DNA of 64,000 nucleotides from Siphonodentalium dalli (Eukaryota; Mollusca; Scaphopoda; Gadilida; Siphonodentaliidae): NCBI GenBank assembly GCA_032622095.1, contig CP136062.1, positions 2,602,001-2,666,000 of the forward strand. Direction: 5' to 3'. The position numbers and the translations under genes were made by a program. Shown piece by piece: positions 1-64,000 of the stretch. Numbering within the stretch: the first letter of the stretch is position 1; every line of letters begins with the position of its first letter. The notes under the pieces are model-generated. The model saw nothing but the letters and a program-made list of their open reading frames with translations, ran no database searches and was not told the origin of the DNA.

Positions 1-282
1 ATGTATGTACTGAACAGCATTAATATAGGTCTATATAGTAGAATATCGCCACAATATCTTACTAGAACCCTACTAAATATTAAAGGGGCATCAAATGCGA
101 ACACAATGACGCAAAAATTAGCTCGATATCTCGAAGATTAGCCGAGATATGGCGACTTTTCTACACGCATCACCTAATTCCGAGGCAAGGGTGGGGGTCA
201 CACCAGAACGTTCCAACTGAACACAGAAATGTCAATAAACCATACTATCGACATACCAATCAATTCCGTGCGAATCCCTTAT

Positions 283-312
283 TATACTTCCATATTTTAA
301 TATGGAAGTATA
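283..312. other. Palindromic joint of the 1383-bp monomer (representative copy)
   Basis: Two perfect 14-bp arms, TATACTTCCATATT and its reverse complement, are separated by TT. The same inverted repeat occurs once per monomer, for example at 1631-1660, 3014-3043 and 14078-14107. The outer part TATACTTCC/GGAAGTATA is also shared with the palindrome of the 1729-bp satellite, where the central spacer differs. It could extrude as a cruciform or act as back-to-back terminal inverted repeats of adjacent monomers. Confidence 0.9.
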
Positions 313-1383
313 TTGTTATTCAATTTATTATTTTTCTCCTCTATTATTATTATTCTAAGCAATTTTTCAACTCTTATATCTCCGGAAGTACAAGAGATAG
401 GGAGCTGAAATTTCGTATGCATATAGACCTATACTATTTCTAACTAATAAGAGTATATAGGATGTTGCCCACGATTGGTTTACAGAGTTATCTCCCTTTT
501 TGTGAAAAAATGGGGTTGCTGTATCTCGAAAAGTATGAGCAGCAGAGACTCAAAATTTGGACCATATGTAGAACTCAGGATTCCCTATTGAATCCATACA
601 TTATAATTTATGTCCGCGCTTTTTCTACAGAGTTGTCGCCCATGATTCGCAAAATTCGATTTATTTCATATCATGTAACCGCCTATAACATGCACGGTAT
701 CCATATTTGAGAGATTTTATGTAGTTACCCGTTATCAACTTGCTACGAAAACAAGTTTTAAACAGGGACGGACTTATATTTTTGGGTTTTGGGTGGGGGC
801 AAAATTTTCGCAATTTTTTTTTTCGATGATTTCAACTATTTTTACTGTCGTGTATCTATAGGGTGTACTAATGATCCTCCTGAAAGAATTTTGGAAATCG
901 GTTCAGAATTGTCCAAGTTACAGACCATCGCAAATTGTATTCATACATCGATTGAGGAGAAAGTGCTTGTGGACAAAACTCCTCCTAGACGACGCACGCG
1001 AACTGGATTTGGTCTATGTGAGCGTGTTATCCATAGAAAGAAGACGAAATGGTGCAATTTTGACGAAGATCCAAAAACATTGGTCCATATTAGGGAGGGG
1101 GCAAAAATTGTCATATTTTTTTGGTCTCCGATTTGAACCAAAATTGTTGTGAAGTATCTATAAGATGTACCGAGTGAAATTATGAGTGAATTTTGTGAAT
1201 CGGTTGAAAAATGTAGAAATTGTGGCCCCTTCATTTTTTTCAAGTTTACAGAAGATGCACTATGAATTCAAATTCCTTCAACCAATCGTCAATTGTTTAG
1301 TGTCATTCGGTGGGGAATTTATAATACTTTTAAACGATTACCGACTTGCCTTATTATGTCGATGGAAGCCAGATATAATCGAA

Positions 1384-2731
1384 ATGTATGTACTGAACAG
1401 CATTAATATAGGTCTATATAGTAAATATTAAAGGGGCATCAAATGCGAACACAATGACGCAAAAATTAGCTCGATATCTCGAAGATTAGCCGAGATATGG
1501 CGACTTTTCTACACGCATCACCTAATTCCGAGGCAAGGGTGGGGGTCACACCAGAACGTTCCAACTGAACACAGAAATGTCAATAAACCATACTATCGAC
1601 ATACCAATCAATTCCGTGCGAATCCCTTATTATACTTCCATATTTTAATATGGAAGTATATTGTTATTCAATTTATTATTTTTCTCCTCTATTATTATTA
1701 TTCTAAGCAATTTTTCAACTCTTATATCTCCGGAAGTACAAGAGATAGGGAGCTGAAATTTCGTATGCATATAGACCTATACTATTTCTAACTAATAAGA
1801 GTATATAGGATGTTGCCCACGATTGGTTTACAGAGTTATCTCCCTTTTTGTGAAAAAATGGGGTTGCTGTATCTCGAAAAGTATGAGCAGCAGAGACTCA
1901 AAATTTGGACCATATGTAGAACTCAGGATTCCCTATTGAATCCATACATTATAATTTATGTCCGCGCTTTTTCTACAGAGTTGTCGCCCATGATTCGCAA
2001 AATTCGATTTATTTCATATCATGTAACCGCCTATAACATGCACGGTATCCATATTTGAGAGATTTTATGTAGTTACCCGTTATCAACTTGCTACGAAAAC
2101 AAGTTTTAAACAGGGACGGACTTATATTTTTGGGTTTTGGGTGGGGGCAAAATTTTCGCAATTTTTTTTTTCGATGATTTCAACTATTTTTACTGTCGTG
2201 TATCTATAGGGTGTACTAATGATCCTCCTGAAAGAATTTTGGAAATCGGTTCAGAATTGTCCAAGTTACAGACCATCGCAAATTGTATTCATACATCGAT
2301 TGAGGAGAAAGTGCTTGTGGACAAAACTCCTCCTAGACGACGCACGCGAACTGGATTTGGTCTATGTGAGCGTGTTATCCATAGAAAGAAGACGAAATGG
2401 TGCAATTTTGACGAAGATCCAAAAACATTGGTCCATATTAGGGAGGGGGCAAAAATTGTCATATTTTTTTGGTCTCCGATTTGAACCAAAATTGTTGTGA
2501 AGTATCTATAAGATGTACCGAGTGAAATTATGAGTGAATTTTGTGAATCGGTTGAAAAATGTAGAAATTGTGGCCCCTTCATTTTTTTCAAGTTTACAGA
2601 AGATGCACTATGAATTCAAATTCCTTCAACCAATCGTCAATTGTTTAGTGTCATTCGGTGGGGAATTTATAATACTTTTAAACGATTACCGACTTGCCTT
2701 ATTATGTCGATGGAAGCCAGATATAATCGAA
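1384..2731 (+). repeat. Deleted 1383-family monomer (1348 bp)
   Basis: This copy lacks a 35-bp stretch near its start: the sequence after 'ctatatagta' (about 1423) jumps straight to 'aatattaaagg'. The missing segment is present in every other monomer covering that position. The deletion edges share only very short matches (TA), as expected for end joining or slippage. It is a private marker for this copy. Confidence 0.95.
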
Positions 2732-4115
2732 ATGTATGTACTGAACAGCATTAATATAGGTCTATATAGTAGAATATCGCCACAATATCTTACTAGAACC
2801 CTACTAAATATTAAAGGGGCATCAAATGCGAACACAATGACGCAAAAATTAGCTCGATATCTCGAAGATTAGCCGAGATATGGCGACTTTTCTACACGCA
2901 TCACCTAATTCCGAGGCAAGGGTGGGGGTCACACCAGAACGTTCCAACTGAACACAGAAATGTCAATAAACCATACTATCGACATACCAATCAATTCCGT
3001 GCGAATCCCTTATTATACTTCCATATTTTAATATGGAAGTATATTGTTATTCAATTTATTATTTTTCTCCTCTATTATTATTATTCTAAGCAATTTTTCA
3101 ACTCTTATATCTCCGGAAGTACAAGAGATAGGGAGCTGAAATTTCGTATGCATATAGACCTATACTATTTCTAACTAATAAGAGTATATAGGATGTTGCC
3201 CACGATTGGTTTACAGAGTTATCTCCCTTTTTGTGAAAAAATGGGGTTGCTGTATCTCGAAAAGTATGAGCAGCAGAGACTCAAAATTTGGACCATATGT
3301 AGAACTCAGGATTCCCTATTGAATCCATACATTATAATTTATGTCCGCGCTTTTTCTACAGAGTTGTCGCCCATGATTCGCAAAATTCGATTTATTTCAT
3401 ATCATGTAACCGCCTATAACATGCACGGTATCCATATTTGAGAGATTTTATGTAGTTACCCGTTATCAACTTGCTACGAAAACAAGTTTTAAACAGGGAC
3501 GGACTTATATTTTTGGGTTTTGGGTGGGGGCAAAATTTTCGCAATTTTTTTTTTCGATGATTTCAACTATTTTTACTGTCGTGTATCTATAGGGTGTACT
3601 AATGATCCTCCTGAAAGAATTTTGGAAATCGGTTCAGAATTGTCCAAGTTACAGACCATCGCAAATGGTATTCATACCATGAATTGAGGAGAAAGTGCTT
3701 GTGGACAAAACTCCTCCTAGACGACGCACGCGAACTGGATTTGGTCTATGTGAGCGTGTTATCCATAGAAAGAAGACGAAATGGTGCAATTTTGACGAAG
3801 ATCCAAAAACATTGGTCCATATTAGGGAGGGGGCAAAAATTGTCATATTTTTTTGGTCTCCGATTTGAACCAAAATTGTTGTGAAGTATCTATAAGATGT
3901 ACCGAGTGAAATTATGAGTGAATTTTGTGAATCGGTTGAAAAATGTAGAAATTGTGGCCCCTTCATTTTTTTCAAGTTTACAGAAGATGCACTATGAATT
4001 CAAATTCCTTCAACCAATCGTCAATTGTTTAGTGTCATTCGGTGGGGAATTTATAATACTTTTAAACGATTACCGACTTGCCTTATTATGTCGATGGAAG
4101 CCAGATATAATCGAA
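2732..4115 (+). repeat. Variant 1383-family monomer with local rearranged bases
   Basis: At 3660-3690 this copy reads 'gcaaatggtattcatacc' where the others read 'gcaaattgtattcatacatc', giving a net gain of one base and several substitutions in about 20 bp. The rest matches the consensus. Clustered differences in an otherwise homogenised copy suggest a local error-prone event or an assembly or sequencing error. Confidence 0.85.
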
Positions 4116-7100
4116 ATGTATGTACTGAACAGCATTAATATAGGTCTATATAGTAGAATATCGCCACAATATCTTACTAGAACCCTACTAAATATTAAAG
4201 GGGCATCAAATGCGAACACAATGACGCAAAAATTAGCTCGATATCTCGAAGATTAGCCGAGATATGGCGACTTTTCTACACGCATCACCTAATTCCGAGG
4301 CAAGGGTGGGGGTCACACCAGAACGTTCCAACTGAACACAGAAATGTCAATAAACCATACTATCGACATACCAATCAATTCCGTGCGAATCCCTTATTAT
4401 ACTTCCATATTTTAATATGGAAGTATATTGTTATTCAATTTATTATTTTTCTCCTCTATTATTATTATTCTAAGCAATTTTTCAACTCTTATATCTCCGG
4501 AAGTACAAGAGATAGGGAGCTGAAATTTCGTATGCATATAGACCTATACTATTTCTAACTAATAAGAGTATATAGGATGTTGCCCACGATTGGTTTACAG
4601 AGTTATCTCCCTTTTTGTGAAAAAATGGGGTTGCTGTATCTCGAAAAGTATGAGCAGCAGAGACTCAAAATTTGGACCATATGTAGAACTCAGGATTCCC
4701 TATTGAATCCATACATTATAATTTATGTCCGCGCTTTTTCTACAGAGTTGTCGCCCATGATTCGCAAAATTCGATTTATTTCATATCATGTAACCGCCTA
4801 TAACATGCACGGTATCCATATTTGAGAGATTTTATGTAGTTACCCGTTATCAACTTGCTACGAAAACAAGTTTTAAACAGGGACGGACTTATATTTTTGG
4901 GTTTTGGGTGGGGGCAAAATTTTCGCAATTTTTTTTTTCGATGATTTCAACTATTTTTACTGTCGTGTATCTATAGGGTGTACTAATGATCCTCCTGAAA
5001 GAATTTTGGAAATCGGTTCAGAATTGTCCAAGTTACAGACCATCGCAAATTGTATTCATACATCGATTGAGGAGAAAGTGCTTGTGGACAAAACTCCTCC
5101 TAGACGACGCACGCGAACTGGATTTGGTCTATGTGAGCGTGTTATCCATAGAAAGAAGACGAAATGGTGCAATTTTGACGAAGATCCAAAAACATTGGTC
5201 CATATTAGGGAGGGGGCAAAAATTGTCATATTTTTTTGGTCTCCGATTTGAACCAAAATTGTTGTGAAGTATCTATAAGATGTACCGAGTGAAATTATGA
5301 GTGAATTTTGTGAATCGGTTGAAAAATGTAGAAATTGTGGCCCCTTCATTTTTTTCAAGTTTACAGAAGATGCACTATGAATTCAAATTCCTTCAACCAA
5401 TCGTCAATTGTTTAGTGTCATTCGGTGGGGAATTTATAATACTTTTAAACGATTACCGACTTGCCTTATTATGTCGATGGAAGCCAGATATAATCGAAAT
5501 GTATGTACTGAACAGCATTAATATAGGTCTATATAGTAGAATATCGCCACAATATCTTACTAGAACCCTACTAAATATTAAAGGGGCATCAAATGCGAAC
5601 ACAATGACGCAAAAATTAGCTCGATATCTCGAAGATTAGCCGAGATATGGCGACTTTTCTACACGCATCACCTAATTCCGAGGCAAGGGTGGGGGTCACA
5701 CCAGAACGTTCCAACTGAACACAGAAATGTCAATAAACCATACTATCGACATACCAATCAATTCCGTGCGAATCCCTTATTATACTTCCATATTTTAATA
5801 TGGAAGTATATTGTTATTCAATTTATTATTTTTCTCCTCTATTATTATTATTCTAAGCAATTTTTCAACTCTTATATCTCCGGAAGTACAAGAGATAGGG
5901 AGCTGAAATTTCGTATGCATATAGACCTATACTATTTCTAACTAATAAGAGTATATAGGATGTTGCCCACGATTGGTTTACAGAGTTATCTCCCTTTTTG
6001 TGAAAAAATGGGGTTGCTGTATCTCGAAAAGTATGAGCAGCAGAGACTCAAAATTTGGACCATATGTAGAACTCAGGATTCCCTATTGAATCCATACATT
6101 ATAATTTATGTCCGCGCTTTTTCTACAGAGTTGTCGCCCATGATTCGCAAAATTCGATTTATTTCATATCATGTAACCGCCTATAACATGCACGGTATCC
6201 ATATTTGAGAGATTTTATGTAGTTACCCGTTATCAACTTGCTACGAAAACAAGTTTTAAACAGGGACGGACTTATATTTTTGGGTTTTGGGTGGGGGCAA
6301 AATTTTCGCAATTTTTTTTTTCGATGATTTCAACTATTTTTACTGTCGTGTATCTATAGGGTGTACTAATGATCCTCCTGAAAGAATTTTGGAAATCGGT
6401 TCAGAATTGTCCAAGTTACAGACCATCGCAAATTGTATTCATACATCGATTGAGGAGAAAGTGCTTGTGGACAAAACTCCTCCTAGACGACGCACGCGAA
6501 CTGGATTTGGTCTATGTGAGCGTGTTATCCATAGAAAGAAGACGAAATGGTGCAATTTTGACGAAGATCCAAAAACATTGGTCCATATTAGGGAGGGGGC
6601 AAAAATTGTCATATTTTTTTGGTCTCCGATTTGAACCAAAATTGTTGTGAAGTATCTATAAGATGTACCGAGTGAAATTATGAGTGAATTTTGTGAATCG
6701 GTTGAAAAATGTAGAAATTGTGGCCCCTTCATTTTTTTCAAGTTTACAGAAGATGCACTATGAATTCAAATTCCTTCAACCAATCGTCAATTGTTTAGTG
6801 TCATTCGGTGGGGAATTTATAATACTTTTAAACGATTACCGACTTGCCTTATTATGTCGATGGAAGCCAGATATAATCGAAATGTATGTACTGAACAGCA
6901 TTAATATAGGTCTATATAGTAGAATATCGCCACAATATCTTACTAGAACCCTACTAAATATTAAAGGGGCATCAAATGCGAACACAATGACGCAAAAATT
7001 AGCTCGATATCTCGAAGATTAGCCGAGATATGGCGACTTTTCTACACGCATCACCTAATTCCGAGGCAAGGGTGGGGGTCACACCAGAACGTTCCAACTG

Positions 7101-10100
7101 AACACAGAAATGTCAATAAACCATACTATCGACATACCAATCAATTCCGTGCGAATCCCTTATTATACTTCCATATTTTAATATGGAAGTATATTGTTAT
7201 TCAATTTATTATTTTTCTCCTCTATTATTATTATTCTAAGCAATTTTTCAACTCTTATATCTCCGGAAGTACAAGAGATAGGGAGCTGAAATTTCGTATG
7301 CATATAGACCTATACTATTTCTAACTAATAAGAGTATATAGGATGTTGCCCACGATTGGTTTACAGAGTTATCTCCCTTTTTGTGAAAAAATGGGGTTGC
7401 TGTATCTCGAAAAGTATGAGCAGCAGAGACTCAAAATTTGGACCATATGTAGAACTCAGGATTCCCTATTGAATCCATACATTATAATTTATGTCCGCGC
7501 TTTTTCTACAGAGTTGTCGCCCATGATTCGCAAAATTCGATTTATTTCATATCATGTAACCGCCTATAACATGCACGGTATCCATATTTGAGAGATTTTA
7601 TGTAGTTACCCGTTATCAACTTGCTACGAAAACAAGTTTTAAACAGGGACGGACTTATATTTTTGGGTTTTGGGTGGGGGCAAAATTTTCGCAATTTTTT
7701 TTTTCGATGATTTCAACTATTTTTACTGTCGTGTATCTATAGGGTGTACTAATGATCCTCCTGAAAGAATTTTGGAAATCGGTTCAGAATTGTCCAAGTT
7801 ACAGACCATCGCAAATTGTATTCATACATCGATTGAGGAGAAAGTGCTTGTGGACAAAACTCCTCCTAGACGACGCACGCGAACTGGATTTGGTCTATGT
7901 GAGCGTGTTATCCATAGAAAGAAGACGAAATGGTGCAATTTTGACGAAGATCCAAAAACATTGGTCCATATTAGGGAGGGGGCAAAAATTGTCATATTTT
8001 TTTGGTCTCCGATTTGAACCAAAATTGTTGTGAAGTATCTATAAGATGTACCGAGTGAAATTATGAGTGAATTTTGTGAATCGGTTGAAAAATGTAGAAA
8101 TTGTGGCCCCTTCATTTTTTTCAAGTTTACAGAAGATGCACTATGAATTCAAATTCCTTCAACCAATCGTCAATTGTTTAGTGTCATTCGGTGGGGAATT
8201 TATAATACTTTTAAACGATTACCGACTTGCCTTATTATGTCGATGGAAGCCAGATATAATCGAAATGTATGTACTGAACAGCATTAATATAGGTCTATAT
8301 AGTAGAATATCGCCACAATATCTTACTAGAACCCTACTAAATATTAAAGGGGCATCAAATGCGAACACAATGACGCAAAAATTAGCTCGATATCTCGAAG
8401 ATTAGCCGAGATATGGCGACTTTTCTACACGCATCACCTAATTCCGAGGCAAGGGTGGGGGTCACACCAGAACGTTCCAACTGAACACAGAAATGTCAAT
8501 AAACCATACTATCGACATACCAATCAATTCCGTGCGAATCCCTTATTATACTTCCATATTTTAATATGGAAGTATATTGTTATTCAATTTATTATTTTTC
8601 TCCTCTATTATTATTATTCTAAGCAATTTTTCAACTCTTATATCTCCGGAAGTACAAGAGATAGGGAGCTGAAATTTCGTATGCATATAGACCTATACTA
8701 TTTCTAACTAATAAGAGTATATAGGATGTTGCCCACGATTGGTTTACAGAGTTATCTCCCTTTTTGTGAAAAAATGGGGTTGCTGTATCTCGAAAAGTAT
8801 GAGCAGCAGAGACTCAAAATTTGGACCATATGTAGAACTCAGGATTCCCTATTGAATCCATACATTATAATTTATGTCCGCGCTTTTTCTACAGAGTTGT
8901 CGCCCATGATTCGCAAAATTCGATTTATTTCATATCATGTAACCGCCTATAACATGCACGGTATCCATATTTGAGAGATTTTATGTAGTTACCCGTTATC
9001 AACTTGCTACGAAAACAAGTTTTAAACAGGGACGGACTTATATTTTTGGGTTTTGGGTGGGGGCAAAATTTTCGCAATTTTTTTTTTCGATGATTTCAAC
9101 TATTTTTACTGTCGTGTATCTATAGGGTGTACTAATGATCCTCCTGAAAGAATTTTGGAAATCGGTTCAGAATTGTCCAAGTTACAGACCATCGCAAATT
9201 GTATTCATACATCGATTGAGGAGAAAGTGCTTGTGGACAAAACTCCTCCTAGACGACGCACGCGAACTGGATTTGGTCTATGTGAGCGTGTTATCCATAG
9301 AAAGAAGACGAAATGGTGCAATTTTGACGAAGATCCAAAAACATTGGTCCATATTAGGGAGGGGGCAAAAATTGTCATATTTTTTTGGTCTCCGATTTGA
9401 ACCAAAATTGTTGTGAAGTATCTATAAGATGTACCGAGTGAAATTATGAGTGAATTTTGTGAATCGGTTGAAAAATGTAGAAATTGTGGCCCCTTCATTT
9501 TTTTCAAGTTTACAGAAGATGCACTATGAATTCAAATTCCTTCAACCAATCGTCAATTGTTTAGTGTCATTCGGTGGGGAATTTATAATACTTTTAAACG
9601 ATTACCGACTTGCCTTATTATGTCGATGGAAGCCAGATATAATCGAAATGTATGTACTGAACAGCATTAATATAGGTCTATATAGTAGAATATCGCCACA
9701 ATATCTTACTAGAACCCTACTAAATATTAAAGGGGCATCAAATGCGAACACAATGACGCAAAAATTAGCTCGATATCTCGAAGATTAGCCGAGATATGGC
9801 GACTTTTCTACACGCATCACCTAATTCCGAGGCAAGGGTGGGGGTCACACCAGAACGTTCCAACTGAACACAGAAATGTCAATAAACCATACTATCGACA
9901 TACCAATCAATTCCGTGCGAATCCCTTATTATACTTCCATATTTTAATATGGAAGTATATTGTTATTCAATTTATTATTTTTCTCCTCTATTATTATTAT
10001 TCTAAGCAATTTTTCAACTCTTATATCTCCGGAAGTACAAGAGATAGGGAGCTGAAATTTCGTATGCATATAGACCTATACTATTTCTAACTAATAAGAG

Positions 10101-11030
10101 TATATAGGATGTTGCCCACGATTGGTTTACAGAGTTATCTCCCTTTTTGTGAAAAAATGGGGTTGCTGTATCTCGAAAAGTATGAGCAGCAGAGACTCAA
10201 AATTTGGACCATATGTAGAACTCAGGATTCCCTATTGAATCCATACATTATAATTTATGTCCGCGCTTTTTCTACAGAGTTGTCGCCCATGATTCGCAAA
10301 ATTCGATTTATTTCATATCATGTAACCGCCTATAACATGCACGGTATCCATATTTGAGAGATTTTATGTAGTTACCCGTTATCAACTTGCTACGAAAACA
10401 AGTTTTAAACAGGGACGGACTTATATTTTTGGGTTTTGGGTGGGGGCAAAATTTTCGCAATTTTTTTTTTCGATGATTTCAACTATTTTTACTGTCGTGT
10501 ATCTATAGGGTGTACTAATGATCCTCCTGAAAGAATTTTGGAAATCGGTTCAGAATTGTCCAAGTTACAGACCATCGCAAATTGTATTCATACATCGATT
10601 GAGGAGAAAGTGCTTGTGGACAAAACTCCTCCTAGACGACGCACGCGAACTGGATTTGGTCTATGTGAGCGTGTTATCCATAGAAAGAAGACGAAATGGT
10701 GCAATTTTGACGAAGATCCAAAAACATTGGTCCATATTAGGGAGGGGGCAAAAATTGTCATATTTTTTTGGTCTCCGATTTGAACCAAAATTGTTGTGAA
10801 GTATCTATAAGATGTACCGAGTGAAATTATGAGTGAATTTTGTGAATCGGTTGAAAAATGTAGAAATTGTGGCCCCTTCATTTTTTTCAAGTTTACAGAA
10901 GATGCACTATGAATTCAAATTCCTTCAACCAATCGTCAATTGTTTAGTGTCATTCGGTGGGGAATTTATAATACTTTTAAACGATTACCGACTTGCCTTA
11001 TTATGTCGATGGAAGCCAGATATAATCGAA

Positions 11031-12412
11031 ATGTATGTACTGAACAGCATTAATATAGGTCTATATAGTAGAATATCGCCACAATATCTTACTAGAACCC
11101 TACTAAATATTAAAGGGGCATCAAATGCGAACACAATGACGCAAAAATTAGCTCGATATCTCGAAGATTAGCCGAGATATGGCGACTTTTCTACACGCAT
11201 CACCTAATTCCGAGGCAAGGGTGGGGGTCACACCAGAACGTTCCAACTGAACACAGAAATGTCAATAAACCATACTATCGACATACCAATCAATTCCGTG
11301 CGAATCCCTTATTATACTTCCATATTTTAATATGGAAGTATATTGTTATTCAATTTATTATTTTTCTCCTCTATTATTATTATTCTAAGCAATTTTTCAA
11401 CTCTTATATCTCCGGAAGTACAAGAGATAGGGAGCTGAAATTTCGTATGCATATAGACCTATACTATTTCTAACTAATAAGAGTATATAGGATGTTGCCC
11501 ACGATTGGTTTACAGAGTTATCTCCCTTTTTGTGAAAAAATGGGGTTGCTGTATCTCGAAAAGTATGAGCAGCAGAGACTCAAAATTTGGACCATATGTA
11601 GAACTCAGGATTCCCTATTGAATCCATACATTATAATTTATGTCCGCGCTTTTTCTACAGAGTTGTCGCCCATGATTCGCAAAATTCGATTTATTTCATA
11701 TCATGTAACCGCCTATAACATGCACGGTATCCATATTTGAGAGATTTTATGTAGTTACCCGTTATCAACTTGCTACGAAAACAAGTTTTAAACAGGGACG
11801 GACTTATATTTTTGGGTTTTGGGTGGGGGCAAAATTTTCGCAATTTTTTTTTCGATGATTTCAACTATTTTTACTGTCGTGTATCTATATGGTGTACTAA
11901 TGATCCTCCTGAAAGAATTTTGGAAATCGGTTCAGAATTGTCCAAGTTACAGACCATCGCAAATTGTATTCATACATCGATTGAGGAGAAAGTGCTTGTG
12001 GACAAAACTCCTCCTAGACGACGCACGCGAACTGGATTTGGTCTATGTGAGCGTGTTATCCATAGAAAGAAGACGAAATGGTGCAATTTTGACGAAGATC
12101 CAAAAACATTGGTCCATATTAGGGAGGGGGCAAAAATTGTCATATTTTTTTGGTCTCCGATTTGAACCAAAATTGTTGTGAAGTATCTATAAGATGTACC
12201 GAGTGAAATTATGAGTGAATTTTGTGAATCGGTTGAAAAATGTAGAAATTGTGGCCCCTTCATTTTTTTCAAGTTTACAGAAGATGCACTATGAATTCAA
12301 ATTCCTTCAACCAATCGTCAATTGTTTAGTGTCATTCGGTGGGGAATTTATAATACTTTTAAACGATTACCGACTTGCCTTATTATGTCGATGGAAGCCA
12401 GATATAATCGAA
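11031..12412 (+). repeat. Variant 1383-family monomer (1382 bp, shortened T run)
   Basis: The T run at about 11846-11853 is one base shorter than in the other copies, and a few tens of bases later 'ctatagggtg' reads 'ctatatggtg'. The next unit (12413-13795) has its own private change, 'ttgctcacg' for 'ttgcccacg' at about 12876. Sparse single-base markers like these would allow the array to be phased. Confidence 0.9.
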
Positions 12413-14077
12413 ATGTATGTACTGAACAGCATTAATATAGGTCTATATAGTAGAATATCGCCACAATATCTTACTAGAACCCTACTAAATATTAAAGGGG
12501 CATCAAATGCGAACACAATGACGCAAAAATTAGCTCGATATCTCGAAGATTAGCCGAGATATGGCGACTTTTCTACACGCATCACCTAATTCCGAGGCAA
12601 GGGTGGGGGTCACACCAGAACGTTCCAACTGAACACAGAAATGTCAATAAACCATACTATCGACATACCAATCAATTCCGTGCGAATCCCTTATTATACT
12701 TCCATATTTTAATATGGAAGTATATTGTTATTCAATTTATTATTTTTCTCCTCTATTATTATTATTCTAAGCAATTTTTCAACTCTTATATCTCCGGAAG
12801 TACAAGAGATAGGGAGCTGAAATTTCGTATGCATATAGACCTATACTATTTCTAACTAATAAGAGTATATAGGATGTTGCTCACGATTGGTTTACAGAGT
12901 TATCTCCCTTTTTGTGAAAAAATGGGGTTGCTGTATCTCGAAAAGTATGAGCAGCAGAGACTCAAAATTTGGACCATATGTAGAACTCAGGATTCCCTAT
13001 TGAATCCATACATTATAATTTATGTCCGCGCTTTTTCTACAGAGTTGTCGCCCATGATTCGCAAAATTCGATTTATTTCATATCATGTAACCGCCTATAA
13101 CATGCACGGTATCCATATTTGAGAGATTTTATGTAGTTACCCGTTATCAACTTGCTACGAAAACAAGTTTTAAACAGGGACGGACTTATATTTTTGGGTT
13201 TTGGGTGGGGGCAAAATTTTCGCAATTTTTTTTTTCGATGATTTCAACTATTTTTACTGTCGTGTATCTATAGGGTGTACTAATGATCCTCCTGAAAGAA
13301 TTTTGGAAATCGGTTCAGAATTGTCCAAGTTACAGACCATCGCAAATTGTATTCATACATCGATTGAGGAGAAAGTGCTTGTGGACAAAACTCCTCCTAG
13401 ACGACGCACGCGAACTGGATTTGGTCTATGTGAGCGTGTTATCCATAGAAAGAAGACGAAATGGTGCAATTTTGACGAAGATCCAAAAACATTGGTCCAT
13501 ATTAGGGAGGGGGCAAAAATTGTCATATTTTTTTGGTCTCCGATTTGAACCAAAATTGTTGTGAAGTATCTATAAGATGTACCGAGTGAAATTATGAGTG
13601 AATTTTGTGAATCGGTTGAAAAATGTAGAAATTGTGGCCCCTTCATTTTTTTCAAGTTTACAGAAGATGCACTATGAATTCAAATTCCTTCAACCAATCG
13701 TCAATTGTTTAGTGTCATTCGGTGGGGAATTTATAATACTTTTAAACGATTACCGACTTGCCTTATTATGTCGATGGAAGCCAGATATAATCGAAATGTA
13801 TGTACTGAACAGCATTAATATAGGTCTATATAGTAGAATATCGCCACAATATCTTACTAGAACCCTACTAAATATTAAAGGGGCATCAAATGCGAACACA
13901 ATGACGCAAAAATTAGCTCGATATCTCGAAGATTAGCCGAGATATGGCGACTTTTCTACACGCATCACCTAATTCCGAGGCAAGGGTGGGGGTCACACCA
14001 GAACGTTCCAACTGAACACAGAAATGTCAATAAACCATACTATCGACATACCAATCAATTCCGTGCGAATCCCTTAT

Positions 14078-14206
14078 TATACTTCCATATTTTAATATGG
14101 AAGTATATTGTTATTATACTTCCATGTTTTACATGGAAGTATATTGTTTTTGTGATTTTTATTTTTCTCTATTATTATACTTCCATGGTGTAACCAAGGA
14201 AGTATA
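14078..14206. repeat. Cluster of three palindromic joints bounding two micro-units
   Basis: Three inverted repeats follow each other: 14078-14107 (spacer of the 1383 type), 14115-14143 (TATACTTCCATGT, loop TTT, and its complement) and 14176-14206 (TATACTTCCATGGT, short loop, near-complement). The intervals between them are only about 7 and 32 bp, so they behave as miniature monomers that keep the common ends (GGAAGTATATTG at the start, TATACTTCC at the end) and little else. This is the boundary between the 1383-bp and 1729-bp satellites. Confidence 0.9.
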
Positions 14207-14379
14207 TTGTTTTTCTACTGCGGCCGTTTTCTGTTTAATTGGAAATACTCAGAAACTAATGGGAGGAGGACCGCGAAATCTCTAGCGAATGTAGGCATCT
14301 AAGGTCTACTAAAAATAATGCTATCCGGATGTTGGTCCAATATATTTTGACAGAGTTATGGCCCTTTTTCGATTATTTT

Positions 14380-14414
<35 letters not shown>

Positions 14415-15919
14415 CTGGACACTTTTGCAACCCTTATTACTCGAAAAGTAACAGGAGTAGCACACTAAAACTTGGTACGTATCTTGGGATCAAAGAGTTG
14501 TATGCCATCGTCGCATAACGAATATTGTCCGCGTTTTCCCCGAGGAGTTATCTCCCTTTATTTGAAAAAATGTCATTTTATTATCTCGGAAATTATAAGA
14601 AGCAGAGCATCGAAAATTAGACCGTATGCACATCTCGATATGCACTACTGCCCACGGGCATAAAAACTTGGGTCCGCCCTTTCCCTGAAGAGTTACCGCC
14701 CATAGTTGGCAAACCTCTATTTTATTGTACTCTGTTGTCCTCCCGTATCATTCCAGATAACTGTATTTGGTTTTTGTAGTCGTGTTGACCGTTGTCAGCT
14801 TAGTCCGAGGAAGAAAATTTGACAGGGTTGGACATATATTTTTACACTGGGGTGGGGGCAATATTTTCGCAATTTTTTTTTATTATTGACATTCATCTAT
14901 TTAAGTATGTAGATTCCCTGAACGAAAACAAACCCATACCGGAAAGGATTTTTGTAATCCGAGAAGAAATGCAAGAGTTACGGGCCCTCAAAGTTTGCAA
15001 TTTGGTCCCATGTGCTTGTGACCCTATCTCCTCCGAAGATGTCGAACTTTGGATGTCGTCTGATATCCCAGTGCGTGCGGTCTGAAGAGAGCACGCGATG
15101 GGCCAAATTTTGCCAGTGTCGGTTCAGTGTTGTGGGTCAGGGGAGGGGTGGTCCGGGGTACCAATTTTGTATTCTTCTCCGAATCGGATGAAACTTGGAA
15201 TATAACATCCATACCGCCAACCGATCTAGAAACTGGACGAATTTCGAAAATCCATTGAAAAATGTCAGAGTTGTGGGCCTTCAAACAATGCAAATTTGGC
15301 CCCATATGCTTGTGATCACATCTCCTCCGAAGATGTCAAACTTTGGATGTCAACTGATACGCCAATGCGTGCGGTCTGAAGAGAGCACGCGATGAGCCAA
15401 ATTTTGCCAGTGTCGGTTCAGTGTTGTGGGTCAGGGGAGGGGTGGTCCGGGGTACCAAAATTTATTTCGTCTCCGAATCATATGAAACTTGATATATAAC
15501 ATATACCATACACGTTGATCATAAAACTGAAAACAGATTGTAAATCCGTTAAAAAATGGCGGAGATTTGGGCCCTCAAACTTTGAATGTGGGCCCGTATT
15601 CTTTCCAATAAACAAAATGTTATTCGTCTCTGAATCAGACAAAATTTATAACAAATAATCAATGTAAGTAGCTGATCACAATACTCAAAACAATTTTTAA
15701 ATCCATTGGAAAATAACGGAGTTACGGGCTCTCAAAATTCGCATTTTGGGCCGGGTTTGACTATTTCCCAATCCCGTCACCCAATTTCGAGGCAGGGGTG
15801 GGGTCACTCCCAAACACTTGAGATCAACCCACACATGTTAAGGGAAAGATATAATCATCCTAATTCATATTTTCCGTCCCTTAACTGCGATTTATTGAGC
15901 TCATGATTTGCCCTATTAT
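14176..15919 (+). repeat. Diverged edge monomer of the 1729-bp satellite family (1744 bp)
   Basis: This unit begins and ends at palindromic joints and is collinear with the 1729-bp monomer: T-rich start, 'gttatctcccttt' segment, two copies of the 'ctcctccgaagatgtcgaa' block (about 15027 and 15325), and a 3' part ending in 'cgaggcaggggtgggg' and 'attattatacttcc'. It differs from the arrayed copies by many scattered substitutions and small indels and has a much longer ATT run. A divergent monomer at an array edge is typical of satellites that are homogenised mainly in the interior. Confidence 0.9.
14381..14414 (+). repeat. (ATT)n microsatellite
   Basis: An ATT run of about 11 units lies inside the edge monomer. 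In the 1729-bp monomers the same place has only a short 'attattattatt' tract. The truncated monomer next door is fused to the terminal 'attattatacttcc' at this tract. Confidence 0.95.
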
Positions 15920-16142
15920 TATACTTCCATGGTGTAACCAAGGAAGTATATTGTTTTTCTACTGCGGCCGTTTTCTGTTTAATTGGAAATACTCAGAAAC
16001 TAATGGGAGGAGGACCGCGAAATCTCTAGCGAATGTAGGCATCTAAGGTCTACTAAAAATAATGCTATCCGGATGTTGGTCCAATATATTTTGACAGAGT
16101 TATGGCCCTTTTTCGATTATTTTTCATTATTATTATTATTAT
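15920..16142 (+). repeat. Truncated 1729-family monomer (223 bp)
   Basis: It starts with the palindrome and repeats, essentially identically, the first ~200 bp of the diverged edge monomer (14199-14395), including 'ctactgcggccg'. At the ATT run it jumps straight to the terminal 'attattatacttcc' and the next palindrome. The internal ~1.5 kb is missing. The fused ends share the ATT repeat, so slippage or microhomology-mediated deletion is the simplest origin. Confidence 0.9.
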
Positions 16143-17871
16143 TATACTTCCATGGTGTAACCAAGGAAGTATATTGTTTTTCTACTGAGGTCGTTTTCCG
16201 TTTATTTCGAAATACTCAGAAACTGATTGCAGTAGGAACGCGAAATCTCTAGCGAATATAGGCATCTGAGGTCTACTAAAGATAATGATATCCGGATTTC
16301 GGCCCAATGTTTCAAGACAGAGTTATAGCCCTTATTCGATTATTTTTCATTATTATTATTATACTACAGTATTTTTCAACGCCCAAATCTCTGAATGTAT
16401 TAGTACTAGAAAACTCAAGTTTGGTAAGTGTGTTGGGGTAAATGAGTTCTATGCCTTTGGCTCATAACGGATATTGTCCGCATTTACCCCGTGGAGTTAT
16501 CTCCCTTTATATGAAAAAATGTCATTTTATTATCTCGGAAATTATAAGGAGCAGAGCATCGAAAATTGGACCGTATGTACACCTCGGTATGCCCTTCTGC
16601 CCACCGGCATCAAAACTTGTGTCCGCGCTTTCCCTGAAGAGTTACCGCCCATAAACAGGGGAACCTCTATTTTATTGTACTCTGTTGTTCTCCCGTATCA
16701 TTCCAGATAACTGCATTTGGTTTTCACAGCTGTGATGACCGTTCTCAGTTTAGTCCGAAAAAGAAATTTTAACAGAGTCGGACATATATTTTTACACTGA
16801 TGTGGGGGCAAAATTTTCTCAAAAATATTTTTTTGATCGATATTCATCTATTTAAGTATATGCATTCCCTGAACGAAAACAAACCCAAACCAAGAAGGAT
16901 TTTTGAAATCCGATAAGAATTGCAAGAGTTACAGGCCCTCAAATTTTGCAGTTTGGGACATATGTGCTTGTGACCCTATCTCCTCCGAAGATGTCGAAGT
17001 TTGGATGTCAACTGATACGCCAACGTGTGCGGATGAAATAGTGCACGCGGTGGGCCAAATTTTGCCAGTGTCTATTCATTATTGTGGATATGGGGAGGGG
17101 TGGTCCGTGGTACCAATTTTTAATTCTTATCGGAATAAGATGAAACTTGGAATTTAACATCTACAACACCACCCGATCTAGAAACTGAAATTTTTTCGAA
17201 ATTCCATTGAAAACTGACAAAGTTAGGGGCCCTCAAATTTTGCAATTTTGGGCCCATGTGCTTGATAACACATCTCCTCCGAAGATGTCGAACATTGAAT
17301 GTCATCTGATACGCCAAAGTGTGTAGGCCGAAGAGAGCACGCGGTGTGCCAAATTTTGCCAGTGTCGGTTCAGTGTTGTGGGTCAGGGGAGGGGTGGTCC
17401 GAGGTACCAAAATTTATTTCGTCTCCGAATTATATGAAACTTGGAATATAACATCTACCATACACGCTAATAACAAATCTGAAAACAGATCGTAAATCCG
17501 CTAAAAACTGGCGGAGATTTTGGAACTCAAAGTTTGAATATGGGCCCATATTATTTCCAATAACCAAAATGTTCTTCTTTTCCGAATCAGATGAAATTTA
17601 TAATATGCAATCTCAGTAAGTAGCATATAACAAAACTGAAAACAATTTTTAAATCCATTGGATAATCACGGAGTTATGGTCCTTCAAAAATTGCATTTTG
17701 GGCCTGGTGTGACAATTTCCCAATCCCGTCACCCAATTTCGAGGCAGGAGTGGGGTCAATTATAAACACTTGAGATCAACACACAAATGTTAAGGACAGT
17801 ACACAATCATCTTACTTCATATTTTCCATCCCTAAACTGCGCATTGTTCAGTTCATGATTCGCCCTATTAT

Positions 17872-17902
17872 TATACTTCCATGGTGTAACCAAGGAAGTA
17901 TA
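17872..17902. other. Palindromic joint of the 1729-bp monomer (representative copy)
   Basis: The arms TATACTTCCATGGT and ACCAAGGAAGTATA pair at all but one position, with a short GTA loop. The same joint is at 15920, 16143, 19601, 21330, 23059, 56928, 58657, 60386, 62115 and 63844. The outer nine bases match the joint of the 1383-bp satellite exactly. Confidence 0.9.
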
Positions 17903-20900
17903 TTGTTTTTCTACTGAGGTCGTTTTCCGTTTATTTCGAAATACTCAGAAACTGATTGCAGTAGGAACGCGAAATCTCTAGCGAATATAGGCATCTGAGG
18001 TCTACTAAAGATAATGATATCCGGATTTCGGCCCAATGTTTCAAGACAGAGTTATAGCCCTTATTCGATTATTTTTCATTATTATTATTATACTACAGTA
18101 TTTTTCAACGCCCAAATCTCTGAATGTATTAGTACTAGAAAACTCAAGTTTGGTAAGTGTGTTGGGGTAAATGAGTTCTATGCCTTTGGCTCATAACGGA
18201 TATTGTCCGCATTTACCCCGTGGAGTTATCTCCCTTTATATGAAAAAATGTCATTTTATTATCTCGGAAATTATAAGGAGCAGAGCATCGAAAATTGGAC
18301 CGTATGTACACCTCGGTATGCCCTTCTGCCCACCGGCATCAAAACTTGTGTCCGCGCTTTCCCTGAAGAGTTACCGCCCATAAACAGGGGAACCTCTATT
18401 TTATTGTACTCTGTTGTTCTCCCGTATCATTCCAGATAACTGCATTTGGTTTTCACAGCTGTGATGACCGTTCTCAGTTTAGTCCGAAAAAGAAATTTTA
18501 ACAGAGTCGGACATATATTTTTACACTGATGTGGGGGCAAAATTTTCTCAAAAATATTTTTTTGATCGATATTTATCTATTTAAGTATATGCATTCCCTG
18601 AACGAAAACAAACCCAAACCAAGAAGGATTTTTGAAATCCGATAAGAATTGCAAGAGTTACAGGCCCTCAAATTTTGCAGTTTGGGACATATGTGCTTGT
18701 GACCCTATCTCCTCCGAAGATGTCGAAGTTTGGATGTCAACTGATACGCCAACGTGTGCGGATGAAATAGTGCACGCGGTGGGCCAAATTTTGCCAGTGT
18801 CTATTCATTATTGTGGATATGGGGAGGGGTGGTCCGTGGTACCAATTTTTAATTCTTATCGGAATAAGATGAAACTTGGAATTTAACATCTACAACACCA
18901 CCCGATCTAGAAACTGAAATTTTTTCGAAATTCCATTGAAAACTGACAAAGTTAGGGGCCCTCAAATTTTGCAATTTTGGGCCCATGTGCTTGATAACAC
19001 ATCTCCTCCGAAGATGTCGAACATTGAATGTCATCTGATACGCCAAAGTGTGTAGGCCGAAGAGAGCACGCGGTGTGCCAAATTTTGCCAGTGTCGGTTC
19101 AGTGTTGTGGGTCAGGGGAGGGGTGGTCCGAGGTACCAAAATTTATTTCGTCTCCGAATTATATGAAACTTGGAATATAACATCTACCATACACGCTAAT
19201 AACAAATCTGAAAACAGATCGTAAATCCGCTAAAAACTGGCGGAGATTTTGGAACTCAAAGTTTGAATATGGGCCCATATTATTTCCAATAACCAAAATG
19301 TTCTTCTTTTCCGAATCAGATGAAATTTATAATATGCAATCTCAGTAAGTAGCATATAACAAAACTGAAAACAATTTTTAAATCCATTGGATAATCACGG
19401 AGTTATGGTCCTTCAAAAATTGCATTTTGGGCCTGGTGTGACAATTTCCCAATCCCGTCACCCAATTTCGAGGCAGGAGTGGGGTCAATTATAAACACTT
19501 GAGATCAACACACAAATGTTAAGGACAGTACACAATCATCTTACTTCATATTTTCCATCCCTAAACTGCGCATTGTTCAGTTCATGATTCGCCCTATTAT
19601 TATACTTCCATGGTGTAACCAAGGAAGTATATTGTTTTTCTACTGAGGTCGTTTTCCGTTTATTTCGAAATACTCAGAAACTGATTGCAGTAGGAACGCG
19701 AAATCTCTAGCGAATATAGGCATCTGAGGTCTACTAAAGATAATGATATCCGGATTTCGGCCCAATGTTTCAAGACAGAGTTATAGCCCTTATTCGATTA
19801 TTTTTCATTATTATTATTATACTACAGTATTTTTCAACGCCCAAATCTCTGAATGTATTAGTACTAGAAAACTCAAGTTTGGTAAGTGTGTTGGGGTAAA
19901 TGAGTTCTATGCCTTTGGCTCATAACGGATATTGTCCGCATTTACCCCGTGGAGTTATCTCCCTTTATATGAAAAAATGTCATTTTATTATCTCGGAAAT
20001 TATAAGGAGCAGAGCATCGAAAATTGGACCGTATGTACACCTCGGTATGCCCTTCTGCCCACCGGCATCAAAACTTGTGTCCGCGCTTTCCCTGAAGAGT
20101 TACCGCCCATAAACAGGGGAACCTCTATTTTATTGTACTCTGTTGTTCTCCCGTATCATTCCAGATAACTGCATTTGGTTTTCACAGCCGTGATGACCGT
20201 TCTCAGTTTAGTCCGAAAAAGAAATTTTAACAGAGTCGGACATATATTTTTACACTGATGTGGGGGCAAAATTTTCTCAAAAATATTTTTTTGATCGATA
20301 TTCATCTATTTAAGTATATGCATTCCCTGAACGAAAACAAACCCAAACCAAGAAGGATTTTTGAAATCCGATAAGAATTGCAAGAGTTACAGGCCCTCAA
20401 ATTTTGCAGTTTGGGACATATGTGCTTGTGACCCTATCTCCTCCGAAGATGTCGAAGTTTGGATGTCAACTGATACGCCAACGTGTGCGGATGAAATAGT
20501 GCACGCGGTGGGCCAAATTTTGCCAGTGTCTATTCATTATTGTGGATATGGGGAGGGGTGGTCCGTGGTACCAATTTTTAATTCTTATCGGAATAAGATG
20601 AAACTTGGAATTTAACATCTACAACACCACCAGATCTAGAAACTGAAATTTTTTCGAAATTCCATTGAAAACTGACAAAGTTAGGGGCCCTCAAATTTTG
20701 CAATTTTGGGCCCATGTGCTTGATAACACATCTCCTCCGAAGATGTCGAACATTGAATGTCATCTGATACGCCAAAGTGTGTAGGCCGAAGAGAGCACGC
20801 GGTGTGCCAAATTTTGCCAGTGTCGGTTCAGTGTTGTGGGTCAGGGGAGGGGTGGTCCGAGGTACCAAAATTTATTTCGTCTCCGAATTATATGAAACTT

Positions 20901-23079
20901 GGAATATAACATCTACCATACACGCTAATAACAAATCTGAAAACAGATCGTAAATCCGTTAAAAACTGGCGGAGATTTTGGAACTCAAAGTTTGAATATG
21001 GGCCCATATTATTTCCAATAACCAAAATGTTCTTCTTTTCCGAATCAGATGAAATTTATAATATGCAATCTCAGTAAGTAGCATATAACAAAACTGAAAA
21101 CAATTTTTAAATCCATTGGATAATCACGGAGTTATGGTCCTTCAAAAATTGCATTTTGGGCCTGGTGTGACAATTTCCCAATCCCGTCACCCAATTTCGA
21201 GGCAGGAGTGGGGTCAATTATAAACACTTGAGATCAACACACAAATGTTAAGGACAGTACACAATCATCTTACTTCATATTTTCCATCCCTAAACTGCGC
21301 ATTGTTCAGTTCATGATTCGCCCTATTATTATACTTCCATGGTGTAACCAAGGAAGTATATTGTTTTTCTACTGAGGTCGTTTTCCGTTTATTTCGAAAT
21401 ACTCAGAAACTGATTGCAGTAGGAACGCGAAATCTCTAGCGAATATAGGCATCTGAGGTCTACTAAAGATAATGATATCCGGATTTCGGCCCAATGTTTC
21501 AAGACAGAGTTATAGCCCTTATTCGATTATTTTTCATTATTATTATTATACTACAGTATTTTTCAACGCCCAAATCTCTGAATGTATTAGTACTAGAAAA
21601 CTCAAGTTTGGTAAGTGTGTTGGGGTAAATGAGTTCTATGCCTTTGGCTCATAACGGATATTGTCCGCATTTACCCCGTGGAGTTATCTCCCTTTATATG
21701 AAAAAATGTCATTTTATTATCTCGGAAATTATAAGGAGCAGAGCATCGAAAATTGGACCGTATGTACACCTCGGTATGCCCTTCTGCCCACCGGCATCAA
21801 AACTTGTGTCCGCGCTTTCCCTGAAGAGTTACCGCCCATAAACAGGGGAACCTCTATTTTATTGTACTCTGTTGTTCTCCCGTATCATTCCAGATAACTG
21901 CATTTGGTTTTCACAGCCGTGATGACCGTTCTCAGTTTAGTCCGAAAAAGAAATTTTAACAGAGTCGGACATATATTTTTACACTGATGTGGGGGCAAAA
22001 TTTTCTCAAAAATATTTTTTTGATCGATATTCATCTATTTAAGTATATGCATTCCCTGAACGAAAACAAACCCAAACCAAGAAGGATTTTTGAAATCCGA
22101 TAAGAATTGCAAGAGTTACAGGCCCTCAAATTTTGCAGTTTGGGACATATGTGCTTGTGACCCTATCTCCTCCGAAGATGTCGAAGTTTGGATGTCAACT
22201 GATACGCCAACGTGTGCGGATGAAATAGTGCACGCGGTGGGCCAAATTTTGCCAGTGTCTATTCATTATTGTGGATATGGGGAGGGGTGGTCCGTGGTAC
22301 CAATTTTTAATTCTTATCGGAATAAGATGAAACTTGGAATTTAACATCTACAACACCACCAGATCTAGAAACTGAAATTTTTTCGAAATTCCATTGAAAA
22401 CTGACAAAGTTAGGGGCCCTCAAATTTTGCAATTTTGGGCCCATGTGCTTGATAACACATCTCCTCCGAAGATGTCGAACATTGAATGTCATCTGATACG
22501 CCAAAGTGTGTAGGCCGAAGAGAGCACGCGGTGTGCCAAATTTTGCCAGTGTCGGTTCAGTGTTGTGGGTCAGGGGAGGGGTGGTCCGAGGTACCAAAAT
22601 TTATTTCGTCTCCGAATTATATGAAACTTGGAATATAACATCTACCATACACGCTAATAACAAATCTGAAAACAGATCGTAAATCCGTTAAAAACTGGCG
22701 GAGATTTTGGAACTCAAAGTTTGAATATGGGCCCATATTATTTCCAATAACCAAAATGTTCTTCTTTTCCGAATCAGATGAAATTTATAATATGCAATCT
22801 CAGTAAGTAGCATATAACAAAACTGAAAACAATTTTTAAATCCATTGGATAATCACGGAGTTATGGTCCTTCAAAAATTGCATTTTGGGCCTGGTGTGAC
22901 AATTTCCCAATCCCGTCACCCAATTTCGAGGCAGGAGTGGGGTCAATTATAAACACTTGAGATCAACACACAAATGTTAAGGACAGTACACAATCATCTT
23001 ACTTCATATTTTCCATCCCTAAACTGCGCATTGTTCAGTTCATGATTCGCCCTATTATTATACTTCCATGGTGTAACCA

Positions 23080-23090
23080 AGGAAGTATAT
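23080..23090 (+). other. Left 11-bp direct repeat at the edge of the 32-kb insert
   Basis: AGGAAGTATAT, the right arm of the palindromic joint, is the last satellite sequence before the array is interrupted. The same 11 bases begin the resumed array at 55220-55230. The preceding and following bases differ. It may be a target-site duplication or a microhomology at a rearrangement breakpoint. Confidence 0.7.
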
Positions 23091-23379
23091 ACAGAACTTC
23101 CAACTTCGGGGTTTCGACGGAATCTGAAAGAACTCGAAAAATAAGTGTGACAAACTGGCAACCGTTTTGGCGGCAAATTATTTTTTCCGGTCGTTCCGGG
23201 GGTCCGAAAGTCCGGAACGAGGGTGGAAGTACCTACTCGTTCCGGAACGAACAATGGCAGACTGAAAAAAAAAAAAACCGTTGATGGAGAGCATCAAACT
23301 CGACCTAACTAACGTTTCGAAAAAAAAACTTCCTCAAATTGTTTTCTCCCGAGTAAAATTTGCATTGTCACTCGAAATT
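23091..23379 (+). repeat. GTTCCGG-rich leader of the 549-bp array
   Basis: This segment is not part of either large satellite. It contains repeated CGTTCC/GGAACG words, including the perfect palindrome CGTTCCGGAACG near 23239, and a 13-base A run at 23265-23277. The same GTTCC words recur in each 549-bp monomer ('gtcgttccagaccgttccagg'), so it may be a strongly diverged monomer. No gene is seen. Confidence 0.6.
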
Positions 23380-26115
23380 CGCCGTTTTTCCATCCGTTCT
23401 GGCTCGTTCCGGCCCGTTCCGGGTTCGATATCCAGGCAACGAGACACTTTATTCGGAAAAATGCAACGTTATCGACGGAAGGGGTTCGTTATGAGTATCA
23501 ACAATGAATTCCAACGCAAAATTGGCAGGGATGCGGCCGTGACAGGGGTTTGAAGAAAACGGAGAATAAGTAGGCGACGTTATGTCGTCGCCGATTCCAA
23601 GCTGTGTGGCAAAAAAATTATTTTCCGGCAAACCAAAAACATCAAATATGATATTTTTTTTCTTTGAAACGGTTAAGCTAATTGACACGCATGGTAGCAC
23701 AGACACGATATTTGTCATGGGATCCCAAGAGAGCTCAAAATGGGATTTATGTCTCGTAAAAAGGCAATTTACATGTTATAACTCAATAATAAAAAACACT
23801 CCTAGTCGCCATTTTAATATGTTTAGCACCATATACTTCATATCCGTCGGTTCCATTTGTCACAGGAGTATTTTCGGTAGGTATGACGAACGGGGCGAAT
23901 CACCTGACCTGCGTAGGGGAGGGGTTAAAAGATAGGGAGAAAAGTAGACGAAATTCCATTCTAGGTCGTTCCAGACCGTTCCAGGCTCGGTGTCCATACA
24001 AATTGAGGCGCGTTTACCTGAATGGTGCTATGCTATCAACATAAGGGATGCATTAGAAATATTCGAGCTGAAATCAAGCACAAAATTGACAGGGATGCGG
24101 CCGTGAGAGGGGGTTGAAGAAAACGGAGAATAAGTAGACTACGATATATCGTCGCCTGGCAAGAAATTGGTTTTCCGGCAAACCAAAAACATCCAAAATG
24201 AATTTTTTTTCTTTAAATCGGTTAAGCTAATTGACACGCATGGTAGCACAGACACGATATTTGTCATGGGATCCCAAGAGAGCTCACAACGGGATTTATG
24301 TCTCGTAAAAAGGCAATTTACATGTTATAACTCAATAATTAAAAACTCCCCTAATCGACATTTTAATATGTTTAGCACCTTATACTTCATTTCCGTCGGT
24401 TCCATTTGTCACAGGAGTATTTTCGGTAGGTATGACGAACGGGGCGAATCATCTGACCTGCGTAGGGGAGGGGTTGAAAGATAGGGAGAAAAGTAGACGA
24501 AATTCCATTCTAGGTCGTTCCAGGCTCGGTATCCATACAAATTGAGGCGCGTTTACCTGACTGGTGCTATGCTATCAATATAAGGGATGCACTAGAAATA
24601 TTCGAGCTGAAATCAAGCACAAAATTGACAGGGATGCGGCCGTGAGAGGGGGTTGAAGAAAACGGAGAATAAGTAGACGACGATATGTCGTCGCCTGGCA
24701 AGAAATTGATTTTCCGGTAAACCAAAAACACAAAAATGATTTTTTTTTTTTTTGAAACGGTTAAGCTAATTGACACGCATGGTAGCACAGACACGATATT
24801 TGTCATGGGATCCCAAGAGAGCTCAAAATGGGATTTATGTCTCGTAAAAAGGCAATTTACATGTTATAACTCAATAATAAAAAACACTCCTAGTCGCCAT
24901 TCTAATATGTTTAGCACCATATACTTCATTTCCGTCGATTCCATTTGTCACAGGAGTATTTTCGGTAGGTATGACGAACGGGGCGAATCATCTGACCTGC
25001 GTAGGGGAGGGGTTAAAAGATAGGGAGAAAAGTAGACGAAATTCCATTCTAGGTCGTTCCAGACCGTTCCAGGCTCGGTGTCCATACAAATTGATGCGCG
25101 TTTACCTGAATGGTGCTATGCTATCAACATAAGGGATGCATTAGAAATATTCGAGCTGAAATCAAGAACAAAATTGACAGGGATGCGGCCGTGAGAGGGG
25201 GTTGAAGAAAACGGAGAATAAGTAGACGACGATATATCGTCGCCTGGCAAGAAATTGATTTTCCGGCAAACCAAAAACATCCAAAATGATATTTTTTTCT
25301 TTAAATCGGTTAAGCTAATTGACACGCATGGTAGCACAGACAGGATATTTGCCATGGGATCCCAAGAGAGCTCACAACGGGATTTATGTCTCGTAAAAAG
25401 GCAATTTACATGTTATAACTCAATAATAAAAAACACTCCTAGTCGCCATTCTAATATGTTTAGCACCATATACTTCATTTCCGTCGATTCCATTTGTCAC
25501 AGGAGTATTTTCGGTAGGTATGACGAACGGGGCGAATCATCTGACCTGCGTAGGGGAGGGGTTAAAAGATAGGGAGAAAAGTAGACGAAATTCCATTCTA
25601 GGTCGTTCCAGACCGTTCCAGGCTCGGTGTCCATACAAATTGAGGCGCGTTTACCTGAATGGTGCTATGCTATCAATATAAGGGATGCATTAGAAATATT
25701 CGAGCTGAAATCAAGCACAAAATTGACAGGGATGCGGCCGTGAGAGGGGGTTGAAGAAAACGGAGAATAAGTAGACGACGATATATCGTCGCGTGGCAAG
25801 AAATTGATTTTCCGGCAAACCAAAAACATCCAAAATGATTTTTTTTTCTTTAAATCGGTAAGCTAATTGACACGCATGATAACACAGACAGGATATTTGT
25901 CATGGGATCCCAAGAGAGCTCACAACGGGATTTATGTCTCGTACAAAGGCAATTTACATGTTATAACTCAATAATAAAAAACACCCCTAGTCGCCATTTT
26001 AATATGTTTAGCACCTTATACTTCATTTCCGTCGGTTCCATTTGTCACAGGAGTATTTTCGGTAGGTATGACGAACGGGTCGAATCATCTGACCTGCGTA
26101 GGGGAGGGGTTGAAA

Positions 26116-27761
26116 GATAGGGAGAAAAGTAGACGAAATTCCATTCTAGGTCGTTCCAGACCGTTCCAGGCTCGGTATCCATACAAATTGAGGCGCGTTT
26201 ACCTGACTGGTGCTATGCTATAAATATAAGGGATGCACTAAAAATAATCGAGCTGAAATCAAGCACAAAGTCGACAGGGATGCGGCCGTGAGAGGGGGTT
26301 GAAGAAAACGGAGAATAAGTAGACGACGATATATCGTCGCCTGGCAAGAAATTGATTTTCCGGCAAACCAAAAACATCCAAAATGATTTTTTTTTCTTTA
26401 AATCGGTTAAGCTAATTGACACGCATGGTAGCACAGACAGGATATTTGCCATGGGATCACAAGAGAGCTCACAACGGGATTTATGTCTCGTAAAAAGGCA
26501 ATTTACATGTTATTACTCAATAATAAAAAACACTCCTAGTCGCCATTCTAATATGTTTAGCACCATATACTTCATTTCCGTCGATTCCATTTGTCACAGG
26601 AGTATTTTCGGTAGGTATGACGAACGGGGCGAATCATCTGACCTGCGTAGGGGAGGGGTTGAAAGATAGGGAGAAAAGTAGACGAAATTCCATTCTAGGT
26701 CGTTCCAGACCGTTCCAGGCTCGGTATCCATACAAATTGAGGCGCGTTTACCTGACTGGTGCTATGCTATCAATATAAGGGATGCACTAGAAATATTCGA
26801 GCTGAAATCAAGCACAAAATTGACAGGGATGCGGCCGTGAGAGGGGGTTGAAGAAAACGGAGAATAAGTAGACTACGATATATCGTCGCCTGGCAAGAAA
26901 TTGATTTTCCGGCAAACCAAAAACATCCAAAATGAATTTTTTTCTTTAAATCGGTTAAGCTAATTGACACGCATGGTAGCACAGACAGGATATTTGTCAT
27001 GGGATCCCAAGAGAGCTCACAACGGGATTTATGTCTCGTAAAAATGCAATTTACATGTTATAACTCAATAATTAAAAACTCCCCTAGTCGCCATTTTAAT
27101 ATGTTTAGCACCATATACTTCATTTCCGTCGATTCCATTTGTCACAGGAGTATTTTCGGTAGGTATGACGAACGGGGCGAATCATCTGACCTGCGTAGGG
27201 GAGGGGTTGAAAGATAGGGAGAAAAGTAGACGAAATTCCATTCTAGGTCGTTCCAGACCGTTCCAGGCTCGGTATCCATACAAATTGAGGCGCGTTTACC
27301 TGACTGGTGCTATGCTATCAATATAAGGGATGCACTAGAAATATTCGAGCTGAAATCAAGCACAAAATTGACAGGGATGCGGCCGTGAGAGGGGGTTGAA
27401 GAAAACGGAGAATAAGTAGACGACGATATGTCGTCGCGTGGCAAGAAATTGATTTTCCGGTAAACCAAAAACACAAAAATGATTTTTTTTGTTTTTGAAA
27501 CGGTTAAGCTAATTGACACGCATGGTAGCACAGACACGATATTTGTCATGGGATCCCAAGAGAGCTCAAAATGGGATTTATGTCTCGTAAAAAGGCAATT
27601 TACATGTTATAACTCAATAATAAAAAACACTCCTAGTCGCCATTCTAATATGTTTAGCACCATATACTTCATTTCCGTCGATTCCATTTGTCACAGGAGT
27701 ATTTTCGGTAGGTATGACGAACGGGGCGAATCATCTGACCTGCGTAGGGGAGAGGTTAAAA
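26116..27761 (+). repeat. Higher-order repeat unit of three 549-bp monomers, copy 1
   Basis: Monomers at 26116, 26665 and 27213 form the types A, B and C. They are matched, private variants included, by 27762-29408. For example, type A alone has 'catgttattactcaa' and 'tttgccatgggatcac', and type C has 'gattttttttgtttttgaaacgg'. The spacing between equivalent bases is 1646-1647 bp. Confidence 0.85.
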
Positions 27762-29408
27762 GATAGGGAGAAAAGTAGACGAAATTCCATTCTAGGTCGT
27801 TCCAGACCGTTCCAGGCTCGGTGTCCATACAAATTGAGGCGCGTTTACCTGAATGGTGCTATGCTATCAATATAAGGGATGCATTAGAAATATTCGAGCT
27901 GAAATCAAGCACAAAATTGACAGGGATGCGGCCGTGAGAGGGGGTTGAAGAAAACGGAGAATAAGTAGACGACGATATATCGTCGCATGGCAAGAAATTG
28001 ATTTTCCGGCAAACCAAAAACATCCAAAATGATTTTTTTTTCTTTAAATCGGTTAAGCTAATTGACACGCATGGTAGCACAGACAGGATATTTGCCATGG
28101 GATCACAAGAGAGCTCACAACGGGATTTATGTCTCGTAAAAAGGCAATTTACATGTTATTACTCAATAATAAAAAACACTCCTAGTCGCCATTCTAATAT
28201 GTTTAGCACCATATACTTCATTTCCGTCGATTCCATTTGTCACAGGAGTATTTTCGGTAGGTATGACGAACGGGGCGAATCATCTGACCTGCGTAGGGGA
28301 GGGGTTGAAAGATAGGGAGAAAAGTAGACGAAATTCCATTCTAGGTCGTTCCAGACCGTTCCAGGATCGGTATCCATACAAATTGAGGCGCGTTTACCTG
28401 ACTGGTGCTATGCTATCAATATAAGGGATGCACTAGAAATATTCGAGCTGAAATCAAGCACAAAATTGACAGGGATGCGGCCGTGAGAGGGGGTTGAAGA
28501 AAACGGAGAATAAGTAGACTACGATATATCGTCGCCTGGCAAGAAATTGATTTTCCGGCAAACCAAAAACATCCAAAATGAATTTTTTTTCTTTAAATCG
28601 GTTAAGCTAATTGACACGCATGGTAGCACAGACAGGATATTTGTCATGGGATCCCAAGAGAGCTCACAACGGGATTTATGTCTCGTAAAAATGCAATTTA
28701 GATGTTATAACTCAATAATTAAAAACTCCCCTAGTCGCCATTTTAATATGTTTAGCACCTTATACTTCATTTCCGTCGATTCCATTTGTCACAGGAGTAT
28801 TTTCGGTAGGTATGACGAACGGGGCGAATCATCTGACCTGCGTAGGGGAGGGGTTGAAAGATAGGGAGAAAAGTAGACGAAATTCCATTCTAGGTCGTTC
28901 CAGACCGTTCCAGGCTCGGTATCCATACAAATTGAGGCGCGTTTACCTGACTGGTGCTATGCTATCAATATAAGGGATGCACTAGAAATATTCGAGCTGA
29001 AATCAAGCACAAAATTGACAGGGATGCGGCCGTGAGAGGGGGTTGAAGAAAACGGAGAATAAGTAGACGACGATATGTCGTCGCGTGGCAAGAAATTGAT
29101 TTTCCGGTAAACCAAAAACACAAAAATGATTTTTTTTGTTTTTGAAACGGTTAAGCTAATTGACACGCATGGTAGCACAGACACGATATTTGTCATGGGA
29201 TCCCAAGAGAGCTCAAAATGGGATTTATGTCTCGTAAAAAGGCAATTTACATGTTATAACTCAATAATAAAAAACACTCCTAGTCGCCATTCTAATATGT
29301 TTAGCACCATATACTTCATTTCCGTCGATTCCATTTGTCACAGGAGTATTTTCGGTAGGTATGACGAACGGGGCGAATCATCTGACCTGCGTAGGGGAGA
29401 GGTTAAAA
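27762..29408 (+). repeat. Higher-order repeat unit of three 549-bp monomers, copy 2
   Basis: This repeats the A-B-C order of 26116-27761 with the same type-specific variants, showing that the last duplication step copied three monomers at once. Flanking monomers at 25568 and 29409 share another private type ('ctcgtacaaaggcaattt'). That implies a still larger duplicated segment or a second unequal exchange. Confidence 0.85.
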
Positions 29409-30494
29409 GATAGGGAGAAAAGTAGACGAAATTCCATTCTAGGTCGTTCCAGACCGTTCCAGGCTCGGTGTCCATACAAATTGAGGCGCGTTTACCTGAA
29501 TGGTGCTATGCTATCAATATAAGGGATGCATTAGAAATATTCGAGCTGAAATCAAGCACAAAATTGACAGGGATGCGGCCGTGAGAGGGGGTTGAAGAAA
29601 ACGGAGAATAAGTAGACGACGATATATCGTCGCCTGGCAAGAAATTGATTTTCCGGCAAACCAAAAACATCCAAAATGATTTTTTTTTCTTTAAATCGGT
29701 TAAGTTAATTGACACGCATGGTAGCACAGACAGGATATTTGTCATGGGATCCCAAGAGAGCTCACAACGGGATTTATGTCTCGTACAAAGGCAATTTACA
29801 TGTTATAACTCAATAATAAAAAACACCCCTAGTCGCCATTTTAATATGTTTAGCACCTTATACTTCATTTCCGTCGGTTCCATTTGTCACAGGAGTATTT
29901 TCGGTAGGTATGACGAACGGGGCGAATCATCTGACCTGCGTAGGGGAGGGGTTGAAAGATAGAGAGAAAAGTAGACGAAATTCCATTCTAGGTCGTTCCA
30001 GACCGTTCCAGGCTCGGTATCCATACAAATTGAGGCGCGTTTACCTGACTGGTGCTATGCTATCAATATAAGGGATGCACTAGAAATATTCGAGCTGAAA
30101 TCAAGCACAAAATCGACAGGGATGCGGCCGTGAGAGGGGGTTGAAGAAAACGGAGAATAAGTAGACTACGATATATCGTCGCCTGGCAAGAAATTGATTT
30201 TCCGGCAAACCAAAAACATCCAAAATAATTTTTTTTCTTTAAATCGGTTAAGCTAATTGACACGCATGGTAGCACAGACAGGATAATTGTCATGGGATCC
30301 CAAGAGAGCTCACAGCGGGATTTATGTCACGTAAAAAGGCAACTTACCTGTTATAACTCAATAATAAAAAACACCCCTAGTCGCCATTTTAATATGTTTA
30401 GCACCATATTCTTCGGTTCCATTTGTCACAGGAGTATTTTCGGTAGGTATGACGAACGAGGCGAATCATCTGATATGCGTTGGGGAGGGGTTGA

Positions 30495-31934
30495 TACCCC
30501 CGGGGTGATGGGTGGTATCGGGGTGTTCATATGGGGGTATTTTGGGAAAGCCGAAATCCTTACCGTTCTCAAAAATGGTCCATACTCCATGTTCACCCCC
30601 TTGGGTGGAACCCCCTCGGGTTGATGCGTCGGGGGTCGGCGTATTTCTAGGGGTATTTGGTGAGGGCCACCCACACATGCCATGAAATCGGTCTTAATTC
30701 TTACCGTGGCACCCCTGGTGTGATATGTGGGGTCGGGGTGTTTCTATGTGGTATTTGGGGTGGACCCCCCCCCTGTGAAGTCGAATCGGTAGAAAACCTT
30801 ACTCTTTTCGAAAATGGCCCATACCCTATTTTCCCATCTCGGGGTGGCACCCCAGCGGATGTGTGGCGTCGGGGTGTTACTAGTGATATTTCGGGTGGGC
30901 CACCCAAATCGGTCGAAATTCTAACTATTCTCGAAAATGGTCCATACCCCATGTTCACCCACGGGTGTCACCCTCTGGTGTTGTTGTATTTGGGTCGTGG
31001 TGTCGGAGGTGATGGGTGTGGGTCGGAGTGTTCTAAAGGGTATTTGGGGCGGGCCACCCAACCATTTCGGTCGAAATCATTACCGTTCTCGAAAATGGTC
31101 CATACCCAATTTTCACCCCCTCGGGTGATAGGGGGGATCGGGATGTTTCTTTGCGGTATTTGGGACGGGGCCCCACCCATGCCGTCGAATCAGTCGAAAT
31201 CCTTACATTTCTCTAAAATGGTCCAATCCAAATGTTCACATCCTCGGGATGGCACTCCCGGATGTGATGGGTGTGGATCGGAGTGTTTCTAAAGGGTATT
31301 TTGGGCGGCCACCAAACCATTCCGTCAAATCGGTCGAAATCATCACCGTTCTCGAAAATGGTCCATACCCCATTTTCACACCCTCGGGGACGCACCACCG
31401 TGGTGATGGTGTGGTCGGGGTGTTTCTAGGGGGTATTTGGGGCGGGTCACGCACCCATGCCGTCAAATCGGTCGAAATCTTTACCGTTCTCGAAATGGTC
31501 CATTCCCCATGCTTACCCCCTCAGATGGCACCCTCGGTGGTGATGGGCGAGGGTCGGTGTGTTTCTAGGGGCATTTGGGGTGGGCCACCCAACCGTGTCG
31601 TCAAATCGGTCGTAATCGTTACCGTTCGTGAAAATGGTCCATAACCCATTTTCACCCCTCGGTGGCACCCACCGGAGCTGGTGGTTGGGTCGAGGTGTTT
31701 CTAGGGGATATTTGGGGCGGGCCACCCATCCATGTCGACAAATCGGTCGAAATCCTTGCCTTTCTCGAAAATGGTCCATACCCCATGTTCACCCACTAGG
31801 GTTGACACCCTGGAGAGGATTGGTGTGGGTCGGAGTGTTTCTAAAGGGTATTTTGGGCGGCCACCCAACCATTTCATCAAATCGGTCGATATCATTACCG
31901 TTCTCGAAAATGGTCCATACCCCATTTTCACGAT
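30495..31934 (+). repeat. ~140-bp G-rich minisatellite, block 1
   Basis: About ten diverged copies of a unit whose landmarks in order are GGGTGATGGGTGGGG, TCGGGGTGTTTCTA, GTATTTGGGGCGGGCCACCC, GTCAAATCGGTCGAAATC, ACCGTTCTCGAAAATGG, CCATACCCCATTTTCACC and CGGGGTGGCACCCC. Copies differ by many substitutions and small indels, so the block is older or less homogenised than the large satellites. Almost all frames lack stops, giving spurious open frames such as 211 aa at 30657-31292. Confidence 0.92.
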
Positions 31935-32172
31935 GGGTCAATTACACAAAAGTTGTTCTCAGATCATTGAAATTAACGATCTGTATCAGTACCATAAACA
32001 TGTTAACAATGAACGCTCTTTATAGCTTTGTGTTGATCTCGACTGTTCTAAATTATATACCTTGAATATGACGTTCGTGTATGGCAGATACAGTCCGTAT
32101 AACAGTATTTTCGTGTATGTACACCAATTGTGATCACAGGAAGCTAGTCAGAATATGTGACTAATATCGGCG
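31935..32172 (+). repeat. Family D dispersed repeat, fragment 1
   Basis: AT-rich sequence interrupting the minisatellite. Its landmarks ('aacgctctttat', 'gttgatctcgactgttctaa', 'gtatggcagatacagtcc', 'gatcacaggaagctagtcag') recur in the same order at 34665-34893, 45823-46030 and, more diverged, 46486-46620. This is an interspersed repeat of unknown class; no ends or coding capacity are seen in this copy. Confidence 0.8.
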
Positions 32173-33655
32173 GCGTTCTGACGTTTGGTCGCGTGTTTCT
32201 TTGGGGTACTTGGGGCGCCCCCCCCCACCCATGCCGTCAAATCGGTAGAAATCTTTACCTTTTTCGAAAATGGTCCAAACCCCATGTTCACCCCCTTAGG
32301 TTGGCACCCTCGGAGGTGTTGGGTGTGGGTCGGAGTGCTTCTAAAGGGTATTTGTGGCGGGCCACCCAACCATTCCATCAAATCGGTCGAAATAATTACC
32401 GTTTTCGAAAATTGTCCATACCCCATTTTGACCCTCGGGGACGCACCCCCGTGGGTGATGGGTGGGGTCGGGGTGTTCCTAGGGGGTACTTGGGGCGGAT
32501 CACGCACCCATGCCGTCAAATAGGTCGAAATCTTTACCGTTCTCGAACGAAATGGTCCATTCCCCATTTTCACCCCCTCGGGTGGCACCCTCGGTGGTGA
32601 TGGTGAGGGTCGGTGTGTTTCTAGGGTGGGCCACCTAACCATGTCGTCAAATCGGTCGAAATCCTTACCGTTCTTGAAAATGGTTCATACCCCATTTTCA
32701 CCCCTTCGGGTGTTTCTAGAGGGTATTTGGGCCGTCAAATCGGTCAAAATCTTTACTTCTCTCGAAAATGGTCCATACCCTTACCTTGGGTGACACACGG
32801 CGGGTGTGATGGGTGGGGGGGGGGTCGGGTGTTTCTATGAGGTATTTCGGGCGGGCATCCCACCCATGCCGTCAAATCGGGGTGGCACCCCCAGGAGGTG
32901 TTGGATGGGGGTCGGCTGTTTCTAAGTGGTCCTTACCGTTCTCTAAAATGGTCCATACCTAATTTCACCCCGTTGGGGTGGCACCCCCCGGGGTGATAGG
33001 TGGCGGTCGGGGTGTTTATTTGTGATGTTTTGGGCGGTCGAAATCCTTACAGTTCTAGAAAATGGTCCATACCCCATTAAAATGGTCCAAGGGTGTACTT
33101 GGGGTGGGCATCCAACCACCCACCCATGTCTTCAAATTAGCCTAAATCATTACCGTTCTCGAAAATGGTCGATACCCAATTTTCACACCGTCGGGGTGGC
33201 ACCCCGGGGTAATAGGTGGGAGTCGGGCTGTTTCTATATGGTATTTGGGGCGGGCCACACATGCATGCCCTCAAATTGGTGGAAATCCTTACCGTTCTTG
33301 AAAATTGTTCTTACCCCATTATCACCCCTCGGGATGGCACCCCTGGGTGATGGGTGGGTGATCGGAGTGTTTATAGGGGTATTTGGGGCCGGCCACCAAA
33401 TCGGTCGAAATTCTTACCGTTCTCTATAATGGTCCATTCCCAATTTTCACCCCCCTCGGGTTGCCCGGGGTGATGGATGAGTGGGGGTGTCAGGTGTTTA
33501 TATGAGCTATTTAGGGGCCACCCACCCATGTCATCAAATCGGTCGAAATCCCTATGGTTCTCGAAAATGATCTATACCCCCATGGTCACCCCTAGTGGTG
33601 CGTGGGAGGATCGCGGTGTTCATATTCGGTATTTGGGGCGGGCCACCCACCGACC
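32173..33655 (+). repeat. ~140-bp G-rich minisatellite, block 2
   Basis: About ten copies of the same unit as block 1, several of them internally shortened (32700-33120 has fused and truncated copies). Two examples of four closely spaced G runs are visible, the clearest at 32453-32473. Confidence 0.9.
32453..32473 (+). other. Potential G-quadruplex motif in minisatellite
   Basis: Four G runs of three or more separated by loops of 4, 1 and 2 bases fit the usual quadruplex pattern. Similar strings recur in many monomers, for example 38103-38123, 39409-39430 and 42347-42368. This is a sequence-pattern match only. Confidence 0.7.
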
Positions 33656-33905
33656 TTATCAAATATGTCTTGGGAGAGACAGAAAGAAGTATATATGGAT
33701 GCATTTGATAGAGTTTGAGATGATAGAGTGGGCTTTGAATTGTCATCGGCTTCGTAATATGATTTATAATATTTAAGTCGATTTTAGTTTGATTATACAG
33801 TCCCGGATCGACTATGGAAGTCCATCAAATGCGCCTATCGTGGCGATGTAAGGCCAGAACGAAAATGGAAGTTTACATACCCTAACACATTTGTCTTGGT
33901 GAGAG
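33656..33905 (+). repeat. 485-bp family, isolated fragment
   Basis: It contains landmarks of the 485-bp tandem family: 'gagagacagaaagaagtata', 'gattatacagtcccggatcg' (about 33794), 'aatgcgcctatcgtggcgat' and 'gtcttggtgagagacgcaaa'. It lies between two minisatellite blocks, about 1.7 kb upstream of the main 485-bp array. It is more diverged than the arrayed copies. Confidence 0.8.
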
Positions 33906-34530
33906 ACGCAAATTGGTTGAAAGCCTTACCTTTCTCGAACCTGGTCCATACCCCAGTTTAACCCCCGAGTGTGGTGGATGGAGGTTCGTGTATTTCTATG
34001 GGGGTATTTGGTGTGGGCCCCCCACCCATGCCGTCAACTCGGTCGATATCACTACTGTTCTCGAAAATGGTCCATAACCCATTGTTACCCCCATCGGGGT
34101 GGCAACCCTGTGGGTGATGGTGGGGGTTGGGGTGTTTCTAGGTGGTGTTTGGGGCCGGCTACTAACCCAAGCAGTCAAATCGGTCGATACCACCAATGTT
34201 CTCGAAGATGGTCCATACCCCATTTCCACCCCCTCTGGGTGATCGGTGGGGGTCGGGTTGTTTCTGTGGGCTATTTGGGGTGGGCCACCCACCATGGCGT
34301 CAAATCGATCAAATTCTTGCCTTTCTCGAAAATGGTGCTTACTCGATTTTAACCCCCTGGGGGTGATGGGTGGAGATCGGGGTGTTTCTATGGAGTATTT
34401 TGGAGGGCCACCCACCTATGCCGTCAAATCGGTTGAAATCCTGACCTTTCTCGAAACTTGTCCATACCCAAGTTTAACCCCATCGGGTGGTACACCCCGT
34501 GTGTGAGGGATGGGGGTTAGGGTGTTAGTC
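33906..34530 (+). repeat. ~140-bp G-rich minisatellite, block 3
   Basis: Four to five copies with the standard landmarks. The block begins in a copy variant ending 'cccagtttaacccccgag' that is typical of the minisatellite segment embedded in the 485-bp family, and ends at about 34530 where AT-rich sequence starts. Confidence 0.88.
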
Positions 34531-35261
34531 GGATATCAAATTTGTCAGAAATGGATTCATTGACTGTCCCAGAAAGACTATGGAAGTCAAATGTTAGTTT
34601 TAAGATGCGTGGGGCTGTTGGTGGGATTTGATGCCTTGGGTCTAGCTACATGACCAATGTTGTTCTCAGATCTTTGCAATTAACGCTCTGTATCCATACC
34701 ATAAACAAGTTAACAGTTAACGCTCTTTATTAATTCGTGTTGAGCTCGACTTTTCTAAATTCGATATCTTGAATTTGCAGTTCGTGTATGGTAGATACAG
34801 TCCTTATAGCAGTATTTCGTGTATTTATAGCAGTTTTGATCACATGAAGATAGTCAGAATACGTGACTAATATATAGGTGGCGTTTTGATCATACACTTA
34901 TGACACTTTTATCCAACTGAAATGTGACATGTTCATCGGTGTGACGTTCATACAATATCACCGACAACTTTATATACACGGTTTCAACTGAATTTTTCCA
35001 TCGATTTTGGGAAACGTGAGCATGAGATATTATAATTAATGCTATTCCGCGGCTTAATTAGCAAATTATATACTAAGGGATTAGTTAATGTATTTGATTT
35101 AGTGTGACGCTGATCCCCAGGGCATAGTGGCACGCGCATCGTCATGGGGCCAGCCATCAACACCCTCTGATTTCACTAAATCGTACAATTAAGGAACTTT
35201 TACATCGGAAGTCGTTCTATATCGCCGGTATTGTGATGGTTCTTGCCTGATATGTTACGGC
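34531..35261 (+). repeat. Family D dispersed repeat, longest copy
   Basis: From about 34665 the sequence follows the other family D copies and extends further: 'tgacatgttcatcggtgtga', 'ccatcgattttgggaaacg', 'ccgcggcttaattagc', 'aagggattagttaatgtatt' and 'gatccccagggcatagtggc', ending near 'ctaaatcgtacaa' at 35190. The second half matches 45140-45400 closely. 34531-34664 and 35191-35261 are flanking AT-rich sequence without recognised features. No open frame of note is present. Confidence 0.8.
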
Positions 35262-35605
35262 AAGGGTGGGGTCGGGGTGTTTCTCTGGAGTATTTGGGAG
35301 GGCCATGCACCCATGCCGTTAAATCGGTTGAAACCCTTAGCTTTCTCGAAACTGGTCCATACCCCATGTTTACCCCCTCGGGTGGCACCCCCGGGGTGAT
35401 GGATGGGTGGAGTGTCGGGGTGTTTATTTGGGGCCACCCACCCATCCAGTAAAATCGGTCGAAACCCCTACGGTTCTTGAAAATGGTCTATACCCAATGT
35501 TCACCCCCTCGGGGTAGCACCCGCGTGGTGAAAGGTGAAAGGTGGGGGATCGTGGTGTTTCTATGGGGTATTTCGGGCGGGCCACCCACCAGCCTTATAA
35601 AATTT
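35262..35605 (+). repeat. ~140-bp minisatellite, block 4, duplicated in block 5
   Basis: About 2.5 minisatellite copies. The stretch 35262-35512 is matched base for base at 38108-38358 apart from three mismatches that I can see, at a constant offset of 2846 bp. This is far closer than ordinary minisatellite copies are to each other, so it is a recent segmental duplication. Confidence 0.9.
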
Positions 35606-37415
35606 GTCTTGGGGAGAGACAGAAAGAAGTATATATATGCATTCATTTGATAGCGTTTGAGATGATAGAGTGGGTTTTGAATTGTCCTCGGTTTAGGGGC
35701 ACCATTAGGAACCATTTGTTTGACCATATTTGGTCTTATTCCAAAAACATTGGGCGACGGTCATCATAATGTTTTAGTGGTCAGATGTGAATTGGCCGAA
35801 GGGCCCTATTGTAACAATTTGACATAAATTTGTCTATCGAAAACATATCCTATACTAACACTTCGAATGACTTCCTGTGTTTGTTGGTCCCAAAAATAAA
35901 AAGATCCCACAAAAATTCAACTTCGTAATAATAATGACTTATAATATTTAAGTCGATTTGAGTTTGATTATACAGTCCCGGATCGACTATGGAAGTTCAA
36001 CAAATGCGCCAATCGTGGCGATGAAAGGCCAGAACGGAAATGGAAGTTGCCATACCTTAACATATTTGTCTTGCTGAGAGACGCAAATGTGAATTGGCCG
36101 AAGGGCCCTATTGTAACATTTTGACATAAATTTTTCTTTCGAAAACATATCCTATACTAACACTTCGAATGACTTCCTGTGTTTGTTGGTCCCAAAAATA
36201 AAAAGATCCCACAAAAATTCAACTTCGTAATAATAATGACTTATAATATTTAAGTCGATTTGAGTTTGATTATACAGTCCCGGATCGACTATGGAAGTTC
36301 AACAAATGCGCCAATCGTGGCGATGAAAGGCCAGAACGAAAATGGAAGTTGCCATACCTTAACATATTTGTCTTGGTGAGAGACGCAAATCGGTTGAAAT
36401 CCTTACCTTTCTCGAAACTGGTCCATACCCCAGTTTAACCCACTCGGGTGCGTTGGTGGTTTTGAATTGTCCTCGACTTAGTGGCACCATAAGGAACCAT
36501 TTGTGTGACCATATTTGGTCTTATTCGAAAAACATTGGGCGACGGTCGTCATATTGTGTTTTAGTGGTCAGATTTGAATTGGCCGAAGGGCCCTATTGTA
36601 ATATTTTGACATAAATTGGTCTTTCGAAAAGATATCCTATACTAACACTTCGAATGATTTCCTGTGTTGGTTGGTCCCAAAAATAAAAAGATCCCACAAA
36701 AATTCAACTTCGTAATAATAATGACTTATAATATGTAAGTCGATTTGAGTTTGATTATACAGTCCCGGATCGACTATGGAAGTTCAACAAATGCGCCAAT
36801 CGTGGCGATGAAAGGCCAGAACGAAAATGGAAGTTGCCATACCTTAACATATTTGTCTTGATGAGAGACGCAAATCGGTTGAAATCCTTACCTTTCTCGA
36901 AACTGGTCCATACCCCAGTTTAACCCACTCGGGTGCGTTGGTGGTTTTGAATTGTCCTCGACTTAGTGGCACCATAAGGAACCATTTGTGTGACCATATT
37001 TGGTCTTATTCGAAAAACATTGGGCGACGGTCGTCATATTGTGTTTTAGTGGTCAGATGTGAATTGGCAGAAGGGCCCTATTGTAATATTTTGACATAAA
37101 TTGGTCTTTCGAAAAGATATCCTATACTAACACTTCGAATGATTTCCTGTGTTGGTTGGTCCCAAAAATAAAAAGATCCCACAAAAATTCAACTTCGTAA
37201 TAATAATGACTTATAATATGTAAGTCGATTTGAGTTTGATTATACAGTCCCGGATCGACTATGGAAGTTCACCAAATGCGCCAATCGTGGCGATGAAAGG
37301 CCAGAATGAAAATGGAAGTTGCCATACCTTAACATATTTGTCTTGGTGAGAGACGCAAATCGGTTGAAATCCTTACCTTTCTCGAAACTGGTCCATACCC
37401 CAGTTTATCCCACTC
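35606..37415 (+). repeat. ~485-bp tandem family, first array
   Basis: The marker 'gattatacagtcccggatcg' occurs at 35965, 36268, 36753 and 37238, giving one short (303 bp) and two full (485 bp) steps. A unit carries 'gaattggccgaagggcccta', 'ttcctgtgttggttggtccc', 'ccaatcgtggcgatgaaagg' and 'gagagacgcaaatcggttga', and then about 60 bp homologous to the 140-bp minisatellite ('ccttacctttctcgaaactg', 'ccccagtttaacccactcgg'). The short first step lacks that minisatellite-like part and the following ~120 bp. No coding sequence is recognised. Confidence 0.93.
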
Positions 37416-38358
37416 GGTGGCACACCCCGAGGGTGGTGGATGGGGGTTCGGGTGTTTCTATGGGTTATTTGGGGTGGTCCACCCACACAAGCCGTCAAAT
37501 CGGTCGAAATCCCTACGGTTTTCGAAAAGGGTCCATACCACATTTTCACCCCTCGGGGTGGCACACCCGGGGTGATGGATGGGTGTCGGGTGTCGGTGTG
37601 TTTATATGAGGTATTTGGGGCCACCCACCCATGCCGTCAAATCGGTCGAAATCATTACCGTTCTCGGAAATAGTTTATACCCCATTTCACCCCTTCGGGT
37701 GGCACCACTCTGGGTGTTTGGGCAGGGATTGGGGTGTTTCTGGGAGGTATATGTGACGGGCCACACACCCACGCCGTCAAATCGGTCCAAATCTTTACCG
37801 TTCTCGATAATGGTCCATACCCTGAAGTGGTTGGAAGGGAGTCGGTTGTTTACAGGGAGTATTTGGGACAGGCCACCCACCCATCCGTCAAATCGGTCGA
37901 AATCCCTACTGTTCTCGAAAATGGTCCATACCCAATTGTTACCCCTCGGGGTGGCACCCCCGTGGGTAATGGTGTGGGTTGGGGAGTTTCTATGTGGTAT
38001 TTGGGGCGGGCCACCCACCCATGCAGTCAAATCGGTCGAAACCCCTACGGTTCTCGAAGATGATCCTTATTCCATTTTCACTCACTTGGGGTAGCACCCC
38101 GTGGGTGAAGGGTGGGGTCGGGGTGTTTCTCTGGAGTATTTGGGAGGGCCATGCACCCATGCCGTTAAATCGGTTGAAACCCTTAGCTTTCTCGAAACTG
38201 GTCCATACCCCATGTTTACCCCCTCGGGTGGCACCCCCGGGGTGATGGATGGGTGGGGTGTCGGGGTGTTTATTTGGGGCCACCCACCCATCCAGTCAAA
38301 TCGGTCGAAACCACTACGGTTCTTGAAAATGGTCTATACCCAATGTTCACCCCCTCGG
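37416..38358 (+). repeat. ~140-bp minisatellite, block 5, nested inside the 485-bp array
   Basis: About seven minisatellite copies begin within the minisatellite-like part of a 485-bp unit, at 'cccactcggtggcacacccc' (about 37410). They end at 'cccctcggtcttattcc' (38350-38366), where 485-bp sequence resumes. The block therefore looks like an expansion, or an exchange with another block, exactly at the homologous segment. Its last 251 bp duplicate 35262-35512. Confidence 0.9.
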
Positions 38359-39250
38359 TCTTATTCCAAAAACATTGGGCGACGGTCATCATAATGTTTT
38401 AGTGGTCAGATGTGAATTGGCCGAAGGGCCCTATTGTAACATTTTGACACAAATTTGTCTTTCGAAAACATATCCTATACTAACACTTCGAATGACTTCC
38501 TGTGTTTGTTGGTCCCAAAAATAAAAAGATCCCACAAAAATTCAACTTCGTAATAATAATGACTTATAATATTTAAGTCGATTTGAGTTTGATTATACAG
38601 TCCCGGATCGACTATACAAGTCCAAGAAATGCGCCAATCGTGGCGACGAAAGGCCAGAACGAAAATGGAAGTTGCTATACATCAACACATTTGTCTTGGT
38701 GAGAGACCCAAATCGGTTGAAATCCTTACCTTTCTCGAAACTGGTCCATACCCCAGTTTAACCCACTCGGGTGCGTGTGTGGTTTTGAATTGTCCTCGAC
38801 TTAGTGGCACCATAAGGAACCATTTGTGTGACCATATTTGGTCTTATTCGAACAACATTGGGCGACGGTCGTCATATTGTTTTAGTGGTCAGATGTGAAT
38901 TGGCCGAAGGGCCCTATTGTAATATTTTGACATAAATTGGTCTTTCGAAAAGATATCCTATACTAGCACTTCGAATGATTTCCTGTGTTGGTTGGTCCCA
39001 AAAATAAAAAGATCCCACAAAAATTCAACTTCGTAATAATAATGACTTATAATATGTAAGTCGATTTGAGTTTGATTATACAGTCCCGGATCGACTATGG
39101 AAGTTCAACAAATGCGCCAATCGTGGCGATGAAAGGCCAGAACGAAAATGGAAGTTGCCATACCTTAACATATTTGTCTTGGTGAGAGACGCAAATCGGT
39201 TGAAATCCTTACCTTTCTCGAAACTGGTCCATACCCCAGTTTAACCCACT
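38359..39250 (+). repeat. ~485-bp tandem family, second array
   Basis: Markers at 38591 and 39074 (483 bp apart) show two more copies with the same order of landmarks as 35606-37415. The first resembles the 35733-36060 copy ('gggcgacggtcatcataatg'), consistent with the duplication noted at 35262/38108 carrying over into this array with a ~220-bp internal deletion. Confidence 0.9.
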
Positions 39251-42200
39251 CGGTGGCACATCTCGAGGGTGATGGATGGGGGTTCGGGTGTTTCTATGGG
39301 GTATTTGGGGTGGGCCACCCACAAATACCGTCAAATGGGTCTAAATCACTACTGTTCTCGAAAATGGTCCATACCCCATTGTTACCCCCATCGATGTGGC
39401 ACCCCCGTGGGTGATGGGTGGGGGTTGGGGTGTTTCTAGGTGGTGTTTGGGGCGGGCTACCAACCAATGCAGCCCAATCGGTCGAAACCCCTACGGTTCT
39501 CGAAGATGTCCATACCCCATTTTCACCCCCTCCGGGTAGCACTCCCGTGGGTGACGTGCGGGGTCGGGGTCTTTATATGGGCTATTTGGGGCGGGCCACC
39601 CACCCATGCCATTAAATCGATCGAATTCCTTACCTTTCTCGAAAATGGTCCTTACTCCATTTTAACCCCCTCGGGGTGGCACCCCTGGGGGTGATGGGTG
39701 GGGGTCGGGTGTTTCCATGAGTATTTGGGAGGGCCACCCACCCATGCCGTCAAATCGGTTGAAATCCTTACCTTTCTCGTAACTGGTCCATACCCCAGTT
39801 TAACCCCATCGGTTGGCACACCCCGAGGGTGATGGATGGGGGTTCGGGTGTTCCTATGGGGTATTTGGGGTGGGCCACCCACCCATGCCGTCAAACGGTC
39901 GCAATCCCTACGGTTCTCGAAAATGGTCCTTACGTTGTGGTACCCCCGGGATGATAGGTTGTGTCCGGGTGTTTCTAGCAGGTTTTTGGGGCTGGCCACA
40001 CACCCATGCCACCAAATCGGTCGAAATCCTTACCGTTCTAAAAATGGTCCATACCGTTTTTACCCCCCCCCCTCCGGGTGGCACACCGGGTGTGATGGTG
40101 GGGGATCCATGAGTTTCTAGTGTATTTTTGGCCGTCAAATCGGTCGAAATCCTCACCGTTCTCGAAAAAAGGACCATACTCTATTTTCACCTCATCGGGG
40201 TGGCACCCCCGGGGTGATGGGTGGGGTCGGTGTTTTAGGTGGTATTTGAGGCGGGCCACCCACACATGACGTAAAATCTGTCAAAATTCATACCCTTCGC
40301 GAAAATTGTCCATACCATATGTTCACCTTTCGGTGGCACCCCATGGAGGTGATTGGTGGGGGGGGGTCAGTGTGTTTCTATGGAGTACTTGGGCGGTCAC
40401 TCGCCCATACCGTCAAATGGGTGGAAATTCTCACCGTTCTCGAAAATGGTCCATACCCCATTCACCCCTTCGGGGTGGCACCCCCCAGGGGTGATAGATG
40501 GGTTCGGTGAATGTATAGGTGGTATTTGGGGCGGGCCACCCACCCATGCCATTAAATCGGTCGAAATCCTTATCTAATATTGTCCATACCCCATTTACAC
40601 CCATACGGAGTGTCACCCCCGGTGTGATCGGTCGGGTTCGTGGTGTTTGTAGATGGAATTTGGGGCGGGCCACCCATCCGTGTCGTCCAATCGGTGGTAT
40701 TTGGGGCGGGCTACCAACATTTTACCCCATCGAAGTGGCACCCCCGAGTGATGGTGGGGGTATGGTGTGTCTATGGGTATTTGGGGCGGGCCAACCACCC
40801 AAGCCGTGATATCGGTCGAAATCCACACCGGTCCGTACCCCATTTTCACCACCTGCGGTCAAATCGGTTGAAATTCTTACCCTTCTCGAAAGTTGTCTAT
40901 ACCACATGTTCACCCCCTGGGTGGCACCCCGGGTGATGGGTGGGGTCGGGTGTTTTTAGGGGGTATTTTGGGCGAGCCACCCACCCATGCCGTCAAATCG
41001 GTCTAAATTCTTACCCTTCTCGAAAATTATCCATACCCCATGTTCATCCCTGGGGTGGCATCCCCCATGAGGTAATTGGTGGGGTATCGACGTGTTTCTT
41101 TGGGTTACTTGGGCGGAACACTCACTCATGGCGTCCAATCTGTGGAAATTCTTACCGTTCTCGAGTAAGGTCCATACCCCATTTTCACCCCTTCGGGTGG
41201 CACCACCCAGGGGTGATGTCGGGTTCGGGTATTTATATGAGGTATTTGTGGCGGGCCAGCCACCCACGCCGTCAAATCGGTCGAAATCCTTACCATTCTC
41301 GAATATTGTCCATACCCCATGTTCACCCCTGCGGAGTGGCACCACCGGTGTGATAAGTGGGAGTCGGGTATTTCTAGGTGGTATTTGGGCGGGCCACCCA
41401 CCCATGCCGTCAAATCCATACGGCATTTTCACTCCCTATGGTGGCACCCCCACCGGAGTGATGGGTGGGTGTGGGGTTTTTCTAGTGGGTATTCAGGGCG
41501 GGCCACCCACCCTGTGGTGATGGCTTGGGAATCGGGTGTTCATAGGGGTTATTTGGGGCAAGCCACCGACCCATGCCATCAAATCGGTCGAAATCCTTAC
41601 CGTTCTCAAAAATGGTTCATACCCCATGTTCACCCCTTGGGGTGGCAGCCACTGGGGTTGATGCCCCGGGGGTCGACGTGTTTCTAGGGGTTATTTGTGG
41701 TGGGCCATCACACATGCCATCAAATCGGGCGAAATCCTTTCCGTTCTCGAAAATGGTCCTTACCCCATGTTCACCTCATCGGGTGGCAACCCGGGTGATG
41801 GGTGGGTGATCCGGGAGTTTCTATGGTATTTTGGGTAGATCACCCACCCATGCCGTCAAATCGGTCGAAATCCTTACCGTTCTCGAAAATGATCCATACC
41901 CCATTTTCACCTCCTCGGGGTGGCACCCCCGCAGGTGATTGGTATGGCATCGGTGTGTTTCTATGGTGTACTTGAGGTGGGCCACTCACCGTGCCGTCAA
42001 ATCAGTGGAAATTATTACTCTCCTCGAAAAAATGTCCATACCCCATGTTCACCCCATGGGGTGGCACCCCATGAGGTGATTGGTGGTTCGGGTTGTTTCT
42101 ATGGGGTACTTGGGGCGGGCCACTCACCCACGCCGTCAAATCGGTGCTAATTCTTACCGTTCTCGAAAATAGTCCATACCCCATTTTCACCCCTCGGGGT

Positions 42201-42584
42201 GGCACCATTGAGCTGATGGTTGGAGGCCGGGTGTTTCTGATGGGTATTTGGGGCGGGCCACATACCCATGCCGTCAAATCGGTAAAAATCCTTACCGTTC
42301 TCGAAAATGATCCATTCCCCATTTTCACACCCTCGGGTGCCACCCCGGGGAAATGGGTGGGGTCGGGGTGTTTCTAGGGGATAATTGGAGCGGGCCACCA
42401 CCCATGCCGTCAAATCGGTAGAAATCCTTACCTTACACCATTTTACCCCCTTCGGGTGGCACCCGCGGGGTGATGGATGGGGCATTGTGCTGTTTCTAGG
42501 GGGTATTTGGGGCAGATCGCTCGAAATCCTTACCATTCTCCAAAATTGTCCATACCCCATTTAACACCCATGGGGTGGCACCCC
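39251..42584 (+). repeat. ~140-bp G-rich minisatellite, block 6 (longest)
   Basis: About 24 copies. The phrase 'ccgttctcgaaaatgg' and its variants recur at roughly 140-bp spacing (for example about 41737, 41876, 42156 and 42295). Copies often include two adjacent hairpin words, CACCCC-CTC-GGGGTG and GGGGTG-G-CACCCC. Some copies are truncated (40640-40900). The block is interrupted at 42585 by a terminal-inverted-repeat element. Confidence 0.92.
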
Positions 42585-42646
42585 GGGGCCTTGTACTATG
42601 GACCATAATAATTGTAATCACAAGGTTAAGGGAGGTACACAGGAGG
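42585..42646 (+). repeat. Left terminal inverted repeat of the 787-bp element
   Basis: It pairs with 43311-43371 in inverted orientation. The core 'attgtaatcacaag' is identical in both arms. Differences are scattered substitutions and one or two single-base gaps. Confidence 0.75.
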
Positions 42647-43310
42647 CGGGCAAGTGCAATAGACCACTGTATTGTAATAGTGTATATTATACCCGTGTGC
42701 ATGTGGGCTCATTGCCGATGGGTGATTGGGTTTGATCAGAATGGCATTCACACTGCGGCAATCAAGCGGTTGTCTCGTGGCAAACAACCTAAAGTCTGTA
42801 TTGGAGTATTGACCAATTATGACATTCGTGCAGGGATGTTGTTAGAGGGTCTCCTTTGTGGGTACACAACTTGGAGTTTAAACCTGCACCTGAGACCTTC
42901 TAGCCACGTCTCTTGTACATATTATCAATAGAATACTGCAGCGATTCTGAATGACAAACCAACTAGAAATTAAATACATCGTACGACTTGAATTGTTGGA
43001 ACAGACGATAACCATTGATGAAATATAACACAATGCACGAACGGTTGCGGTGTACTCACTGGGCGATTATTTAAAGGATACCGATTACCACTAATCAAAT
43101 TGAACACGGCTCACCCATGCACTAGCGATAACATCTCAATGAGTGTCTCCGAGGACTCATTTTTTCATTGGTCAATCAAGTCACATGTGAAAAACTTATT
43201 ATTTTATTGGTCACCAATTATTTTATTGGTCAACATGCATGTGAAAGCGGAATTACAAGAAGTCGCCTATACACTGTTATAATAAGAGTGGAGGTCTATG
43301 GTAATCGACA

Positions 43311-43371
43311 CCTTTTGTGTGCCCCACTGAAGCTTGTGATTACAATAATTGTGTTCTATAGTATAGGGCCC
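43311..43371 (-). repeat. Right terminal inverted repeat of the 787-bp element
   Basis: This is the reverse complement of the left arm, ending in GGGCCC directly before minisatellite sequence resumes ('gggttgatgggtgggtgg'). Confidence 0.75.
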
Positions 43372-45112
43372 GGGTTGATGGGTGGGTGGTCGGGGTGTTT
43401 TATGTGGTATTTGGGGTGGGCCACCAACCCATTCCGTCAAATCGGTCTAAATTCCTACCCTCTGGGTGGCACCCCCGGGGTGATGGGCGGGGGGTCGGGT
43501 GTTTCTGGGAGGTATATGGGCGGGACACACACCCATGTCGTCAAATCGGTTGAAAACCTTACCGTTCTCGAAAATGGTCCAAACACCATTTGTACCCCCT
43601 CGGGGTGATGGGTGGGGGTGTTTCAAATTGGTGTTTAAATTGTGAATTTAGGGTGGGGCACCCACACACACGCGGTCAAATCGGTTGAAATTATTACCAT
43701 TCTCGAAAGTTGTCTATACCACATGTTCACCCCCCCCCCCCCTGGGTCGCACACCCAATGTGATTGGTGGGGGTCGGGTGTTTCTATTGGGTATTTGGGG
43801 CGGGCCACCCACCCATGCCGTTAAATCGGTAAAAATATTTACCGTTCTCGAGAATGGTCCATACACTATTTTCACACCTACGGGGTGTCACTCTCGGGGT
43901 GGTGTGGCTGGGGTGTTTCTATGGGGTATTTGGGGCGGGCCATCCACCCATGCCGTCACGAAATTTGTCCATAACCTATTTTCACCTCTTCGGGGTGCCA
44001 ACCCCAGAGGTTGATGGGATGGGTCTGGTGTTTCTAGGGGGTATTTGGGGCGGGCCACCCACAAATGCCGTCAAATCGGTCGAAATTCTTACCGTTCTGG
44101 AAAGTGGTCGATACTGTTCTCGAAAATGGTCCATACCCCATTTTCACCTCTTCGTTGTTGATGGGCGGGGGTCTGGTGTCTATAGGGGGTATTTGCGACG
44201 AGCGACCACCCATGCCGTCAAATCGGTCGAAATACTTACCGTTCTCGAAAATGGTTCATCCCCCATTTTCACCCCTTCTGTTGTCACCACCCGGGGGTGA
44301 TGACTGGGGAGTCTGGTGTTTCTAGTAGGTATTTGGGGCGGGCCACCCACCCAGCATGCAATCAAATCGGTCGAAATCCCAACTGTTCTTGAAAATGGTT
44401 TATATCCCATTTCATATGGTTTATACCCCCGGTGGTGATAGGTTGGGCTCGGTGTGTTTGTGTCAGGCCACCGAACCGTTCCGTCAAATTGGTCGAAATC
44501 TGTACCGTTCTCGAAAATGGTCGATGCTGTTCTCGAAAATGGTCCATATCCCATTTTCACCTCTTCGGGGTGGCAATCACCGGGTTTGCTGTGTGGGGGT
44601 CTGTCGTCTCTATGGGTGTTTGGGACGAGCCACCCACCCATGCCGTCAAATCGGTCGAAATCCTTACCGTTCTTGGAAATAGTTTATACCTCATTTCACC
44701 CCTTCGCGTGGTAACACCCGGGGTGATTGGGTAGAGATTTGGAGTGTTTCTGAGAGATATATGGGACCCACCCATGCCGTCAAATCGGTCCAAATCCTTA
44801 CTGTTCTCGAAAATGGTCCATACCCCGAAGTGATTGGAAGGGAGTCGGTTGTTTCTAGGGAGTATTTGGGGTGGGCCACCCACCGTGCCGTCAAATCGGT
44901 TTAAATCCAATACTGTTCTCGAAAATGGTCCATACCCAATTGTTACCCAATCGGGGTGGCACCCCCGTGGGTAATGGGTGGGGATGGGAGTTTCTGTGTG
45001 GTATGTGGGGCGGGCTACCCACCCATGCAGTCAAATCGGTCGAAACCCCTACCCTACGGTTCTCGAAGATGGTACATACCCCATTTTCACCCCCTCGGGG
45101 TAGCACGGGGTA
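43372..45112 (+). repeat. ~140-bp G-rich minisatellite, block 7
   Basis: About twelve copies, including a run of about 14 C at 43728-43742 and copies in which 'accgttctcgaaaatggtcc' is duplicated within the unit (44080-44130 and 44500-44545). The block ends at about 45112, where a family D copy begins. Confidence 0.9.
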
Positions 45113-45400
45113 TGATGTTCGTGTATGCCAGACACAGTTCTGAAATGTGACATTTCTATCGGTGTGACGTTATGAGAATAATACCGACAACTCAATGTAC
45201 ACGGTTTCAAATGAATTATTCCATCGACTTTTGGGAAACCTGAGCATGAGAGATTACAATTAATGATATGCCGCGGCTTAATTGGCAAATGATACACTAA
45301 GGGATTAGTTAATGTATTTGATTTAGTGTAACGCGGATCCCCAGGGCATAGTGGCACGCGCATCGTCGTGGGGCCATCCATCAGCATCCTTTGATTTCAC
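45113..45400 (+). repeat. Family D dispersed repeat, third copy
   Basis: It starts in 'gttcgtgtatgccagacaca', skips about 150 bp relative to the longest copy, then follows it closely through 'ccgcggcttaattggc', 'aagggattagttaatgtatt' and 'gatccccagggcatagtggc' to 'ctaaatcgtacaa' near 45410. The internal deletion and good conservation elsewhere mark it as a separate insertion or rearranged copy. Confidence 0.8.
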
Positions 45401-46885
45401 TAAATCGTACAAGGGGACCATAAATGGCATGGGTGCGATATTTGAACCCCCCCTGGTGTTTGAGTTGATCGGGTGTGTTTTGATGTGTCTTCGGCTTAGA
45501 AACAACCTATAACATACCAATTGCTTGACCCTATTTGGCATTTATCGTAGAACCTTGGTCCGCGGCCACCATGATGTTGTTGACGAAATATGTAACGAAA
45601 GAAGAGCCCTATTCTAACATTTTGACAAAATATGTCATGGGGCAGATAATTGGTACGCTGGGCCAATTGCACCCATTTGGTTGTCGGCCATTTGGGTAGG
45701 TCGGATTTTGGGTTTGTTTCAAGAAAAAGCGTCCTGTGCTTTATATACATAGAAATAAATTTGAAATAACAATTTTAAAAGGAGTGAGTGGTATTTGATC
45801 GGGTGTCTAACTACATGACAAAAATCATTAAAATTACCTATCTGTATCCATACCATAAATGTGTTAGCAACGAACGCTTTTTACTGCTTCGTGCTGATCT
45901 CGACTTTTCTATATTCTATATCTAGAATAAGTCGTTTGTTTATGGCATATATAGTCATCATAATAGTATTTCGTGTATTTATACCTATATTTATTTCACG
46001 GGAAAATAGCCAGAAGGAACAAAAGTCAGTTTCGTTGTGTTTCTGCCACTTGCAATGAATATGTGTATTTTATCAGTGTGTTCTTCAATAACTTTTTAGT
46101 GGTTAATGGACATATTGCAGGAAACTCCCCCTGATTATACAGACCCGGAACGACTGTAGAAGTTACTAAATGAGCCAATGATGGCGATGTGAAGTCAGAA
46201 CGAACGTGGAAGCTCCCGTACCTTATCATATCTCTAATAAAATAAGCGCATATAAACCTGATTGGCTTCGGTTTGATGTGATCGGGTGGGATAAGTGGCA
46301 CGATGGGCCAATTACACGCATGTGGTTGTTGGTTATTTATTCGAGTCGGATTTTGGAGTTGTTTCGAGAGAAAAAATGTCACGCGTGCTTACTCTAGACA
46401 TTTCAGCTTTAATTGTTAAATGTGAAATGACCGAAGGGCCCTATTCTAACATATTCACATAAATCAGTCAAATGGCATACAAATGGCATAGAAACGCTCT
46501 TTATTGCTTCTAAATTCGATATCGCGAATAAGTCTTTTGTACATGACATAATAGTTTCCCCAAATTATACCTATTTGGATGACGGAAAGCGGGTCAGAAT
46601 CTGTGATTAAAATAGGTGGCGTTTGACCAAAGACTGTGACGTTGTGACCAAATTGAAATTTGGCCTTTCGTCTGTTCACGTTATGACACAATCAGCTTAT
46701 TATAATTTTTCCATCGACCCTGGGAGACCAAAGTATGAGCCATTAGAAGCGACGTCATGCAGCGCCTTAACCGTCAAATCATTATTGTCTATTCAGGACT
46801 AATTAATGTAACTGATTTAGTTTCAAGCTGCTCCACAGGGCATACTGGCAGCTGCCTCGCCATTGATACCCCAGTAGTGGCATAT
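45401..46885 (+). repeat. Mosaic of diverged 485-family and family D sequence
   Basis: No array structure is present, but recognisable pieces occur in order: 485-like 'gagccctattctaacatttt' (45605), family D (45823-46030), 485-like 'gattatacagacccggaacg' and 'atgatggcgatgtgaag' (46131-46200), 485-like 'gaccgaagggccctattc' (46430) and a diverged family D copy (46486-46880). The alternation matches the order seen at 33656-35200, so this may be an old, unamplified version of the composite unit. Several 60-118 aa frames here have no recognisable product. Confidence 0.65.
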
Positions 46886-47362
46886 ATTAATCTCGTCACA
46901 GAACGATTGAAGGATGAATATATAAATAAGTATATTATCAGTGCAGACGATCCACACAGTAAACGAAGGCCATACAAACAATTCAAAACCATTTTTCGAC
47001 TCGAACCATATCTAATACATACAATTTCTATCAAAGACCGTGAACAATTATGTAGACTTCGAATCAGCTGTCATTCATTAGAAATAGAAAAAGGCCAACA
47101 CAAACGCCCACCGACGCCAGCCAATGATCGGATATTCAAGATGTGCAATACTAACTCAGTGGAAGACGAGAAGCATTTTGTTCTCCATTGTATCAAATAC
47201 GACAAATTGAGAAAAAGGCCTATATGAATCACTAAATTTCTAAGGGCCAGTAGTATCTCAAAATGCATATACATAATGCGAAACGACCAACCAAATACAA
47301 GTAATGTGATCAGTCGAGCTTTCAAAGAATTCTTTGAAATGAGAAAAGAAGCCCGAAGTTGA
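46886..47362 (+). pseudogene. Degraded C-terminal remnant of a LINE ORF2 (reverse transcriptase) protein
   Basis: The open frame that starts at 46757 becomes LINE-like at about residue 45 and reads through 'YKQFKTIFRLEPYL', 'LRISCHSLEIEKG' and 'VEDEKHFVLHC'. That order (FK..F.LEPYL, then LRISxHxLEIExG, then a C-terminal zinc-knuckle-like CX2C...HX4C) is what I know from the region downstream of the reverse transcriptase domain in invertebrate LINE proteins. Here the second Cys (C130), His (H140) and last Cys (C145) are kept, but the first Cys position is Phe (F127), one base change away. The frame breaks at 47225, continues as 'GLYESLNF' in another frame, and shifts again to 'FLRASSISKC...EMRKEARS' with a stop at 47360-47362. 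At least two frameshifts make it non-functional. No polymerase or endonuclease domain is present. Confidence 0.75.
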
Positions 47363-47590
47363 TGAATAAATTAATAATTAATTTCTATTCCACACGATAT
47401 CATAGGCCTGCATACAGTTTATTTGCATGCTTATATTATTGAGCTCTACTAAGTCATTGTATAACTGTAGTATGAATATGTGGAAAGTTTATTATATGAA
47501 CTATGTATGTGTAAATTATATGTCTTATTATTATGTAATGCATACGGCTCACATGAGTGTTTTATGCTAATAAATATCATATCATAATTC
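46886..47590 (+). mobile_element. 5'-truncated non-LTR retrotransposon (LINE) fragment
   Basis: It contains the C-terminal end of a LINE-type ORF2 polyprotein, about 200 bp of 3' flank, an AATAAA at 47569-47574 and a short TATCA-type repeat tail (47575-47586). Both edges can be set by comparison with a related sequence at 47742-47939 that lacks the insert. There, the flanking 'cagtagtggcatat' runs directly into 'ctcgcggcaatgaagcaata', whereas here the two halves lie at 46872-46885 and 47591 onward. The 5' truncation is typical of target-primed reverse transcription. The clade is not determined. Confidence 0.75.
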
Positions 47591-47939
47591 CTCGCTGCAT
47601 TGAAGCAATATTCTGAGGAAGAACGTGGATTGAACCCGAATTATTACCTCCACCCAATTTAAAGGTGCTCAATCCGATGCGATGATCCCCATATCATCCG
47701 ATTCCAACAACAACATTTTTTGAAATGCCGCTTCAGTTGTCATACTGGCACAATTGTCATGCCTCGCCATTGAGATCACAGTAGTGGCATATCTCGCGGC
47801 AATGAAGCAATATTCTGAGGAAGAACGTGGATTGATCCCCGGTTTATTTCCTCCACCAGATTAAAGGTACTCAATCCGATTCGATGGTCCCCATATCATC
47901 CGATTCCAACAACAACATTTTTTGAAAAGCCAGATCGAT
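47591..47939 (+). repeat. 202-bp tandem duplication (about 1.7 copies)
   Basis: Sequence from 'tgaagcaatattctgagga' (47601) through 'ccatatcatccgattccaac' to 'acattttttgaaa' (47733) recurs at 47803-47935, a constant offset of 202 bp, with a few per cent differences. The part between the copies (47738-47800, 'catactggcac' through 'cagtagtggcatat') matches 46841-46885 upstream of the LINE fragment. The whole is therefore one locus of a tandem element split by the LINE insertion. Confidence 0.85.
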
Positions 47940-48644
47940 GTTCAATAACAACTCGAATTGCGGTGCCTGCAGATCAACGTATCACAAATAAATTGAACAT
48001 GTATTATTTACATGTAATGTGCCAGACATGCATCAATTGAGATACATTTTCTGGTCAATCACCATTGACTTCTTTGGGGTAGAATGTTTTATGTTTCTCG
48101 ATTCACTCTCGCAAAACCATCTATGTGACTTCCTAATCGGCGGCACAGCCTTCGTTCCTCCACTCGTTGTCATCAATGCTCGGGGAGATATTCTCACATT
48201 CGCCGCGAAATTCATGTACAAAGGATGCCAACTTTTACGAAACAATGCCCGTTAAGACTATACCCGATTGCTTGCGTGTGCTTGCTGCCTGCCAGAAAAG
48301 CAAGTCTTGTTGACATTAAAATGTTTGAGGGTGAAAAGGAGCATGGCTTAGCGAACATAAGATCAACATCTATACGCATGCGATATACACTTTCCTTATC
48401 TATATGTGATCAAACTCTAATATGGTACATAGACCATATATACGGCTCATACTGCTGTAATGTACTGGAATTCAGTGTTGTTACTTTTTGCCGCCATTTT
48501 CTATGCTCAAATGTTGTTTGTATATATACTAAATAATGTTTTTAAATACCACTCTCACCTTTATGTGTACAAAACGCTCCAATTCGTTTATACAACACAT
48601 ACAATGTATTGGTGTATGATCTCCGTGAATGGAGGTTAATAAAG

Positions 48645-48705
<61 letters not shown>

Positions 48706-48748
48706 ATCGACATATTTGCGAGCGTTAATTCGGATTGAGTACCTTTAA
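47861..48748. repeat. Possible TTAA-flanked inverted-repeat element (888 bp)
   Basis: TTAAAGGTACTCAATCCGA at 47861-47879 is the exact reverse complement of 48730-48748, and both outer ends are TTAA. That is the layout expected of TTAA-targeting DNA transposons (piggyBac- or Kolobok-like). Against this, the left end lies inside the 202-bp duplication, whose two copies are similar on both sides of the TTAA, so it may simply be an inverted partial copy. Two overlapping frames inside (78 aa plus strand at 48019, 70 aa minus strand at 48245) are unrecognised. Confidence 0.35.
48646..48703 (+). repeat. (TA)29 microsatellite
   Basis: Fifty-eight bases of uninterrupted TA directly downstream of 'ggttaataaagc'. 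Long TA runs are prone to slippage and hairpin formation, so its length is likely polymorphic. Confidence 0.97.
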
Positions 48749-48990
48749 CCGACTGTTGTGTTCAGCCACCCATTATCACGGCATACAAATAAACGACAAT
48801 GCGAGAAATACTGTATAATTATAGTTATGGGTCGGCTGTGTTGTGTTACGCTGGCACAGCATTAATTTTGGCAATAATATTAGTCAGTATGGCATTAACA
48901 CAATTGATCCTTTCATATTATAACCTGAGATCAGTGCTTATAGTTGTGGTATGCTGTTCCAAGATAGCGACTGTTGTTTGCACGCAATAT

Positions 48991-49013
48991 GGGGGGTGGG
49001 GGGGGGGGGTGGG
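48991..49013 (+). repeat. Poly-G tract
   Basis: Six G, T, thirteen G, T and three G within 24 bases. Such runs are often mis-sized in sequencing and could form quadruplex structures. It lies within AT-rich sequence with no nearby gene. Confidence 0.9.
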
Positions 49014-49621
49014 AGTCACACTGGCAAGAGTTTTTTTAAAACTGTTTTAACTGCCATTTTATGAATGTTTAGAACGTTCTCAAATTTGCGTATATATGAT
49101 ATACTTCCCAGTCCTGCAATCTACTTTCTATTCCACCGGTCAATTCAATTTGTTTAATCTTATCGACCAATAATACATAGATATTAAGATAACATATATT
49201 ACATTTATGAACATGCATGACTTACATCATAAATTTTCAAATGATACATTATAATATATGAACAGTATTTACAATATAAATAATATACTTGCCTGTTATA
49301 TGTCATTGCCATTAATCTGATCCGTTTGGTTTAATTCATTAGGGCTTACCATTCAGGTGTAATGCCATACCACGAGAGAGATATTTATTCCTCCAAATAT
49401 GGGGACCATTATTGTACAATACATGTATATACATATAAAAAAGTTAACTTGTGACATATATACACAATATAATTTAATTTGAGAAGGCTCATTTGAAGTC
49501 GATAGTGCGATCTAGTTTCTTATGTGATAATTAAAATATCAGGAGGTCGGATAACTTTCATGAAAGACAGACACAAAACGGAAGCTAATAAAGCCCGGCG
49601 TTCCAATGCAGAAACATCTGC

Positions 49622-49957
49622 TCAACACATTGAGCAACCTTCAAGCATCGGGGCGTTCGTATTACGTAATGTATCATCTGGTGGGAATTTCTGGCCTATA
49701 CAGACAGCACGGAATTCCATGCTTCTTTGATGATGAATAATGACTGGCAGAAATCCACTGCATTTGACCACCATGTGTGTTAATATCAGTGTCAAGTCGA
49801 ATAGATCAGCATATCCACCCGGATAGCCGCCTAGTTTTATACTGTTGCTCAATATTTCATGTGTATTATAAGTGTTGGTCGATGTAGCTTGGAATACATT
49901 TAACACTGTAAGCAGACGAGTGGACTTGCTAGTAGGAACACCAGAGGCTAAAGGCAC
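49622..49957 (-). CDS. Unrecognised 111-aa open frame, possible exon or repeat remnant
   Basis: The minus-strand frame is open from a stop just upstream of 49984 to a stop at 49622, with the first Met at 49957. Composition looks protein-like (balanced residues, 'KLGGYPGGYADLFDLTLILT' in the middle, several Cys near the end), and it is among the longest frames outside the arrays. No family or motif is recognised, there is no evident start context, and splice sites cannot be judged. It may equally be a chance frame or part of an old transposon. Confidence 0.2.
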   Translation of the reverse strand: MPLASGVPTSKSTRLLTVLNVFQATSTNTYNTHEILSNSIKLGGYPGGYADLFDLTLILTHMVVKCSGFLPVIIHHQRSMEFRAVCIGQKFPPDDTLRNTNAPMLEGCSMC

Positions 49958-51578
49958 GGGCGGCGTTTGTTGCAGAAATATTTATATTTGTCCAAATCGG
50001 CATTAACAGAAGGAACACAAAAATATATACAGTTACGCTCGATGCCAAACATAATCAGCGCGTAGATAGTATATTGTCGTCAAGACGTACGATGTTGTAC
50101 GTAAACAAGAGACTGCTCGTGTTACAGAAGTTGTGCTTAAGTTTATATAACACAGTGCAATTATATTGGTTAACACACACAAATGATATAAACGCTCTTT
50201 ATTATTTCCATATCAGGAAAACCTTAACAAATAACGCTCTTTGTGTTTACCATATCCGGACATAAAAAAAAAACCAGGAAACGTAACGTTTTTGCTTTCG
50301 TTTACACAACAAAAGGGGAAAATGACAATAACATACTGTTTATGCCATATTTCTGATTGACATAAGAACAAAGGCTCTATATTTTTACTAATCCTTCTGT
50401 TTATGGCGGTTTTTGACGGATGTGATTATTTTAACAGCATACCCACCACCAACGCCGCCCGTATCTTTAACTTATGTTAAGAAATCATACCTATATAGTA
50501 TATCGAAAATTCGTAATTATATGTTGGATTATGACTATATATGGGCATATCTTGCCTGAAATAAACACAATACAATAGCAGTAATGTTTTTTTCCCATTT
50601 ACATACACACACAATATACATCTATTCAATTATATATGACCTGTCAAATGAACAGCGATTTCGTTCTATATTGTTAAATGGCTACGATATACGCTTTAAC
50701 CTCTACTTATCCACGCATCTATGTACATGTACATTGATTTGCAATGGTGTCGATATACCAAAACCATTGCTAGACACCAAATAATTCTGATCAAATTGGT
50801 CGACATAAACTCAAATGTTTTGTATCTCGTAATTTGCTGTACATTTCAGTTTGATAAGGTTTCGAAAATTCAACCATTTCGTGCTTTATATGCAAACTAC
50901 TTGGCTTCAAATTGAATAGGTGCGAAAAGTGTTGTTCCACATGTAAGTCATATTGTAGCTTGAAAGAAATCGAAGATGGTGCACCGTATTACCACTTATG
51001 GTTGCACACCAGGTTGCAGTGAATTATCTCCGAACGCGACCAAATTTACATGGCATGGTCACATGTCACCCCGATAACGATGCCATGAAAATTTTGTAAG
51101 CGAATTACTCGCCCCTGAATGTTCAAAAAATATATATTTGCTCTCCATAATGGAGGAAAGTTGCTAATGGAGTAGCCGAAGCGCGCGCGAGGGTGAGATC
51201 AGACCAGAGGAGGCGGTACACGTCATATTTAGCAAAGAGTAATAGGAGTCAAATTGTTGAGCAAACAGTTAAGTCAACAATATTTTCAGTGTATATACTG
51301 TTGCCACGTCCCTGCAACGGTGTAAGGTACACGATGCTGGTTGATCGCATCCATGACAGGGGGCGACGCACTCTATTTGTCATTGGTCATAACCAATGAT
51401 TTCATGCAATGCATACATAAGCAGATGTTGAGTATATCGATGGATTATTTGCGTGATTTATCACCATAATTACGAATTGTATGTTTTCAGTACGCTTTCA
51501 TAGTGTTGAACATGAAATCTTGTTTGTCGGTGCCATGAATGTACATTTATATGTGGTGCGCTAATCATTGTTAATGTT

Positions 51579-51636
51579 AAGTGCTTTTAAAGAAGCATTA
51601 TCCGATTAAGTGCTTTTTAAGATGCATTATCCGATT
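51579..51636 (+). repeat. Two-copy 29-bp tandem repeat
   Basis: Two adjacent 29-bp copies start 'aagtgctttt' and end 'gcattatccgatt' (51579-51607 and 51608-51636), differing at a few bases. This is a simple local duplication. Confidence 0.9.
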
Positions 51637-53015
51637 GAAGAAATATTGTCGTTGTAACTTGGTGATATGGTGACCGTCTGATAAATTAAAATAACTGGGG
51701 TAAATATGTATGTATCACATTGTGTCACGCATACATTTGGCGATTTACTACAAAAGCCAAACAGGAGGGAATATCTATCTTGAGCAGTGAGATCGCCTGC
51801 CGGCGCGTGTTAGCCCATCCATTACTAATATAATCCGATGGCGCGCCTTAGGGGCGGCGGCAGATATCTCAAATTGTCTCAGCCCATAGTGTGCGCTATA
51901 TATCTGCCCTGGCGGTTAATAGGAATTATGATTCCCTTCTATATGGCTGTGTTTGTATACACCGTCGGGTGGTACGCCATGGATGGCGGCAAACACTCTG
52001 GGTTTAAAATTAATAGGTCAGTATATTGCTATGCAATGTTATAGTCCCTATATATAGTTTGCTGATATTAACATCCACATATGTACATGTACGTACACAG
52101 TCACAACTGATCCCGTCTATCTCAAATCGTAAATGTATTATTTTTTAAAATAATTATTGGCATCGCGTATGATCGATACCTGCAGAATATATCCCACTAG
52201 GACATTGGTATCCATATTATTCATGCTGTTGTCGTCATACAAACAAAACAACCACAATCATGCGTGATTAGTTCCACAGATTTGTATTGAAGTGCTCTAA
52301 ATTGATGACAAAGTACGACACATACTCTTCGTTAAAATATGCAGTCGAAAATGGCGAATCAAGAAGGATGATCTTGGATTCATCGATGTGGCTGGAAGAT
52401 ATTTTAATTCGGCCGTTTCCGAAAATAAAAATACTGACAGACATAGGGATTACGACATGGTTCAATGGGTGGAGATGAGGATAATGAGAGTATTCTAAAG
52501 GAACGGCATATAAATAATATAATTGTGAAATTGCCTCGTAATATTGTGGGATAAGTGGAATTAACTTTTATTTTATATATCTAAAGGAACAGTAACTCCT
52601 GCATGCAAACTACGTATGTCCGCGCTGCGTGACATGCCGCCTATATGGAGGAAGCTTTTATTTTATGTAATCTTGTGATATATTTCTATAATACCATATG
52701 GGCGCACAAAACCTAAATTAAACAGTAAAATGTAATATAGACACATAAACAAACTCAAATGTTAATGTCGATGCGTACGTGCACATGTACGTCAGTGAGA
52801 TATCCCGAATTTAAGTAGTCTTGTTGATTTGCTACGATGCTGGTGGGTATACCACGGAGTTGAAATATGCTGATATGGTAAACTGATTCTGTTAAGAAAA
52901 TGTACCGTTATTCTTTCGGAACATACATGTTGCAGTGTCTGGATATATATACAATAACGGAACAATTTCTTAACACCAATATTTGTCACTACCAGCACAA
53001 TGGCAAGTCAGCAGG

Positions 53016-53470
53016 ACCCACCAGCATCAGATCAAATTAGCAGGATAACTTAACCGGGATGGAAAGTGTTTGCCTTGCAATGACTGAACCTTGAAATCAG
53101 CTCTATCTCACCTATGACATACATGCACTGTGTCACACTTATAGTAAGGTGGTCACTTTCACCGCTGTGGCCTGCTCCCACAACTATTGACACACACGGA
53201 GTTACCATAGCTCACATCCCTGTCGACGCGCCCGTGACCTGACGGGTGTCACCTTGTTGTCTCGATGTCCGTTTCGATATAGATTGGTGTGGGTGTGTAT
53301 AGATGATGATCGCCGCTCTTCATTGCTATAAATATTCATTTAACACTGGTTCGCCCTGGTTATTTGGTCATGTGGTCTTAGCAGCATCAGTTCGCCATAT
53401 CAGCAGCATGACAGTTCACCTGATCCCACCAGCATCATAGCAAATTAGCAAGACCATTTAACCAGGGTGT
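53016..53470 (+). repeat. Pair of ~48-bp direct repeats
   Basis: 'ccaccagcatcagatcaaat' onward through 'taaccgggatgg' (53016-53063) recurs with changes at about 53422-53470 ('cccaccagcatcatagcaaa' ... 'taaccagggtgtgg'). Extra 'cagcat' words lie just before the second copy. The origin is unclear; no gene is seen between them. Confidence 0.65.
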
Positions 53471-55219
53471 GGTTATTATATCACACCATCGTTGACTGAC
53501 TGTTAGCATATTTTAATCTGTTGTGTACACTCGGGCGATTTATATTGGTCCACCGAGAGGTGTCAATTACATTGGCTAATGACCATGAAGTGATAATTTC
53601 GTCTGACGCGTGTCTGTTCCCGGGTGTCCCATCGCAGCCGGCATTTCATTAACAAAATTTGTGCATCTATTTACAATGCATAATATATATATTTACATGA
53701 ATTATATTCAACTATGGTCGTATGGTATGTATACATGTACATCAGTATAATAATGTTCATAGTGTTCTCCTGCATTTAACTGTGAAAGACTGAAACCAAA
53801 GTTTCAGACAAACTAGGACAATCCGGTGTGTGTGTAATTTAGAAATCAGTTTCCACTCACGGGAAGTATATTAGTTATAAACGCTCTTTATCGACATACA
53901 ACTTATAATATTTCGATATTTGCCTCCCACAACTCAACAAAATGCAATGTTAAGAAGATAACAGTCCACTGGCATGTATGCTGGAATATGGGAATGAGGA
54001 CAGACTACCATTGTTCATGGGTCATGTGCTTCCTTTGACCACCCAACTCGGCCTACAATAGTACAGCAAAGTGATTTATAATGATGCCCCTTGGGTATAC
54101 AACTATCTGGTTGTACCAGGAGGCATGATTGTGTTATATTGAGTAAACTCATAGGAATTTGTTCGAGAACAGACAAACACCTATCTGGACTAAGAGCCAG
54201 TCAGTTGGTTTTGATGGAAGGTGAATAACTCTATACACTTGTATTTGGTACAATTAACCTCACCACCATAAAGACAGCAATTAGAAACACACAAAACGTC
54301 ATCCCGTATATATGTTATCTTCGTCATCTACGTTGTATTTGTTAAAATGTTAATGGGAGAGGGGTGGGTGTAAGTTGTTAAAATTTGTGCCCCTATCCCT
54401 CTTGTAATATTATATTACAATAAAATATGTTTTAAAAAAAGACACGATATAAGACTTATATATGTATTTGGGGTGGTGAGGTCAATTTTGCGAAATTCCC
54501 CTGACTATATATCTCCTAGTTTTTTTTATTGTTATGCATTTTAGTTAAATAAAGTGGGAGTTTTGGGGTAAATATGAGAATCTCTATCAATTAGTGGAAA
54601 ATCTTCGGCGTGACGTCATCGCATGCGCTAATATTAAACGTGTGTCTTACCAATAATAATGAAGCTGATTTTGTGAGTTAATTATGTGATAAATATAGTT
54701 ACGATGTACATGTAGGTTGTATACAATGCTATGTATTGGCATCAAGCTAATACTATTCCGAAATTTGCCTTGCCAACACAACATCATGCAATGTTAAAAT
54801 AGCACATAACAGTCGGGAACATATGATTCAATATAACCATACTGTATTATATTGATGCCCAAAGTAAGGTAGACATATATTTTGCATTGTGTTGTGTCGG
54901 GGACAGCCCGTCAAAAATTATTTTAAAAAACAGGCGTCCTATTTGAACATATATTTTACCATTAACTTGCGATGAACGCTCTTTATTGGAATAATGCATA
55001 GCCCGTGCATACCATGTCCTCAACAGAACAACCAGATAGGACCGAAATAAGAACAGTCTCACGCATACAGCGATGCGTTCATAAGCACTGCGCTCTCGTC
55101 GCACACCGTTCCGATACGCGCGCCGAATCTGGAGCGTAATTAGCTACAGCGCCAATCTCAGCGCGTTTGCGCGCTCTATCTGGCGGGCCGGGTAAGGTCA
55201 GATCCGTTATATCGTAGCC

Positions 55220-55230
55220 AGGAAGTATAT
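55220..55230 (+). other. Right 11-bp direct repeat at the edge of the 32-kb insert
   Basis: AGGAAGTATAT here repeats 23080-23090. The bases on the insert side (C at 55219, against A at 23079) and on the array side differ, so the match is exactly 11 bp. Confidence 0.7.
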
Positions 55231-58200
55231 TGTTTTTCTACTGAGGTCGTTTTCCGTTTATTTCGAAATACTCAGAAACTGATTGCAGTAGGAACGCGAA
55301 ATCTCTAGCGAATATAGGCATCTGAGGTCTACTAAAGATAATGATATCCGGATTTCGGCCCAATGTTTCAAGACAGAGTTATAGCCCTTATTCGATTATT
55401 TTTCATTATTATTATTATACTACAGTATTTTTCAACGCCCAAATCTCTGAATGTATTAGTACTAGAAAACTCAAGTTTGGTAAGTGTGTTGGGGTAAATG
55501 AGTTCTATGCCTTTGGCTCATAACGGATATTGTCCGCATTTACCCCGTGGAGTTATCTCCCTTTATATGAAAAAATGTCATTTTATTATCTCGGAAATTA
55601 TAAGGAGCAGAGCATCGAAAATTGGACCGTATGTACACCTCGGTATGCCCTTCTGCCCACCGGCATCAAAACTTGTGTCCGCGCTTTCCCTGAAGAGTTA
55701 CCGCCCATAAACAGGGGAACCTCTATTTTATTGTACTCTGTTGTTCTCCCGTATCATTCCAGATAACTGCATTTGGTTTTCACAGCCGTGATGACCGTTC
55801 TCAGTTTAGTCCGAAAAAGAAATTTTAACAGAGTCGGACATATATTTTTACACTGATGTGGGGGCAAAATTTTCTCAAAAATATTTTTTTGATCGATATT
55901 CATCTATTTAAGTATATGCATTCCCTGAACGAAAACAAACCCAAACCAAGAAGGATTTTTGAAATCCGATAAGAATTGCAAGAGTTACAGGCCCTCAAAT
56001 TTTGCAGTTTGGGACATATGTGCTTGTGACCCTATCTCCTCCGAAGATGTCGAAGTTTGGATGTCAACTGATACGCCAACGTGTGCGGATGAAATAGTGC
56101 ACGCGGTGGGCCAAATTTTGCCAGTGTCTATTCATTATTGTGGATATGGGGAGGGGTGGTCCGTGGTACCAATTTTTAATTCTTATCGGAATAAGATGAA
56201 ACTTGGAATTTAACATCTACAACACCACCAGATCTAGAAACTGAAATTTTTTCGAAATTCCATTGAAAACTGACAAAGTTAGGGGCCCTCAAATTTTGCA
56301 ATTTTGGGCCCATGTGCTTGATAACACATCTCCTCCGAAGATGTCGAACATTGAATGTCATCTGATACGCCAAAGTGTGTAGGCCGAAGAGAGCACGCGG
56401 TGTGCCAAATTTTGCCAGTGTCGGTTCAGTGTTGTGGGTCAGGGGAGGGGTGGTCCGAGGTACCAAAATTTATTTCGTCTCCGAATTATATGAAACTTGG
56501 AATATAACATCTACCATACACGCTAATAACAAATCTGAAAACAGATCGTAAATCCGTTAAAAACTGGCGGAGATTTTGGAACTCAAAGTTTGAATATGGG
56601 CCCATATTATTTCCAATAACCAAAATGTTCTTCTTTTCCGAATCAGATGAAATTTATAATATGCAATCTCAGTAAGTAGCATATAACAAAACTGAAAACA
56701 ATTTTTAAATCCATTGGATAATCACGGAGTTATGGTCCTTCAAAAATTGCATTTTGGGCCTGGTGTGACAATTTCCCAATCCCGTCACCCAATTTCGAGG
56801 CAGGAGTGGGGTCAATTATAAACACTTGAGATCAACACACAAATGTTAAGGACAGTACACAATCATCTTACTTCATATTTTCCATCCCTAAACTGCGCAT
56901 TGTTCAGTTCATGATTCGCCCTATTATTATACTTCCATGGTGTAACCAAGGAAGTATATTGTTTTTCTACTGAGGTCGTTTTCCGTTTATTTCGAAATAC
57001 TCAGAAACTGATTGCAGTAGGAACGCGAAATCTCTAGCGAATATAGGCATCTGAGGTCTACTAAAGATAATGATATCCGGATTTCGGCCCAATGTTTCAA
57101 GACAGAGTTATAGCCCTTATTCGATTATTTTTCATTATTATTATTATACTACAGTATTTTTCAACGCCCAAATCTCTGAATGTATTAGTACTAGAAAACT
57201 CAAGTTTGGTAAGTGTGTTGGGGTAAATGAGTTCTATGCCTTTGGCTCATAACGGATATTGTCCGCATTTACCCCGTGGAGTTATCTCCCTTTATATGAA
57301 AAAATGTCATTTTATTATCTCGGAAATTATAAGGAGCAGAGCATCGAAAATTGGACCGTATGTACACCTCGGTATGCCCTTCTGCCCACCGGCATCAAAA
57401 CTTGTGTCCGCGCTTTCCCTGAAGAGTTACCGCCCATAAACAGGGGAACCTCTATTTTATTGTACTCTGTTGTTCTCCCGTATCATTCCAGATAACTGCA
57501 TTTGGTTTTCACAGCCGTGATGACCGTTCTCAGTTTAGTCCGAAAAAGAAATTTTAACAGAGTCGGACATATATTTTTACACTGATGTGGGGGCAAAATT
57601 TTCTCAAAAATATTTTTTTGATCGATATTCATCTATTTAAGTATATGCATTCCCTGAACGAAAACAAACCCAAACCAAGAAGGATTTTTGAAATCCGATA
57701 AGAATTGCAAGAGTTACAGGCCCTCAAATTTTGCAGTTTGGGACATATGTGCTTGTGACCCTATCTCCTCCGAAGATGTCGAAGTTTGGATGTCAACTGA
57801 TACGCCAACGTGTGCGGATGAAATAGTGCACGCGGTGGGCCAAATTTTGCCAGTGTCTATTCATTATTGTGGATATGGGGAGGGGTGGTCCGTGGTACCA
57901 ATTTTTAATTCTTATCGGAATAAGATGAAACTTGGAATTTAACATCTACAACACCACCAGATCTAGAAACTGAAATTTTTTCGAAATTCCATTGAAAACT
58001 GACAAAGTTAGGGGCCCTCAAATTTTGCAATTTTGGGCCCATGTGCTTGATAACACATCTCCTCCGAAGATGTCGAACATTGAATGTCATCTGATACGCC
58101 AAAGTGTGTAGGCCGAAGAGAGCACGCGGTGTGCCAAATTTTGCCAGTGTCGGTTCAGTGTTGTGGGTCAGGGGAGGGGTGGTCCGAGGTACCAAAATTT

Positions 58201-61200
58201 ATTTCGTCTCCGAATTATATGAAACTTGGAATATAACATCTACCATACACGCTAATAACAAATCTGAAAACAGATCGTAAATCCGTTAAAAACTGGCGGA
58301 GATTTTGGAACTCAAAGTTTGAATATGGGCCCATATTATTTCCAATAACCAAAATGTTCTTCTTTTCCGAATCAGATGAAATTTATAATATGCAATCTCA
58401 GTAAGTAGCATATAACAAAACTGAAAACAATTTTTAAATCCATTGGATAATCACGGAGTTATGGTCCTTCAAAAATTGCATTTTGGGCCTGGTGTGACAA
58501 TTTCCCAATCCCGTCACCCAATTTCGAGGCAGGAGTGGGGTCAATTATAAACACTTGAGATCAACACACAAATGTTAAGGACAGTACACAATCATCTTAC
58601 TTCATATTTTCCATCCCTAAACTGCGCATTGTTCAGTTCATGATTCGCCCTATTATTATACTTCCATGGTGTAACCAAGGAAGTATATTGTTTTTCTACT
58701 GAGGTCGTTTTCCGTTTATTTCGAAATACTCAGAAACTGATTGCAGTAGGAACGCGAAATCTCTAGCGAATATAGGCATCTGAGGTCTACTAAAGATAAT
58801 GATATCCGGATTTCGGCCCAATGTTTCAAGACAGAGTTATAGCCCTTATTCGATTATTTTTCATTATTATTATTATACTACAGTATTTTTCAACGCCCAA
58901 ATCTCTGAATGTATTAGTACTAGAAAACTCAAGTTTGGTAAGTGTGTTGGGGTAAATGAGTTCTATGCCTTTGGCTCATAACGGATATTGTCCGCATTTA
59001 CCCCGTGGAGTTATCTCCCTTTATATGAAAAAATGTCATTTTATTATCTCGGAAATTATAAGGAGCAGAGCATCGAAAATTGGACCGTATGTACACCTCG
59101 GTATGCCCTTCTGCCCACCGGCATCAAAACTTGTGTCCGCGCTTTCCCTGAAGAGTTACCGCCCATAAACAGGGGAACCTCTATTTTATTGTACTCTGTT
59201 GTTCTCCCGTATCATTCCAGATAACTGCATTTGGTTTTCACAGCCGTGATGACCGTTCTCAGTTTAGTCCGAAAAAGAAATTTTAACAGAGTCGGACATA
59301 TATTTTTACACTGATGTGGGGGCAAAATTTTCTCAAAAATATTTTTTTGATCGATATTCATCTATTTAAGTATATGCATTCCCTGAACGAAAACAAACCC
59401 AAACCAAGAAGGATTTTTGAAATCCGATAAGAATTGCAAGAGTTACAGGCCCTCAAATTTTGCAGTTTGGGACATATGTGCTTGTGACCCTATCTCCTCC
59501 GAAGATGTCGAAGTTTGGATGTCAACTGATACGCCAACGTGTGCGGATGAAATAGTGCACGCGGTGGGCCAAATTTTGCCAGTGTCTATTCATTATTGTG
59601 GATATGGGGAGGGGTGGTCCGTGGTACCAATTTTTAATTCTTATCGGAATAAGATGAAACTTGGAATTTAACATCTACAACACCACCAGATCTAGAAACT
59701 GAAATTTTTTCGAAATTCCATTGAAAACTGACAAAGTTAGGGGCCCTCAAATTTTGCAATTTTGGGCCCATGTGCTTGATAACACATCTCCTCCGAAGAT
59801 GTCGAACATTGAATGTCATCTGATACGCCAAAGTGTGTAGGCCGAAGAGAGCACGCGGTGTGCCAAATTTTGCCAGTGTCGGTTCAGTGTTGTGGGTCAG
59901 GGGAGGGGTGGTCCGAGGTACCAAAATTTATTTCGTCTCCGAATTATATGAAACTTGGAATATAACATCTACCATACACGCTAATAACAAATCTGAAAAC
60001 AGATCGTAAATCCGTTAAAAACTGGCGGAGATTTTGGAACTCAAAGTTTGAATATGGGCCCATATTATTTCCAATAACCAAAATGTTCTTCTTTTCCGAA
60101 TCAGATGAAATTTATAATATGCAATCTCAGTAAGTAGCATATAACAAAACTGAAAACAATTTTTAAATCCATTGGATAATCACGGAGTTATGGTCCTTCA
60201 AAAATTGCATTTTGGGCCTGGTGTGACAATTTCCCAATCCCGTCACCCAATTTCGAGGCAGGAGTGGGGTCAATTATAAACACTTGAGATCAACACACAA
60301 ATGTTAAGGACAGTACACAATCATCTTACTTCATATTTTCCATCCCTAAACTGCGCATTGTTCAGTTCATGATTCGCCCTATTATTATACTTCCATGGTG
60401 TAACCAAGGAAGTATATTGTTTTTCTACTGAGGTCGTTTTCCGTTTATTTCGAAATACTCAGAAACTGATTGCAGTAGGAACGCGAAATCTCTAGCGAAT
60501 ATAGGCATCTGAGGTCTACTAAAGATAATGATATCCGGATTTCGGCCCAATGTTTCAAGACAGAGTTATAGCCCTTATTCGATTATTTTTCATTATTATT
60601 ATTATACTACAGTATTTTTCAACGCCCAAATCTCTGAATGTATTAGTACTAGAAAACTCAAGTTTGGTAAGTGTGTTGGGGTAAATGAGTTCTATGCCTT
60701 TGGCTCATAACGGATATTGTCCGCATTTACCCCGTGGAGTTATCTCCCTTTATATGAAAAAATGTCATTTTATTATCTCGGAAATTATAAGGAGCAGAGC
60801 ATCGAAAATTGGACCGTATGTACACCTCGGTATGCCCTTCTGCCCACCGGCATCAAAACTTGTGTCCGCGCTTTCCCTGAAGAGTTACCGCCCATAAACA
60901 GGGGAACCTCTATTTTATTGTACTCTGTTGTTCTCCCGTATCATTCCAGATAACTGCATTTGGTTTTCACAGCCGTGATGACCGTTCTCAGTTTAGTCCG
61001 AAAAAGAAATTTTAACAGAGTCGGACATATATTTTTACACTGATGTGGGGGCAAAATTTTCTCAAAAATATTTTTTTGATCGATATTCATCTATTTAAGT
61101 ATATGCATTCCCTGAACGAAAACAAACCCAAACCAAGAAGGATTTTTGAAATCCGATAAGAATTGCAAGAGTTACAGGCCCTCAAATTTTGCAGTTTGGG

Positions 61201-64000
61201 ACATATGTGCTTGTGACCCTATCTCCTCCGAAGATGTCGAAGTTTGGATGTCAACTGATACGCCAACGTGTGCGGATGAAATAGTGCACGCGGTGGGCCA
61301 AATTTTGCCAGTGTCTATTCATTATTGTGGATATGGGGAGGGGTGGTCCGTGGTACCAATTTTTAATTCTTATCGGAATAAGATGAAACTTGGAATTTAA
61401 CATCTACAACACCACCAGATCTAGAAACTGAAATTTTTTCGAAATTCCATTGAAAACTGACAAAGTTAGGGGCCCTCAAATTTTGCAATTTTGGGCCCAT
61501 GTGCTTGATAACACATCTCCTCCGAAGATGTCGAACATTGAATGTCATCTGATACGCCAAAGTGTGTAGGCCGAAGAGAGCACGCGGTGTGCCAAATTTT
61601 GCCAGTGTCGGTTCAGTGTTGTGGGTCAGGGGAGGGGTGGTCCGAGGTACCAAAATTTATTTCGTCTCCGAATTATATGAAACTTGGAATATAACATCTA
61701 CCATACACGCTAATAACAAATCTGAAAACAGATCGTAAATCCGTTAAAAACTGGCGGAGATTTTGGAACTCAAAGTTTGAATATGGGCCCATATTATTTC
61801 CAATAACCAAAATGTTCTTCTTTTCCGAATCAGATGAAATTTATAATATGCAATCTCAGTAAGTAGCATATAACAAAACTGAAAACAATTTTTAAATCCA
61901 TTGGATAATCACGGAGTTATGGTCCTTCAAAAATTGCATTTTGGGCCTGGTGTGACAATTTCCCAATCCCGTCACCCAATTTCGAGGCAGGAGTGGGGTC
62001 AATTATAAACACTTGAGATCAACACACAAATGTTAAGGACAGTACACAATCATCTTACTTCATATTTTCCATCCCTAAACTGCGCATTGTTCAGTTCATG
62101 ATTCGCCCTATTATTATACTTCCATGGTGTAACCAAGGAAGTATATTGTTTTTCTACTGAGGTCGTTTTCCGTTTATTTCGAAATACTCAGAAACTGATT
62201 GCAGTAGGAACGCGAAATCTCTAGCGAATATAGGCATCTGAGGTCTACTAAAGATAATGATATCCGGATTTCGGCCCAATGTTTCAAGACAGAGTTATAG
62301 CCCTTATTCGATTATTTTTCATTATTATTATTATACTACAGTATTTTTCAACGCCCAAATCTCTGAATGTATTAGTACTAGAAAACTCAAGTTTGGTAAG
62401 TGTGTTGGGGTAAATGAGTTCTATGCCTTTGGCTCATAACGGATATTGTCCGCATTTACCCCGTGGAGTTATCTCCCTTTATATGAAAAAATGTCATTTT
62501 ATTATCTCGGAAATTATAAGGAGCAGAGCATCGAAAATTGGACCGTATGTACACCTCGGTATGCCCTTCTGCCCACCGGCATCAAAACTTGTGTCCGCGC
62601 TTTCCCTGAAGAGTTACCGCCCATAAACAGGGGAACCTCTATTTTATTGTACTCTGTTGTTCTCCCGTATCATTCCAGATAACTGCATTTGGTTTTCACA
62701 GCCGTGATGACCGTTCTCAGTTTAGTCCGAAAAAGAAATTTTAACAGAGTCGGACATATATTTTTACACTGATGTGGGGGCAAAATTTTCTCAAAAATAT
62801 TTTTTTGATCGATATTCATCTATTTAAGTATATGCATTCCCTGAACGAAAACAAACCCAAACCAAGAAGGATTTTTGAAATCCGATAAGAATTGCAAGAG
62901 TTACAGGCCCTCAAATTTTGCAGTTTGGGACATATGTGCTTGTGACCCTATCTCCTCCGAAGATGTCGAAGTTTGGATGTCAACTGATACGCCAACGTGT
63001 GCGGATGAAATAGTGCACGCGGTGGGCCAAATTTTGCCAGTGTCTATTCATTATTGTGGATATGGGGAGGGGTGGTCCGTGGTACCAATTTTTAATTCTT
63101 ATCGGAATAAGATGAAACTTGGAATTTAACATCTACAACACCACCAGATCTAGAAACTGAAATTTTTTCGAAATTCCATTGAAAACTGACAAAGTTAGGG
63201 GCCCTCAAATTTTGCAATTTTGGGCCCATGTGCTTGATAACACATCTCCTCCGAAGATGTCGAACATTGAATGTCATCTGATACGCCAAAGTGTGTAGGC
63301 CGAAGAGAGCACGCGGTGTGCCAAATTTTGCCAGTGTCGGTTCAGTGTTGTGGGTCAGGGGAGGGGTGGTCCGAGGTACCAAAATTTATTTCGTCTCCGA
63401 ATTATATGAAACTTGGAATATAACATCTACCATACACGCTAATAACAAATCTGAAAACAGATCGTAAATCCGTTAAAAACTGGCGGAGATTTTGGAACTC
63501 AAAGTTTGAATATGGGCCCATATTATTTCCAATAACCAAAATGTTCTTCTTTTCCGAATCAGATGAAATTTATAATATGCAATCTCAGTAAGTAGCATAT
63601 AACAAAACTGAAAACAATTTTTAAATCCATTGGATAATCACGGAGTTATGGTCCTTCAAAAATTGCATTTTGGGCCTGGTGTGACAATTTCCCAATCCCG
63701 TCACCCAATTTCGAGGCAGGAGTGGGGTCAATTATAAACACTTGAGATCAACACACAAATGTTAAGGACAGTACACAATCATCTTACTTCATATTTTCCA
63801 TCCCTAAACTGCGCATTGTTCAGTTCATGATTCGCCCTATTATTATACTTCCATGGTGTAACCAAGGAAGTATATTGTTTTTCTACTGAGGTCGTTTTCC
63901 GTTTATTTCGAAATACTCAGAAACTGATTGCAGTAGGAACGCGAAATCTCTAGCGAATATAGGCATCTGAGGTCTACTAAAGATAATGATATCCGGATTT
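55220..64000 (+). repeat. 1729-bp satellite, right array of five monomers plus partial
   Basis: The array resumes at AGGAAGTATATTG, the right arm of the palindromic joint, without the left arm. Monomers are 55220-56927 (first, lacking the left arm), 56928-58656, 58657-60385, 60386-62114, 62115-63843 and a partial to the window end. Orientation and phase match the left array. At the positions that split the left monomers into two subtypes, all right copies match left monomers 3-4 (A at 56230, C in 'cacagccgtg', T in 'aaatccgttaaa'). Copies appear virtually identical to one another. Confidence 0.97.

Follow-up and report, generated by a model that had tools for sequence, protein, structure and literature searches.

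Satellite arrays of Siphonodentalium dalli appear to be built from the palindromic 5′ module of a Helentron-type element family

Introduction

Canonical Helitrons have a 5′ TC end, a 3′ end of the form CTRR and an A|T target. For Helentron/DINE-1/HINE elements, the available part of the published description gives 13-bp subterminal inverted repeats, a microsatellite, a 3′ stem-loop, insertion at TT, and a further inverted repeat, the 5′ side of which lies within the 5′ subterminal repeat; the Helentron protein is a RepHel with a C-terminal endonuclease, and an OTU protease has been reported (PMC4067079). Tandem Helitrons (Xiong, Dooner and Du 2016), as presented in excerpts of two later papers, are 3′-truncated copies in 27 plant genomes, many with multiple 5′ ends and a single 3′ end, in arrays of several to several hundred repeats (PMC12628747, PMC8268682). 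The oyster element Cg_HINE, in the available portion of its description, combines a subTIR, an inverted repeat, a microsatellite and a 3′ palindrome, and satellite-like repeats are carried by Helentrons (PMC7492417).

The window analyzed here is a 64,000-nucleotide stretch of the scaphopod Siphonodentalium dalli (assembly GCA_032622095.1, contig CP136062.1, positions 2,602,001 to 2,666,000, forward strand). The original prediction read its satellites as monomers of several types that meet at a shared palindromic joint.

Results

The window contains 51 copies of the sequence GGAAGTATA (expected, 0.60), a count reached in 0 of 100 shuffles, and 24 exact palindromes of the form TTATACTTCC–spacer–GGAAGTATA are present. 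As predicted, there is one palindrome per monomer, both in the 1383-type satellite (window positions 283 to 14078) and in the 1729-bp satellite (16143 to 23059 and 56928 to 63844), with the three spacers originally described; the joints at 14078, 14115, 14176, 15920 and 16143 also lie where they had been placed. The array restarts after a 32-kb core with a half palindrome at 55221 that lacks the left arm. At one joint the palindrome has been lost. Across the genome, the pattern is matched at 10,456 places when spacers of 0–30 bp are allowed. The spacer of the GGAAGTATA inverted repeat measures 11–13 bp and takes 13 forms, across which the hairpin is retained; with the three window spacers it folds at −9.6 to −11.2 kcal/mol (z −5.5 to −8.3). 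The features of the window are as follows.

283..14098, plus strand: array of ten 1383-type monomers (1348–1384 bp), each starting with the 5′ terminus
14099..14113, plus strand: first 15 bp of a 1383-type head, broken at TTGTTA|TT; intact window heads read TTGTTATTCAATTT
14114..14174, plus strand: 5′ terminus and 40-bp head of a ATGTTTTACAT-type element, broken at CTATTA|TT by the large insertion
14175..14206, plus strand: 5′ terminus of the large composite element, TATACTTCCATGG with nested GGAAGTATA, at an A|TT junction; joined flanks restore an intact monomer
14175..64000, plus strand: composite Helentron-like insertion of 51,740 bp, continuing to 65914 and ending CTAG|TTATTATT; joined flanks match at 1380/1380
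14198..15941, plus strand: 1744-bp unit
15942..16141, plus strand: 1744-type unit interrupted by the following 5′ terminus at its (TTA)n, near position 200; C1:1859 has the same cut site
16142..16173, plus strand: 5′ terminus of the 1729-type array
16165..23080, plus strand: four 1729-bp monomers ahead of the 32-kb core
23081..23090, plus strand: right arm GGAAGTATAT, the left-hand member of the 10-bp direct repeat flanking the core
23091..55220, plus strand: core of 32,130 bp, with 549-bp and ~138-bp repeats and other sequence
55221..55230, plus strand: GGAAGTATAT, the right-hand member of the 10-bp direct repeat flanking the core
55221..63865, plus strand: five 1729-bp monomers past the core, with the same sequence as the monomers that start at 19623 and 21352 ahead of it
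63866..64000, plus strand: beginning of the 2,049-bp last copy, whose CTAG end is at 65914

The sequence shows the palindrome to be the 5′ terminal module of a Helentron-type element family. This terminus consists of a 5′ subterminal repeat, TATACTTCCATGG, and the nested inverted repeat GGAAGTATA, and both palindrome arms are the 5′ terminus of the downstream unit rather than the joint of two monomer ends. Both arms lie at the 5′ end in copies whose upstream DNA is unlike the array units (L007, L009, L012, L014, L015 and L018–L020, and further L113, L127, L131 and L132). The proposal that a monomer runs from GGAAGTATATTG to ATTATACTTCC was rejected because these non-array copies carry both arms 5′; elements end in CTAG. 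Nor does head-to-tail joining create the palindrome, since the junction of full elements reads CTAG|TTATACTTCC in all three cases read. Among 69 distinct exact palindromes whose sequence was read, mostly array joints and hence not independent, 66 are preceded by AT (A|TTATAC) and 3 by CTAG. The family inserts at A|TT and frequently, among the insertions read, within TTA repeats close to its own 5′ ends.

The 3′ terminus is laid out as a subterminal repeat, CCATGGAAGTATA, a hairpin and CTAG|TT; a search of the window did not find it. In the commonest type TATACTTCCATGG is the reverse complement of CCATGGAAGTATA over 13/13 bp, and in the ATATTTTAATAT type the 3′ end carries ATATGGAAGTAT. One exact form of the 3′ terminus has 1,224 copies in the genome (the 15 sampled, among the matches listed, all come from C1). 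CTAG|TT stands at 32 of the 34 right ends read (exceptions, L009 and L011); 20 of the 34 had been chosen by a pattern containing CTAG, and the remainder give 12 of 14. Four different 3′ hairpin sequences share the common layout, and three of them fold as hairpins; the commonest folds weakly, as a competing helix formed with the subterminal repeat (z −2.4, equaled by 6 of 200 shuffles).

The switches of monomer type appear, from the junctions read, to be left edges of nested insertions of one element into the A|TT of another; intact targets are demonstrated for three insertions, and the other switches are interpreted likewise. For the 51,740-bp insertion at 14175, with its CTAG terminus at 65914 (window coordinates, beyond the window), the flanks, 40 bp on the left and 1340 bp on the right, when joined equal the intact neighboring monomer at 1380 of 1380 aligned bases. 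A 6,854-bp insertion restores its neighbor monomer at 1383/1383, the left flank being only 43 bp; on C1, joining the flanks of a 4,308-bp insertion gives a match of 1739/1744. None of the three has a target-site duplication beyond the TT overlap. That every change of type falls at the palindrome holds for entries into a new type but not for returns to the outer type: all seven returns read, outside the window, lie at CTAG|TT. Two of them are on C2, one is on C8, one is at C1:6166 and one near C1:18.9 kb, and the other two are at window coordinates 65914 and 74160. For the switch at 16142, the 1744-type right half is absent up to window coordinate 83000. An unbroken 1744 right end was sought as the founder site, and both matches are mutated joints, so the site at which the first monomer came to "end" was not found intact.

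The arrays read are runs of 5′ heads without 3′ ends, each closed by one full copy that holds the sole 3′ end. A single 3′ end after multiple 5′ ends is seen at C1:1859–6166, at window 14175–65914 and at window coordinates 67307–74160. The last copy of the composite element has a 496-bp head identical to the monomer, followed by its own 3′ part; across last copies, heads match the monomer at 100% over 496 bp and 638 bp, 99.8% over 629 columns and 98.1% over 803 columns. Beyond about 500–800 bp, the distal parts of the monomers do not align to the last copies, and the monomer is therefore not simply a 3′-truncated form of the adjacent full copy. The nine 1729 monomers show 0–4 base differences. 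Monomer types alignable over their full length are 13–20% different, and the 1383 and 1729 types align only partially (72–74% over three stretches), with the joint common to both.

A RepHel of Helentron architecture, with OTU, DUF6570, Helitron_like_N, PIF1 and Exo_endo_phos domains, was found at two loci. The C2 RepHel lies between a 5′ palindrome at 5262475, about 38 kb upstream, and a CTAG at 5319909, with no 5′ end within the first 8 kb upstream; that this stretch is one element is unproven, since ~15 kb of it (5277501–5292499) was sampled by ten short probes. The paralogue at C8:82.47 Mb has the same 3′ end (at 82.46 Mb) as C2:5.32 Mb, and C8:82512000–82521500 contains no palindrome with up to one change per arm. 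The other RepHel loci read, C8:4864500–4885500 and C1:169486500–169494500, show no end of the palindrome family, and RepHel pieces (L021–L032) have no DNA similarity to the window or to the 20 loci compared at E 1e-8 with the low-complexity filter on.

The 32-kb core starts inside the right arm of the palindrome at all 60 exact starts genome-wide, and exact core ends occur at 68 places. The comparison covered 71 of 87 matches (joint, then TATA), 52 of the 71 being exact core starts; from a second match list it covered 90 of 96, a C5 cluster of seven being represented by one, and in a later round 89 of 96. Thirty core ends lack an exact arm; of the 13 that were read, 11 have GGAAGTG as the right arm, an arm that the core element may carry. 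The stretch 44900–55220 has 19 frames of 75 aa or more; ten of these, not strictly the longest, gave no Pfam family above cut-off. Flanks were examined at 11 loci (the window and ten others), eight of them comparable, and the monomer type is identical on both sides at four of the eight (299–300 of 300); the C5 flanks match at 283/299, and three loci have a non-monomer left context. Monomer types at the core are 18–21% apart between the window, C8 and the C3/C7 group. The core may be a plain target-site-duplicating transposon: the four loci with matching flanks favor this, whereas the C5 flanks, the non-monomer left contexts and the GGAAGTG arms count against it. Conceivably, though we consider it doubtful, the 5′ hairpin is the fixed seat of a second, mostly 26–40 kb element that would integrate only into GGAAGTATAT, leave the 10-bp direct repeat and be spread by the Helentron arrays. 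Such a system would be a two-tier parasite, the hairpin serving as both transposition start and integration site.

Discussion

We consider it very probable that a 5′ Helentron module, nested A|TT insertions and arrays of many 5′ ends and one 3′ end together account for this locus, along with the following steps of mobilization and recombination. RepHel/endonuclease would nick at the 5′ module and copying would continue until the first 3′ hairpin is reached. Mobilization of an outer 5′ end together with an inner 3′ end could then follow, stacking the 5′ heads. Recombination between identical heads would yield monomer circles or unequal exchanges that lengthen and homogenize the array. Any 5′ module might be usable as a start, so that arrays would move as variable-length blocks.

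Array growth could also have come from rolling-circle amplification of monomer circles that had lost the 3′ terminator, with block insertion afterward, a model credited to Xiong et al. (2016) and set out in the available parts of PMC12628747 and PMC8268682. It would produce many 5′ ends and one 3′ end, and the identical heads permit the recombination that removes the terminator; sequence alone cannot separate it from unequal exchange, and we rate its chances as even. Near-identical monomers within an array are what ordinary satellite evolution would leave, starting from one ancient tandem joint and continuing by unequal crossing-over and gene conversion, with the palindrome a passenger and no transposase acting on the arrays today. 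The joint kept by types 13–20% divergent, and by the partly aligning 1383 and 1729 types, fits this course, as do the (nearly) identical heads of monomers and last copies, which exchange is expected to give. This course does not account for the insertion of whole arrays whose edges are cleanly A|TT and CTAG|TT and whose target is intact, nor for the 1,224 dispersed exact 3′ ends, and we think it unlikely.

The original suggestion of a cruciform-prone break site, at which breaks would join unlike monomers, draws on the stable hairpins of the three window spacers and on the palindrome lost at one joint. Despite both, such a site is not needed: it does not explain how non-array DNA comes to carry a complete palindrome at A|TT with both arms on the same side, or why entries are paired with a CTAG exit, and it is strongly disfavored and very improbable. 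The companion idea, that the arms are the paired ends of a mobile unit, was right in that the palindrome is an end of one, but the arms are both 5′ and not opposite ends. A cut-and-paste transposon with terminal inverted repeats GGAAGTATA/TATACTTCC would have the inverted arms; the three restored-target insertions, with TT as their only overlap, and 3′ ends made of a hairpin and CTAG rather than a bare inverted repeat make it scarcely credible. A tyrosine-recombinase crossover site at the joint was rejected because the insertions restore intact targets without the palindrome; for the core, such a site may still apply.

With the palindrome read as a Helentron-type 5′ module, the arrays provide a new, very clear instance of a known route from transposon to satellite DNA. 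The satellite landscape becomes a legible record of nested rolling-circle insertions with their intact targets adjoining, and because the repeated unit is the 5′ module, a Helitron-type mechanism of satellite seeding becomes directly testable. Annotators should bear in mind that "satellites" of this kind are potentially mobile and that tens of kilobases may separate them from their 3′ end.

Compared with canonical Helitrons, the 5′ end here is TTATACTTCC and not TC, whereas the 3′ CTAG is Helitron-like (CTRR). The original prediction knew of no described family with this architecture; the ends nevertheless match the Helentron/DINE-1/HINE anatomy as given in the available part of PMC4067079. 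Shared features are a microsatellite, the 13-bp subterminal inverted repeats at both ends, within the range of about 11–15 bp expected of the class, an inverted repeat (GGAAGTATA) nested in the 5′ subterminal repeat, a 3′ stem-loop, though its commonest form folds weakly, and TT insertion without target-site duplication. In contrast to those elements, OTU belongs to the same open frame in the present family, the 1.2–1.75 kb monomers each start with the 5′ terminus instead of forming central repeats, and the composite reaches about 52 kb. The plant tandem Helitrons, to the extent that the excerpts describe them, likewise have multiple 5′ ends and a single 3′ end per array; the present arrays differ in their Helentron-type termini and in nested insertions read to base level with intact targets. 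Oyster Cg_HINE, in the portion of PMC7492417 that covers it, has the same end features and satellite-like repeats, but its repeats are central, between two end modules, whereas here the 5′ module itself is repeated.

Palindrome and 3′ Terminus

The palindromes, two inverted arms around a spacer, are well supported as 5′ termini of Helentron-type elements. GGAAGTATA occurs 51 times in the window against 0.60 expected, and there are 24 complete palindromes, one per monomer; the palindrome is genuine and well above chance, with 10,456 places across the nine contigs of the 2.23-Gb host genome. Both the coordinates and the three spacers of the original prediction are correct. The spacer takes 13 forms, and the hairpin is kept with all three window spacers (−9.6, −9.8, and −11.2 kcal/mol), no shuffle being equally good.

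The position of the palindrome was read from eight copies whose upstream DNA is unlike array units (loci L007, L009, L012, L014, L015, and L018–L020). In all eight it forms the left edge, and both arms belong to the element, as A/TTATACTTCC (slash, element boundary); one arm in L007 has a changed letter. Among 69 distinct exact palindromes in the window and fetched loci, 66 are preceded by AT, these being mostly array joints and hence not independent, and the remaining 3 lie directly 3′ of CTAG as full head-to-tail junctions. At about position 405 of L043 (C4:149240000–149243500), a joint has lost the palindrome entirely, it seems between TAT repeats; hairpin-linked deletion would be expected to leave such a loss.

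The opposite end consists of CCATGGAAGTATA, a hairpin, and CTAG/TT in five loci (L001, L007, L008, L012, and L014), and CCATGGAAGTATA is the 13-bp reverse complement of TATACTTCCATGG. Four 3′ hairpin sequences share one layout: GATTCCATGGAATC; AAATTTCTG..CAGAAATTT; AAAATTCTG..CAGAATTTT; and AAACTTCC..GGAAGTTT. The first form, the GATTCCATGGAATC hairpin, has 589 forward and 635 reverse exact copies in the genome, and TT adjoins 15 of 15 in a sample drawn entirely from contig C1. CTAG/TT is present at 32 of the 34 3′ ends examined (12 of 14 without the 20 chosen by a CTAG-containing pattern), the exceptions being L009 and L011. The 3′ hairpins fold more weakly than the 5′ hairpins (z −2.4 to −3.8).

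Nested Insertions

Should the joint at 14176 mark a left edge, the rest of the interrupted ATGTTTTACAT monomer would have to reappear past a 3′ terminus. This continuation, expected before the downstream DNA was examined, was found beyond the window at window coordinate 65914. The insertion is 51,740 bp long; 40 bp of left flank joined to 1340 bp of right flank matches the intact neighboring monomer at 1380 of 1380 bases, minus one TTA unit. A 6,854-bp insertion occupies the identical site in a following monomer; its joined flanks, of which the left one measures 43 bp, match at 1383 of 1383. At C1:1859–6166, a 4,308-bp element interrupts a 1744 unit within its TTA repeat, and joining the flanks gives a match of 1739 of 1744 to the window's 1744 unit. 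The same-family arrays there start 1.6 kb from the contig end (C1:1637–55000) and are possibly subtelomeric.

Because insertions have joined flanks matching intact units, the 37-, 61-, and 223-bp micro-units at type switches are read as probable stubs of interrupted elements. A right half was located for the 61-bp stub; for the 223-bp stub, none turned up as far as window coordinate 83000. The proposal that every type switch falls at the palindrome holds only for entries into a new type; exits fall at CTAG instead.

The 32-kb Core

Within the 1729 array lies one further feature:

Window 23091–55220: 32-kb core, seated in the right arm of the palindrome, with a 10-bp direct repeat on both sides

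All 60 exact core starts genome-wide have a palindrome directly upstream (exact at 52, present at 2 more from a separate search, and altered by one to three letters at 6). The exact arm follows 38 of 68 exact core ends; an arm with one changed letter was present at 13 of 13 ends examined among the other 30. Of 71 TATA-followed joints, which include the 52 exact core starts, 33 can be matched to a left boundary no more than 80 kb away, 26 of them at 26–40 kb.

At four of eight comparable loci, the monomers on both sides of the core are the same within a locus (299–300 of 300), and their types differ between loci, which suggests that the core inserted into arrays already present, with a direct repeat of 10 bp. 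The other four loci do not show this pattern, and the core may instead descend from a single founder carried along by the Helentron.

Ten core ORFs were tested, and none gave a recognized domain. Inside the core, a 549-bp tandem repeat of 12.7 copies (window 23517–30494) exceeds the 500-bp longest period of the standard tandem-repeat run and was thus missed there. A diverged ~138-bp satellite spans window 31126–44137, with a 302/485-bp repeat (98% matches) embedded at 35785–37417. At L133 (C9:168490560–168491720), two core starts in inverted orientation lie within 1 kb of each other and share their upstream flank.

Array Growth

In all three array insertions examined, 5′-headed monomers precede one full copy carrying the sole 3′ end. 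Monomers and last copy share a common head of 496 bp (100%) in the window insertion, 638 bp (100%) on C1, 629 columns (99.8%) in the second insertion, and 803 columns (98.1%) on C2; past it, the last copy continues into its own 3′ part. L012, a dispersed single element, aligns collinearly with the last copy of the window (86.2% over 2,074 columns). Within arrays, monomers are nearly identical, and seven of the nine 1729 units, which lie on both sides of the 32-kb core, show no difference at all.

As cited in PMC12628747 and PMC8268682, Xiong et al. (2016) are credited with describing "multiple 5′, single 3′" arrays in plant genomes and with a model in which the terminator is lost from a circle. 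Growth from circles having lost the 3′ terminator would fit the many 5′ ends and one 3′ end seen here. Unequal exchange would fit too, as the identical heads of monomers and last copy are available for it; both known models are compatible with these sequences.

Rep-Helicase Loci

A family search of the genome gave at least 151 matches to the Helitron Rep domain. Two frames of the lower-scoring class, at C2:5.30 Mb (2,590 codons, 5300867–5308639) and C8:4.88 Mb, carry OTU, DUF6570, Helitron_like_N, PIF1, and C-terminal Exo_endo_phos, although in the C8 frame the last of these scores at its cut-off; this domain set is the Helentron architecture. On one side of the C2 frame lies a palindrome 5′ end at 5262475, and the head that follows it resembles the 1744 unit at 91.5%; on the other lies a CTAG end at 5319909, and ~15 kb between the two ends is known from probes only. 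The 3′ terminus at C2 recurs at C8:82.47 Mb, at the end of a paralogue that is 97% alike over 5,848 columns. No palindrome-family end was found near the Rep-helicase loci at C8:4.88 Mb or C1:169.49 Mb. Many open Helitron Rep frames of ~1,600 codons, the higher-scoring class, occur alongside the Helentron class. The host genome may hold active rolling-circle elements.

Comparison with Known Elements

In the open-access papers searched, we found no account of Helentron 5′-module arrays with base-level intact targets or of any element that occupies a 5′ hairpin of this kind. The DINE-1/Helentron anatomy, as outlined in PMC4067079, comprises 13-bp subterminal inverted repeats, a further inverted repeat that lies inside the 5′ one, a microsatellite, a 3′ stem-loop, and a TT target. 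On that outline, the palindrome-bearing elements have the same end anatomy.
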